A stretch of 64,000 nucleotides of DNA from Himantopus leucocephalus (Eukaryota > Chordata > Aves > Charadriiformes > Recurvirostridae), in contig RSEF01000020.1 of assembly GCA_003993805.1 (NCBI GenBank), positions 7,677,522-7,741,521 of the forward strand, in the 5' to 3' direction. How positions within the stretch are numbered: position 1 is the first letter of the stretch; every line of letters begins with the position of its first letter. A model generated the notes under the pieces. That model was not told where the DNA came from, made no database searches, and saw nothing but the letters and a program-made list of their open reading frames with translations. The position numbers were made by a program, and so were the translations under genes. This document shows positions 1 to 64,000 of this stretch, piece by piece.

Positions 1-3000
1 ATCGGTTCATCTATTTATTTTAAGTCTAGTAAGTCAGCTGAACTTTAACAAGGATTTGAAGCACTGATGAATACTTAGTATAGTTATGTCTGGGTAGTTT
101 AAACACTGGGATACTACAAACATGTATCTTCTTCCCCTCCTTTTGGGTTCATTTTCTATTTTGAAACTGACGATAAATTTGCCGCTGACTTCTATTTGAA
201 CATTTAACAGCTAAAAAAAAAAAATACACCCCAGAAAAAAGTTTCTTTCAAGTTTTGTTCTATCAAGCAGAAAACCTGAGTTCAGGCACTTCAGACATAC
301 ACACTGATACTGCTGATAAACCTCTGCACCAGCAAACTTCATGTCCAAAGTGTTCCTTTACTCCCTTTTTATAGGGCAGCAGTGAATATAACGGATGATT
401 ATTGTTACAAATGCAATACATGGTATTAATTAGTGTAAAACTTTAAATTTAAAAGCTCTCAGCAGAGTCAAATAAGCAGTGGATGCAAGCTGCTTTTGTG
501 ATTCCTTCTGGAAAAAAAAAACATCTTTATATTATGCTGTTCAAACTTTCTCCTCCTCCAGTATCATTAAAAATAATGCTTCCTAGTATTGTAAGATGTA
601 TGTTAGTCTAACAAAATGGAAACATTTCAGAAATCATTTTGGGTGGTGCTTCCCCACAAACACCTAAATGACCTTACGAGACAGACTAGTCTGTTTTGCT
701 CATTATGAATTTTACATCTCCTTTGATGAGACTTCAATATTGATAATTAGCACTAGCTCATCACATGACAAATTCCAGTTTTCTATGACGACTTGAATCT
801 CTGAAGAACGTTTCTAAATCTCAACAATCCATACATTTGTATCAATTTGGAATCTAGGATGACTTTTAAATTTAAATATAAGACTTGAGCACTGCATATT
901 AAATTAATACTAATTTTCCTAACAAAATTAAAAGCAACACTTCTGAAAAGGAGTGTGACACGTACCTAACTTCCTTTTGTATGTGTAGTTCAAATACTGC
1001 CTGCAACTTTTAAAAGTACTTGTACTTAATAGTTACTTATCAAAGCAAGTTCAAGCTATTTCCCACTTTAGTTATTAAACGAATAAATAGGATTATTTTC
1101 ACTGGGAACACCAAGATGTTAGTGTCATTAATCAGGCTCCATATTTTGGTGTACAGAGTCACTGCCAAGTACAGCCCTAACTCATCCGCAAAATGCTACA
1201 GAAACAAGTTAGGAAGTGGAGAAAGACAAACTAATGGGGTAACAGAGAAAAAGAAATCGCTGCTCTATACAAATGCATGCCACTAGCACCAAATATCCTT
1301 TTCTTTGTTTTGGTTTTTTTTAGATGCAGAACAGGTTGGGAGGAGAAAAGGGGGCTTGGTAGCAGGGTTTAGATGCAAATACTATATGCCCCTATCACCC
1401 AGTACCTCTGTAAGAATGGCCAATTTTCTTCTCGCTATGACTTACAATACTGTCACACGTAACAACCACAAAATCTTGTATCTGACAAGTACAGAGTAAA
1501 CGTATAAAGTAAATCCATGTCTGAGATACGATAAACTGACTGACGGAAAGAGTATTCGAGAGAGTAATTCTGTTAATCATGTTTGGTTTCCTTAATTCCT
1601 AACGAGCCTTGTGCACCAAGGTCACAAATAAGGCTTCGCAGAACATGGCTTCAAGCTCTGGGAGAACGTAGGCGGTATTTTGAAATACTGTATATGTATG
1701 AATCCCGTCTTTAGCCTCCTCTAGGTGACCTTAAGTTAAAACGTTAGACACCTAGATGTCTGAACTAGTCAACTTAAACATCTTTCATAACCATATGTTC
1801 AGAAATACACATTTCTAAGCAGTGAGTCACTTTGTTCTAACATGAGTGTCTAGAACAGATTATGTTTTGTCCACTGAAGGTGTTTTTCTTGACAGACTAG
1901 CTCAGACTTCAAGAGTTCTAACTTTTAGATATCCGAGGTGAGATGACTCTCATGAATTTCCATAATGCTCTAACTTCTCCGTTTTGAAGATCATAAATGA
2001 TTTGTTAAGTAAATAAAATCTTGTAGAATACTCTTAAAGATGAGGCAATAGCAGCTTCTTAGGAAGATTACAGCTCAAACCCATCCAATCAAAAAGCAGG
2101 ACAAATTTTTTCCACGAATACACAAGCAATTTACCTGGGAATTTAGTAATGGCACACAGACCCTATATATTAGTACAACTTACCTTAATAACAGCAACCT
2201 GAAGTTCTTCCTTGCATTTGATATGAGAGCTCTTCATCACACGAACTAGGTTGTTTTCTGTTCATTACTGAAGTCTGGTATATACACGTATTTTTGAACT
2301 AATTTAACAACTTAACTACAGGAATCCAATTTTCTATTGGAATTGGTTAAATCTGTATAACCTTGAGTATGGTAAAACTTAAGGGCCACCCCCCTTAAAA
2401 AAAAGCCCAAACTCGCTGCCTCAAAACCTGTAATTCCTACCTCCTTGAAAAAAAACTGTAGCAATAAGGACATTTTAAGTTATATGATTATATGGATACT
2501 TGCAATTATATAGAGATAGAAAGTGTCATAAAAATTTGACATGTAAAATAAGCCCTTATAGTTTCATTTACATCTTTCCTAATTTTAGTTGTTTAAAACA
2601 CTACTGTTTCTGACAAAAAAAAAAGCTACAGTTTCTTTAGAAGAAGCTTAAAAAAATGCAAGTTTATCAAAATACGTATCTTAAGAGTTCACTATAAAAA
2701 GGGCACAGGGCCCAAGTAACAAAATATGCAGGGAAAAATTTTATCTATTTAAATACTTCATGTGGGTAAATACAATTAAAATACAGTGAGTAAGTCTACT
2801 ATGTGCTATAATAATAAACAGCAGTTCAGGGTAGCTGGTGTTCCCTCAGTGTTTAAAAATTATATCTGAAAAAAACTCAAAGGTAATTTATAAACTTATT
2901 GGTTTCTTTACATATAATGTGTTTAATAACTAGTTTTATTTCTGAAAATAAAATGTAAAATTGGCTAAAGTGTGGTTAAGAAAGCTGTGAGAACTGAATT

Positions 3001-3918
3001 TCTGAATTCATTAATCTTCAAGTGAGTGAACAGTTGACACCAGGTCATGTGTTTTGTAAAAGTGAAATGTAAGGTTTCATTTGAAGTTCCATGATTGCAT
3101 TATAAAACTACTTTGCTGGAGTCAATCAAATAACGTAATTAGCATAAAGACATATTCAGGCCACAAAGCAGTAATTACTTACCTTTATATGAGTTACAAG
3201 GATGCTATTCAAAAACCTGCAAAAATATGCAAGGCAATATCTCTGCCTAATATCCACTTCAGATATGTTCTTGTGTGCGTGGATAATGTGTGAAGTATGA
3301 ACACATAAATAGAGGGGGGGGGAAGAAAAAAAAAGAGTACTGACTCCCCCCAAACTTAAAAGTAAAGAATGGTCCTTAAATTATTTCATGTAAGGAAGAA
3401 AAGCAGCAGGAAGGACTTGGGTATACTTGACAGTTAAAGGCTGTTTGCAGAGTGTAAAGTATCATTGGATACCACGTTGAAGGACTGATTCTCAGCACTA
3501 GCACTGAAAATGCAAGACCTGAGAGACAGGTGCCAAATCTAAATCACAAAATTACAATTCAAATTAGTACAGTCAATTGCTGATTGACGGTACACACTGT
3601 GCAACCTTTTTGTAACACGTAACGCAAATGTATCAATACTCACCTTTTCTAGATTAGAAACAGTTATTGTCTTTACAGGAAATATTTAAAGCTTAATCAT
3701 GTAGTTTTCATCCAGAAATCAGCTGGGTAGATTGACAGGCTCTTAACCACAACAACTGTCATATGATACAAATGAAACTTCTAAAAGTGTCTCCCATTTG
3801 TGTTTATCTCTGTGTGCAAATCTTTGAAGGTGGAGAAAAGTAGTTTGGTGCCATATTAAAAAATAAATAAATAAATCCTAAACTCCCTAGTCTTGCAGGG
3901 CCAAGAATGGATGGGTAT
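1..3918 (-). other. DIDO1: Intron of long-isoform DIDO1 / 3' region of the short isoform
   Basis: AT-rich sequence with scattered A and T runs, including a short AATA repeat near 3860-3878. No open frame resembles the DIDO1 TFIIS-like or SPOC regions, so the next long-isoform exon lies left of position 1. The part next to 3918 would be 3' UTR of the short isoform; I could not fix its polyadenylation site. Confidence 0.7.
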
Positions 3919-4194
3919 TCAAAGAAAATATAAATGATTATTCAGGAATATCCCTATGCGATACATACATTTGAACAACAGTGAAGATGAAATGGCAGCA
4001 GTCCTTTCAGGCTTTACAGCATTGTAATTATGATCGCTTGCCCAGGATGGTGTGCTGTTTTCTGCTGCTGGCTCTTTAGCAATAGGTTGAGTGTTTGCCT
4101 CAGTCTTGGCAGCTGTCAAAACAGTCTTCTTCACATTCATCTCTCTTTTCTCAGGAAATTGTCTCTTTTGGTTTGAAAGAGGCTTAATACCTGT
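3919..4194 (-). CDS. DIDO1: DIDO1 exon with short-isoform terminus and alternative donor
   Basis: The acceptor CATACAG precedes 4194; coding begins TGIKPLSNQKRQ and runs through STPSWASDHNYNAVKPE to SSLLFK. At 3969/3968 the sequence AAAT|GTATGT is a good donor, and its phase (a single T left over) fits the human long isoform, where Ser follows Lys. If the donor is not used the frame continues for 16 codons (CMYRIGIFLNNHLYFL) to a stop at 3921-3919. That matches the known arrangement in which the short DIDO1 isoform ends by reading into the intron. Both outcomes are probably real. Confidence 0.88.
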   Translation of the reverse strand, partial: TGIKPLSNQKRQFPEKREMNVKKTVLTAAKTEANTQPIAKEPAAENSTPSWASDHNYNAVKPERTAAISSSLLFKCMYRIGIFLNNHLYFL

Positions 4195-7100
4195 CTGTAT
4201 GATTAAAAGAAGCTTAATTACTAACGATCATAAAATATATTATATTTTACAATCAAGTAGAGCTATGGGCACATACATGTACACAAACTTCTTTTATAGT
4301 AAGCTCCTGTAAATACACTTGAAATGATGCAATTTCACATTCAAGTCTATAAAGCAAAGGTAACACACACTGTAACTTCAGGAAAAGAGAATGGTGACCA
4401 GCGCAAAACAACAGTATTTGTCATCAAGTTGTGGGGTTTTTGCTTCTTTGTTTCAAAAACTACCACCTGTTTTACAGTGGTTTCAAAAGGGAAAGAAGGT
4501 AGCTTTGATTTCATCTTTTTGCTTTCGAAAGCATACATATAATGCAGACACAGTAGTTCACAATTCACAGTAATTCCAAATTACTGCCCAAAACCCAGTA
4601 ACTTGGAGTTAAAAGAGGTAAAATTAATTTGGAATGAAATTAAAAAATGCGTACTGCTTATATATATGTTTTTGGGTTTTTCTTAAGGAAAATCTATTTG
4701 GAATTTTATTATCCTTAAGTGCGCTGCCATCTAGAAGGCCCTTTCAAGGAACTATTGCAATCTAGGGGCTATTATTAAGATTTTTAAAAAGCGACAGGAA
4801 AGCATTTTCTTGTCAGAAAAATTAAGCAATCCTTTTACCACAGAAAAAGGAAGAGAACAAAGAAGAAAAGTTCCGCTTCAATGTAGGACTTGGCAGTTTT
4901 ATTTGTCTCAAAAAAGAGAGCACAGACATAAACCACTGTACTTCAGGACAACCGTTCTGAATCCTGAACGTGAGCTTACCTGCGGTTGAGATTTTGGCAT
5001 GCCAGGTTTTTCAGATTTTGGTTTGATCTTCTCTTTAGGTTTTGGTTTTGCATCTTTGCCAGAACTTAAAAACTTCATGGTGGCTGCAGCATGTTTGAGA
5101 ATGCAGTCATTGCTGCAGTACACAGAATCGGGCTGAGCCAAATTAAAACAGCCAGGACCAATGCACTTTGATGCACCAGGAGCTTCAATTACCTACAGAT
5201 TGAAATGGAGTGAGTTCAAACTTCAAAGCGGAAACAACAGAAACATACCTCTGTAACATGAAGAAGTGCTTACATACCGTATGTGCAGACCACAGCTATG
5301 ACCGTTAGTGACCTGCACAACTGCCAGCGTGAAAACAACTTTCATTCATAATATAACAGAAACAACCCATACAAATGTAAGAATTTCACTCTTGTAACAC
5401 ACGATTTTCAGCACATGTTGTATGTTCAAGTGGTTGGTTTGCTAGCAGTGAACTAAGGGAGGCTGGTTTCCTAAATTTTCGGATCCTGTAAGGACACAAA
5501 TGCTTTTTTCTGATCCTCTACATCACGTGAGAAATCTCCTTAATAATGCAGAACTCGTTTCTCAAGAGCAAGGTTTCTAAAACACATTTTAGTTATGTAT
5601 CACCATCAGCAGCTGTCCTCAGCCATGCATATATGCAAGAGGAAGCACTCAGCTGTTCAGCTGTACAGGTAATTCTTGCTCTAGAGGCTTACTAATTATA
5701 ATTTTAGAAGTCTCCAACTTACATCACCATAATCATTCTCCTAGATAATTTTGCCATAGCCCAATACTTCTTACACATGGAGAAGTCTGCATATGCAGTC
5801 TGTATTTTCCTCTACTTCACATTTACTCTCCATTTATATCAGTTATATACTATGCACTTCCTCTTCAAATGTTAAGGTTTAGAAAATGGTACATTCCTTG
5901 AAAACATTAAGTCAAAGTCTAGAAATACTGGAAAGCTCTTTAGGCTCCAACATATCACCTGTAGGTATTACGCCTTTAGTCTCCCTCTTGTAGGTTACTC
6001 CTAGAAGTGTTATACAACTGACCTGATACTCAGAACTACTGTACCTCTAGACAGCCTATCAATAAACTGCAATTTTTAATTACCAAAACTTTTTTGAGGC
6101 ATATTTCTAGAAAACAAGTTATTTGCATAGCGTGGCTTATTTTTCCCCAAAGTCAGTAAGACAGCATCATCTGCTGCAGTCTGATAAAACCTGGGTTTGT
6201 GAAGTCTCCCATAAAAATTAAGTTTATTCTTTAGAATGCTTTTCCATGATGTACACACTTAACTGTGAAGTACATGAAAGAACTATCAATTCATGTTCTC
6301 TAAGAAGCACCTCAAACTTCAGACTGAGCTGTCATTTCTAATTAAGGGCATTTACTTAGATGATGACAAAGGTTTCAGTGTTGATGTCTCTACTAATACA
6401 ATGTCTAAGAGTTTTAATCGCAAAACAAAACTCTACAGCTATAGGTGCTTATGGACAGCAACAAAAGAGAGTCTTAAAAGTGCTTAGAATACTGGTGTAA
6501 GAGAACAGATAAACTGAACAATGAGACAGTTCAGTCACTGTAACACAGAGCAATTTCAGCACATCAACATAGGAAATAGCAGTGATCTTTTTGCCTAGAA
6601 TGGGCAGGGAATTCTGGAGCGAGAGAGTGGTGCTTGTTTATACAAGCCACAGAGGGATTTTAACTGAGGTATGAGGGACAGCAGGGGCTCAAACACGGAC
6701 AGACTTGACTGTTCAGCTCTCTCAAAACGTGGTAGTACCTGGCAAACACAAGTAGGGCAGTTCCATTCCATTTCCAAATGCCAAAAGAATACCTAAAGTA
6801 TAAGCAGTTCTTCCATAAAAGGTAATGAGTTACTGATAATTATGTTTCTCTTTCACTAGAGGAGAGATGCCTAACACGTTCAAGGAACTTGTTAGCGTGC
6901 TAATATCTAAGAGTAATTGGTGGTACTCAGAAGCAGAACTTAAAATTAATACCAACACTGTCAGTGAAATGCAGACCAATGCAAAAGAACTGGACTCTCA
7001 AAAACATTTTTGTGTAAAAAAGTACAAGTGTATTTGAAACTGTATTAGAAACAGTATTTTTCTCAAAAATGTTTTCAACACATTTATCTTAAAATAGTAA

Positions 7101-9714
7101 ATATTTATATATTAAGCTCAAACTGTTCTGCCCTATACATTAAGCTCACTATGCTGATACGGATAACTCTACTATTTAAATTGACTAGAAGTGGGGAGTG
7201 TTCCATAACTGTTTTGTAGAAAATGTACTACAACAGAAAGATTCCTCCAGAGAGATGCTTATACTCAAAATAGTAATACTTATTCTAGGGATGATTTCAA
7301 AGTTTAAAGATTAGGTGTGAGAGAACAAATTCATACAGAAAAAATATGAACAGCTTTACCATTCAAAGAGCAAATACACTAAACATGCTCTTTGAGGCAT
7401 AGTAAGAAGAACAGGAAAATAGTCAAGATCTTGGCATCACAACAGTAGCTTGGGCAGTACAAAGACAACCACTATAGCATAAAGTTTTTTAATTTGTGTA
7501 CAATTGAGCTGAAGCAGCTTCTTTGCCTGTATTTTGAATTGGGCATGGAACTTGCTATTACAAAATTTAAACTTCTATTTTATGCCAGAATTTGCAATAA
7601 TTAGAAATACAGGTTTTAATGTTAAAAAAGACAGTACAAAACAATTCTCTATGTACTAATAACTTGAAGAAACATCAGGACAAAAATCAGAACTTCAAAG
7701 ACTAGTTGGAAGTACACAGGAAGTACAACTGCAATTAACTCCAGCACAGACACTTGTCAATGTTAAGTAAAAAGTCTCACTATCATTAAAAACTCCCAGA
7801 ATTGTTTGATTTCAATGTTAGTATAAAGTCGTTCAGAATTCTGATATTTCTATTAAAAGAACACCTTATTATTTGACTTCCATAACAGTATTTAAACAGG
7901 GCAGAATAGCACAGAGCATGTAGCGTGGCATTTCCTTAGACCTACATAAAACTTTTAAATCCCCCACTTCAGAAAAACACTTAGTTTTAGTTCCTGTATT
8001 GATAGAACAATGGATAAACTTCTGCTAAACAGTAATATTTATCAGGCTGTTCAGCTTCATATTTAGCTTTAAAAAACCAAGTCAGATTTACAGCCGTACA
8101 AGTAAGCTACTGTCTCAATGTACTCAGTGAAATACAAAGAATAAGAAACAATTCAAATACTTACAGGTTGAAATATCTTTAGTTTCTTCTTCCCACTTGG
8201 ATTTGCAGCTTTTTCAATCCTGCCCTTGATTCCTTGGTCCTCAACAGATTTTTGTTCAATTGTTCCTATGCTTGTGAACTCTGTGCCATCCACATTTACT
8301 TGCCCCGCTTTAGCTTCCTGCTGGTCTATTTCTGAAACAGGCTCATCCTGTCCCTGTAGAATGGTGCAGTTTGGACAGATATAGTCCTCACCATTCCTTT
8401 CCAACAATCGCCCTCGAGCCTCAGAAATACCCACGCAGTCACCATGAAACCATTCCTCACATCTATCACAACAAATCATAAACCTGAAAAAAAAGCAACA
8501 AAGGAACAGTAAAACATTGTGAAATGAAAAGATGGTTAATGCTCAACAGATATTTCAAGCAGATCTTAACTATCCCGATAAAGTACCAGTATACTGTTCT
8601 GCCTCCCTGTTCATTTCTGTGTTCATTTGCTTATCCTCTCTTTTACGTATTTGTTATAAACTCCCTCCAAAACTTCAAACCAATCCAACAGCTCATTCAC
8701 ATATACTCAAAAAGTAAGCATTAGCATTTGGTTTACTTCTTCATCACAGAAAAATTCCAACTACTTGTGTTGCATTTGTAGTTGAAACCTTTGCCTACCT
8801 GTTGTTATGAGGCTGACGACAAATACAATACAGTGCATTCGGGTCATAAATCTCAGACTCGGGTTTGCTTTTGGGTAGTTCTTCAGGTTCTTCATCTGTG
8901 ATCCCTTTTGCGCCAAGGGCAGGCTTTACCTCCTTCTGAACCTGAAGATCTTCAGTGTCTTCCTCAGACACAACCACTTGGCTTGCAATCTCAGTGCTGT
9001 CTACAGTCTCAGGCTCTTGTTTGACAGACAACTCGGGCTCAACTTGCTTTTCAGACTGGACATCCCCTGTTTCTGTAGGATCTTGTTCTGAATTTCTTTT
9101 CCTCAGGCGGACCTGTATATCCTTCAATGTCAGCTGCACAGGTTTCTGTTCAACACGTTTCTTTCTCAGTCGATTCTGCAGCTCCTTTAGTGTCAACCCA
9201 TCACTATCACTATCAGAAGTATCATCTTCCTCTTCCTCCTCTTCCTCTTCCTCCTCCTCTTCCTCCTCTTCTTTTGTGCGTCTGCTTTTAGAACCTTTCT
9301 GATCCTTGCTACTCCTAGTACCAATCCTCCGAGTTGCAGGTTTTATATCTGGAGTGCTCTCAACACTATCTTCTGAAGCAGTTTCAGCATCTGTAGCTGG
9401 ACAGGATGCCGGTTCACTGGAATCTTCCAGAGCAGTAGGAACACTCCTCCTTCCCCTGCGTCTTACTGTTGTAAGAAATTCTTCCACTCTTTCCGTTCGC
9501 TTTGGTTGCCGTCCACTCCGCCTGAGGTTTAAGCTTTGTTGCTGCTGTTGTGGCTGTTGGTCACTAGAGTCCACATCAATATCTCCTGCACCTTCTCGCT
9601 TAGCAATCGTAGTCCTTCGAAACCCCCAGGTTTTCCTGAACTCTTTACTTGTAGGCTTGATAGTTTTTTGCTCCTCCTCATTGCTTTGCTCACCTTTATC
9701 ATCCAAAACTGATG
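3919..9714 (-). CDS. DIDO1: DIDO1 core N-terminal region with PHD finger (four coding exons)
   Basis: Death-inducer obliterator 1, a nuclear chromatin-binding and transcription-associated protein. Exons 9714-8799, 8483-8165, 5192-4980 and 4194-3969 join in phase (2, 1, 0, 0) with GT/AG borders. The product follows human DIDO1 closely: the block IKPTSKEFRKTWGFRRTTIA, the basic stretch RRSGRQPKRTER (likely nuclear localisation), an acidic run and DTSDSDSDGLTLKELQNRLR. Next comes a PHD finger starting CICRQPHNNRFMICCDRC and ending YICPNC, with the Cys4-His-Cys3 zinc ligands visible. After it come QPDSVYCSNDCILKHAAA and STPSWASDHNYNAVKPE. The TFIIS-like and SPOC regions of the long isoforms are not in the window and must lie left of position 1. 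Human DIDO1 is annotated to start at the residue aligning with Leu of VLDDKG here, so the true start must be further upstream. Identity is recognised from memory of the human protein. Confidence 0.95.
4980..5192 (-). CDS. DIDO1: DIDO1 exon following the PHD-finger exon
   Basis: Acceptor CTGTAG before 5192, donor CAG|GTAAGC after 4980; 213 nt, phase 0 at both ends. It encodes VIEAPGASKCIGPGC, QPDSVYCSNDCILKHAAATM and a Lys/Pro-rich tail ending KSQPQ. The Cys-rich segment is well conserved with human DIDO1. Confidence 0.93.
5193..8164 (-). other. DIDO1: DIDO1 intron
   Basis: Intron of about 3 kb between the PHD-finger exon and the next one, bounded by GTAAGT at 8164 and CTGTAG at 5193. AT-rich; no further exon, RNA gene or repeat family recognised. 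Confidence 0.85.
8165..8483 (-). CDS. DIDO1: DIDO1 exon: second half of the PHD finger
   Basis: Acceptor TTTTTTTTCAG before 8483, donor CCT|GTAAGT after 8165; 319 nt. It begins by completing an Arg codon, then FMICCDRCEEWFHGDCVGIS and YICPNC, the His and the last Cys ligands of the PHD zinc finger. It ends in GRIEKAANPSGKKKLKIFQP. The PHD finger binds histone H3 tails in the mammalian protein. Confidence 0.95.
8799..9714 (-). CDS. DIDO1: DIDO1 large exon: basic, acidic and SUMO-like stretches, first half of PHD
   Basis: Acceptor TGTTTTTAG before 9714, donor AACAG|GTAGGC after 8799; 916 nt. It encodes ASVLDDKGEQSNEEE, the conserved TSKEFRKTWGFRR, a QQPQQQQQ run, RRSGRQPKRTER, a run of about 16 Glu, the repeat-like pairs LTLKELQNRLRKKR / LTLKDIQVRLRKR, VKQEPE, and ends in YDPNALYCICRQPHNNR. 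The Met that starts human DIDO1 is a Leu codon (TTG) here. Confidence 0.95.
9220..9272 (-). repeat. GAG/GAA trinucleotide run encoding poly-Glu in DIDO1
   Basis: An almost pure run of cct/ctt triplets on the plus strand reads as about 16 consecutive Glu codons. The mammalian protein is much less acidic at this point, so the run is a likely site of length polymorphism. Confidence 0.85.
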
Positions 9715-10024
9715 CTAAAAACAAGGGAAGAGTTATTAAAAAGGTGAAGGAAGATGTATTTTCATAAGGTTTGTTTTTCAACATAGTATTATTTTCTTTG
9801 TGATAACAGATACAGAGAGATATATGTATCTCCACCTCATTTTATGACTCTGAAAACAGATTAAATACTTTCTTGTGAATGTAATAGCACAGCAGTAGCC
9901 ATCAAGTAGGTCACTGAACACTGTGCCAACATAATCCAGCTGTTATAAAACTCTTTTGTTAGCCACACACACGGAGGACAAAAAAAGCATATTTTCTGCC
10001 CAATTCAAAAGGAAGAAATCTTAC

Positions 10025-10135
10025 CAGGAGAACTATTTTCCATGTTGTCAGTATTAGATTCAGATTCTAATGGCACTGGCTGTGAACTTACAGCTTGTTC
10101 CATAGTACGGACACCACAGTCCCCACCCTGAAACG
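10025..10135 (-). CDS. DIDO1: Upstream DIDO1 exon containing alternative start MEQAVSSQ
   Basis: Acceptor CTCTTCAG before 10135, donor CCTG|GTAAGA after 10025; 111 nt. It joins in phase to 9714 (G|CA = Ala). It contains an in-frame ATG at 10103 with the context ACTATGG; starting there would add 26 residues before the DIDO1 exon. The frame is also open upstream of this ATG and in phase with the exon at 12344. This is the best supported of the upstream exons. Confidence 0.8.
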
Positions 10136-13100
10136 CTGAAGAGAAACATAAGGTTCAAAACTCAGATTCAAAAATATTCATAGCCAAAGTAATTATTAAA
10201 TATTCTGATGTAATCTCAATATGTTATTGTAACAAATACTTAATTTGAATTTCAAGCCACTAATAGTCACTGCATACCAACAAAAAGTTCAGTGAATTCC
10301 TTCAAAGACAGAGTACTAAATTAAGTGTATGTGTTTGGACACTATACTGACGTATCTTATGAAATAGTCTTAGGTTTTCTGATTATTTTTCAAGAAAAAT
10401 CCTTCCCTAGGGTTTGTCTGGGGAAAAACCTCTAGCAGTTCCACTCCTTACATGCACACAGAAGCCATGCATGCACGAGTGTGAGACATCACGGAGCAAA
10501 ACAAGGTGTGATCCAAACAGGCAGTACAGAGACAGTTACTGTTTTAAAGGGGAGGGTGGTATTCGATATCACTAACATTTCCTGGTAGAAAGGACTGCTG
10601 ATTACCTGCAGCAGGATAAGAAACAAGGTAGAAACAAGAGCCAGTTTAAAGAAATTCAAAGCTACCGCTGTTTAGATAATACAGGGTTAGTCAATGAATA
10701 ATGAAGTTTTGGATTTTAAACAAATGTAAAGCCAGAGAAGTATCCCAGTCTCCCTTATTAAAATAAACTAGGTCTTTATCTTGTCTATTAAACAGTTTAG
10801 CTTCTATTTTTAAGTAGTTTCAGAAACACTGGTGGGTATTCAGGATAAAGTAACATGCTTTCCCTTTGTTACGTCTCTAACAAGGTTTACTGGATAGAAG
10901 AAATTATACAGAAAAGAACAAAATAAAAGTCTTCTCAAACATCTCTCTATGTTTGAGGAAAAAAAAAAAACAATCTGCATTCGATGAAACGAGAAAGACT
11001 GCTCCTTGACATGGTTATTTACAAAAAGATTTTCAGCCTGTATGATCTACAACAATTACCAAAAAACCCCCACAAACTAGCAAAGAACCTCCAACTACCA
11101 TGGATGGAGCCATAGGAAAAAAAGAAAGAAAGAAAGAAAAAAAAAAAACTGTGCTGACAACCAGGAACCCCTTTTTCTCAAAAAGTAATTTCCAGCATAC
11201 TAGGAGACTCTCTTATTTGAGAAGACAGAAGCAAATAACAGAAATAAGAAAAAAATCTGCGACTGCATTTTGAGCAATTCAGGAATAACCTGGTTTGAAC
11301 AAGTATTAAAGTTGGTATTACATCATGGTGCAATGTTTTAAATGAGTTGCACGCCACGTAAATGCTCTCCTAAGTGAATGCAGAAATTATGTTTTGCAGT
11401 CATTGCAACTACATTGCTCATATGAAACTGTAATATGCAGCAGTAAGTATATTTCAATGAATTGGGTAAACAGAAGCAGTGTTTTAAGAACAACAACAAG
11501 AAACTCAACTCTCCCACAAAAATGTTTCTGGAGTAGTTATATGTGAATTCCTGGCTCAAGAATTGTACAGGTAAGCCAAAAGTGAACATTAACAGAATTC
11601 CTAAATAACGGTACATGCTGAAAGAATCAAAAGATGTTTCTAACAGCTGTAAATATTACAGCTACAAGTTTTCATAGGCACCCTTCAGTAAGCTTTTCCC
11701 AGTCTTGCAGTGTACACTGGTGATAAACACCTCCTTATTTCATATAGTGCATCAGTTGCATTACTGTTCTGCCTTATCAAACACGATTGCTCTATAGAGC
11801 AACTCCTCTGCTTTCTTATATTACATTTACCAATGTTAAAACAGAAATGCAACTGTCAATGCTATGGGAACAAACATCCATGCAGATATGTTAAAAAATT
11901 AACACTGAAGCTGTAACTTAAAGAGTCATTTCCCTGAGATACTATAAATGTACCAGTAAAAGCACCAGACTCCAGAATATCAATTTAAATAGTAACGGAT
12001 TTAACATTACAGCCAGATTAAAAAGTGAATTTTAAGCCTGTACTACCCAGGTAAAAAGCCAAAATGGCTTTAATTCAATATGAAATTCCATTAAGTTCCC
12101 CCACAAAAAAATCACTAACCAAAACTTTTTAAAAAAAAATTTTAAAAACAACATCAAAATTATATTCACACCAGAAAAAGGCTGCAATAGAAGGGAAGAA
12201 ATCAAAACAAATTTTACATCTTTGTTTACCTTGGAAGATGAAGTTAAAAGCTACAGGCAGAGGTAATCCAAATTCTGAGATTTAAATTCCAGAAAAAACG
12301 GAAAGAAATAAGAAGTCTCGTCAATGTCCTCTATATGCTTTACCTGACACAGCATTAGAGGTTCGGAAGGTTTCTCCCTGTAGAGCTGAACGAAAAGGAG
12401 AGCCAGAAGAGGGCAGCAAAGGATCAGAGTCATTCAGCATTATCCTTCCAGCACATACTGAATTTCCTGATTCAGAAGCGCCAGACTGAGTCTCAGAGTT
12501 GTCAGCAGGACCAAATACTATCAATCCTCCTTTTCCTGCTGGCTCCTGGAGAGGGAGGGGAAAAAAAAGAAGACAAAATAAGGCACTGATATATTTATGA
12601 ACTTGTCTTACTATTGTTTACATAAATTTGGAATTGTTTTGCCTCTATTACATTATAAAGCAAATTCTGTTATTTTGCCTTTTTGACAGGTTTCTGCTTT
12701 AGAAAGACACTGAAACTGGAAAGAAAAGTCATAGTAAAACTATGCCACCTCCACCGCTTACCAACAGGTGAGACCTTTGAAATAAATACAAAAAAATGGT
12801 TGTACTCTTATCAATTCATTTATATCCCATGAAGACTTCCAAGAACAGTGACAAACTGTAATCAACAAGTCTATTCCACTTTCAGTATTTAAAAGCATTC
12901 TTAGAGTGAAATTTAACAATCGCATATTGTACAATGAAAACACAGAAATACTTTTAAAATCCATCAGCATGCCCAAGTTTATAGTAGGGAATTACCAGTT
13001 TGTACAACTAAATTTCATCACAGAAGACATCTGCTGCTTTGAGGATTTAAATCCAAGTGGCTACTCAGTGGTTTGGCAAGGTACGATAATAAAAATTTAT

Positions 13101-16100
13101 AGCTGAGCTCCAGAATTAAGGAATATTCCTCATCACTGTCCCTTTCACTAATAATGTTTGCAATACAGAAAATTTCAGAAGCTTTCTTTCAAGGACAGCA
13201 GATTATATCAGTAACACCACCTTTTCCCAAAAATTAACCTTTGGAAAATATTTCAAAATCACAAGGCATTCATTTAAAGTATCTGAAAAACTGGGGTCCC
13301 AATTCACATGCAGAACAGCAATGGAACATCAACACTGACTGCTTGCTTCTGAACTCACCTAAGCTTGAAAATCGGTATGAAATGCCTGCATGTAACCCAA
13401 AGCAGCCTACCAAACTAGAAGAACACTGGAAAAGAATTTCAGAGGAAAAGGAGGACCAGACAGACAGGACAGAAAAACTCACTTTTGAACAGACCTATAA
13501 AATAAGTCAGTGAAGACAAAAGAACAGTCCTGGACAGGGACTCTGTGTGTCAGCGTTCTGCAATCAAAGATGCAGGGGAACTGCCATAGTAGGTGTAGAA
13601 AACAACTAAAACACTTAATTCTTTCAAAGGAGCAAAAACTGATTGTTAACACACCAGGCGGGGACACATACACATTTAAGAACAGATTACATAATCCTTC
13701 ATCGACATGGCAATACAAAGTCTGACTTTTCTTTTCAAAGAATACGTTATTCTTTTGAAATCTCTCAAGCCCCCAACTCTTAAAAGCACCTTTGCTACTT
13801 AGAAACATATTTTATTTCCTAAGCAACTATCATCTCTACGTGTTCTCCAATGCTATGTTACTGTCCCAAAAATAAGGAGATGGGATAAGACAAACCCCTC
13901 CCCAAATCTAATTCTCATCAGTGCATCACATTATTACTTCATAAGCAATAAATCTCAAAGTTTGCATGCCTGTGGCAAAGCAGAACTAGGGGAAAAATAA
14001 AAAGAGTGTATAGCTAGATCCATATCAGTATCTCCTGCCCCTCTAGTTTCTCTATAGGGGATTACATACATTATTTACATTTTTTCCTTCGCCCAACTAT
14101 TCCCGCTCAAAAAAGAAGAGAAAAAATATAAACAAAAAAAAGACAATAGAATAAACTAATTTTAAAGACCCTAGTGCTATATATCATGATATTGAATACC
14201 TGCTCTAATATGTATTTTGCTCCATTGTCTGAATAAGTGATTATATCCAGGGAGTCAGTCACTGATGGCTGAAGACAGTCTGAGTTTAAAGTGCCGTCTT
14301 CCACGCTGTTGTTCTTTAATAACCTTTCAATCTCCCTGTTCAGAATCTCCAACTGATCACACATCATGCAATTTTTAAGTGATATGCCTAAAGGAAGAGG
14401 GAAAGTCAGCTAATCACGTCTTGTTCAACTCTAATATTAAACTATGAAAACAAACTATGCCTCTAGAACATGCAAAAAGTGCAACCTATTTGAATAATTT
14501 ATCCAGTAACACACTAAAGACAGAACTGTCTAAAGAACTGTCTTCCCAGTGCACAATTTTGTATCTGTGTGTTTAAGGCCCTGTGTGCAACATGCTCTTC
14601 ACAATTACGTTTGAGCCACAGAGCTGATATCAAAAATGGAACTGGCATGCTCCCTTCTTAGGAGACATTCTGGCTCACTGAACCTAACACACTGTACACT
14701 GCTAGTCATACCCCACCCAGTGGCAAGGCTGTACAGTGCAGAGTCTACAGCTCTGATTTAACATAAAATAGCATTTTTAACACAAAAAATAATTGAGAAC
14801 TAAGAGATCCTAGGCAAGAATAATGCCTCTTTTTGCATTAGTAGATGTTATCTCATTATTATTACCTCTGTTACCTACAGGAAAAAACTTCAACAGAACT
14901 GCAATTTTAAAATAATTTCGAGAGGTATAAAAAGTACACTTAAAAGACTAAAATTGCAGACCCCCTACATTTGCTATAAAATGCTTGGGGGTTTACTATT
15001 ATTATTATTATTATTTAGTATCTCCATTTTTTTTCTCTCCCCATTTGGTCCAAATTATTTTTCATGAAAAACAGAGTAAGTTGCAAACTTATTTCACATG
15101 AATCTGCTTTTGCAGAACTGCATCCTAATGCAGGTTAAACTTAAATGCCTAAAAGCTGCTGAAAAATCAAAGATTATCAAAACATAAATGCACAAAATTT
15201 TAATTCACAATTACACTTTTAAATGTAGCAAGCCTGTTGGCACTTCTAAGCAAACATTCTGCCAACTGCCTGCAAAATATTTACTACAACATAAGGGAAC
15301 TTTGTAGTCTTCAAATGTCTGTTTCTCTTCCCAATTCAGTATGATCGGTTGTTCATATTGTTCTCCTTGTTCTCAAGTTAGCTACTCAATTGCAGCTGAG
15401 ATACTGACAGAAATGCAAGCTGAAGCAGCAATCTGGTTATCTTGTTTAAAAGGAACTGAACATCCGTGATCAATTAATCTCATTCGTCCTAATACAGCAC
15501 ATTAATCACATCTCTGAAACTGAACGTTCTAGCTGGAAACAGAAAACTATTGTACTTCCCCTAACAGACAATTCCCATCAGCATCATCCTGCCTTTCTGC
15601 CACATTTCCTTTAGAAAGGATATTATGTACCTTGGAAAAATTTGAGGCAAGAGTCTCCATAAATGATGGGACAGAAAGAAAAAATAATGTTCATAATAAA
15701 CAAATATACTGTTGCTTATTCATAAAGTCCTCTGGTTTTGCACAGGTTAACAACTTCTGTGATCAGCAATCTCCACTGTGAAAATGTGTAAGCTTTTAAG
15801 ATTGACTATAAATAAAGGCAGAAACACACATCAAGAGTTTCTTAAAGGAAAAAATCTTTCCCCCTTCACAGATGCAGTAAGCTTTGCCAATACAAGCCCT
15901 AGGTTGATTTAAATGGGCATACAACATACACAGCAGGTCCTCATTAACAAAGGATTCACAGTGCTTATTAAAATCCATGTTTATGGACTACAAAGAACAG
16001 AGTACAACACGCACTACTTGGGCTGCTACTTGCTCCCTTCTCCTGTCCTGTTACATGGGCTACGCCACACCTACCCACATACCTCTGCCACAGAAATAAT

Positions 16101-19100
16101 CACCCGATTCCTTAGTAAACACTCAATTTCTGAATCCAGCAGAAAAAGAACCCACCAAAGAGTGATCCAAAAGGATTTAAAAAAAGAACATCAGAACTAG
16201 TGTAAAGACATGCAAGTACAGGGATGGAGAACAAGACTCCTTAAGGCAGGCTGAGCTGGTGTCGCACCTTGCTGCTATCTCGTTCAACACGTGCACACCA
16301 CCATCCACTCAGCGAGCGCTCATCAGATCTCAGCCAGCAGGACTTCATTAACTGCCCCCTCAGCCAAGACTCTGTCTTAAGCTTAAAAACTGTAACTACA
16401 TGGGCATTCCAGTGAAACAGAACAGTCACTTATGTAAAAGTGGAGCATAAAGCTGATGCATAGTATCTTGAGAAAGAATATTCAGCCAAGAAAACATTTA
16501 TTCAGGTTTTCTGTCCCCCATTAGGTTGCAGGTAAAATATTCGCATTTCCCCCAAACAAGTTAGGCATTTGAATTCATCCTGGACCTAAATTCCAGAATC
16601 AGTTGAAGCACAAGAGTATCCTACCCTAGAAAAATCACAAAACTGTCACAAGCTTTTAGTTTCAATTTGGTCAACTATTCTCAAGCAGTGACAAACCCCA
16701 AAACATGGGGCTGCCCGCTCTGTAAGACTACAGAAGCCATCACACACATTCAGCATCCCTGTGGATTCTCTAAATATTGCAAACCTGTGTGTTTTTCAGT
16801 ATACATGGCTTGAAGAAATTCCAGAGTAGTATCAGCAGCCAATCTAATAAGAGAGAAAAGATATTCTCAAATTCTGAGTCCTGCTGCTACTGCAATACCA
16901 CTTGTTCACAAACGTGCAATACACATTAAAAATCCATCCTCCAACACACCTTTATTAACCAATTAAAAAAAAAAAAAAGAGGGAAAGCTTGTAATCTCAC
17001 TCTGCTTTTCTGTAAATATATTATTGCTCTCACGTTCAGATAAAACCTCAAGAAAAGCGTACTGCTATCTACTGCCATCTTTGTAACCCACCAGTTTATA
17101 AGTCTCAGGGAAAAAGTAAGGGAGAGAGATGATGTGTGCCAGTGTCACAGGGCTGAGAGGTGTTAACTGCAGGAAAGGCAACTTGAAGACACCTGGATCT
17201 GCTGATGCCGACTTCCTTAAGCCCTTTTTAAGATGCCTCAACATAACATCTTAATCTGATGATAACAGATGAAAGCTTTTAAAGAACACCAACATTTCTC
17301 CATCTTTTTGTGTTTATATTTTTAGACAAAGGCCAATTCAACAAACTGCCAACAAATATACATTCAGATCAGTATCTCCACTTTTTTTTTCCCCCCTCTC
17401 ATTCCCCTGAAGAGGTAATAAAACGTTCAGTGGGTCCACTGACTGCATAAAGATTTTGTCTTTTCTAGAACTTGCAATTTTAAATGCGTTAAGAATTCCC
17501 TGCCTCAGTTAACTGGGAAGACTTCATTCTAAAAAAGGATCTCAAAAGACAGCTTAGTAATAAAACCTTTAACGTGAACTAAAAGCAACCAAAAGAACTA
17601 ACAATTTCTCCTTTATCAGAGGACTTGTGTACCACAAAAAAACCACCTAAAAAACTATGTCAGAATTCAGGGTAAATTCTTCAGTTTCAGCTTACTAGCT
17701 ATTTTATTTAAGTTTTTTGAGGAATCTGTATGAAAGATCAGTCATCTTTATCCTCTCATTAATGTTAATCCTCATTGTCAACAGCTAGATGACAAAAGAT
17801 GCCACACCTTATTCCATGTTCTTGGATGACAGCGCTCTTCAACACTCAGCCAATTTGCTGCTATCTGCACAAATTCTGGTATCTCGTTATTTACAAGTTA
17901 TACAAGCACCTTGCATCAATACTTTAGTCCAAATGATTGATGTCTGGCATCTATTAGTTCTCTTATTCCCTACTCACCCTAAGAACTCTACAGAAGGATG
18001 TCTTCTATTTTGAAAGATCTCAGGCATACTCACCCCTACACAAGCACCCAAGAAAGCAAGGTTCACCTCATATTTAAGACTTGTGATAGACCCTAGTACC
18101 CGCAGGAGTTGTTTCAGTGTGACCTGTTACCTAACAAATGTTTACTTCTATTGTGACAAAGAAACAAAGGCACCTTTTATTAAAAAAAAAAAAAAGTAGT
18201 CTTCATACTGAAGCTCCAGTTAATGTTGTAGATACGTTATGGAAATTCAATGGCCAGGGCCCAAGGACAGCACAGAAATCTCAACCAACCACAACAGCCA
18301 ATAAAAGGTTCAGCAACTTTCTGAAAACTAGGGTTAGCAACACGACTGCATCTGCAAAGAAATTCAAAGCATAAGAGTCTTATACCTTCTAGCTTTTAAA
18401 AGAAGGCATCGTTCATCAGTGACCAGTTTCATCTCCATGTCCTGACACAAATCCAGACTTTGCCAGTATTTTAAGACACTAGTTGCAATTAGAGTAACTT
18501 GTAATTGCGCTTTAGTTATATTCTACTGTGAGTTTATTCAGAATTAGAAGGCTTGACATGCAAGGTATTTGGCTTGAACCAAAATAACCAGGATTGGTTT
18601 CTTAACTGTCAAAGAAACTGCAAGATGTTACCAACAGGACAGAAAGCATCTTTTCCAGAATGATGTAACAGTGATACCAATCACAGTTGATGCTGTTTGC
18701 TCATTTTGTTCTCTGTAAAAGAGGCAGTAGGCTTGGCCTATGCCTCCTTTAAGTGTTAAAAAATTCCTAGTAAGAAAATACATTAATATCACATGAGAAA
18801 AAAAATATGTCTGAGAACTCATATAAGGACACAATTTCTGATGCAAATGAAAGAAATATTGGTATGGCTTAGTTGATGCCACTCCCACTCAGAAGACCGA
18901 TCCCATTGAAAATTACTTTGCACCCCTATTTCCCTATTTGTCAAAGATGACATCTGGGAAACTGGCACTCTTTCTGCTAAGCAGGAGCAAAATTAATCCC
19001 TTGCATCAACAAGCATTAGAAAAGCAGCCCAAAAGAAGTCAGTAGGGCAAAACCTATTTTGTACATAAATGAGCTGTTCCATTCAGACCACGGACAAAAG

Positions 19101-21395
19101 GTACAATCCACCGACCCCTAACAACAGCAGGGAACGGATTCTGCACTAGCACTGCAGAAAGCCACCTACACACAGGGCTGCAGTGCAGTCCCCTCCATCT
19201 GCTGCTCGTCCACGAAAGGTGCAAGAGCAGACTACTTCCATGAGAAGCAACAGAAAATCAGATGACCAAGTACAACTAGTATATATGGTCTTTTATTTTC
19301 ATATAAAACTCACCCACTGCTTACTGATTTAAGTTTCTTCCTTCTGGAAGAAGGACAACACCTTTCAAAAAGTCATGAAATGGGAATGTTGTGACAGAAG
19401 CAATGAGAGTTGAAGAGAGAGAGCAGCTATCATAAGGCTCAAGTCTGGATATGGGGAAACAAGAAAACTGATGTGATTCTGAACTCCCTCCCCCACCTCC
19501 CAAATAATCTACTATCTCACTACTTGGCATTATAGACAAGCTGCAGTTCAAGGTCAAAGTCCAGACATCCCTGGTAAATACAAAGATTTTATGCCAGGAA
19601 GAAGTTTACATTTGAAAGATCATCTTAAAATAAAACTTGCATAAAATTGAAGTATTTCACTGCTTATAGTTAGACCTAGCAGAATAAAACCAAACAGAAA
19701 TAGTGCTACAAAAAACATAATGCTTATCTGTAAATGCTTTGCTGGCTATTAAACATAGTAAAGTAATTCCAAGATTATAAACAAACCTACCACCTCATAT
19801 ACCCAGAATACTAACAAAAGTGGCAGTTAATTCCTTCCTATTCCCATTTAAAAAATTAACACATTAACAAGCTTTGAAATTTGCACAGTGTAGATTCAGT
19901 AAAGCGTATTCATTACTACAGCCATGTTCCTCAGAATTACCCCATCTTAATTTAAGAAATGTGTAATCTTCTTAAATACTTCATGAAGCAATAAGAATTA
20001 CAGGCAAATATAAGCAGTGCTATATAGCCAAATTAGGACAAAGTATCACCAAGATACAGTTTTAAGGTAGCTTTTAGTATCACAACAGTATTTCAACCCC
20101 AGATGCACATAAACCAGCGTATTATTAATTTGTCAGGGATGGCACCACTGACACCTACAACAGTCTCACATCACACCCTTCCACTCAGACCTGCTGCTTC
20201 TTCCCTCACTTCCCCATCTCCCTTTACAAAGACAGGTTCTAGGGCTCGTAAAGCCTCATTTTTCAGCGTTGGGCAGTACCCCATCTCAGTTCCTACCAAC
20301 AGTAATGGAAAAGAACTGACTTGACTAGCATGGGAGACCAGGCTGCCCCAGGACAGAAATGGCTGCACAGGAGGACAGAGAACCTGCACCCTTTGAAGGT
20401 GGTGGAAACAAAGTGTGTGATGGCACCCATACCACAATGCAAGGGAAAAGCTCCCCAGGGACACCTCAGCACACCAGTGTGACCAGCTCTCCCACAGGCA
20501 GGGGGGGGAAGAAAAAAAAAGGAAAAAAATTAATTAATTTGGAGGCTTCTGCATCTCTGTTAAAACCCCCTTACTCAACCTTGCTGACATTTTATCACAG
20601 AATCATTGAAGGCACTGTAAGACCTTGCGGTGTCATGATTTGGTATCACGAATAATTCAGCAGCGTCTGTCACTACCACATTTTTACCATCAGACGCCTG
20701 GAAAAACAGAAAAATTATTTAAATGAAGTTTTGTGGTTTGCAGACTTTCTCACTTTGAATGCAGGGTTGTTTGGGTTTTTTTTATGCTGAAAAAATTATT
20801 ATTACAGGAGAGCCCATGAAGCACACATTCACATCATACTAAATACTAACAAGATACAGTGCTGATGCCAATGACCTAATGAGATGTAAAATGTAAACAT
20901 TAACTACCTTTCTTTTAATTTCCAAAAATGCAGAAACAAGCGTGCAAGTTTCTTCCAGATTTTTCTCACAGGACAAATGAGACTCAATACATTTATAAAT
21001 TTCACAAGATCACTTTTTTCCACTTGAGAAAGGTATTGAAGAGATATTCTAGACTGACAATAAACTTTATAGCAAACTAACTTGACAGCTTGATTTTTGA
21101 AATAATTAAGCAAATGCATTCCTTCCAAGAAGTAAAAGAAATAGCTTCCTTTAAAAACAATAAATACATTCACTTGGTCTCTGTGCTTGTAATAATGAGC
21201 CTTTACAAATTAAAATGTCTTTAGTCACCCATGATTATAAACCCTCTCTACTGTATGTCTGAAACTACTACATACACCATCATCCTCGCCGTGATTTCTG
21301 TCAGGTGACTCACTTACCTTATGTAAGCCTCCCAAGAAGGCCACTGCCTCCCGTGATGGGTAACTGCGCACACACAGGACAGCAATCCTGCACAT
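10025..21395 (-). CDS. DIDO1: Predicted in-frame N-terminal extension of DIDO1 (seven exons, about 268 aa)
   Basis: Seven exons, 21416-21318, 20697-20624, 18478-18386, 16843-16785, 14387-14200, 12545-12344 and 10135-10025, have AG/GT borders. Their phases (0, 2, 2, 1, 0, 1, 1) fit one open frame running straight into the DIDO1 exon at 9714. The likely start is the ATG at 21395 (MCRIAVLC). Later in-frame Mets are at 14367 (MMCDQLEIL) and 10103 (MEQAVSSQ). The first half contains REAVAFLGGLHK, VVVTDAAELFVIP, then charged helical stretches (QDMEMKLVTDERCLLLKARR; DQLEILNREIERLLKNN) that look coiled-coil-like. The second half (12545-10025) is rich in Ser, Gly, Asn and Glu and probably disordered. 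I do not recognise a domain. About 800 nt open across seven splice joins is unlikely by chance. It could instead be a separate upstream gene fused by splicing, or some exons could be alternative. Confidence 0.6.
10136..12343 (-). other. DIDO1: DIDO1 intron
   Basis: About 2.2 kb between two predicted upstream exons. It holds an A-rich GAAA microsatellite near 11117-11151; otherwise AT-rich with nothing recognised. Confidence 0.65.
11117..11151. repeat. GAAA microsatellite in an A-rich tract
   Basis: Several perfect GAAA units embedded in poly-A, inside a DIDO1 intron. Confidence 0.85.
12344..12545 (-). CDS. DIDO1: Predicted upstream DIDO1 exon (Ser/Gly-rich)
   Basis: Acceptor CCCTCTCCAG before 12545, donor GTCAG|GTAAAG after 12344; 202 nt, open from the first base (EPAGKGGLIVFGPADNSE) to NAVS. 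Phase 0 in, phase 1 out, matching both neighbours. Low-complexity Ser/Gly/Asn content; no domain recognised. Confidence 0.68.
14200..14387 (-). CDS. DIDO1: Predicted upstream DIDO1 exon (charged helix)
   Basis: Acceptor TTCCTTTAG before 14387, donor GAGCAG|GTATTC after 14200; 188 nt. It encodes ISLKNCMMCDQLEILNREIE, then a less ordered stretch ending GAKYILEQ. The tandem Met codons at 14367 could serve as an internal start. The heptad-like spacing of Leu/Ile suggests a short coiled coil. Confidence 0.65.
14996..15015. repeat. ATT trinucleotide microsatellite
   Basis: Six to seven consecutive ATT units in a DIDO1 intron. Confidence 0.9.
16785..16843 (-). CDS. DIDO1: Predicted upstream DIDO1 exon (59 nt)
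   Basis: Acceptor CTTATTAG before 16843, donor ACACAG|GTTTGC after 16785. It encodes LAADTTLEFLQAMYTEKHT and joins in phase on both sides (AG|A = Arg upstream, G|GC = Gly downstream). Confidence 0.6.
18386..18478 (-). CDS. DIDO1: Predicted upstream DIDO1 exon (93 nt)
   Basis: Acceptor GCAACTAG before 18478, donor AGAAG|GTATAA after 18386. It encodes VLKYWQSLDLCQDMEMKLV then TDERCLLLKAR. Thirty whole codons plus split codons fit both neighbours. Confidence 0.6.
20624..20697 (-). CDS. DIDO1: Predicted upstream DIDO1 exon (74 nt, weak donor)
   Basis: A strong acceptor (TCTGTTTTTCCAG) precedes 20697. The exon encodes ASDGKNVVVTDAAELFVIPN. The donor AAG|GTCTTA after 20624 is weak beyond the AG|GT core, but it is the one that gives the required phase. 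Without an exon of length 2 mod 3 here, the flanking exons would not join in frame. Confidence 0.45.
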
Positions 21396-21416
21396 TTGCA
21401 GTGAATGCGGGACCTC
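21318..21416 (-). CDS. DIDO1: Predicted first coding exon of extended DIDO1
   Basis: A perfect donor AAG|GTAAGTGAG follows 21318. There is an acceptor AACACTTCCAG before 21416 (an alternative AG at 21388 would remove the ATG). The in-frame ATG at 21395, with A at -3, starts MCRIAVLCVRSYPSRE and runs to FLGGLHK. If the exon is spliced to the CpG-island exon ending at 26163, the frame upstream carries a stop, which favours this ATG as the start. Confidence 0.55.
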
Positions 21417-24400
21417 CTGGAAGTGTTGGATTTAATGCATATGCACAGAATCACAGTACCATGCACACAGAGCAGACTCTCGTCTACAGTAGCAGTTAGA
21501 CGGAAAAGACACTGAGCGACTCCACAGTATGACATTAACTACTCCAAGCAAAAACGCATGAAGTAGCTCCCTGGTTCACGTAAAGCAAAACACACATGCT
21601 GAAGTTTATTTTGATGTCTCTTTCAGACTAGAAAATCAACTCCCCAAGCAAAACATTTTCTAAAAAAATCTTATTTCAGATTGCATCAGGTAGGATCAGA
21701 ACAGCCAGAAAAAAAAATCAATTAAAGGAAAGAAGGGATGGACCACTCAGTAGGTAGTGCAGCAGAATGAGAACAGCACCAGGGATTACAACAGTATTTT
21801 ATTCTGGATAAGTAGCAAGAAGCGCTTCTTTGAACCAGAGTGAAGTTCCCACAGCTAAATTCAGCTAAATAGCGATTTCTCATAGAAACATTCAAGGCAC
21901 TTTAGCAGCAGGCCCACAAGAAATCTGGCAAACATGAGAAGTTAATAACATAAGACTATGATCATATCTACACTACAGATGTTCACTGTCACAATTGCAC
22001 AAGTCAGGAACGTTAAGGGGTACAACCCCTAATCAACAGAGCCGTGCTAGCATAAGCACCTCCTATTGGTGTAATTACACCTGCAAAACTGTACTTTTAC
22101 CTGTACGAGCTGTTCTGTTTGCAGGGTGGGGTAGCAGGTGCTCACCACCCTGGTGCGGCAGTGTTATCAGTGTGGCTGCACACATAATAAGAAAGCTCTA
22201 TCAGCACACAAGTACAGGCCCTTCCAAGTAGGGAAGCAGCTTATCTCAGGAGGAAGCAAGACTTTGAAAGTTCCCTCAAATTCCTTGAATGAAAAAAGTT
22301 ACGTTAGCAAACAGATTCTAAGATGTTTGTGTACACATTAGAGCTTTTGCCAGCACAGCTCTGTCTGTTAGTAGCTGGGGAAAGAACTGCTACTGACAGC
22401 TGTACTGATGGAACTTTAGTAAAGCACAAACATTAACATAAGGCACTTACAGTATGCACATCCTCCAACCTGTAGGCCCATAATTGTGTTTGATAAACAA
22501 AATTCATATTCAGTTTAGTGTTTCTGCATTTGAGGAAACAGTAACTAATTTTAAGAGGAAAGACAAGTATTATACACATGCCATTAGTATTTTCTAGTCC
22601 CGAGCTTCCTGGGTGCTTAAAACACTAGGCAGATACACTCTATTGGCTTACTAACAGACTGACACTTTGCTTTTTTACTACTCCTGTAACACCTTCTGAA
22701 GTTTTTATTCCCATTCTTCTGAGCAAGCTAATCCCATATCTGCCCTAAAAATGAAAATTTACCCAAAGACAACAAAACAAAATTTAATTTTTTGGTCAGG
22801 TTTACTTCTGCTCTCAGGGTCTGAACAGTGTGAGCAAAAATGAGAGCAAACAGATGTTGCTCATTAAGAAAAGTTGTGAGCAGAATCACAAGTAGTGTAG
22901 GTAACTGCTTTTTTCTTTTTCCCTTTTCTACAGATATAGGGAAAAAAAAAGCAGCTTTCTGTGGTCAAAAGCTTAAATTAAAAAACCAAACATAGCCATC
23001 TCTGTATAAGAAACATTCTAAAGGCCCCAGTACAAGCCAATTTTACAAGCCATGGTCCTAAGTTTAGGCAACAGAAATATCAATTACAAACTTTGATTGT
23101 TATTGGGTATTATTCAATATACAATATCTTTATCTGAATGAAGATACTTTACAAATACATATTATTTATTTGCCTAATGTGCAATTTCTGCTACTGAACT
23201 TGACCTCTTTAGCAGCACTAAAAATGTATTTTCAGCAACTGCACAGGAAACAATGCGCTTTGGAAAGGCAATTCACAATCAGGCATTCCTCCTCTGAAGT
23301 ACCAAAGAAATCAGTTCTTTACCATGGCTGTTACCTGAACAGCAACAATTTTTAAGGCTAAGTCTGAGAACCTTACAGTTTAACTGTCCCAAATTCCACA
23401 GCTAGTGTATTTTTAAACATACACGATTAGAATTCTACAACTGTCAAATTTCAGCTTGAATATTTACACTGTACTTGAAACTCCCTCTTCACAGACAGCT
23501 TTACACAAACTAATAAAGCTGTGGGGGCTTTCTGTCAAGTTGGCATAATTACAGTACATACACTGGTTCACATCCCAAAACACTGTATGAAACTATCTGT
23601 ATCTAGGTATTGTTGTCAGTAGAACTGACAGAAATGGACTCAAAACAACTGCAGGGTTATAATTTCTGAACTTATCAGCACAGCTGTTGAAGAAAAACAA
23701 TCCTGTGTTTTTACACGTTTTTCCATCATTTCATTTGTAAAACTGAGCTAAAAATACAACGTCTGAAACAAGTTATAATTTTCATTCTTATTGCATCGAA
23801 AAGGCTTCATTAAATGAAGTAAAACAGAAATTAATTTCTCCTTCAGAATTTAGTGAAATACAGTGATTACAGCATACTGATTATATTATTAAAAATGCAG
23901 TAAACACAGTCCAGTACTCAATTTTGATTAAGGCTTGCCATGAGAACACATATAATACACATTTAATCTTTGTGTCTTAGCTCCCTAACTGGAAATTTAA
24001 GATTTTTCCTAACTTTAAAGTCTATCAATGCTCTTGAGACTACCATCATTAATAACTGTGAAGTATTCATTTATTTCAGATGCTGTATTAGAGAAAAACT
24101 TAACAGTAGTACAACCGTCAAAGCGTGAACTGACAGTTGACTGAAGATTCTCCTAGTGAGGAGAGAGGCTTGACAGAACACAAAAAAGCAACCAGTTCTT
24201 GTGTAAACTAGATAAATCTTACTTATATTAAAATCCTCTCCTTAAATCTCCTACTACTTGTAGCACTACAAGACACTAGGCAGAAAGAGTGCAGCAGTGA
24301 ACAAAAGTAGTGCAGACAGACACTACCACTTCTGTCAACTAAGAACCATCTAATCTTACTCTTGCTGAGTACAGTCCCTTCTTCTTCCATTTTATCAGTT

Positions 24401-26162
24401 AAATCTTATAAATTCTCAGACTAACCCCTATAATCCTTGCCCTTCCTCTCTACACTTAATATTTCTAGCCAAAACTTCAGACTGTAGAGAATTAAATCCC
24501 ACAGTTGTAAATTACAACTATGAAGACAATTACTATCTTAAATCAGAAAGAAGTAACATAATCTAATGCCAGAAAATCTTAGTAGTGAAGCAGGATTAAG
24601 TAGAACAAACACTGCCTTTTGATGAGTCCACTAGACACTGAAAAATATTTATTCAATTTTATTTATTATTTTGGACTCATACTATTCTATTAGCATTGCT
24701 TTTGGGACTTTCAGAATTTGGGGTTTTTTTTAAACTCAAAAGACATCTCTCAGTTGTATGAAAAGCACCCTCTGAAGCACTGTGAATTATATGTATTATT
24801 TTATATTTGAACAGTTTTAAAATCCAAGTATTTCGTAGTGTACATAAATTTGCAGCAGAGCAAAAACTTCATTTGCACACCTACAGAAATCAACTAAAAC
24901 ATCCCTTAAAAACCCCCAAACCACAGAAACATTGTAAAAAAAAATTATGTAAATGCTAGTCTTGAAATCAACAATTATTCAATTTGCAAATCATTGGAAT
25001 CATGTGGTCTCAAAGTAGGATGAAGGCTAACATGAGCTTTTATTCTTCCAAAGTGCATGAGAAAAACCTTTATGGGCAAAACGTTTCTGGAACCATCAAG
25101 GGGAAAAAAAAAAATTTAAGGCCTAACTGTACAGCTATTTTGAGCTTACTTCTATATTTATTCCTATAGAAAGTTCCAAATGTCAAAGAACGATAACAAG
25201 CAGCTGGCATACATAAAACTGGAGCAGAACCCAAAATATCTATTACAATTAACACAGTACATGTATGCTACACTTGTACAGTAACTACATTTTTTTTCCC
25301 ATTGACCAGCACTTAAATGGCTTAAAAAGCTAGTAATTTTTGTTTGTTGAAGCTAAACCAATTCAAATTACCACTTACAAGAAAACTGTGTAAAACAGAA
25401 AGACAAAAAAGCAAGCAGTGAAAAAGTTCTCATAAAATAAAGCAAAATATAGTTGAATATCAGCCACCAAGGAATTTACTTAAGCAAGACTGTTATTATT
25501 ATGCATTCAAAAGAGCTATTTCTGAAAAAAAAAAAAAATCCCAATCAAAACAAACAAACAAAAAAAACCCCACGAAAACCCCCAAACCCCAAAAGCATAG
25601 GGAATGTATAAATGCTTATACATCCTTTTGAGTTTAAATAAAAGGAATCAGCTTTTCTTGTCTCCCTGAAGTTCCTAGGAAGAAAACGTGAAAGCCCATG
25701 CAAGAAAAACATCCCATTACACTATTTTGAGTTACTGAAGGTACAAACAGAAGGGAAAGTGTAACACACATACACTTTTTAACACGTTGAAAAGATTGTG
25801 ATGTTCTTTCCAATTTAAAAATGACAAGATAAAACGGTAAGATTTTCTTAACTCACTACTAAAACATAACTATCACTTGGAGGTATAAACTGAAAACTAC
25901 TTAACTGTATGAAAATAAATTTGGTCACCAAAGAATAGTTTTGTGCAAGCCAAATAAGCAGCTCCAAACTACCACCACCTCCAAGAGACAGTGTTTAAGT
26001 ACACTAGGGCAAGGGGTGGGGAATAGTTATTGACAGGGAATGTCATGAATATTTAAAGCCAGCCAACAATTACTACCGTCTAAAAATTCAACCCCTCCTC
26101 TTTTCCCCCACAAGAAAGTCACCAGAACTTGATACAAGTTCGACTTTTCTTGTGTCACTCAC
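21417..26162 (-). other. DIDO1: Large 5' intron of DIDO1
   Basis: AT-rich region between the first predicted coding exon and the CpG island. No convincing exon. The minus strand near 24385 reads MEEEGTVLSK followed by A|GTAAGA, but its phase does not fit the exon at 21416. An A/C-rich low-complexity tract is at 25527-25600. Confidence 0.6.
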
Positions 26163-26429
26163 CGATAAGGAGATCGCCTCCCTCGCCCAGAAAAAACAAA
26201 CGTCGCCTCAAGGCAGGTAACTTCCACTCCCACCCTCCGAAGACACCCCCCGGCCCCCGCAACGAGTTTTCGGGCGGGTTTCTGCCGTCCCCCGCGGCGA
26301 GGAGCACCGCGGAGGGGGCACCCGGGCTGCCCCGGCACGCCGCCACCCGTCGGGGCCGCGGCGGAGAACCCCTCGTCCGGTACCGGGGCAACGGTGAAAC
26401 TCAACGAGAAAGGCGGTTAAAGTCGGTGG

Positions 26430-26437
26430 TGACGTCA
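26430..26437. promoter_or_regulatory. CRE palindrome TGACGTCA
   Basis: Perfect 8-bp CREB/ATF site inside the CpG island. A second TGACGT lies 35 bp away at 26465. Confidence 0.7.
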
Positions 26438-26464
26438 CGGAGAAGCTTGCCGGCGTCAGCTTGA

Positions 26465-26470
26465 TGACGT
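26465..26470 (+). promoter_or_regulatory. CRE half site TGACGT
   Basis: TGACGTCG, seven of eight bases of the CRE palindrome, close to the perfect site at 26430. Confidence 0.5.
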
Positions 26471-26948
26471 CGATCGCCTCAGAGCACAACCGTCCTCTCC
26501 TTTTTCCCCCCCAACATGGAGGAGCCCGCCTTCTAGCCCGCTCCGCCCGGGGAGGGCGTCCTCTCCGCTCCGGCCCAACCACGTTATGAGCTTACGGGGC
26601 GGCGGCTTTTAGCTTCCTCCGGGGCCCCCGCATCGAGTCGCCGACCTCCTCTGGAACCGGGCCAGGCCTCCGGCGTGCCCGCGCCCTGCAGCCGCACCGA
26701 CGGTCCCCTGAAAACAGGCCCCGCCGCTCCCCCCAGCGCCCCCCTCCACCCCATCCCCCCCCCGCCCGGGGCCCTCCGGCCGCCCTGACCCGCACCACCC
26801 GCCCGCCTCCATTTTCTAGTCGAGCCCAACGGCGTCCAGGCCGGAGGAGGCGGCCTCTCCTTTTCCGCGACCTCTCCGCCGCAAAGAGGCGGCCCCGCTC
26901 CCTTTCTCCTCCCGTCCCGGTGCTTCTCCGGTTGCCTCCCTCACTCAC

Positions 26949-27065
26949 CGCGGGGAGGGGTGGGGGGATCTCGCCGCCGCCGCGGGTCTCAGCCGAGCCG
27001 AGCCGCCATTTCCTCCTCGCAACCGCTCCGGAGCGCTGGGCGGGGGCGCTCCTCCCCCGCTACCA
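26949..27065 (-). other. DIDO1: Candidate non-coding first exon of DIDO1 (distal)
   Basis: Minus-strand donor CGCG|GTGAGTGA at 26949/26948. The exon would contain AAATGGCGGC followed six codons later by a stop, so it is probably 5' UTR with a very short upstream frame. The 5' boundary is a guess. Confidence 0.4.
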
Positions 27066-27556
27066 TAGAAACCGACATGGCGGCCAACGGCTGCCTAGAG
27101 CGCCGCGCGTTGCGCACGGCTCGCGGAGGACTTCGGTTGGCGTTGGCTCCGCCTCCCGGCCGGGCGGCGCGCGCTGCCTCACAGCATGGCGCTGGGCGGG
27201 AAAGGCGCGGCGGCCCCTCAGCCCTGCCCGCAGCCGGGGCCTCGTCGCCCTCCAGCTCCAGGGCGGGCTGAGCCCTTCCGCACACAGCCGCTGCTCGCAG
27301 AGTCCCCGTCCTGTCGGCTCTAGGCCGCCGTACGCCGCCGGTGGAGGGAAAGGGGAGGCGGGCGGCGCCGGTCACCTCAGGGCTTCCTCTGCAGGCGAGT
27401 TCTGTGGGATCAACAACGCCCGCTCCCGCCTTTCTTATCAAAAATACGGGGTGATCCTACCTCACAGGAACTGCGGTTTTATTCATTATTCGTGAGGTTG
27501 CAAGCGCCAAAGCAAAACTGCACAGTAGCAGTGCTAAATACTGTTTTGCTTACAGT

Positions 27557-27864
27557 GACTTCTCCCACAGAAGTACAGCTTTGTCACGGGATTAAGATGG
27601 CAGAGGAGCTCGCCTGCTGCTTGCAGACCCAACTGCTCACACCAGCTATGCTCCCTACCTGTGCTTATTCCATTGGGGTTTTCTTTTGTTTTTTCCTATT
27701 CTGTACTCNGACTTCTCCCACAGAAGTACAGCTTTGTCACGGGATTAAGATGGCAGAGGAGCTCGCCTGCTGCTTGCAGACCCAACTGCTCACACCAGCT
27801 GTGCTCCCTACCTGTGCTTATTCTATTGGGGTTTTCTTTTGGTTTTTTTTTCCTATTCTGTACT
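27557..27864 (+). repeat. Near-identical direct duplication around a single N
   Basis: About 151 bases at 27557-27707 recur at 27710-27864, separated by an N at 27709 and followed by another N at 27865. The copies differ by a few substitutions and a homopolymer length. This is most simply two allelic or overlapping contig ends that were not merged. Confidence 0.85.
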
Positions 27865-27865
27865 N

Positions 27866-30429
27866 CCCATCTGTTTTAGAAAAATCAAACAGCAATTGCT
27901 GCAGTAATGCTTTCAACAGGGTCCAGGTTATGGAAAGCTGTGGAAGGGAAGTGTTCACTGGATCAGTGCATCCACCGCATGGAGGCTTCCCAGTAACCCC
28001 CCTTTAAAAACGGTTAGGCTACTCAAAAAGCTCTCCAGGATCCAAGCTGCTATAAATCGTTACAGAGAGTTAACTCCCATTCACGTGTTTTGTTCCTATT
28101 GTCAGCGTCTGTGACACTAGCAACCAGAAACACCTACATCTGGCAGTCACTGAGGGGTGCCAAGGTTTACCGGCGGACCCCACGAGGCCACGCAGACACT
28201 CCTGACCTGGACACCTGAAGAGCCTTTTAGGCAGCTGGATGTGTGAGCTTTGGCTCTTTTGTTGACCCTGATCCTGCACACGTGTTGATAACACTGGTTC
28301 CAGTTGGATTCCAGGTAGGTGCAGTGTTTACTAAGATGGATTAAGGAATGAAAACATAAGGAAACATAAGAACATACTTAGCATTAATGCTATAGGATTC
28401 TATCGAGTAATTTGATTACGTCTTTTAGAAGTCTACATTCTATATACAAGATTTCTGGTGGTAGAAGCTCAGGATGATGTTGGAAAAGCTACTATTAGCT
28501 TTTTGCCTTATAGCATAGTCAGCCTCTTTCTCCACCTGTAAAACTGGGCAGCATTAATACTTACTTCACACAGGAACACCAAGAGGTAAAAAAACCCCAA
28601 CAGATGCCTGTGCAAAAGTACAAGACACCATGATTAAAGGCAAGCAGAAGTTTAATTTTTGGTCTGCAGCTACAAAGCTACAATAAATCAAAAGCACGTG
28701 GAGGGGAAATACCTTATGATTTGGTAGATCAAGCTGCACTGTGATTTGTGCCCTGGGAAAAGCTAGTAACATGTCGTTAATGGACAAATTTAGCATGTAG
28801 GGAGTGCTCAAACCCAGGAACTACACACCAAGGGAAGGGAACATGCAAAACAAGGAATTGCACACCAGCAGTGAACAGGGGATCCAGCAGTGAAACAGGT
28901 ATTAAATTCCTCTTACACACATTTGGTAAGAGGCTTAGACCATCCTAACGTAACATTGATTCACTTTGCACACCCAGTGAACACCATTGAAAGAACATTG
29001 CACTTCCAGCCCACAAAACCCCCTACATTTTTGTGTTAAAGCCCAAGTCAGAGTATCTACCTTTGCTGACCAAACACCTGTGTCACCTTCGCTTCAATGG
29101 TACCATCAGTATCTCAGTTCTTGCCCTGCCTCGTTCCCTTCCTAATTCGTTTCCTGTTAGAGCCTAATTTCTGTTAATCTGGGAAATTTACTCCTGGGTT
29201 ACTGGTCTGAATCTGCATTGTCCTGGCAGCACACAGAAGGAGCTTTTCTGGTGATCTATATAATACGAGTTTCGTTTCAGTTTAGGCCTCCTCTCATATA
29301 ACATGATCATTTCTAACTGGTTTGAACTGAAAACACTGCTGGAAAATCCTAGCAGAGATTAATGACTATCAATCATCATCTAAAACAGTCTAATAAGCAC
29401 CTTATCTATCTCTCCTCCTTAAATACTGGAGAAGCTTATGCTAAGATATCTACAAATCCCTCAGCACTAACTGTCCTTAAAACTTTTTTCCACTGCTTTC
29501 CCAAACCTTTGCCGCTATTAGGCAGTCAGTACACTGAGACTTTCCTCTGCAGCTGATACATCTTTATTTGTTTATCCCTTGGGTTTCCCTAATCATTCTT
29601 TTTTAAACTTTGAGTGTCCACAAATTGGCCTGACTTATATTTGTAGTGTCTCACACAAGGGTCTTTAGGCATGACCCATAAAACTACTGTTTGTGATAGG
29701 CACTAAGGCATCATCCTTGAGTTGCACAGAGATGGTCTCCCCAGATCAGGGATGTCACTTCTGCTCTCTCACCCACCTTTCCCTTCACCAAGATAGCAAC
29801 CTTTTCCAGAGTTTGAAGATGTGAAGCCCTTAAATATAAAACTTACTTTATGTTCACCCCTTCTCTCAGTCCTTCCTAGCGGAATATTCTGGCAAGCCAA
29901 TTTCAGCAGCCAGGTAAAAAACTAGAGACAGAGTTAGCCCGTGAAAAGGGTAGGAATGAAAGCAGATGAGCAAGTTCTCTTCCCCTCTTCCATCTCTGGC
30001 GTGTTTTTTTTAACAGATAATCATTTTAAGTCAGGAGAGACTAATTTCTGTTGGCTGTGCTCCAGCTTTACCTTTTGTTGTGGAAAAAGGCCTCTGTCCT
30101 CAGAGTTCAGCACATCACTCAAAATAGGTAAGTCAGGCGTCAAGGTAGTGTATCTTCCGAGTCCTTGATTCTCCCAAGGCTCCTGATTGTTCCTTTTTCA
30201 TAAAGACAAGATGAACACAGAGAAATAGTTTACTGAGGGTTCATCATATTCACATGAATAAAGCAATTCCCTTCCCTACCAGCTCACAGAAACTTGCAGA
30301 TTTTTCCACCCCACCTCAAATTCTAGATAAACTTTCTCCCTATCCCTGCAATATATAGATTTTTTTTTTTTCTCAGGGAATTTTGTGACTTCTCCAGGAA
30401 TTAGTGATTTTGGTTTGGGATTCATTTCA
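27866..30429. other. Intergenic region between DIDO1 and GID8 islands
   Basis: Unremarkable unique-looking sequence; no exon, RNA gene or repeat family recognised. It ends at an assembly gap. Confidence 0.6.
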
Positions 30430-30529
30430 NNNNNNNNNNNNNNNNNNNNNNNNNNNNNNNNNNNNNNNNNNNNNNNNNNNNNNNNNNNNNNNNNNNNNNN
30501 NNNNNNNNNNNNNNNNNNNNNNNNNNNNN
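30430..30529. other. Assembly gap of 100 N
   Basis: Exactly 100 Ns, a conventional placeholder for a gap of unknown length. Confidence 0.98.
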
Positions 30530-31257
30530 CATCCCAACCTGCGACAAAACAGCTGTCGGCACCACACAATCAGTATGCTGCCGAACAGCAGCTCACACCT
30601 ACTTTAGCTTATTTATTTAATTTATTACTCTACTTATTAGAAAGCAATTACACCTCTTCTTTGTTCTTTACCTGTAAACAGCAATTGTGGTATGAATTAC
30701 ACCCTGTTGCCTCCTCTCTGCTTGGGGTGCGTTTCCCTCCATAGAAAAGTCAGGAAACCCTCCAAGAGAGGGGCACCTTCCTCCTCTCCCTCTTTATGGA
30801 AGTCTCCTGAGAAACTCCACCCTTTAGGGAGGAGCTGGCAAGAACCAGGCAGAACAGCTAAGCCAAAGAGAGATTTATGAAGCTACCTGTTCAGAAACAG
30901 GGTCTGAACGTTGATGTTTCCCAACGAGTCAAATTCACTGGGATTACGAGTTAATTAACCCTCATTGAGTTTTTAGATTGAAGCCTGAGGAAGAGCCCTC
31001 TCCAATCCATTGGAGTACTTGCCGCGCTGAACCTTTCTTTGTCACAGGGCTAACAACTGATGGCATGGATTACCAAATATTTGAAGGTCTTTGTCCAAAA
31101 CTCGGCATTGTTTATAAACTTGGTGGACTGTTTGGGGAAATAAGTTAAAACAATAAATTACTGATTACATTGTAGATTTTTACAGTTTCAACATAGGGAC
31201 AATCGTAATGAAAGTGAGTTTTAGAGGCTGCGCTTTATGGCACGGTTACACAAACAA
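30530..31257. other. Intergenic sequence before GID8
   Basis: No gene seen. It borders a gap on the left and a CR1 fragment on the right. Confidence 0.55.
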
Positions 31258-31365
31258 GAATCACAGAATGGTTTGGGTCGGAAGGGACCTTAAAGATCAT
31301 TTAGTCCCCGCCCTGCCGCGGGCAGGGACACCTCCCACTAGAACAGGTTCCTCAAAGCCCGTGAA
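31258..31365 (-). mobile_element. CR1 LINE 3' fragment
   Basis: The string aatcacagaatggtttggg, then gaagggaccttaaagatcat and cctgccgcgggcagggacac, is the reverse complement of the common avian CR1 3' end. The element therefore lies on the minus strand, truncated to roughly 110 bases, just upstream of the GID8 CpG island. Confidence 0.9.
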
Positions 31366-31842
31366 AAACGAGTGACTCTATCCCTATTCCCAGTTTGTGT
31401 TAGGTGAAATTACATTTTCCTGAGGAGTATCATTTGCGGCATGTCACGTGTAGAAGTTGTACCTCTTAACGCCATTCAAACACCCAAACGGCGGCGCTGC
31501 CTTGGCCGTGACCCCCCCCCGGGCCCGGCCGCGGCGCGGCAGGAGCTCTCCTCAGCAGCACACCCAGAGATCGGAGCCCTCAGCCACCGCCGCCCGCCCT
31601 GCCGACAGCGGCGGGGACTGCCGGAACTATACATTCACATACCCAGAGCGGACCTTTCTCCCTCCCGTTATCCTGCCGGGATCGCGCCCGATCCCCCCCC
31701 CGCCGCTGCCGAGGCGGCCCACCCGGCGCCGTCTCTATGGTACCGCCTCCCCGCGGGAGGGCCGCACCTGCACGGGCAGACGTACGCTCTGGCCCGAGGG
31801 CCGGCTCTATGGTTGCGTTTTCTCGCCCTTCTCCGGGCGCTG

Positions 31843-31847
31843 ATTGG
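31843..31847 (-). promoter_or_regulatory. Inverted CCAAT box (ATTGG)
   Basis: The sequence gctgattggccga fits an NF-Y site, 14 bases upstream of the TCTCGCGAGA element and about 100 bases before the exon 1 donor. Confidence 0.55.
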
Positions 31848-31860
31848 CCGAGAGGACGAT

Positions 31861-31870
31861 TCTCGCGAGA
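31861..31870. promoter_or_regulatory. TCTCGCGAGA palindromic promoter element
   Basis: A perfect 10-bp CGCG element, reported as the binding site of BANP and typical of CpG-island, often bidirectional, housekeeping promoters. It lies just upstream of the probable GID8 start site. Confidence 0.75.
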
Positions 31871-31879
31871 TCCGCGCGC

Positions 31880-31947
31880 CAGCGGCCTGGCGGAGGCGGC
31901 GGAGGGGCCCGCGTTCGTGCGTCGGAGCCGGCACCGCCGCGCGCTCG
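31880..31947 (+). other. GID8: GID8 exon 1 (non-coding, 5' end approximate)
   Basis: Donor GCGCTCG|GTAAGATGG at 31947/31948. Exon 2 carries the start codon, so this exon is 5' UTR. The 5' end is placed just after the palindromic promoter element and is approximate. Confidence 0.65.
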
Positions 31948-33121
31948 GTAAGATGGCGCCGGCGGACCCGCGCCTTCCCTCGGGGGACGGGGGCTGGCGG
32001 GGCCCTTCCCCTGGCCCGGCGGGTCGGCCTGCTGTCGACCGCTGCGGGCGGTGGGGAGGCGCTGGGCCTGTGGCGAGCAAGGCCGAGCGCTTCGGTGGCC
32101 CGGGCCCCGGGGAGGGCCAGGTCGGGGGCAGCGCCTCGGCGGGCGGGGGCCGATGGGGGCTCGGGCCGCCGCAGCGCGTTGCGGAGGGAGTCCCGTTCCC
32201 CCCGCCGTGTGGTTGGGGGCGGCGTGAACGCGGGGCCGGGGACGGATCGGCTTCTCAGGCGGCCCCGGGCTGAGCCCTCCTCCCGCTGCACGACTTCCCT
32301 GGGGTCGGGGTGGCTTTGGCGACGGTTTAGAGGAAGAAAAACCTGTTGGAAACGGGCCGGTGCGGAGAAGGCGCGCTGCCGCTCGTGTTTGTGTGAGAGA
32401 GGTGGCGGTGCCTGTTGCTGCTGTTGTCGCCGCCTCTCCTCCCCCTTTCGCTGCCCCTGTGATCGTGACTTGAAGGTAGAAATGACTAAACGCCGCCTTT
32501 AGCAAAGCGCTGTGCTTCCAAATCTGAAAAAAAATACGGTCGAGAAAAATACTAGGAGATAACATTTTAGTACTGTTGACGTGTTGACAGGAGTACTTTG
32601 GGGGACAGCGAAGCTAAGCTAGTGTCTTTGAGTTGTTCATTGGCTAACGTATCACATACAGTTTTGTAGCTATACAGTATACGGAGCTGTCCCGTCTAAG
32701 TTTTGGTGAAAACTTTAAAGCAGCTGTTGTTTACATAGGCTTTGCTTTAAGGGTTTGTTGCAGTTTTCTGGCTGGCTGTCAAACTGTTTGATTCGCTTGT
32801 GTATCCTGTATAACTTGTAAACAAGATTTATTTGGAGTGGATTTAAGAGTAACTACAAGAAGATGGTGTTTGATTTTTTTATTCTGACAGTTGATGAAAG
32901 CAGTTGTAGAGACTGGCTAGGAGATGTTAAAGAGTGCAGGAAGAAGGAGGAAAAAAATGTAAAATTGTGGTTTGAGATAAAAGGGTCTCTTTTGGATTAT
33001 TAATTTAAAAGATCTCATTAAAAAGGTATAAAAATGGTAGTAACACTGTGCTTATACACATTAAACTAACTTACTTCTTGAATCATGTTAAATGAGATGC
33101 TTTTTTTTTTTTTTCTTGTAG

Positions 33122-35837
<2,716 letters not shown>

Positions 35838-38085
35838 AATGTGTGCAGATGGACAACAAACAATCTTAGTACTGCACAGTATACATTTATATCAGTCTGT
35901 GACTGAAATATTTTTACTACAGTACAGCACTCAATTCAGATTTTTCAATGAACATCTAATTTGAAGGGAGAAAAGTCCCTTTTAAATGCTGCAAAAACTG
36001 CATTGAAAGGCGCTGTATCTCTTTGAAAGTCTGACTTAGGCTATGCACTATAATACATTTTTAAAAAAAAAAAACAATTAAACAGGACAGGAAAAATAGC
36101 ATTTTTAAAAGTACACAACTCAAGCTTTCTAATTGGCTACTGATGCCTAGTTTAGTGGCCAGTGAGTTAATATGGAGTTATATCGGCAACTATTCAGTTA
36201 AGTTTAACTGTCTCCTGTTTGAAATGTGTATATAGAACAGTGACTATTTTCTATCTTTAAGTTATAGCCAGATATACATTCCCCTTAAAAGTAACTGGTC
36301 AAGTTTTCATCTATAAACTTTGCAGTAAGGTCAACCTTTTGCTTAGGAAATAGTGTACAAACTTGTAAATCATAATTTAAGGACTTTTTTTTTTCCTTGT
36401 TTCTGACTTTTTGGTGCTTTATATGGTGAGAGCTATGTTCATAATGGATCGGTGACCCATCTTTTCAGGAGGAGTATTGTTGGAAATAAGGGTTTTTTTC
36501 TTAATTTTCACAAATGACCAAAATGGCCCCCAGAGGCATTTGAAGGTTTTTGCTAACAGGGGCCTTTCCCCCCTATATTAAATTTGCAGCTATAGACACT
36601 GCAGTGATTCCACTAAAGCTTTGAAGGCCGCTGGATGTTTGTAAGCTGAAAGACATGCTTGTGTTAGGAAATCGAGTGTGGGGGAGAGATGCTCGTTGAA
36701 GCCTCTGATGCATCATCTTGTGCAGGATCTGCCTTTATGCTTGCTGAATAAGAATTGTAGTTTTAGAGCTGCTTGGGCTGTTTTTATGCCTTGAGCTGAG
36801 CAGAGCAGGGCTGTCTAAAACCAGAAATTTCCATTTTCTCAATTCTTCCATACCTTTCTGAAGAGATGCAGTTCATCTTCACCTGTATTTGTTTACTGAC
36901 TGTCCTCACTCCAGTTAGGATTATAGTTTTAATGTTTTACACGTGAAGTCCAGACTTTCAAGTCAACAAATGGTAATCTTCTGGGTATGGGATGTTCTGG
37001 TCAACTTAATTTTGCAGCACTGTATGCTGGTATATATCCAGGGGTAGTAAGCACTAATCTCGCCAAATCAATCTCCAGATTTTTTTGGTCCGTATATCAA
37101 GTTATTACAGATTTGCTCAACAAAGACGGAGCGGATGGGTGAAATAGCTTAACATCATGAGACACTGGCAGTTGTCACACCAGTCCCATACTGTACATAA
37201 TCTAGTCTTGTATGGTAGTTATTACCCTGTAGAATGAAACTTAGTTTTCACTTAATTTTACTGGAATACTTACGCATTAAACTGTATAAAGCTTTGCAGA
37301 TACACCTGATTTATGGAAACTAACAAAACCTGTTACTGATTGCATTACTGTGAACACTGTTTACTTGTGTAGCTATTTTTTGTGGGGGGAAACCATTGTT
37401 TGTTAAGCAGCTATTAGAGATGCGGAGCGCCAAGGTTAAGCTAGATGATGGATATAACAAAATTATTTGTTCCCGTTCATTACTGATCGTTCTGTTCTCC
37501 ACTTTGAGGCATTTGTGGTATGGAGGTCTTAAAGTTTATACATAACAAACAAGCTGTCAGTAGCCCCCCCAACTACAGCAGCGGTCTGGCTTTCCTTCAC
37601 CCAGGCTGGTTATTCTAACACCAAACTTTTAACAGTTGTGGGTTATTTTATTTTTTTTTTTAACTTTTTTTTTTTTCTTTTTCCAGTCGGTTGATGTTTA
37701 AAACCCATATGTAACTTTTAGTTTGTGAGAAACTGTATGGTTAATGTAACTTTGTTTAATAACAAACTGCAGAAACAAAACTGGAATAGCTCTAATTTCT
37801 TCATATATAACTGATCAGCTTTTCCTTTGTTCTGACGCTTGTGTTGTTAAATCTCATCTAAAGCTTCTCCCGGATGAAGTGGAAAGTGGTGCGTTTTTGT
37901 GGCATGACTAGCATTTTTCTCCATGAGAAATGCAGTATTACAGTCCTGGTTGAGAAGTTCACTGTACTTCTAGAACGCTACATTAATTTCATATAGTATT
38001 TGGGCAAAGATTGAGCATAGATTACTTGAATTTTCACTAGCTTGTTTTTTTTTCCATTAAAAAATAAATGTTTTTTAAGGGGTTT
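35838..38085 (+). other. GID8: GID8 3' UTR (end approximate)
   Basis: AT-rich sequence following the stop. ATTAAA/AATAAA candidates occur at several points; a clear AATAAA is at 38063-38068, used here as the tentative end. Shorter or longer forms are possible. Confidence 0.45.
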
Positions 38086-41000
38086 AATATAAAATTAGTA
38101 TAGAACTATTTCACTTTGTTTTTATGAACATGCCACATTGATAAGCAGCTTTAATCTGTAAAGTTTTTGGTAACTGCAAGAAAATATTCGAAAGCTATGC
38201 ATTTTAGAGAAAGCATAAAGGTAGTGATAATGGTACTTCTAAGGATCTTTATATTAGTGTATATAAAATAGTTTGCATATACAAATATAATATATAATCT
38301 GTTTGAAATATTCTTGAATGGTAGGGGCTGTGAAACATATTATAATTTATGGAAATATTGTACACAGTAAACAGACCTCTCAGTACACGGATGAACTTTT
38401 GTCATATGCATGAGAAATGTCTTATTTGGTGACTACTAATGAATGGGATTTTGTTAACCCATTTTTGTTAGATAACCACTTTAACAAATATTATTAAATG
38501 CCACTTTGATCAGTTTGCTTTAGTGTAAAAATACATATTTTGTTCCACTTAATTTAGAACAATATGAAATTAACTTTTGTAAGAAGATTTGTTCCAAACT
38601 CAACGGTGGCAAACCAATCTGGTAATTGAGGTGGTACACTACACTCGTTCCTCCCCCAGCCTTTCCTTTGTTGGAAGCAAATAAGATTTTTTTTCATGAA
38701 TGCTATGGACATGAAGCAGTTGGGTTGTAAAATAACCTCTCTTATACGCCTCTGCAGCAAGGCTGTGTGTCAAGCGTGTTTTGATTAGGCTACAAATCTC
38801 TCCCCTTTTCCAAAACCTGTCACCTCCCCAAGAACTGTCGTCTTCGCTGTTACCGTGTTTCTTTTCTGCCTGTCGAATCTAAGCTAAACTGTGGTTGCTT
38901 CTGTTGTACAATGGAGTCATTTTTGAAGGGTGGAGGATAACGGGTTTCCATGAAGATGAAGTACTGGTGGTACTTTCTGAGAAATACTCACTAAACTGTT
39001 TAATTTTATATAGCTGGAAAAACAGAGGCTGCTGCACAGGAGCTAACAGCAGAATTTTAAGTAAAGCATTTCCTCTCAAGGCTTTTGAAGAGGCAAATAC
39101 ATACAGCTTGAAACCAGGTGAAGTACCTCTCTCTCTTTAAGGTGATTTCATTGAAACGCTTTCAGCTCCTTCCGCCCACATGAAAAGGAAAAATTGAAAT
39201 GAATGTGGAGAGCACTTATGTAGCATTTAAGATGTGTGAAATTATCTGGAAAGAATTCTGTCTCCTTTCCACTCCTTGTACATATAGGGGAAGCCATTAC
39301 ATTATTCTAGGATGATTTTACTGTTTTTAATTTGTAAAATTTATGCTTTGTATGCTTGAGTATAAGCTTAAAAGCATTACTTAAAAAAATCCTTGACTAG
39401 TAGATGAGTGTTGCTCGACTTATTTCAAACCACTTTCTGTCCAAGTTCGTTACAAAGCTTATTAAATTGAGTTGGAGCGTGATCCCTGTGTGTCTTATCT
39501 TCACGGGTAACGGGGCCTCCTGCTGTCAAACATCCTTGAGATACTTCACCTCAAAGAATATAAAAGGATATGGAGTCATAGGTTGCCCTAAATCTGTCTT
39601 TAGGCTACAGCAAGTTGAGACGGGTTCTGACCTGTGCTGTAGATCTCTCTTCCATCCGGAAGCAATGTCACCGGTCAGTATTTGTTCTGCTATGATGGTC
39701 TGGACAAAAAGGGACGAGATGTGTTTGCAGCTGTGGCGCGAGCCGCGGTGTCCCCAGCCCTGCTCCGCAGCTGCTTCGCTTGGTGCGCTCAGCTGCGCAG
39801 AGACGAAACACAAAGCTTATGAATACCGCCCTCAAAAGGATTTGCATTTCTCAATGGACACGTCTAGGTGCTAGAAACTATTTTTATTCCTTTCCTCTCC
39901 CCTCCTGCCTTCATATAATTACAATAATGAGAAGATTGGCCAAAGTGCCGGTGGGCTGCACGCCGATACGATCAGGCACCTCAGAACCAGAGAGCCCTGC
40001 GCGTTCTCTGCCATGCTCCTCGTGGGAAATGGGGATTCCCGCAATACGCTGCTGCCTTACACCCCCCCGGATTGATTTCTGCTTGGGACTTGCTGTTCAC
40101 TTAGGAGCAGTCTCAATTTGCCAACTTCTCTCATCATTTGCCTATTTTTCAGCATATTGCTGTCGGCAGCAGTTTTGCGGAGTTGCAATATTTAGCGCTA
40201 GAAACCACCTGCGTTTTCTTCAGGCTGTGGACAAGTTGCATTGAAACCCCTCTCGGTTTGGAGGGAGCTTTCAAGCTGCAGCCGGACTGTCCTTGCGGGA
40301 CACAACACTTGCCCGTTACGGAATGCGTGTGCCTGTTTCTCCTTTCGCACCCCTTCAGGATTTGGTCTTGATCTGTGCTTAACTCCATAAAATCTTCAAA
40401 TAATGCAACCATTTTCTGGATACGCTTCAGTGACAGTAAATGTCAGCTCAAATATTAACCCAATAATCTTTGGTTTAATCTTTTGACAGATTAAGCTGAA
40501 CGCAGGAAAAACTAGAGGAGATTGTGTTCTCGCATAAGATTATTTTCTTTTCTCAGCACCTGTCTTCTGAACTGATCCCATTTGTGATTTAATCAGCTTG
40601 GTGGGAGGTTTCCCCCTAAAATATTATGCAGTAGTAAAAGGAGTCATGTCCGTGTTTTTACTTTTTAAACTTATTTATGTGCATGTGGTGGATGTTATGC
40701 TTGAACACTTTAACTGCAGCTATTTTTGACAGTGAAACTACCTTCTTACGTGAGAAGTACATTAGTCAAAGAAGCTATTCATTGAGGAGGTGATGTTGAG
40801 CAGTACAAGGAGAGGACCTGGAGGTGTGCAACAAATAAAGAAAACTTTGTGCGACATGCTTAATTTCTAAATCGAATCATAATTCTAGTAAGTGAGTAGC
40901 CGATGTTGCAGCGTCCGCGTTGGAGGTGCTTGCATCCCACAGCAGGGAGACTTGCATTAACGCATATGCAGGTATGAGTTAATGAGTTTTCTGTGTCTGT

Positions 41001-41815
41001 GATTACCGCAGCATGCCCAAGACCTTTTCAGTTCTTTCTGAGCTTATTACATGCATTTCGCTCCTTTAGTTACATCAGCACTCATCTCCCCTCCTGCCTT
41101 GAATTAGGCCCAAACATATACACCATTTAAAAAAAAAACCCACCACATATTGAACAATGGGTTTGATTTTTGGCTGCATTTTACCATGACTTGGCTCCCT
41201 CTTCTGGAAACAGGCACAGTAGCAGAGTGAATAAAAATACTTTCTTTATAGTTTCCAGTTTCCCATCCAAATAAAGGGAGGAAAGCCTACAGCTGGATGC
41301 AGGCTAAGCCTGTGGTTGCTGCGCATGGTTCCCCGCAGTTTCCAGTTGTACCGAAGCTGCTCGTATTTGTTTTCTGCGTTGGTAGCAGATCTACGCGACT
41401 GTGTGTGACTGTGCCACACGCCTTTGGGGGGAGATCTCTTTCCTCCAAGGAAGAAATGCTGAAGCAAAGGAGAATGTATGATTTTATGATTATTTTTTTT
41501 AACTTTTGTCAGCCCTGGTGACCTCCTTCTTCTGGAGTTGTCTCTATAGTGCGTGAGGAACCTTTTTGCTTCTTCGCTCTCTAAGGTTTAGCTCAACAAG
41601 CCCCTCTTGATTTCAGTAGCTAACTGCTCTGCAGGACCTGCAAAGTATTCATGGTCAGAGAAGAATGGGAGAGTTAGCTAAACATTGGTCTGCTAAAGGC
41701 TTAATTTTAATAAGCAGTTACATGCTGCTGGCTGCAGGAGTAGCAGAGGGGAGATGCCTGTCCTGCGCCTGCGCCCTGGACGGCCCCGCAGCTCCTTTCC
41801 CAAGGGCTGGGTACG
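38086..41815. other. Intergenic region between GID8 and SLC17A9
   Basis: No gene recognised; may include further GID8 3' UTR at its left end. Becomes more GC-rich to the right. Open frames present do not resemble known proteins. Confidence 0.55.
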
Positions 41816-41969
41816 ACCTCGGCCAGGCTGCGCTGGAGCTCCTCCATCCTTCGCTGACCTGATGGTGTGACCTTGGCCAGGCTGCGTGAGAGCTCCATCC
41901 TTCGCTGACCTGATGGTGCGACCTTGGCCAGGCTGTGCCGGAGCTCCTCCATCCTACGCTGACCTGAAG
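41816..41969. repeat. Three-unit minisatellite, 51-54 bp period
   Basis: Units begin acctcggccaggctg / accttggccaggctg / accttggccaggctg at 41816, 41870 and 41921 and end near gctgacctgatggtg. Because unit lengths are multiples of three, the minus strand stays open with a repeated peptide (SGQRRMEE), which I read as a by-product. Confidence 0.85.
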
Positions 41970-42403
41970 TTTTGCCCTCCCTGCGTCCAAGCTGCTATCG
42001 GCCTCTGAACAATATCTTCACAAAGCTCCTCCGCCTGCTCATTCAGATTCCTGAAGTGAGTCACGAGTCCTCGTTTTGGTCTGAGATAACCATCATTTTA
42101 ATTATCTATTTCCATAAAGGAGTCTGATTATCTCTCTCAGATCTTACAGCAAGGCAACACTTCTATCTGAGTTAAATCAAGCTGTAACAATACTCATTCT
42201 TGTTTATTTTTTCATTAAATTCTTCAGATGAGGATATCATATTGGGTTCTAATCTTTAAAAAGCAGAGACAGGGCCGTTTCTGCCGGCGGAGCAGGGGCT
42301 GTATCACCCACAGCGCACGTAACGTTGCGCTTTCCGGGTGTCAGCGGGAGAGGAGAGACCCTCTTTAGTCCCATCTGTGCCCCCGCTCGGACGGGGGTGT
42401 AAA

Positions 42404-42605
42404 TATTTACCGGAGGAAGAGAAAAAATAGAAAAAGAGGGAAAAAAAACCCCAAAACCCCTACATGTTTGTGGGTGATGGATGGAGAAAGCGCCCCCCCC
42501 CCCCCGCCNTATTTACCGGAGGAAGAGAAAAAATAGAAAAAGAGGCAAAAAAAAAACCCAAACCCCTACATGTTTGTGGGCGATGGATGGAGAAAGCGGC
42601 CCCCC
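42404..42605 (+). repeat. Near-identical direct duplication around a single N
   Basis: About 100 bases starting tatttaccggaggaagag at 42404 recur after the N at 42509, with small homopolymer differences. The flanking poly-C suggests a sequencing break; a contig-end duplication is likely. Confidence 0.85.
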
Positions 42606-42849
42606 CCCGCACCCACGCCCCCGGGCCGGGCGCCCCTCGGGGCCGCGGGTTCGAGGCTGCCCCGGGGCCGGTGGTGGTGGCGGCGGCGGGAGCCCGCCCG
42701 CCCCCGGCCGCTCTGCGGGCGGCGGGACTTCCCGGAACGGGGCGGCGGGAGGCGGCGGCGGCGGCGGCGGGAGGCGCTGACACGTGGCCGCGGCCCGGCG
42801 GGGGTGGGGGGGAGGGAGGGAGAGAGGGAGGGAGCCGGCGGCCGCCGCG

Positions 42850-42855
42850 ATGTGA
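42850..42855 (+). other. Start-stop upstream ORF (ATGTGA)
   Basis: ATG directly followed by TGA, 28 bases before the SLC17A9 start at 42884. If transcription starts upstream of it, this minimal upstream frame could reduce translation of the main frame. Confidence 0.5.
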
Positions 42856-42883
42856 GCCGGCGGAGGCGGAAGGCGCTGCCCGC

Positions 42884-42999
42884 ATGGCCGCGGGTGGCGG
42901 CGGCAGGAATGTCCCGCTGTGCAGCGCCGAGCGCGGCCCGCGGGCCGCCCAGCACGACGGCATGAGGAGGGATGGCGGCGGGGACCCGTACTGGTCCAG
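42884..42999 (+). CDS. SLC17A9: SLC17A9 exon 1
   Basis: ATG at 42884 (cgcATGG) encodes MAAGGGGRNVPLCSAERG through DPYWSR, ending TCCAG|GTAAGG at 42999. Gly-rich and poorly conserved at first, then matching the human exon 1 end. An internal in-frame ATG at 42962 lies closer to the human start. Confidence 0.8.
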
Positions 43000-45900
43000 G
43001 TAAGGCTGGACCCGCTGCTGGCAAAGCCGCTTGCAGCGCTTTCCCGGGGACCCCCGCCCCGCAGCCCCGGGACCCCCCGCAGCCTCGGGCGAGGCACCGC
43101 AGCGTGTCCCCCCCCCCGCCATCCCCCGGCTCCTGATGCGGCTCCTGGGAAGGATGCAGCGTGGGGGTGGAGGGGGTCGGGCACCCTGAGCCCATCCCCG
43201 CGGGGGCGGCGTCGGTGCTCCGCGGGTGAGCGGCCGGGATGCCGCCGGTGCCGGACCCCCCCTCTCCCCGGCCCCGGCGCTGCCCTCGGGGGGGGCGGGG
43301 GGGCGGTACCGGGGGGGGGACGGGGTCCCACCGCGCTGGGAGACCCCCCCCGCTGTCACACTCCGCCGGGCTCCGCCGGGGACGGCAGGGAAAGGGGGGA
43401 GATACGGAGTTACTGTGAAACACCGGGGGGAAAACCAGACTATTGAGCTTATTTCTGGCCTGTAGTCAGTTATTTAAACGTGCGGTTGGAACCACTGTGA
43501 GGTTGTTATCGAAGTGTTCCAGCAGGGATGTTTGTACTGGTGATAGTAATTAATTAAGATAAAGTCTGGAATAGTCGCTGGGCAGCAGCTAGACGGCACC
43601 AGCACGAACCGTTCTTCAGGTTAAGTAATTAAGATAGTTAAAAACTCTATTAAGCCCAAGCTGTCCGCTTTCAGCAGTAGGGGCGTACGCAAGCACGGGG
43701 TGGTCCCGTGTTGGGAGCAGAGGCTACCAGCCAGGGGGCCAGCAGGGCCACCTGGGCCACCGCTGCCCCTCTCTGCCGCCCTGGGACCGTTGTCCAGCAC
43801 CTCGACCTCTCAACGTGCCCCTTCTCCCGCCCAAGGCAGGGTGAGATGGTGATTCACAAGTGCCGTGTGGCAGCTGGAAGTGATGGTCGGAGGCTTTTCC
43901 AAACCGGGAGCCCCCGCACTCCCCCGTGTTGCCCCATGTTTTTGAAATTTGGTTGGGTTTAACGCTGCCACAAAGAGGAACGAAGACCCGGCTGCTGCGG
44001 CGGTGGCCTGTCCTGCCGGCTCCCGGCTCCCCTTCGGGGCCGGTGGCACCCCGTGGCGAGCTCGCCCTGGCAGGAGAGTGGAGGGGCAGCCACGGGGACG
44101 GGTGACATCAGTGCCAATGCGCAGGAACACGTGGCCAAGGGGTGGAATTACCCCGTCCGGCAGCAATTAGCCGCTGGATAAGTTGGGGTTTATCATCAGT
44201 CGCTTCCTGCAGCGGCAGCAGACCGATAGCTGACTTTAACTGCTGTCCTGAGGGAGACTTCTCCCGCAGTCAGAGACCTGGAAGTCTGGTCAGTCCCACA
44301 CTGATCTCAAGAGTAAGGGGGTAGGTCTCCAAAGCAGATCTTTGGCACTTAAGGGTTGCTTAAAATTTGAAGATTTTCTTCCCCAAAAGCAGTTGGGAGA
44401 ATTCCTTCTCCCCGTCTCCCCCTTTCTAACTTTTCCCTACGTCTTTGTGAAAATGGGAATGGTGGGAGAGGAAGAACCTCGCGCCAAATTTTCATGAAAC
44501 AAAGTTTGCGTTTAGACATTTTTCCTCCAGAAAAAATTAAATACATTTGGCCAGAATGAACCCTCCGGTTTCCCAAATCTCTCTGAAAAATGCAAACCAC
44601 CGATAACACTTTCCAAAACAAAAGAGATTATTTACTTATCGAGACAGATGCCTTTTGAAGCAATTCTGGCCGTCTTAAGTGCTGCTAGTAATTGAAAGAA
44701 TCCGGTTAATGCGAAGGAGCAGCAGGATAACCATAATTCCGACCAGATCGTTATCTATATTGCAGTAATTCCAGGAGCAGAGCTCACCTCCCTGTTGTTT
44801 GGCGTAGACGCACACGCGTGGTCGCAGCCCTTGTTTGGGGAGGCTTTATGGAGGGTTTATGGTCTAAAGTAAACAGGGTGGCGGAGGGTGGGAAGGGGAA
44901 GGGGGGGGGCAGAAAGGGGGAGCGATCCGTCAGCTCACGCGAGCAGGTCGGTCGAGTTGTATAAAATACCTCATTGGATGGTTTCAAATCAATTTGGTGG
45001 ACAGTTTTCGAACCGCATACGCAAATAAATAGCTCTCACCATTTCCAAGGAATGAGTTATTGCCATGGAGGCAAGGTTTTATCAAGTGGGGGACGTGGCA
45101 TGGGTTCTCCTTTCACGCTCCGACAAAAAGACATGCCAGGCAGCCTTCCAAGATCTGTCTGCACCGTCAACGCAAGGAAAGATAAACAGTTATCTCGGCA
45201 GGTTTATTTTTCCATCTTTGTTCATGCTGCTTCTTCTTTTGTCCTCCCTTTTTTCAGCTGGCTTTTCCTTCCTCTCCCACTGTTCTCTCCCTGTGATTTA
45301 TCCTGCCTCTCCGGCTGCCTTTCCCAAACTTTTCTGCAGGTTTCCAGTGGCTCCGTTATCACACATCTGCTCTTGCTCTTCCAAGAACAGCACTCGGGGA
45401 TTTCTGTCTGGGGCTTGAAAAAGCGCTCGTGTTTATGTAGCGCATCTGGACATTTAGGTAGCACGTTTTTATGGAGATCCTAACGTGCCAAAGCAGCATC
45501 CCTCGGGCAGTAGATGTGTGTTAGCACCTCTGGTTTAACTGGGGGAAGATCGAAGCGCTGAGAAGAGAAATGTGTTGCTAAAGGTTGCGCACAAAGCCAC
45601 GGGCAGGTCCAGCAGTAGACACGGGGGTCACATTTTGGATGGTGCCTCCAGGAGAGAAATACAATGTGGAAAAGTCAGTGTGTCCCGGGAAGCGAATGGC
45701 CCCTGAAACCGCTCTGCATCTCCCAGCCGCTGGCTGCGCCTGAAGACGAGGCATTATTGCAGCAGTTTCTTTAAGCTCTGGAGAGAAAAGAAGTTGTACC
45801 GCCGGCCGCACGCTGGTCTCCAGTCGCCTGACCGCACGCTTTGCCCGGAGCCAACGGTCACGTTGTTTTTCTGAGCTCTGTGCCCTCATCTTTTGTCAAC

Positions 45901-48900
45901 ATAACGTCGCAGCTTGAGTTGCATTTTTTTTTTTTTCCAGTGGTTGGGGTTTTTTTATTGTACAAGTTCCCCACCCTGGTTTTAATCATGACCTCGCTGA
46001 GAACTTTTTCCACGTGGAAAATGTAAGCAAGACATGCGTTTCGTTCCTGGCTGATCCACGTATGCCTTAGATCAGCGTGCAAAGCACGCGTGCGCTTTAT
46101 TATTATGTTTTCCCACCGCCTCCACCTGGACTAAAAAACTATTTCCAGCTCATATGAGCTGCCGAAATCTAATTTCATCTTTGCTTTTGCCGAAAGCAAG
46201 AAACGAAGAGAGGGAATAGACCCGGAGCGGCGCGTGCTGAACACCGCTTTGTTGCCATCTGCGGCTCTGCGGAAGGAGTTTGCGCTCGGGAGGCTGACAG
46301 GAAACCAGCAGCTTTCCCAGGAAAAAAAGCCCTGTGTCCTCTGTGCTGCTCTCGTCGGCTGTTAGCTGGTGGACTGGAAAAAAAAAACCCCACAAACCTC
46401 CTCTAAACCCCAAAGCTACTTTTGACAGCGACAAATCATTATCTTGGAGCCAGTCTGCAGCAGGATGAAATCGGCTCGAGGAGGGGGGGAAAACCCCCCA
46501 AACCTCTCTCTTGACAAGCGTGTTAGATTTTCAAGGGAAGGAGAAATTGTTGTTGAGAAAAACAAAGAGAGAGAAGCGAGAGGACTGTCAAAGCGGGTTT
46601 AAAAATGACTACCTGGGTACTGTCTCCTCGCGCAGGAGTGTCTGCGGGACCGCTGCGTTTGCGCCACGCCGGTCAGGCCGTGGCTGTGTTGGAGATGGCT
46701 GTAAATTAAAGCCATAGACAGGTAAGCTGGAAAAGAGGTTTTTGAGAGGGGGATGCTGCCATGGGGCTGGGAACGGGTCCCGGGCAGGAGAAGGTCCCCA
46801 GGCTGCGGTGCGGCAGGCGCGGGGGGGGCACCGCGGGCACCGGCTGCCCACGCTAGGGACGTTCCCTTGGGAGGTGGCCCTGTGCTTGGGCTGCTGGGTG
46901 CCCTTGGTTTGGAGCTGGTGGCCCTCCAGCGTGGCTGGGAGCTCGGTGCCACCCCAGGACCTTGCTCATCCCGGGGTTCTTGCAGGGACGGGTGAGTGTC
47001 CGCTGCTGGCGGCTGGGGCGAGCGAGCGGGCTGGGGGCACTGGAGGTGGCTCCAGCCAATGTACCCTCCGTGCATCTCCCACGGAGCTGATTTTTAGTCT
47101 CTTCTTAGAGAGGGGAGCTGAGGTAGAGCGGCCCTGGGGTGGGCGGTATGCCCCGCCGATGCTACCTGCCCCCGCCTTGGCCATGGCGCAGCTCCGATGC
47201 AGAGTGGGAGCTGCAGCTCCCGGTTCCTCTCCCACTTCCAATTCCAGTTATGGAAAACACCCACAAACCTCGGAGACGGCTTCTGGCCAAGAGCTGTTGC
47301 TGGGACAGGCTGTTCGTCGTCTTGCTGTCTAACACAGCTCTCTTACCACCTGAAAATACCTGAGGGTCCAGACTCCTGCCCTGGAGGGGCTGCTAAACTG
47401 TGATCTAATTGATAGCCCGAACTCCAGCACGTCCATTTTAACAGTGACCTGCAGTGTCTGCGCACAGACAGACCTGCAGACGGGGGGAAAGGAGGGAGGC
47501 AAGTCAAGAGAAATGAAATTGAATAAATATTTGCTCTGTGGCATCTACGGGAGACATTCCTCCAGCGGGAAAACGCACTGCAAATAAAGATACCCTGTGC
47601 TGCTGGCTCTGCTCCCGCCGCGGGACGGCTCAGCGTGGGTTTGTCCCTTTGGGGCTCCTTAAAAATCACTCTTCATCACAGTGCCCCAAGCAGGGGACCC
47701 GTTTGGTCGGTGGGAGCTGAGTCCCAGGGGGTTCACTCGATGCTTCGAAGCAAAGCTGTGCCCACCCAGCGCCCGGGGCTGTGTTTGGAGGAGGAGAACG
47801 GAGGGACGTCAGGCGTAGGGCTGGTGCCGTACCGAAAACCACCCAAGGAAGAGTCATTAGGGTTCGAGCTAATTATAGTCTGTCTGGGTGGTGGTTGGAG
47901 GTTTATGAAATAGGAAGTGTTTTGTAGCTGCCCGGCTGCTTCGCTCGGTGAAGAGGGTCTCGGCGACATGCAGAAGGGGATGCACCTGCAGCGCCCGTTT
48001 CTTGTAAGCAGAAAGGCGTGACAGGTCAGGAGAGCACAGGCTGGGCAGCGAGGAGCCGCCGCCGTCACGCCGCACCCAATTAAGTCAATTAGGTGGCTCC
48101 AGACAAGCTCCGGTGATTCACCGGAGGTGGTTCGGAGGTGGCTGCCCCCTCTCGCGCAGGTTTCTGCCCCGTGTAGCCGGGGCTCGGCCAGGACGCGCAC
48201 AGGGTGGTGGGGAGATGCTCGGTCTGCCCACGCGGCCGCGAGGTGGGCACGGTGACACCGATGACACCGACTTCCTTAGGTTTAGATGCGCTTTACTCTG
48301 ACTCAGTTTGGTTATCTCCAGCCCAGATTATCTCCACCTCCCTCGACAGCGACGCCATTAGNAGCCCAGATTATCTCCACCTCCCTCGACAGCGACGCCA
48401 TTAGATTTAATTTGTCAACACTGGTAAAACTCCGCTTTTTGGGTGGCTGTTGTTACCTACAAGAACTATTTGATTTATCGTTACTCCTTAGCTCTTGAAG
48501 GAGAGTTTTAATTTTTCCCCTTTGTGCTAGTCAAGGTTTCTCCCGTAACCTTTGCTGTTGTTGTTTTGCACCGAGCAGAACGTTGACTCATCGGCAGCCT
48601 CTGTGATAACTATAATTAGGAGTAAATGCATTTACAAAGCTCTTTCCTCTGATGCAAGCACATCATTGTCCTTGCAGAGAAATAATTCTTGCCGTGCTTC
48701 CAGGTGGGTGTGGGCAGCCAGTGATTACACTGAACACTCATATTTGAGTGGATTTTCCTGGCTGGATACNNNNNNNNNNNNNNNNNNNNNNNNNNNNNNN
48801 NNNNNNNNNNNNNNNNNNNNNNNNNNNNNNNNNNNNNNNNNNNNNNNNNNNNNNNNNNNNNNNNNNNNNGAGCTCCAGAGGGCCCTTCCAACCCTCACCC

Positions 48901-51900
48901 TTCTGGGACTCTGTGATTCTGATTCTGAGGCTGCGGGACCTGAGTGGGACCTCCCGGTTATTTTCTGTGAGTGCCCCATGTTTCCAAGACCGTGCCTGGG
49001 TTTACACAGAGACCTTTTGTTCAGATGTCTTCTGTCATACACACGGTGTCTCACCCAAGGGGCTAAACCCAGAAACAAGGTTTTGAGCTCCTGCATTGCT
49101 GATTTCGAGTCCCACGCTGGATTATATTCCTGTCAAGAGCCTGATCTGACTCCTCAGTACTCTTAAGCACCAGTGAAAACACCAAACAGAGCATGATCTT
49201 CAAAGTGGATTAAGCTAAAGCAGGGCAAGATACTTATTCCAAACTAAGAGCATCTACACATAGAGCTTTTAAAAAGCAGTTAATCCGGAATATCTCTTCC
49301 CAAATAACTGTCTGGGAGTAATTCCGCACACGTGCAAGCCATTACACCTGGCTACAGCATTATTAGAGTGCGTGTGGTACGTGGGAGCCCAGCTCATCGG
49401 GAGCCTGGTCTGTGCCTGGTGCTGCACAAAATCCAAACCTGGTCCGTGCCCAAAGAGATTTCTGTTTAATTACAACAAGAGGTATAACAAATGGGTGAAC
49501 GTGGCTGGATGGGGAAGTGCGTGGATGCAGTGGAAAAATTTTGGTCAAGATAAGGAGGTGTTTTCACGAGCATCGAACACTGGTGTTGCCAAAAAGAGTC
49601 AGAAAGAGATTAAAGGTAGTTGTACAGCAGTGTCCCAGAGCTCCCTCCAGCTGCACAGAAAATTACTGATCAGAGCTTTCCTTTGTATGTTTTCTTCCCT
49701 GCAGAACTCATCATCCCCGTAGATTATTTAATGAGAGGCCTCTCGATATCCAAGCAGACCAAAGTTCCCTGGAAGCAGCTGTTTAAGAAGGCGCCGATAT
49801 GGTAGGCAGCTGCGGTGGCCTCGAGTGCCAGCGGGGCTGGGGACCCCCCTCCTCCCAAGGGCTTCTTCTCCTCTCTGTGCTTATTTCTTCTGCCTATGCG
49901 TATTTTGGCCGGTTATTTATATATTTGGGAAATACGACCAGGTTTTCTAATCCCTTCTGTATAAATAAAGAACTAAAAAGGTAAGCTTGACAGAAGGCGG
50001 GTTATGTTCTGTCCAGAGGAATGTCAGGCTTGAGTGTTACTGGAAAACCTTCCTCCTTCACAGGCTGTGCCCTCTGTGGGTTGGGTGCTTCTCCAGAGAG
50101 ATATTCTCTACTGGTCTTGTTAGAAATGCTGCTGGTAATGGGCTCCTAAGAAGTGCTGGGTGGCACAGGCTGTGTTCTCACTGCTGAAAAAAACATATTT
50201 TTAATAGCAGCTTTCACTTTGGGATGCTGCATTCGGTACTGAAGCTCATCCAGGTGTGTTCCCAAGTGCTGTTTAAAGACGGGGAGGAGGGCGATGGGGC
50301 TGCAGGGTGGCAAGCCCAGTCCTGCCTTGGAGCATCTGCTGATAACAAATCCCTAGAAACTCCCAAACAACAGCTCTCGGAGCAGGACAGCTCTTGCAGC
50401 GCTGGAAGGGACTGGTGGGAAATGCACAATTGCCGCTGCAGTGACCCTCGCCTGAACCCAGGGGCTGACGCCTGGGCAGCGAAGGAACGAGCGGTGCTGC
50501 GAGCGGCAAGCCAAAAGGAGTAGCTGTCTGTGAAAAAAATCTCAAGAAGCAATTGTAGCGCTGTGAGGGATTTATTTATAGACCAGGAACTGAAATATTG
50601 GGTTGCCCGAGTGCCTATTTCCCACCCAGTGCGACCCGTCGCTCCTGATTATTTCCTCCCCGCTGTGTATTTTCAGGGCTGTCATCATCGCTCAGCTTTC
50701 TACGGCCAGCACGTTTTTCACTCTCCTTTCCTGGCTGCCAACTTTCTTTAAGGAAACTTTCCCCGAGTCCAAGGTGAGTTGGCTGTGGGACACAGGCATT
50801 GCCGGTCTCCGTGCGGATGAGGTGGTGCTGGCTGAAAAGGGAGGAAGATGATGGCAGAGGGAGTTGGTGGGAGCAGGTTGGGAGGCAGGAGGGGGTCGAG
50901 GCTTTCCTGCGGGGTGAGGAGCCGTTACCCCCCTGCACATGCGTTCGGAGGTGCCGGCGAGCATCCTCCCTCCAGGTCGGCACAGGTTGGTTTCTTGTTG
51001 CTTGTTGAGGGATGCTGAAATGAGGCAGAGCTGGAGCACCTTCCAGGCAGGGAAGAGAGGGTTATATTTGGGTTTTCTTCTCTTATTCTGCTTTTCTTCT
51101 CCGGCAAGGATGGTTTTCAAATGGCACAGAGCTCACAACATTATGTTGTTGCAAATGACCACCAGCCCAGTCACGGGGCTTTTCACGGGGTTTTTAACTG
51201 TGCCGACATTGTATAGCTTAGACCTGCCTGCAAAAATGATAATTACCGTTAATAATGTGCACTTCAAAAATACTATAAAAGCTTCCCTCTCCTCAGCACA
51301 AATGTTGTTCCCATTTTTCAGAAACCTGGGCAATACTCATCTGGGCGGAGAGCTGGTATTTTGATCTTGTTCTCAGAAACACAGACGATATTTTCCACAA
51401 TGGCTGTGTTAGGTTTTTATCATTTCCAGAGCCGCTTACAAATGCCTTTTCATATTACATGTGTAAGGCGCTTTATGGCATACTTGATATTTATATTAAA
51501 ATCATGTATTAAACCAGCAAACATATTGTTGTGACAAGATCTGTGCACCTCGAGTAATGTGCTTGTGCAGCAGTAATTTACCATCTGGTAAGCATTATAT
51601 GACGGTGCCCTTATGTAAGATGCTCTATATAGCGTTCTGCATCTCGTAATCGCTTCAGACATTTTGATAAAACGGGGCTTGGGGATGCTTGACTTTGAAG
51701 GATGGACGATAATCCTTAATGTGGGAAACCTGTGTCACCTACTGGTCAAAGTCCCTTTCTGCAGGTGAGCGGCCATCCAGCCCACCTGGGTGGAGGTGAT
51801 GGAGGGGTTTGGCTCCTGCTGCTCGGGGCGATGGGCTGGAGGGATGACACAAGGGCGGCTTTGGTGTGTTGGGATTGACTTGCCGAGCAACCCCGGCTGG

Positions 51901-54900
51901 TGTTAACAGACAGCAGAGATACTGCCCCGCAAGCCCTGTGGGGTAACATTTTCAGAAGTGACCAAGACCCAAAGTTTTAAAGGCGCTGACAGACGCAGAC
52001 GGACCCTGGTGTGATTTCCAGGAGCAGCTGAAACAGGATTATTCAAACCCCAGATTGTTCAGCCCTCCTGCGATGCTGAAGCCAGGCGAGGAAGGGAGGG
52101 ATGCCTCCACGGGGTGATGGGCTCTGAGCGAAGGGGGAGACGCGGGGGACGACGGATGGGTGGGCAGGTTCAACCAGCTGAGATGAAACCCAGCCCAACC
52201 CCCACTGCCTTCAGCTCCTCCTGGGATCTGGGCACCAAAATGCCTCTGAGCAGCTGTAATCCAGATGACCAGTAATCATCTGTGATTACAGCTGTAGCAA
52301 GCTCGCTTAATAGAAAATAGACCAAAGTATGTTGCTACCCGTAATGTTACCTAATCCTGGCATTAGAAAATCCAGCTATGTTCCCTCAGCTTCACAGTAA
52401 CGCTGCTAACGAGGTTGAAGCTGATGTTGGAAATTTTGCCGACAGCTTTACGGGTGACCCACGGGGCAGAGTAGAATCTACAGCGTGCTTTCCAGGGCTC
52501 TGTGGCTCTCTGCCACATCACCTTGCCGAACAGTAAACTTTGCCACGTTTAATCCCTCTTTCCCGGAGCAGACAGAGCTTTCTGCCTCTCCCTTGGAGGC
52601 AGAGTCACTGGGGCAGAAGGGAAGACAACAAACCTACAAGTGCTACAGCCCCGTGATGCGGCTGGCACCTTTGGAGTGGCGCAGGGTGTCGCTGGGAGCT
52701 TGCCGTGCAAAGCGGGTAGAGATCCTGCAAGAAGTCCTCATCACTTCATTTTTTTTTTCCTTTCTACAGATATCACAGACTATCAAATAAAATATCTGCA
52801 AACAAACCCAGCGCTGACAGCAAACCTCTCTCGATTTTTGCTCCCTTTCAGGGTTGGGTGTTTAACGTAGTCCCCTGGCTGGTTGCAATTCCGACAAGCT
52901 TGTTCAGTGGATTTCTGTCGGATCATTTAATCAACCAGGGTGAGAGCTCTTTTGGCTTTTCGTCTCTTTATTTTATGTGACGTGGAAGGAGGACCTGGGT
53001 GGGAGGAGGTGGGATTGTTGGTAGGGAGAAGACGACCCAGCAAATAGGCAACGTGAGGTTCTGATACGAAAGCAGGGTAAACACTCCAGCGTCCAAATCC
53101 CATCCATGTGTTTGGGGCTCCCTTTGATCTTGGCCACAATATCACCTGGAGATGAAATCCGGCCCTCTGAACAAGCAGACCTGCTGAGCTGTGCTTGACT
53201 GCAACTCTCCTTTCTCTTCCAGGGTACAAAACCATCACCATTCGTAAGTTCATGCAGGTAAGAGGGCTGAAGCCACTGGAGTGACACTTGAGCTGCCTGC
53301 TGAGCTCTGCTTGCAGGGCAGATGGGACCTGGTACGGCGCTGGGGTGGTGGTTATAGGTGGAAAGAGAAAAGGGTTTGTAGCGTTGAGATGGACACATGG
53401 TCAGTGCGTATGGGAAATGAAATCCAAGGGAAAACCCTGACTGAGGAACGGAGCATGGACCAATGGTAATGTTGAGCGCAGAGATTTGTGGGTGCTCCGA
53501 AGAGGTTCTCTTTCACAGGCAAAGGCCAACCATCCGCTGTCACTCCCACTGACCCCTTAGATACTGAGGAGACAGCAATACAAGGGTGAACAGAAATAGA
53601 AACGCTGGGTGAGAGCACAACGCGCTCTGCTCCGCAGCGTCACATCCCTGCGGACAGACCTCTGACACAGAAAAGCAGGACACCGGGACAAAAAAAGGCT
53701 TGAGAAGCACCTGGTGTATAGGAGCTCTTGCCGTCGTAAAAGGGAACAGTTTGTCCGTGAAAGGAGTTGCTTTCTTCCTTACAGAAAATGTGCTGTCGTG
53801 TTTAATTTCCCCTTTCTTCCAGGTCATCGGCTCCGGCGTCTCAAGCGTTTTTGCTTTGTGCCTGGGCCAGACATCCAGTTTTTGCAAAGCGATAGTGTTC
53901 GCCTCCGCCTCTGTTGGACTTCAGACCTTTAACCACAGGTAACGAGCATGATAACGACAGCAGCGGCGGCCCTTAGCTCTTATCCCGCCCTCGGCATTTC
54001 GGGGTCTCAGAGCAGGCTGCCTCCGTCGTGACCGTCAGAGCAAGAACTGGCGCGGGTCGGAGCGTCCTGTGTTGGTCCCTGCGAGGCCGGTGGAGTTCAG
54101 TGCCCGCTGGGCTGGAAATGATCCAGCAAACCTCTCGCGTGGGGCAGGGCTTGGACCAGCAGGTGTTAGGGAGATGGAGCAGGAGGGGAATTGCATTTTG
54201 GTCCCTCTGAACGCTTTGAGTGGAACCCTTTTCCTCCTGCTACCCTCCTGCGCTGCTTCACTCTCAGCCTCTTTCCCCCTTTCTCCGGACCGGTGCCATT
54301 TATTGTCCCGGAGCCCTTCCTTTTGTTTGACAAACGAAACTCTGTGTAAATGATGCAAAAGCAACCGTGCTCCATTAAAACTGCTGTTTCCCCCTCTCTG
54401 TTTCTCACTAGCGGCATTTCAGTAAACGTACAGGATCTGGCCCCCTCGTGTGCTGGCTTACTGTTCGGTAAGGATTCCGGTGGGGTTTCGGTTGTGCCGG
54501 AGAGGCGGCGTGTACGGGAGGGGACACGGTCGTCACCATTAAGGTTTGAGCAGGAGTCGCTCTGTGACATGTCTACGTGCAGCCTCAGCTTCCTTCTGCG
54601 ATACCCGTGCCGTTGCCGGGGGCAGGGAACCGCACCGACGCGCCTTTCCGTTTGCCAGATGCTTGCCGGCACCGAGGGGTGGGGATGGGGACGGGGGTCG
54701 GTTGTCCCAGGACCGGGCGTCGCGTGGGAGCCCGGACAAAGCCGCTTGTGTCTGTGGGTTTCTAATATTCTATTCCTTTCTTCTCTTTCCAGGTGTTGGG
54801 AATACAGGTGGAGCCCTCCTAGGTAAAGTACCCTCCTGCAGCTCATCCTTTCCTGGGGAGTCCTCTCCTCGCAGGCGGGCAGGATCCATTCCCGCAGCCT

Positions 54901-55099
54901 TGGCATTTCTTTCTCTCTCTTCTCGCCCATCCCAGGTGTCATTTGCGTGTACTTGGCTGGCTACCTGATTGAAACAACCGGCTCCTGGACTTCCGTTTTC
55001 AACCTGGTGGCTGCTGTTAACAGCGTTGGCCTCTGTGCGTTCCTCATGTTTGGAGAGGCCCAGAGGGTGGACACAGACTCTGCATATGTGGACCTCTAG
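42884..55099 (+). CDS. SLC17A9: SLC17A9, vesicular nucleotide transporter (incomplete in this assembly)
   Basis: Major-facilitator SLC17 family transporter that loads ATP and other nucleotides into secretory vesicles using the membrane potential. Exon 1 (42884-42999) and eight 3' exons (49705 to 55099) are found, all with canonical borders and consistent phases. Exon 1 ends RRDGGGDPYWSR, aligning with the human RRDMAGDTQWSR. The 3' part encodes FTLLSWLPTFFKETFPESK, GWVFNVVPWLVAIPTSLF, SGFLSDHLINQGYKTIT, SVFALCLGQTSSF, SVNVQDLAPSCAGLLFG and GYLIETTGSWTSVFNLV, ending AYVDL; this is the C-terminal six helices. The roughly 185 residues between WSR and the Glu codon at 49705 are not found in 43000-49704. 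They probably fall in the gap at 48770-48869. The start at 42884 was chosen as the first in-frame ATG near the human N-terminus; 42962 is an alternative. Confidence 0.95.
48320..48404 (+). repeat. Exact 42-bp direct duplication around a single N
   Basis: The 42 bases at 48320-48361 (agcccagattatctccacct...) recur exactly at 48363-48404, with N at 48362. Contig-end overlap artefact. Confidence 0.9.
48770..48869. other. Assembly gap of 100 N
   Basis: Exactly 100 Ns of probably unknown true length, inside SLC17A9 and next to a CR1 end; the likely home of the missing exons. Confidence 0.98.
48870..48926 (+). mobile_element. CR1 LINE 3' end
   Basis: gctccagagggcccttccaa, ccctcacccttctgg and ctctgtgattctgattctga match the sense 3' end of avian CR1, including its terminal ATTCTGTG-type repeats. 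The 5' part is lost in the gap. Confidence 0.85.
49705..49801 (+). CDS. SLC17A9: SLC17A9 exon 6 (cytoplasmic loop)
   Basis: Acceptor TCTTCCCTGCAG before 49705, donor ATATG|GTAGGC after 49801; 97 nt. It encodes LIIPVDYLMRGLSISKQTK then VPWKQLFKKAPI, matching human VPWRRLFRKPAVW in the central loop. Confidence 0.93.
50677..50773 (+). CDS. SLC17A9: SLC17A9 exon 7 (transmembrane helix 7)
   Basis: Acceptor GTATTTTCAG, donor TCCAAG|GTGAGT; 97 nt. It encodes AVIIAQLSTASTFFTLLSWL and PTFFKETFPESK, strongly conserved. Confidence 0.97.
52852..52939 (+). CDS. SLC17A9: SLC17A9 exon 8 (transmembrane helix 8)
   Basis: Acceptor CTCCCTTTCAG, donor CCAGG|GTGAGA; 88 nt encoding GWVFNVVPWLVAIPTSLFSG and FLSDHLINQ. 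Confidence 0.97.
53223..53257 (+). CDS. SLC17A9: SLC17A9 exon 9 (35 nt)
   Basis: Acceptor CTCTTCCAG, donor ATGCAG|GTAAGA. It encodes YKTITIRKFMQ, the loop before helix 9. Confidence 0.95.
53823..53938 (+). CDS. SLC17A9: SLC17A9 exon 10
   Basis: Acceptor CTTTCTTCCAG, donor CCACAG|GTAACG; 116 nt encoding VIGSGVSSVFALCLGQTSSF and CKAIVFASASVGLQTFNH. Confidence 0.97.
54412..54467 (+). CDS. SLC17A9: SLC17A9 exon 11 (56 nt)
   Basis: Acceptor TCTCACTAG, donor TTCG|GTAAGG; encodes GISVNVQDLAPSCAGLLF, a motif conserved in SLC17 transporters (NxxDLAP). Confidence 0.96.
54793..54822 (+). CDS. SLC17A9: SLC17A9 exon 12 (30-nt small exon)
   Basis: Acceptor CTCTTTCCAG, donor CCTAG|GTAAAG; 30 nt encoding VGNTGGALL, matching human VANTAGALA. 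Easily missed by gene predictors because of its size. Confidence 0.94.
   Translation: MLGIQVEPS
54936..55099 (+). CDS. SLC17A9: SLC17A9 exon 13 with stop codon
   Basis: Acceptor CCCATCCCAG; encodes VICVYLAGYLIETTGSWTSV through FGEAQRVDTDSAYVDL, TAG at 55097-55099. Confidence 0.97.
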
Positions 55100-57705
55100 A
55101 GATGAGTCCAGCAAGCAGCCAAAGGACAGGGGAGTGTCACGTCTACGTGTCATTGTCGCACAAGTGCCAAAGAACATTTTTTTTTTTTTTTAGGTGTTTT
55201 AACAGGAAAAAAGTATACTGAGACCAAGTACATAATGGGTCTGGATGAAACCCACGGGAGAAAAGAAATGTAGAGTTTATTTTTGCTCAGGGCATAGCTG
55301 ATGGCCTGCAGAGCCGTCCAGCTCAACATCTCCAGTGAGGATACGGCCCATGTGACCAGTTTGCCCCAGTCCATGTCTAGTGGACAAAGATCCATGTGGC
55401 CAAAGCAGCTTACCCGGCCTGTCTCCGACAGGAGCCGTGGTTTGTGTGCTCTGCCCCGGCGCGGTCGCTTGCTGAGGGGCTGCTTCGCCCTGCCGGGAGC
55501 GGGTCCCTCCATGCTCTGCCATCCTGTGACCGCCGGGAGGGTGGACGGCTCTCAGGCTGCCACGCGACACGTGTCCTCTGAACTACGTGGAAGGAATAAT
55601 CCAAACAAACGTACCTCTGACCTTAACCCTCCCTCGCGTGCCTTCATTTTGCAGTCTGCTTGACCGGTACAAGCCAGGTGTACAAGAGAAAGGGTTGTGA
55701 GATGAATTCAGGCCTTCCCTTCAGGGGAAATCTGTCTGGATGTCTAGTGTGGACCCGACGGCGTGAGGTTGCATCAATACTGCCTTCCCGGCGCTTGAGC
55801 TGAGCCGGGGGGCTGCCGAGCAGACGGCTCAAACCAGCGGAGCCCATCTTTGCTTAAGGGCAGAGCTCAAGGGCTCCCTCCTCTCCCGGGTCGCTTGAGT
55901 CCAGCCCTGAGCCAAGGTAGACCACCTCCAACGTGAGAGCGGAGGAAAGCTGGAGTCACCCGTGGTCAGGCTTAGCTGGGCTGACCTGGCGGTGCCGCCC
56001 AGGAATCCCCCGGGAGGTGTTTCGCCATGTGCTGTGAATGCATAGGAAGAACAGGTCACGTTCTGCGCTATGGCTATATACTCCCAAATGCGTTCTGCTT
56101 GATTAGACGTGTCCTCCACGTGCTCCCAAAGGGGCGACGGAGACTTTCCAAAGAGCCTGCAGCGGGCGGGTTTTGTTTCTAGGTTAAGCGTAAAGCACAT
56201 TTCTGCATCGGGGATCCCTAGTGCTGGGTACGGATCCCTGCGGTTCCCCGGGTCAGAGGGGAGTACGCGGCTGTACACACCTCTGAGCCTGAATGTCTTA
56301 AGTTATTTATAGATATTTTTAAATTTAAGTACCAAATTCTATATTTTACGTACTTGAGGCCTGATTCTGCATGCTTATTTTGAGTGGTAATCCCACCAAA
56401 ACCCACAGTATTTCAAGAAGGGAAGGATTTTCCAGCCTACAGTTTCTGGTTTTGTAGCATCTATTTTAAATGTGCCATTTCGTATTAAAGCAATTCGTTG
56501 CTTTTCCTCCCACCCCTTGCTTGCAGCCTGAAAGGATCTTTTGATTTCTCCAGCGCTTACCAGAAAACTTCAGCTGAGACTTGGGACCAGATTTCCCAAG
56601 GGACCTCGCTGTGCAGGAAAGCTATAGGTTCAGATTCATTGTCCTTAAAAAAGACATAATTATCCCCTGCTTGTCCTTTTGTTTTGGCCAAATTTCTTCT
56701 TGGAAGATATGCTGGAGCCATGTCAACTTTCTGAATAGCTGGGTTTGTAGTGAAAATACTGGCAGCCTTTTAATTGCAGAGACGCTCTCGGATGCCACTA
56801 AGCTAAGCTGGGCTACTTATTGGGGGTATTAAGAGATAAAGACGCAACTGCCGGACGTCTTCACAAGAAAATATAGGATTGGTGCGGCCTGATTGGGGGA
56901 CGGAGAGATAAGCAAGCTTTTTTTTTCTCCTTCTGTGCTTTTTTCCCCTAAAAGGCTGTTTGCTACCATAGGTACCACCCTGTATCTGGGGTGCGGCAGT
57001 GCTGCAGAGCCAGGAGACGCGAACGCTGCTGGGAAGCCTCTTAAAATCAGCGGGTAAAATGGGGGGGGGGGCACACAGAGCAAATGCAAACCAGGCTTGC
57101 CAGAGAGGGCTGAGGCCGTGCAGACTTCTCAGCCAGCCTTGTCTCTCATCCCATCCCAGCAGATTATTTGCACAGCTTTTTCTACAGCGACATAGGAAAA
57201 AAAAAAAGGTGTTTTTTCTTTTTTTTAGGGTTTTTTTTAACATCTTCCCTGGCCATTCAGCGTTGCAGGTCAGGAGCACGAGGAGTGCATTCTGGTTCTC
57301 TTTGGTGGTTGCACCATTTCTCGAGCAGGAGTTGCTGGGTTTAGATCACTCGTGTTTGAACCGGGCAGCTCGGCCACCCCTTGGCTCTGCAAACCGGGAA
57401 ATTTGGAACTAAGAGCTTTAAAGGAAAGTCAACGCTGCTGGCTGTGCCTTCTCTGTAAATCCAGCTAATGCTTTGGTGGGCTGTCCGGATTATCTGTCTC
57501 TGTAAACTGGCTAATAAGTTAAATATTTGAAGTACAATTGAGGCTTAAGTTTCATTATGTTGGTACCTCTTTGGCGAAGTATTGAGTTCATTTTACATAG
57601 CTGTACTGTTATTTGTTTAAGGAAAAGCCAAAGCTTGCTGTCTGAGAGTTTTTGTTACGGAAGGACCAAAAAAAAAATAATAAAGGCAGCGAATCATTTG
57701 CACGC
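55100..57705 (+). other. SLC17A9: SLC17A9 3' UTR (end approximate)
   Basis: No coding sequence recognised after the stop. AATAAA at 57679-57684 is used as a tentative end; an ATTAAA near 56484 could give a shorter form. Confidence 0.4.
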
Positions 57706-59419
57706 TGTCTGATCTTCCTTTGAATGCGGAGGTGCTACGTTGCGTGGTCAGTAAGGCACAGGCAGAGCTCAAGGATATTTAGTGTGATTAACTCCTTAGG
57801 GCTGGTGCGAGAGGACGGGGAGGCCGTGCTGGGCGAATATCTGGGCTGGCAGATGTTCACTGCCACCTTGTGCGTACTCGTACGTCGGGCCTCAGACTAC
57901 ATCCAGCTTCATCTTTCATTTTGGAAAAAAGACTGAAAAGCTGTCTTCAGCAGAGCTGTGGTCAGTACAGCATCAGGGGACATGGTCTAATATAATTTTT
58001 TAGGGTAATAACAGAGATGAAGCGAGTCTTCGGGGGGGGGGAGGGGGATATACCCCCACAGACCGATCGCCTTCCACCTGGAGATGGTGCTAAAAAAGAA
58101 ATAAATACGTTGCCAGCTTTTTCGCATCCTCGAACAGATGCCAACAGAGGGAGCTCTTCGATATGGGATGCGGCACCTCCCGGGCGGCCGAGAGCTGCTG
58201 AGCCTGGCCCTGGCACAGCTGGCACAGCTGGCACAGCTGGCACCGGTAGTGTGGTACGGCTGGTGCGGATGGTTTGGCTGGCACAGCTGGCACAGCTGGC
58301 ACGGTTGGCACGGCTGGCACAGCTGGCACAGCTGGCACAGTTGGCACAGCTGGCACAGCTGGGCAGCGAGCGGAGCCTGGCCCCACCGAGGAGCAGCCCT
58401 GGCTGGTGGCTCTCACCGGCGGCGCCTGCGCGGGGGAGTCCGTGCCGTCCCAGCGTTCGCTTTCCCTCTTCATCTGGCCATTGTCCAGTTAGCGTGGGGA
58501 AGGGGAGCAAACGTTTGGGAGTACACTTTAAAAGGAGAAATAGCCGCTAAAGGCATTTTATAACCTCATCTGTGGGGTCATGTAATCAAGAAAATATCTT
58601 TAAGGGCTGCAGAGTCCACTAATTTTCTCCTCAATGTGCTCAGAAAAAAACACAACGAAACGAAACTTTGTGGTATGAAAACAATGCTGAAGAATAGTTA
58701 GCAGAATGCGAGTTATCCTTAAATTTTCCTGTCCCTTTGCTCCTCTTACGAAGGTATAGACAGCCTCTGACATATACACTTGAGCTATTTTGACCTGAAA
58801 AGCCCTAAGAAGGCACAGACCCACCTTAAACCCTGCGCTGGTCTTCTTCGTGGTATCCTGCAACTGTGTAAAGCCCGAGAGAAAAGAATGAGCTCTGCCA
58901 CGTTCCTTAAATTGTCCGTGTCACAGGGCTACGCTGCCCACCAGGCTGGAGCCCAGCTTTGAGCCTGCCCTGAGCACGTGGGAATGGGTTCGGTGCAAAA
59001 GTGACTGGGAATCCGGGACTGGGCTTAAAGGCTGATTAATCACAGGTATGTCATATTGCTGCTGTGGGTTGGAATTGAGGGGCCGGTTCGTGTTTAAATT
59101 CCTTGGGGCGTATTCAATAGCTGGCTCTGGAGCATTGGAAGGATACTGTTTTATTGCAGTTTGCATAACACTAAATCAATAAACACATTCAAGCAGATGG
59201 AAAGCAAAACGCAGGAGAAAAATAGCTCTATTTGGAGGAGAAAAGAAATAGCAAAGAGCACTTCTCACTGATACTTTTGCCTTGAAAACACAAGCAGATG
59301 CTCTCACAGCAGAGACCTGATCTAACATCCACCTGCCAGCTCCCCGGGGCTGGGACGTGCCCCAAAGACACCACCGTTCTGAAAGGGCACCCAGCGCCGT
59401 AACAAGCAAAATATCACCC
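57706..59419. other. Intergenic region with minisatellite
   Basis: No gene recognised. Contains the 9-bp minisatellite at 58208-58362; long open frames across it in several frames are due to the 9-bp unit. Confidence 0.5.
58208..58362. repeat. 9-bp minisatellite (CTGGCACAG) with repeated CAGCTG
   Basis: Two blocks, about 58209-58243 and 58278-58362, of the unit ctggcacag with a diverged middle. Each perfect junction makes the palindrome CAGCTG; I count nine of them. Confidence 0.9.
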
Positions 59420-59436
59420 TTTATTGCAGCCGTGAC

Positions 59437-60420
59437 CTACTGCATGGCACATAATGAGGAATTTTCCATCTCAAACTTTAATGCAATAATTAAGATGTCC
59501 ATTAAGGTCTTTACAGTTTGACTGCTTGTAATTAAAAATGGGGGGGAGGGCAATGGCAGGGAGATGCAGTCCAGGGCATCAAGCTCCCGCATCAAGCTCT
59601 CCTTGATTTTTCTTTTCTGTTCTGTTTCTTTCTTCAAAATAATTTTCCTAGTTTCGTTCATAGCTGTCCTCAGGGCAGGTGGCCTGAAAAACACATGAAA
59701 ACCAACCTTAGTTCCCCCAAGTACAACTTGGTTTTAAAAAAGAGCTTTTCCTCTCTACCAAAACACCTCCGAAACATCGGTGCTCCTGGGCTGTAGTTTT
59801 TGGGGGTGTCTCTGTGCAGGGCGATCCTTGGGGCTCTGCAGGCACCACCTTGGGCCAGGCTGCCCCATCGCTGTCCCNTCTGTCCCCACTGGGGACACGG
59901 GCGTGAGCCAGGATGGCTGAGCTCCGTCAACAAGAGTCATGGGAATAACCCCAAACCACAGCGTGCCCATCAGCCGCAAGAATGATAACTGGGGTTTTAT
60001 GCTCCAGTTGGTTTCCAGACTGGAATAGCTCCCTGCTTACACAGTTCCCGGTGCAGGATTAAGGGTGAGGTAGGCTTTAATCCAATAATGAAAAGAGAAG
60101 AAACCCCCATATAAACCCCATCTTCCAAAGTGTCTCTGCTCCTGGGAGGCCAAAGTCCCATTATCCAGTAATAGGATTTGGCCTCCTAAAGCAGTACTGA
60201 AATACTTGTAAAATTCCTTTCCCAAATCACCAGATTTTTCAAAGGATTAACAAAAATTAATGATTCGACTGAGGAAGTAGCCGCCAGAAAAGCTACGGCT
60301 GATCCCTTGAATCCCTTCCCAAACTGCTTTCCCCCGCTCTGTACAGCTACCAACGTACCGGTGGCTCGCTCTTGTTCTTCCAAACACAGTGCTGGCTGCG
60401 ATCTCCTGCCACTTTGGCAT
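59437..60420 (-). CDS. Possible small two-exon gene, 102 aa, unknown
   Basis: Exon 60420-60359 starts at an ATG (MPKWQEIAASTVFGRTRASH) and ends CACCG|GTACGT. Exon 59683-59437 follows a strong acceptor (CATGTGTTTTTCAG) and joins in phase (CG|G = Arg). It encodes PPALRTAMNETRKIILKKET then EQKRKIKESLMRELDALD, a highly charged helical stretch. The rest is a less convincing hydrophobic tail ending SSLCAMQ. AATAAA lies 12 bases after the stop (59425-59420). I do not recognise the protein. It could be a chance frame or the 3' end of an unrecognised gene converging on SLC17A9. Confidence 0.33.
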
Positions 60421-61281
60421 TAATCATTCTCTAATAAATTGGTTTTAATTTTCGCTCCAAAGGTACAAAAAAAAAAAAAAAATCCCACTTCCACGGGAGA
60501 CAATGGGAAGGTACACGTGTAGCAATTATCGGTAGGATTTTACACAAAGAATTAGCAACCTACTCGTGCATGTCCTGCATTCTCGTTAAAGGCAAACCGT
60601 TTGCGGTTGACAGGGGATTTTCCTGTGCAACCATTTAGGCTCATTGCAGCTGTTAAATTCCTTTCATGTTGTTTTTTTCCCCCCCTCGTCCTACCAAGTC
60701 TCAGACAAACCCGCTCATTTACAATCTCTCCTGTGTACCCGCGTGAGTTATGAGTGAGGGGAACACTTTCATGAGACATCCTCAGCCCTTCAGATGCCCG
60801 GAGCCGGTGCGAACCTCAGCTGGTCACGGGTGCCTTTATACGCTTTTTGCTCTTATTTTGCCCCAAACGAGACAAGTGACGGCTCGTGCCCGTAAACCCA
60901 CTGTCGCAAATTTCCCGGCTGCCGTCACCTTCGCGTGGTTTTGCTGCTGCGACCGACCTGCTCCTCCGCGCACGCAGCTCCGCGCTGCCTCCTCCAGCAT
61001 CCTCCCTCCGGCTCCTCCATCCCGCGGTCCAGCCCTCCCCCAGCCCCTCTCCACAAGCCCATTTCGCAGGTTTGGGGGAGCAGACAGGGTCCCCACATGT
61101 CCCCAGGCTCATGGGAGGGAGGATGTGCTGCCTTCTCCTGCACCCCAGACCCTGGTTATTTACCGGTTATTCAGCAAAACAACCCCCCGAAACAAACAGC
61201 ATTACCGGCAAGAGCATAATCACATATCAGAGAGGAGTTTTTCAGATGAGTAACTTATAATGATCTGTTTTATTTCATTTT

Positions 61282-61350
61282 ATTTCAGCCCATCTGGGGC
61301 ACAACTGCACTTTGANATTTCAGCCCATCTGGGGCACAACTGCACTTTGA
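61282..61350 (+). repeat. Exact 34-bp direct duplication around a single N
   Basis: The 34 bases atttcagcccatctggggca... at 61282-61315 recur at 61317-61350 with N at 61316. Contig-end overlap artefact. Confidence 0.9.
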
Positions 61351-62710
61351 AAAGGGCTGGGGGCTGCACTTCCCACCGCAGGAGCCACCTGGACCCGCAG
61401 GAGCTCAGCGTAAAACCTCCGTCCTTGCAATTTCATTTTACAGAAACCTCTAAGTAGGACACGCATGCTCCAAAGTGGGTGACCTGAGAAATGTTTGCAC
61501 AGCCCTGGGCTGTCCTTCCAGGAGAGCCAATGCCAGCGGGAGACGGGCTGTTCTGCACCTGCACAAAAAGGTTCGGATCCGGGGACCGTGACAAAGGCGC
61601 CTTTGAGAGGGGTACCTGTTTTCTGGGGATTTTGTGCCTGGAGTCAGCTGGGAGTACAAAATTCAAAATTAACTAGTTTCTTAGTTAAATGATGCATTTT
61701 TTCGGGATTAAAAACTGTGGGGAAATTTTGATTCACCTCCAAATCAGGTTTTCTGGCTCACGGCTCCGTGACGAGCTAAGGGAAAAGCTTTAGCCTTTAT
61801 GTCGCCAAACTCTAGATGCAGCTCTGCATCCTTTGAGCTCTATCAAATACCAAGTGGCCTCTCTCAGCACGCTCAGATCGTTTCAATATTTTGAGAAATG
61901 CACTGTGTAATTTTGATCCGAGTTAAAAAATTAACTGATAAAATTACTGAAAACCTGAAACAGAGACAGAGCCTGGAGATGGACAAACTCTTTCTGGCGG
62001 GTTTTGGAAATCTTTCATAATAGCTTGGGGTTGAAAAATGGGAACTGTCTGAGAGAGCTAAAAAATAAACATGCCTGGAACAGCTGTATTTTAAAGGGTT
62101 TAGGATAGAAACCATGCCTGAAAGAGCATCATTAAGATGTATTACCCACAGGTTTAAAGGATATGGATAAAGCTGTTCAGGATGGAAACTGAACCAGATT
62201 CACTGTTGTTTCAAAACCAGATATGCTAATACACACGCAATTACACGCTGAATTTGCTGTGGTAGTTAGCCTGGCTGAGACCTGCCCGTGTGGGTTGTAT
62301 CTGCGCGCGCTGTCGCAGTTAAAACACACACGGCGTAGACACGTGAAAATCTGGCTTGTAAATGTAACACCAAGGCAACGCAATTTGGGGTATTCCTGGT
62401 TGTTTTTGCTGTTCGGATGGAGAGGGGCTAAGGCTGGCAGCTCAGATAAGGCATCTGCCTCCAGGAGTGCCCCACACCACTGGGAACCAGGAGGGATTTC
62501 GCTTTACCCTTTTCTGCAGAGCCAAAAACTATAGCATGAGTAAGAAATGGCATATTTTGGCATTGCTGAGGGCTCCGGTGTTTGTAGGTGACTCTTTACC
62601 ACTGGGCTGGTAAGAACATGTCACCGCTCTCAGTAAAGGCACCGTTTTCTCTCTTTTCCCGCAATGCAGTGCCAATTTTTATCCTCTTCTGATGGTGTCT
62701 GTTCATCCTC

Positions 62711-62737
62711 TCCCTCCTCCTCCTCCTCCTCCTCCTT
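62711..62737. repeat. TCC trinucleotide run
   Basis: About seven to eight TCC/CTC units; on the minus strand it reads as a Glu or Arg run depending on frame. Confidence 0.85.
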
Positions 62738-64000
62738 GGAGATCTCTGGATTAAAGAATAAAGCACAGAATTGATTTCCTGAACGTGCATTAGTGAGGAT
62801 TATTCCAGGAGATTCATCCGTGTTTGGGGGATTAATATTTCCAGGGAAGGGCCTCTCCGATCTCAAGCAATACTTCTCTCAACATATACCGGAACATTTT
62901 TTTGCTTTCGCAGGCGAGGAGGAGCATCTGTACCGGCAAGAGACAGACAGCAGAGGTTCACAGCACCGGCTGTGGAGCTTCAGAGTCGTTTGTAGCACCA
63001 GCACTTCCCGTATAAATATATGAAGGGTGCTGTATGTGAATTCTGCCTTTTCTTTACTCTGCTAATGATAAAGAATAAAACCAGATACATGTCAGACAAA
63101 CACAGAAAACACTATCAGCCCCGGGGAAGTCGGGTACAAATCCCCGTGCAGCACCACTTGCCACCAACAGCCCCCTCTGAGAGAGGGGCACAGCGTTCCA
63201 ACGAAATAGGGGCCTGTCCAATTAATTAATTTGGCCTCCACGCCCTGCACAAACATCGCAGATCAAGGGCCTATTACGTTATAAGAGCAATCTGTGAGGC
63301 CTTTATAGCAATGCGCGGCTCTGAATTATGCTTCAGAGGTTAACAACTGCAGCAGAGCTAGAGCTCCCTCCCTCCTGGTGTGTCTTGCGCGTGGAGGAGA
63401 TGCTGTGTATAATTGAGCAGAAGAGGCAAAACCTTCTCCCAGGAGAAATGGAGGCGAGTCAGCCCCGAACCCTAATTGAGACCTCGGAGACCAGCCTTTA
63501 GATGTCAACCAGCCGGACAAAAAATGATTGCTCCTCAGTCATGCTTGGGCAGATCAGCTGGGCTCCCCTCGCACCCGGCTTTAGCAGGGCTCGGTCTGGT
63601 AATGGCCGTAAGGAAAAAGAAGAAAGGAATAAAAGAAAATCAGATTTTAGCAGGGGGGCAAAAGAAAGCATTCAGAAGGACTGCCTATCCATCCCTGGAA
63701 ATTTTCTTTGAGGTATTGACCGCTTCATCTGCGTGTACCCTTGCGCGGTCCAAGGTTTGCAAGCGATGCTGCTGTAAGGCAGAGCGAGTGTTAGATAGCG
63801 AGACGGGCACCAGCGCCCGCAGGTACAATAGTCCTGTTGTCAGCACATGTGGCAGCTGCTTCAGAGAAGGAAGAGGTCTTCGCTTTTATACTGCCCTCTG
63901 ATCCGAGGAAGGCATTGGGTGTTGGAGTGACACTTTTCTGAGAGCCTGAAATGTTTGGTTTCGAGGGCTGGTCTGATTTTTGCTTCCAGTCTCAGCCTAC

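What the first reader, a model, noticed from the sequence alone, without database searches (positions are those of the whole stretch)
10025..21416. Seven in-phase exons predict an unrecognised ~268-residue N-terminal extension of DIDO1
Every exon from 21416 to 10025 has AG/GT borders, and the phases chain into the known DIDO1 exon at 9714 with no stop over about 800 nt. Human DIDO1 is annotated to begin near VLDDKG, so this would be a new N-terminal module: a folded-looking first half (REAVAFLGGLHK, VVVTDAAELFVIP, charged helices) and a disordered second half. It may be ancestral and lost or overlooked in mammals, bird-specific, or a separate gene fused by splicing.
Basis: partly seen in the sequence, partly recalled or inferred. 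Interest (0 to 1): 0.75.

Follow-up and report, generated by a model that had tools for sequence, protein, structure and literature searches.

The report
Longer DIDO1 front end in birds
Three of the seven proposed exons look like genuine coding exons that lengthen the front end of the bird DIDO1 protein, much of it already in database predictions, while the other four have no support as coding exons.

Summary
The window is bird DNA with DIDO1 on the minus strand. The seven AG/GT exons and the stop-free chain exist as described, but only the last three hold up as coding: 14387-14200, 12545-12344 and 10135-10025. Their splice sites outscore every upstream candidate, and database DIDO1 proteins contain them. 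Of 21 listed bird records, 13 begin at the MLND Met (ATG 12440, 72 residues before the human start). Frog, marsupial, gar and two sauropsid records begin at the ATG-10103 Met (29 residues). Alligator and ten squamate records begin in exon 14387 (163 residues). None of the 21 bird records includes that exon, yet here it is intact and matches alligator at 36 of 55 residues, so it is probably an unannotated bird cassette exon. Splicing the presumed CpG-island first exon to each of the three makes exactly these ATGs the first in-frame starts. The four upstream exons found no relative, and random sequence also gives millions of such chains. At the human start all 68 listed placental or placental-like records have Met while this bird has TTG, so the short placental N-terminus looks derived. 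A weak resemblance to PHF3 is suggestive only.

The parts
26949..27100 (-). Probable non-coding DIDO1 first exon in a CpG island, ending at donor GCG|GTGAGT. It carries a short upstream ORF (MAARLG, stop TGA). The 5' end is not determined.
   Evidence: Sequence. Joined in silico to exons 14387, 12545 and 10135, the DIDO1 frame meets a stop 15, 38 and 15 codons upstream with no in-frame ATG between (which took 27200 as an arbitrary 5' end). Inferred, no RNA evidence.
14200..14387 (-). Start ATG 14367 or 14364: MMCDQLEILNREIERLLKNN... Not in any of the 21 bird records listed.
   Evidence: Splice score above all 2806 upstream candidates, narrowly. 36/55 identity to alligator and 29-34 of 55-56 to ten squamates. 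Alligator and ten squamate records start here.
12344..12545 (-). ATG 12440 starts MLNDSDPLLPSSGSPF, the N-terminus of 13 of 21 listed bird records.
   Evidence: Splice score above all candidates. 18 of 52 listed non-placental records start at the residue aligned with this Met.
10025..10135 (-). ATG 10103 starts MEQAVSSQ; a further ATG at 10043.
   Evidence: Splice score above all candidates. 8 of 52 listed non-placental records, including four frogs, gar and a marsupial, start at the residue aligned with this Met.
8799..9714 (-). Known first coding exon of mammalian DIDO1. The codon at the human start position is TTG (9706-9704).
   Evidence: The human record begins MDDKGDPSNEE.
8165..8483 (-). 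Next DIDO1 exon, PHD finger
   Evidence: Pfam PHD E=1.2e-11 on a typed piece spanning the end of the previous exon and this one.
4980..5192 (-). DIDO1 exon following the PHD exon
   Evidence: reading frame continues.
21318..21416 (-).
   Evidence: No relative found. Strong donor 12.0, modest acceptor 4.8, rank 5.
20624..20697 (-). Strong acceptor, poor donor. May be a non-coding 5' exon.
   Evidence: Acceptor 13.1, donor -0.7, rank 48; with the donor at 20580 rank 23. No relative found.
18386..18478 (-).
   Evidence: Acceptor -1.2, donor 3.2, rank 695 of 2806. No relative found.
16785..16843 (-).
   Evidence: Rank 19. No relative found.

Best explanation
The three exons nearest the known DIDO1 coding exon (14387-14200, 12545-12344, 10135-10025) are ordinary DIDO1 coding exons of non-placental vertebrates. 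A non-coding CpG-island exon is spliced to one of them, skipping zero, one or two, so translation begins at the first in-frame ATG of whichever exon comes first. That gives three nested N-termini, 163, 72 or 29 residues longer than human DIDO1. The extension is probably mostly disordered, with one short helix near its start, and probably serves as a regulatory or docking tail in front of the PHD finger. Placental mammals have an ATG where this bird has TTG, and their annotated protein starts there. Shown here: exon borders, frame, homology of the peptide to annotated records, and the match between in-silico splicing and annotated starts. Inferred: actual use of exon 14387-14200 in birds, the alternative splicing itself, the identity of the first exon, and the disorder and function of the tail. 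The four upstream exons are not part of the protein.
For: Splice scores of the three exons exceed all 2806 upstream candidates. The database search found 146 proteins and listed 120. By the names I count 52 as non-placental; of these 11 begin in exon 14387 (1 alligator, 10 squamates), 18 at the MLND Met and 8 at the ATG-10103 Met. Identity of exon 14387 to alligator is 36/55. In-silico joining of the CpG exon to each of the three exons puts a stop upstream and makes exactly those three ATGs first in frame. A Podarcis record passes from an Arg/Gly/Pro-rich leader directly into the exon-10135 homologue, and a Pseudonaja record passes from other sequence into the exon-12545 homologue. The residue at the human start is Met in 71 of 120 records (68 placental or unnamed placental-like, and 3 bird UniRef records that start exactly there) and not Met in the other 49 (its 8 unparsed records and two misplaced ones were read by eye).
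Against: No RNA data were available. None of the 21 listed bird records contains exon 14387-14200, none turned up in the longer-protein search, and its donor is the weakest of the accepted exons (4.7), so birds may use it rarely or never. Only one bird genome could be read. Codon usage did not separate true from doubtful exons: 14387 sits at the 81st percentile while reader exons 1 and 2 sit at the 93rd and 97th, with a training set containing 6 stops. The presumed first exon also holds other ATGs (sequence), so leaky scanning or reinitiation would be needed. Many records are computer predictions, so agreement between them is not independent proof.
Confidence: 0.8

Rival explanations
1. One reading: all seven exons encode a ~268-residue DIDO1 extension with a folded first half.
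For: Borders and frame exist. Exon 1 has a perfect donor and exon 2 a strong acceptor. Exons 1 and 2 score high on a rough codon measure. The real strand holds more in-phase chains than any of six controls.
Against: No relative for the exon 1-4 peptides among proteins of about 1202-3822 residues. Exon 3 splice sites are poor (rank 695) and exon 2's donor is weak. Such chains number in the millions in random sequence too. The peptides have no Pfam match.
Confidence: 0.05
2. Some of the four upstream segments, most likely 21416-21318 and 20697-20580, are real but non-coding 5' UTR exons of DIDO1.
For: Good individual splice signals. They lie between the CpG island and the coding exons. The long form of exon 2 runs into an in-frame TGA.
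Against: No RNA evidence. Other candidates in the same stretch score as well.
Confidence: 0.2
3. Birds have lost use of exon 14387-14200 and translate only from the ATG at 12440 or 10103; the intact frame here is a relic.
For: None of 21 listed bird records contains it. Weak donor.
Against: The frame is open, both splice sites remain, and 36 of 55 residues match alligator, which is hard to retain without selection since the bird-crocodile split (recalled, about 240 million years).
Confidence: 0.25
4. A separate small gene upstream of DIDO1 fused to it by splicing.
Against: The three supported exons occur as DIDO1 N-termini in annotated records. Short stand-alone proteins were not searched, so this rival is not fully tested.
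Confidence: 0.02

Closest known systems
DIDO1 predicted proteins of birds, such as Strix uralensis (P0002) and Gallus (P0010)
   Same: Same exons 12545-12344 (from its Met) and 10135-10025; 95% and 88% identical to the window over the matched part.
   Different: They begin at MLND and lack exon 14387-14200.
DIDO1 of Alligator sinensis (isoform X4, P0003) and squamates (P0020, P0021, P0023 and others)
   Same: Include the homologue of exon 14387-14200 and start in it.
   Different: 69% (alligator) and 53-57% (the ten squamates) identical over the matched part. The first half of exon 12545 is poorly conserved (10/35 with alligator).
Human DIDO1 (P0093)
   Same: The same protein from KPTSKEFRKTWGF onward.
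   Different: Starts at MDDKG, with Met where this bird has TTG. The record has no upstream residues.
PHF3, paralogue of DIDO (PMC10689479, passages seen)
   Same: PHF3 has MLSDKDPMLGSASxQF ahead of an ST(I/L)AKR segment, as bird DIDO1 has MLNDSDPLLPSSGSPF ahead of TTIAKR. A local profile alignment picks this stretch (P 0.0069).
   Different: The same alignment has an HHalign probability of only 5.5%, and the global one fails. Shuffle tests are not significant for alligator or two squamates (867, 789 and 525 of 1000) and borderline for two birds (55 and 29 of 1000). Homology is unproven.

Membership tests
DIDO1 | Orthologous N-terminal sequence KPTSKEFRKTWGFRRTTIAKRE | tested here: met
DIDO1 | PHD finger | tested here: met
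   Pfam PF00628 E=1.2e-11
DIDO1 | TFIIS-like central domain and SPOC domain | not tested
   Not sought in the window; the gene appears to run off its low end. Most listed homologous records carry PF07500 and PF07744.
DIDO1 long sauropsid N-terminus | Exon with M(M)CD.LEILNREIERLL joined in frame to the MLND exon | tested here: met
   sequence present, in phase, 36/55 identical to alligator. Splicing in RNA not testable here.
DIDO1 extension from exons 21416-16785 | Related peptide in any annotated DIDO1 protein | tested here: not met
   one protein passed, alligator, which begins at exon 14387.
PHF3 N-terminal region | Significant sequence similarity of the DIDO1 extension to the PHF3 N-terminus | tested here: inconclusive

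The most novel reading that the evidence does not exclude
Birds still splice and translate an unannotated DIDO1 exon (14387-14200) kept since before the bird-crocodile split. The whole extension, including the PHF3-like MLxDxDPxL stretch, is the ancestral DIDO/PHF3 N-terminus. Placental mammals lost it from DIDO1 when a new ATG arose in the next exon, while PHF3 kept it.
Probability: 0.25. Interest if true: 0.5.

Novelty: new member of a known kind. Interest (0 to 1): 0.3.

Why it matters
DIDO isoforms link chromatin and RNA polymerase II, and the work seen here used human and mouse cells. If the placental N-terminus is a derived truncation, constructs and knock-outs in mammals miss a tail that other vertebrates have. 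Bird gene models may also need an extra first coding exon. The effect on annotation is modest but easily tested.

Tried and rejected
Pfam gave no match for the spliced N-terminal peptides. PDB sequences gave only weak matches to the 222-residue peptide, best E 0.57. Codon usage was too noisy to separate true from doubtful exons. A single-sequence AlphaFold model of the exon-14387 peptide gave mean pLDDT 59, with a helix at residues 10-26 of 62 and two short strands at 49-60 in low-confidence sequence; it neither shows nor excludes a fold. A global profile alignment to PHF3 failed, and the local one found the motif at probability 5.5%. No direct or inverted repeats of 40 or more bases were reported at 14000-27000. 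Paper searches listed none on an avian or extended DIDO1 N-terminus; the listings were partial for (15 of 2354; 10 of 11), and only titles and starts of abstracts were seen. PMC10689479 was seen as passages.

An alternative reading of exon 2, a start ATG at 20590 giving MSASVLKYW..., was considered. It needs exons 3 and 4, and no relative was found.

Full report
What is there. Spliced to the exon at 9714 they give one open frame. DIDO1 lies on the minus strand. Its known first coding exon is 9714-8799 and the PHD exon is 8483-8165. The 26-28 kb stretch has 62% G+C and a strong donor after 26949; I take it as the promoter and non-coding first exon. On the other side lies what I name GID8 (recalled neighbour) on the plus strand: CTLH domains at 34430-34741 and 35136-35414. 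That the DNA is from a bird is inferred from the best matches, an owl record at 95% identity first.

Is the chain more than chance? Not by itself. Five Markov-random sequences gave 1.1 to 3.8 million and the antisense strand 3.1 million; with strict thresholds all give zero. The real strand is richer than the controls, but a chain is found everywhere. Splice strength does separate the exons. Those at 14387, 12545 and 10135 beat all 2806 candidate exons in 26000-14450 (best candidate 18.9) with sums of 19.1, 25.3 and 20.0, while the upstream four score 16.7, 12.4, 2.1 and 14.2, ranks 5, 48, 695 and 19. The position weights were recalled, so the ranks are approximate. Codon usage did not help.

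Database evidence. A search with the spliced peptide found 146 proteins and listed 120. By the listed names I assign 52 to non-placental vertebrates: 21 birds, 1 alligator, 4 turtles, 19 squamates, 1 marsupial, 4 frogs, 1 coelacanth and 1 gar. The other 68 I assign to placental mammals, four of them unnamed records placed there by similarity. Each record stands for a cluster at 90% identity, and members were not seen. Aligned to the window peptide, 11 of the 52 start in exon 14387 (alligator and ten squamates), 18 at the MLND Met in exon 12545 (13 birds, 2 turtles, 3 squamates) and 8 at the Met of ATG 10103 in exon 10135 (1 bird, 1 turtle, 1 marsupial, 4 frogs, gar). The ostrich record starts about 27 residues above MLND, within exon 12545. 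None of the 21 bird records includes exon 14387. A second search, over proteins of about 1202-3822 residues with the peptides of exons 1-4 and exon 14387, returned only alligator, whose record begins at exon 14387; the squamate records did not reach its E-value limit there, so it is a strict test. I found no support for exons 1-4, and no listed bird protein with exon 14387.

Exon 14387-14200 in this bird. The frame is intact and 36 of 55 residues match alligator; ten squamates match at 29-34 of 55-56. The first half of exon 12545 matches only 10 of 35 with alligator, so conservation is concentrated in exon 14387 and around MLND. Its donor (4.7) is the weakest of the accepted exons, as expected of a cassette exon that is often skipped.

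How it probably works. Joining the presumed CpG exon in silico to exon 14387, 12545 or 10135 gives a stop 15, 38 or 15 codons upstream and no in-frame ATG between. The first in-frame ATGs are then 14367, 12440 and 10103, which are the three starts that annotated records use. A Podarcis record passes from an Arg/Gly/Pro-rich leader into the exon-10135 homologue and a Pseudonaja record enters at the exon-12545 homologue, which fits skipping. This makes nested N-termini 163, 72 or 29 residues longer than the human protein. The splicing is inferred, because no RNA was available. The tail is probably disordered with a short helix near its start; the single-sequence model has low confidence. In human cells N-terminal truncation of DIDO costs chromatin interactions, the kinases CK2 and CDK11B bind the N-terminus, and three transcription starts lie upstream of exon 3, which the passages imply holds the human start codon (PMC10689479, passages). 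A regulatory or docking role for the extra tail is my inference.

Mammals. At the human start position this bird has TTG (9706-9704). Of 120 records, 71 have Met there: the 68 placental or placental-like ones and three bird UniRef records that begin exactly at that residue. The other 49, all non-placental, have another residue (8 records its pattern did not parse and two it misplaced were read by eye). The three bird exceptions (Bubo, Junco twice) may be models projected from human with a non-ATG start written as Met; Melospiza, a sparrow like Junco, has Leu. The annotated placental start therefore looks derived.

PHF3. The bird extension contains MLNDSDPLLPSSGSPF and PHF3 contains MLSDKDPMLGSASxQF, each ahead of a T(I/L)AKR segment. 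I noticed this from memory and then retrieved PHF3 records. A local profile alignment selects this stretch with P 0.0069 but probability 5.5%, and the global one fails (13 of the 18 chosen PHF3 rows and 21 DIDO1 rows given; 5 bird PHF3 rows dropped because they read STLAKR rather than STIAKR). Shuffle tests gave 55 of 1000 for the window, 29 for a tinamou, 867 for alligator, 789 and 525 for two squamates. This is a lead, not a result.

Verdict.

Noticed in passing
window 34430-35414 (+): Probably GID8: CTLH domain in two exons, beside DIDO1 and on the other strand. A G+C-rich stretch that may be its promoter is at about 31.4-32.5 kb, several kb from DIDO1's.
   Followed up: partly
window 50594-55099 (+): Short plus-strand open frames reading like transporter segments, possibly SLC17A9 (recalled order of neighbours). 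Pfam gave no match to three of them.
   Followed up: partly
window 27560-27900 and around 42509: Near-identical sequence repeated on both sides of single N bases, which looks like an assembly join that kept both overlapping ends.
   Followed up: no
window about 58090-58330 and 41693-41994: Open frames with simple repeating residues (CQLCQLCQP; SAKDGGAPAQPGQGRTIR), suggesting minisatellites.
   Followed up: no
P0048 (Podarcis record) residues 1-150: A database DIDO1 protein whose first 150 residues look like translated 5' UTR, probably an annotation error.
   Followed up: partly
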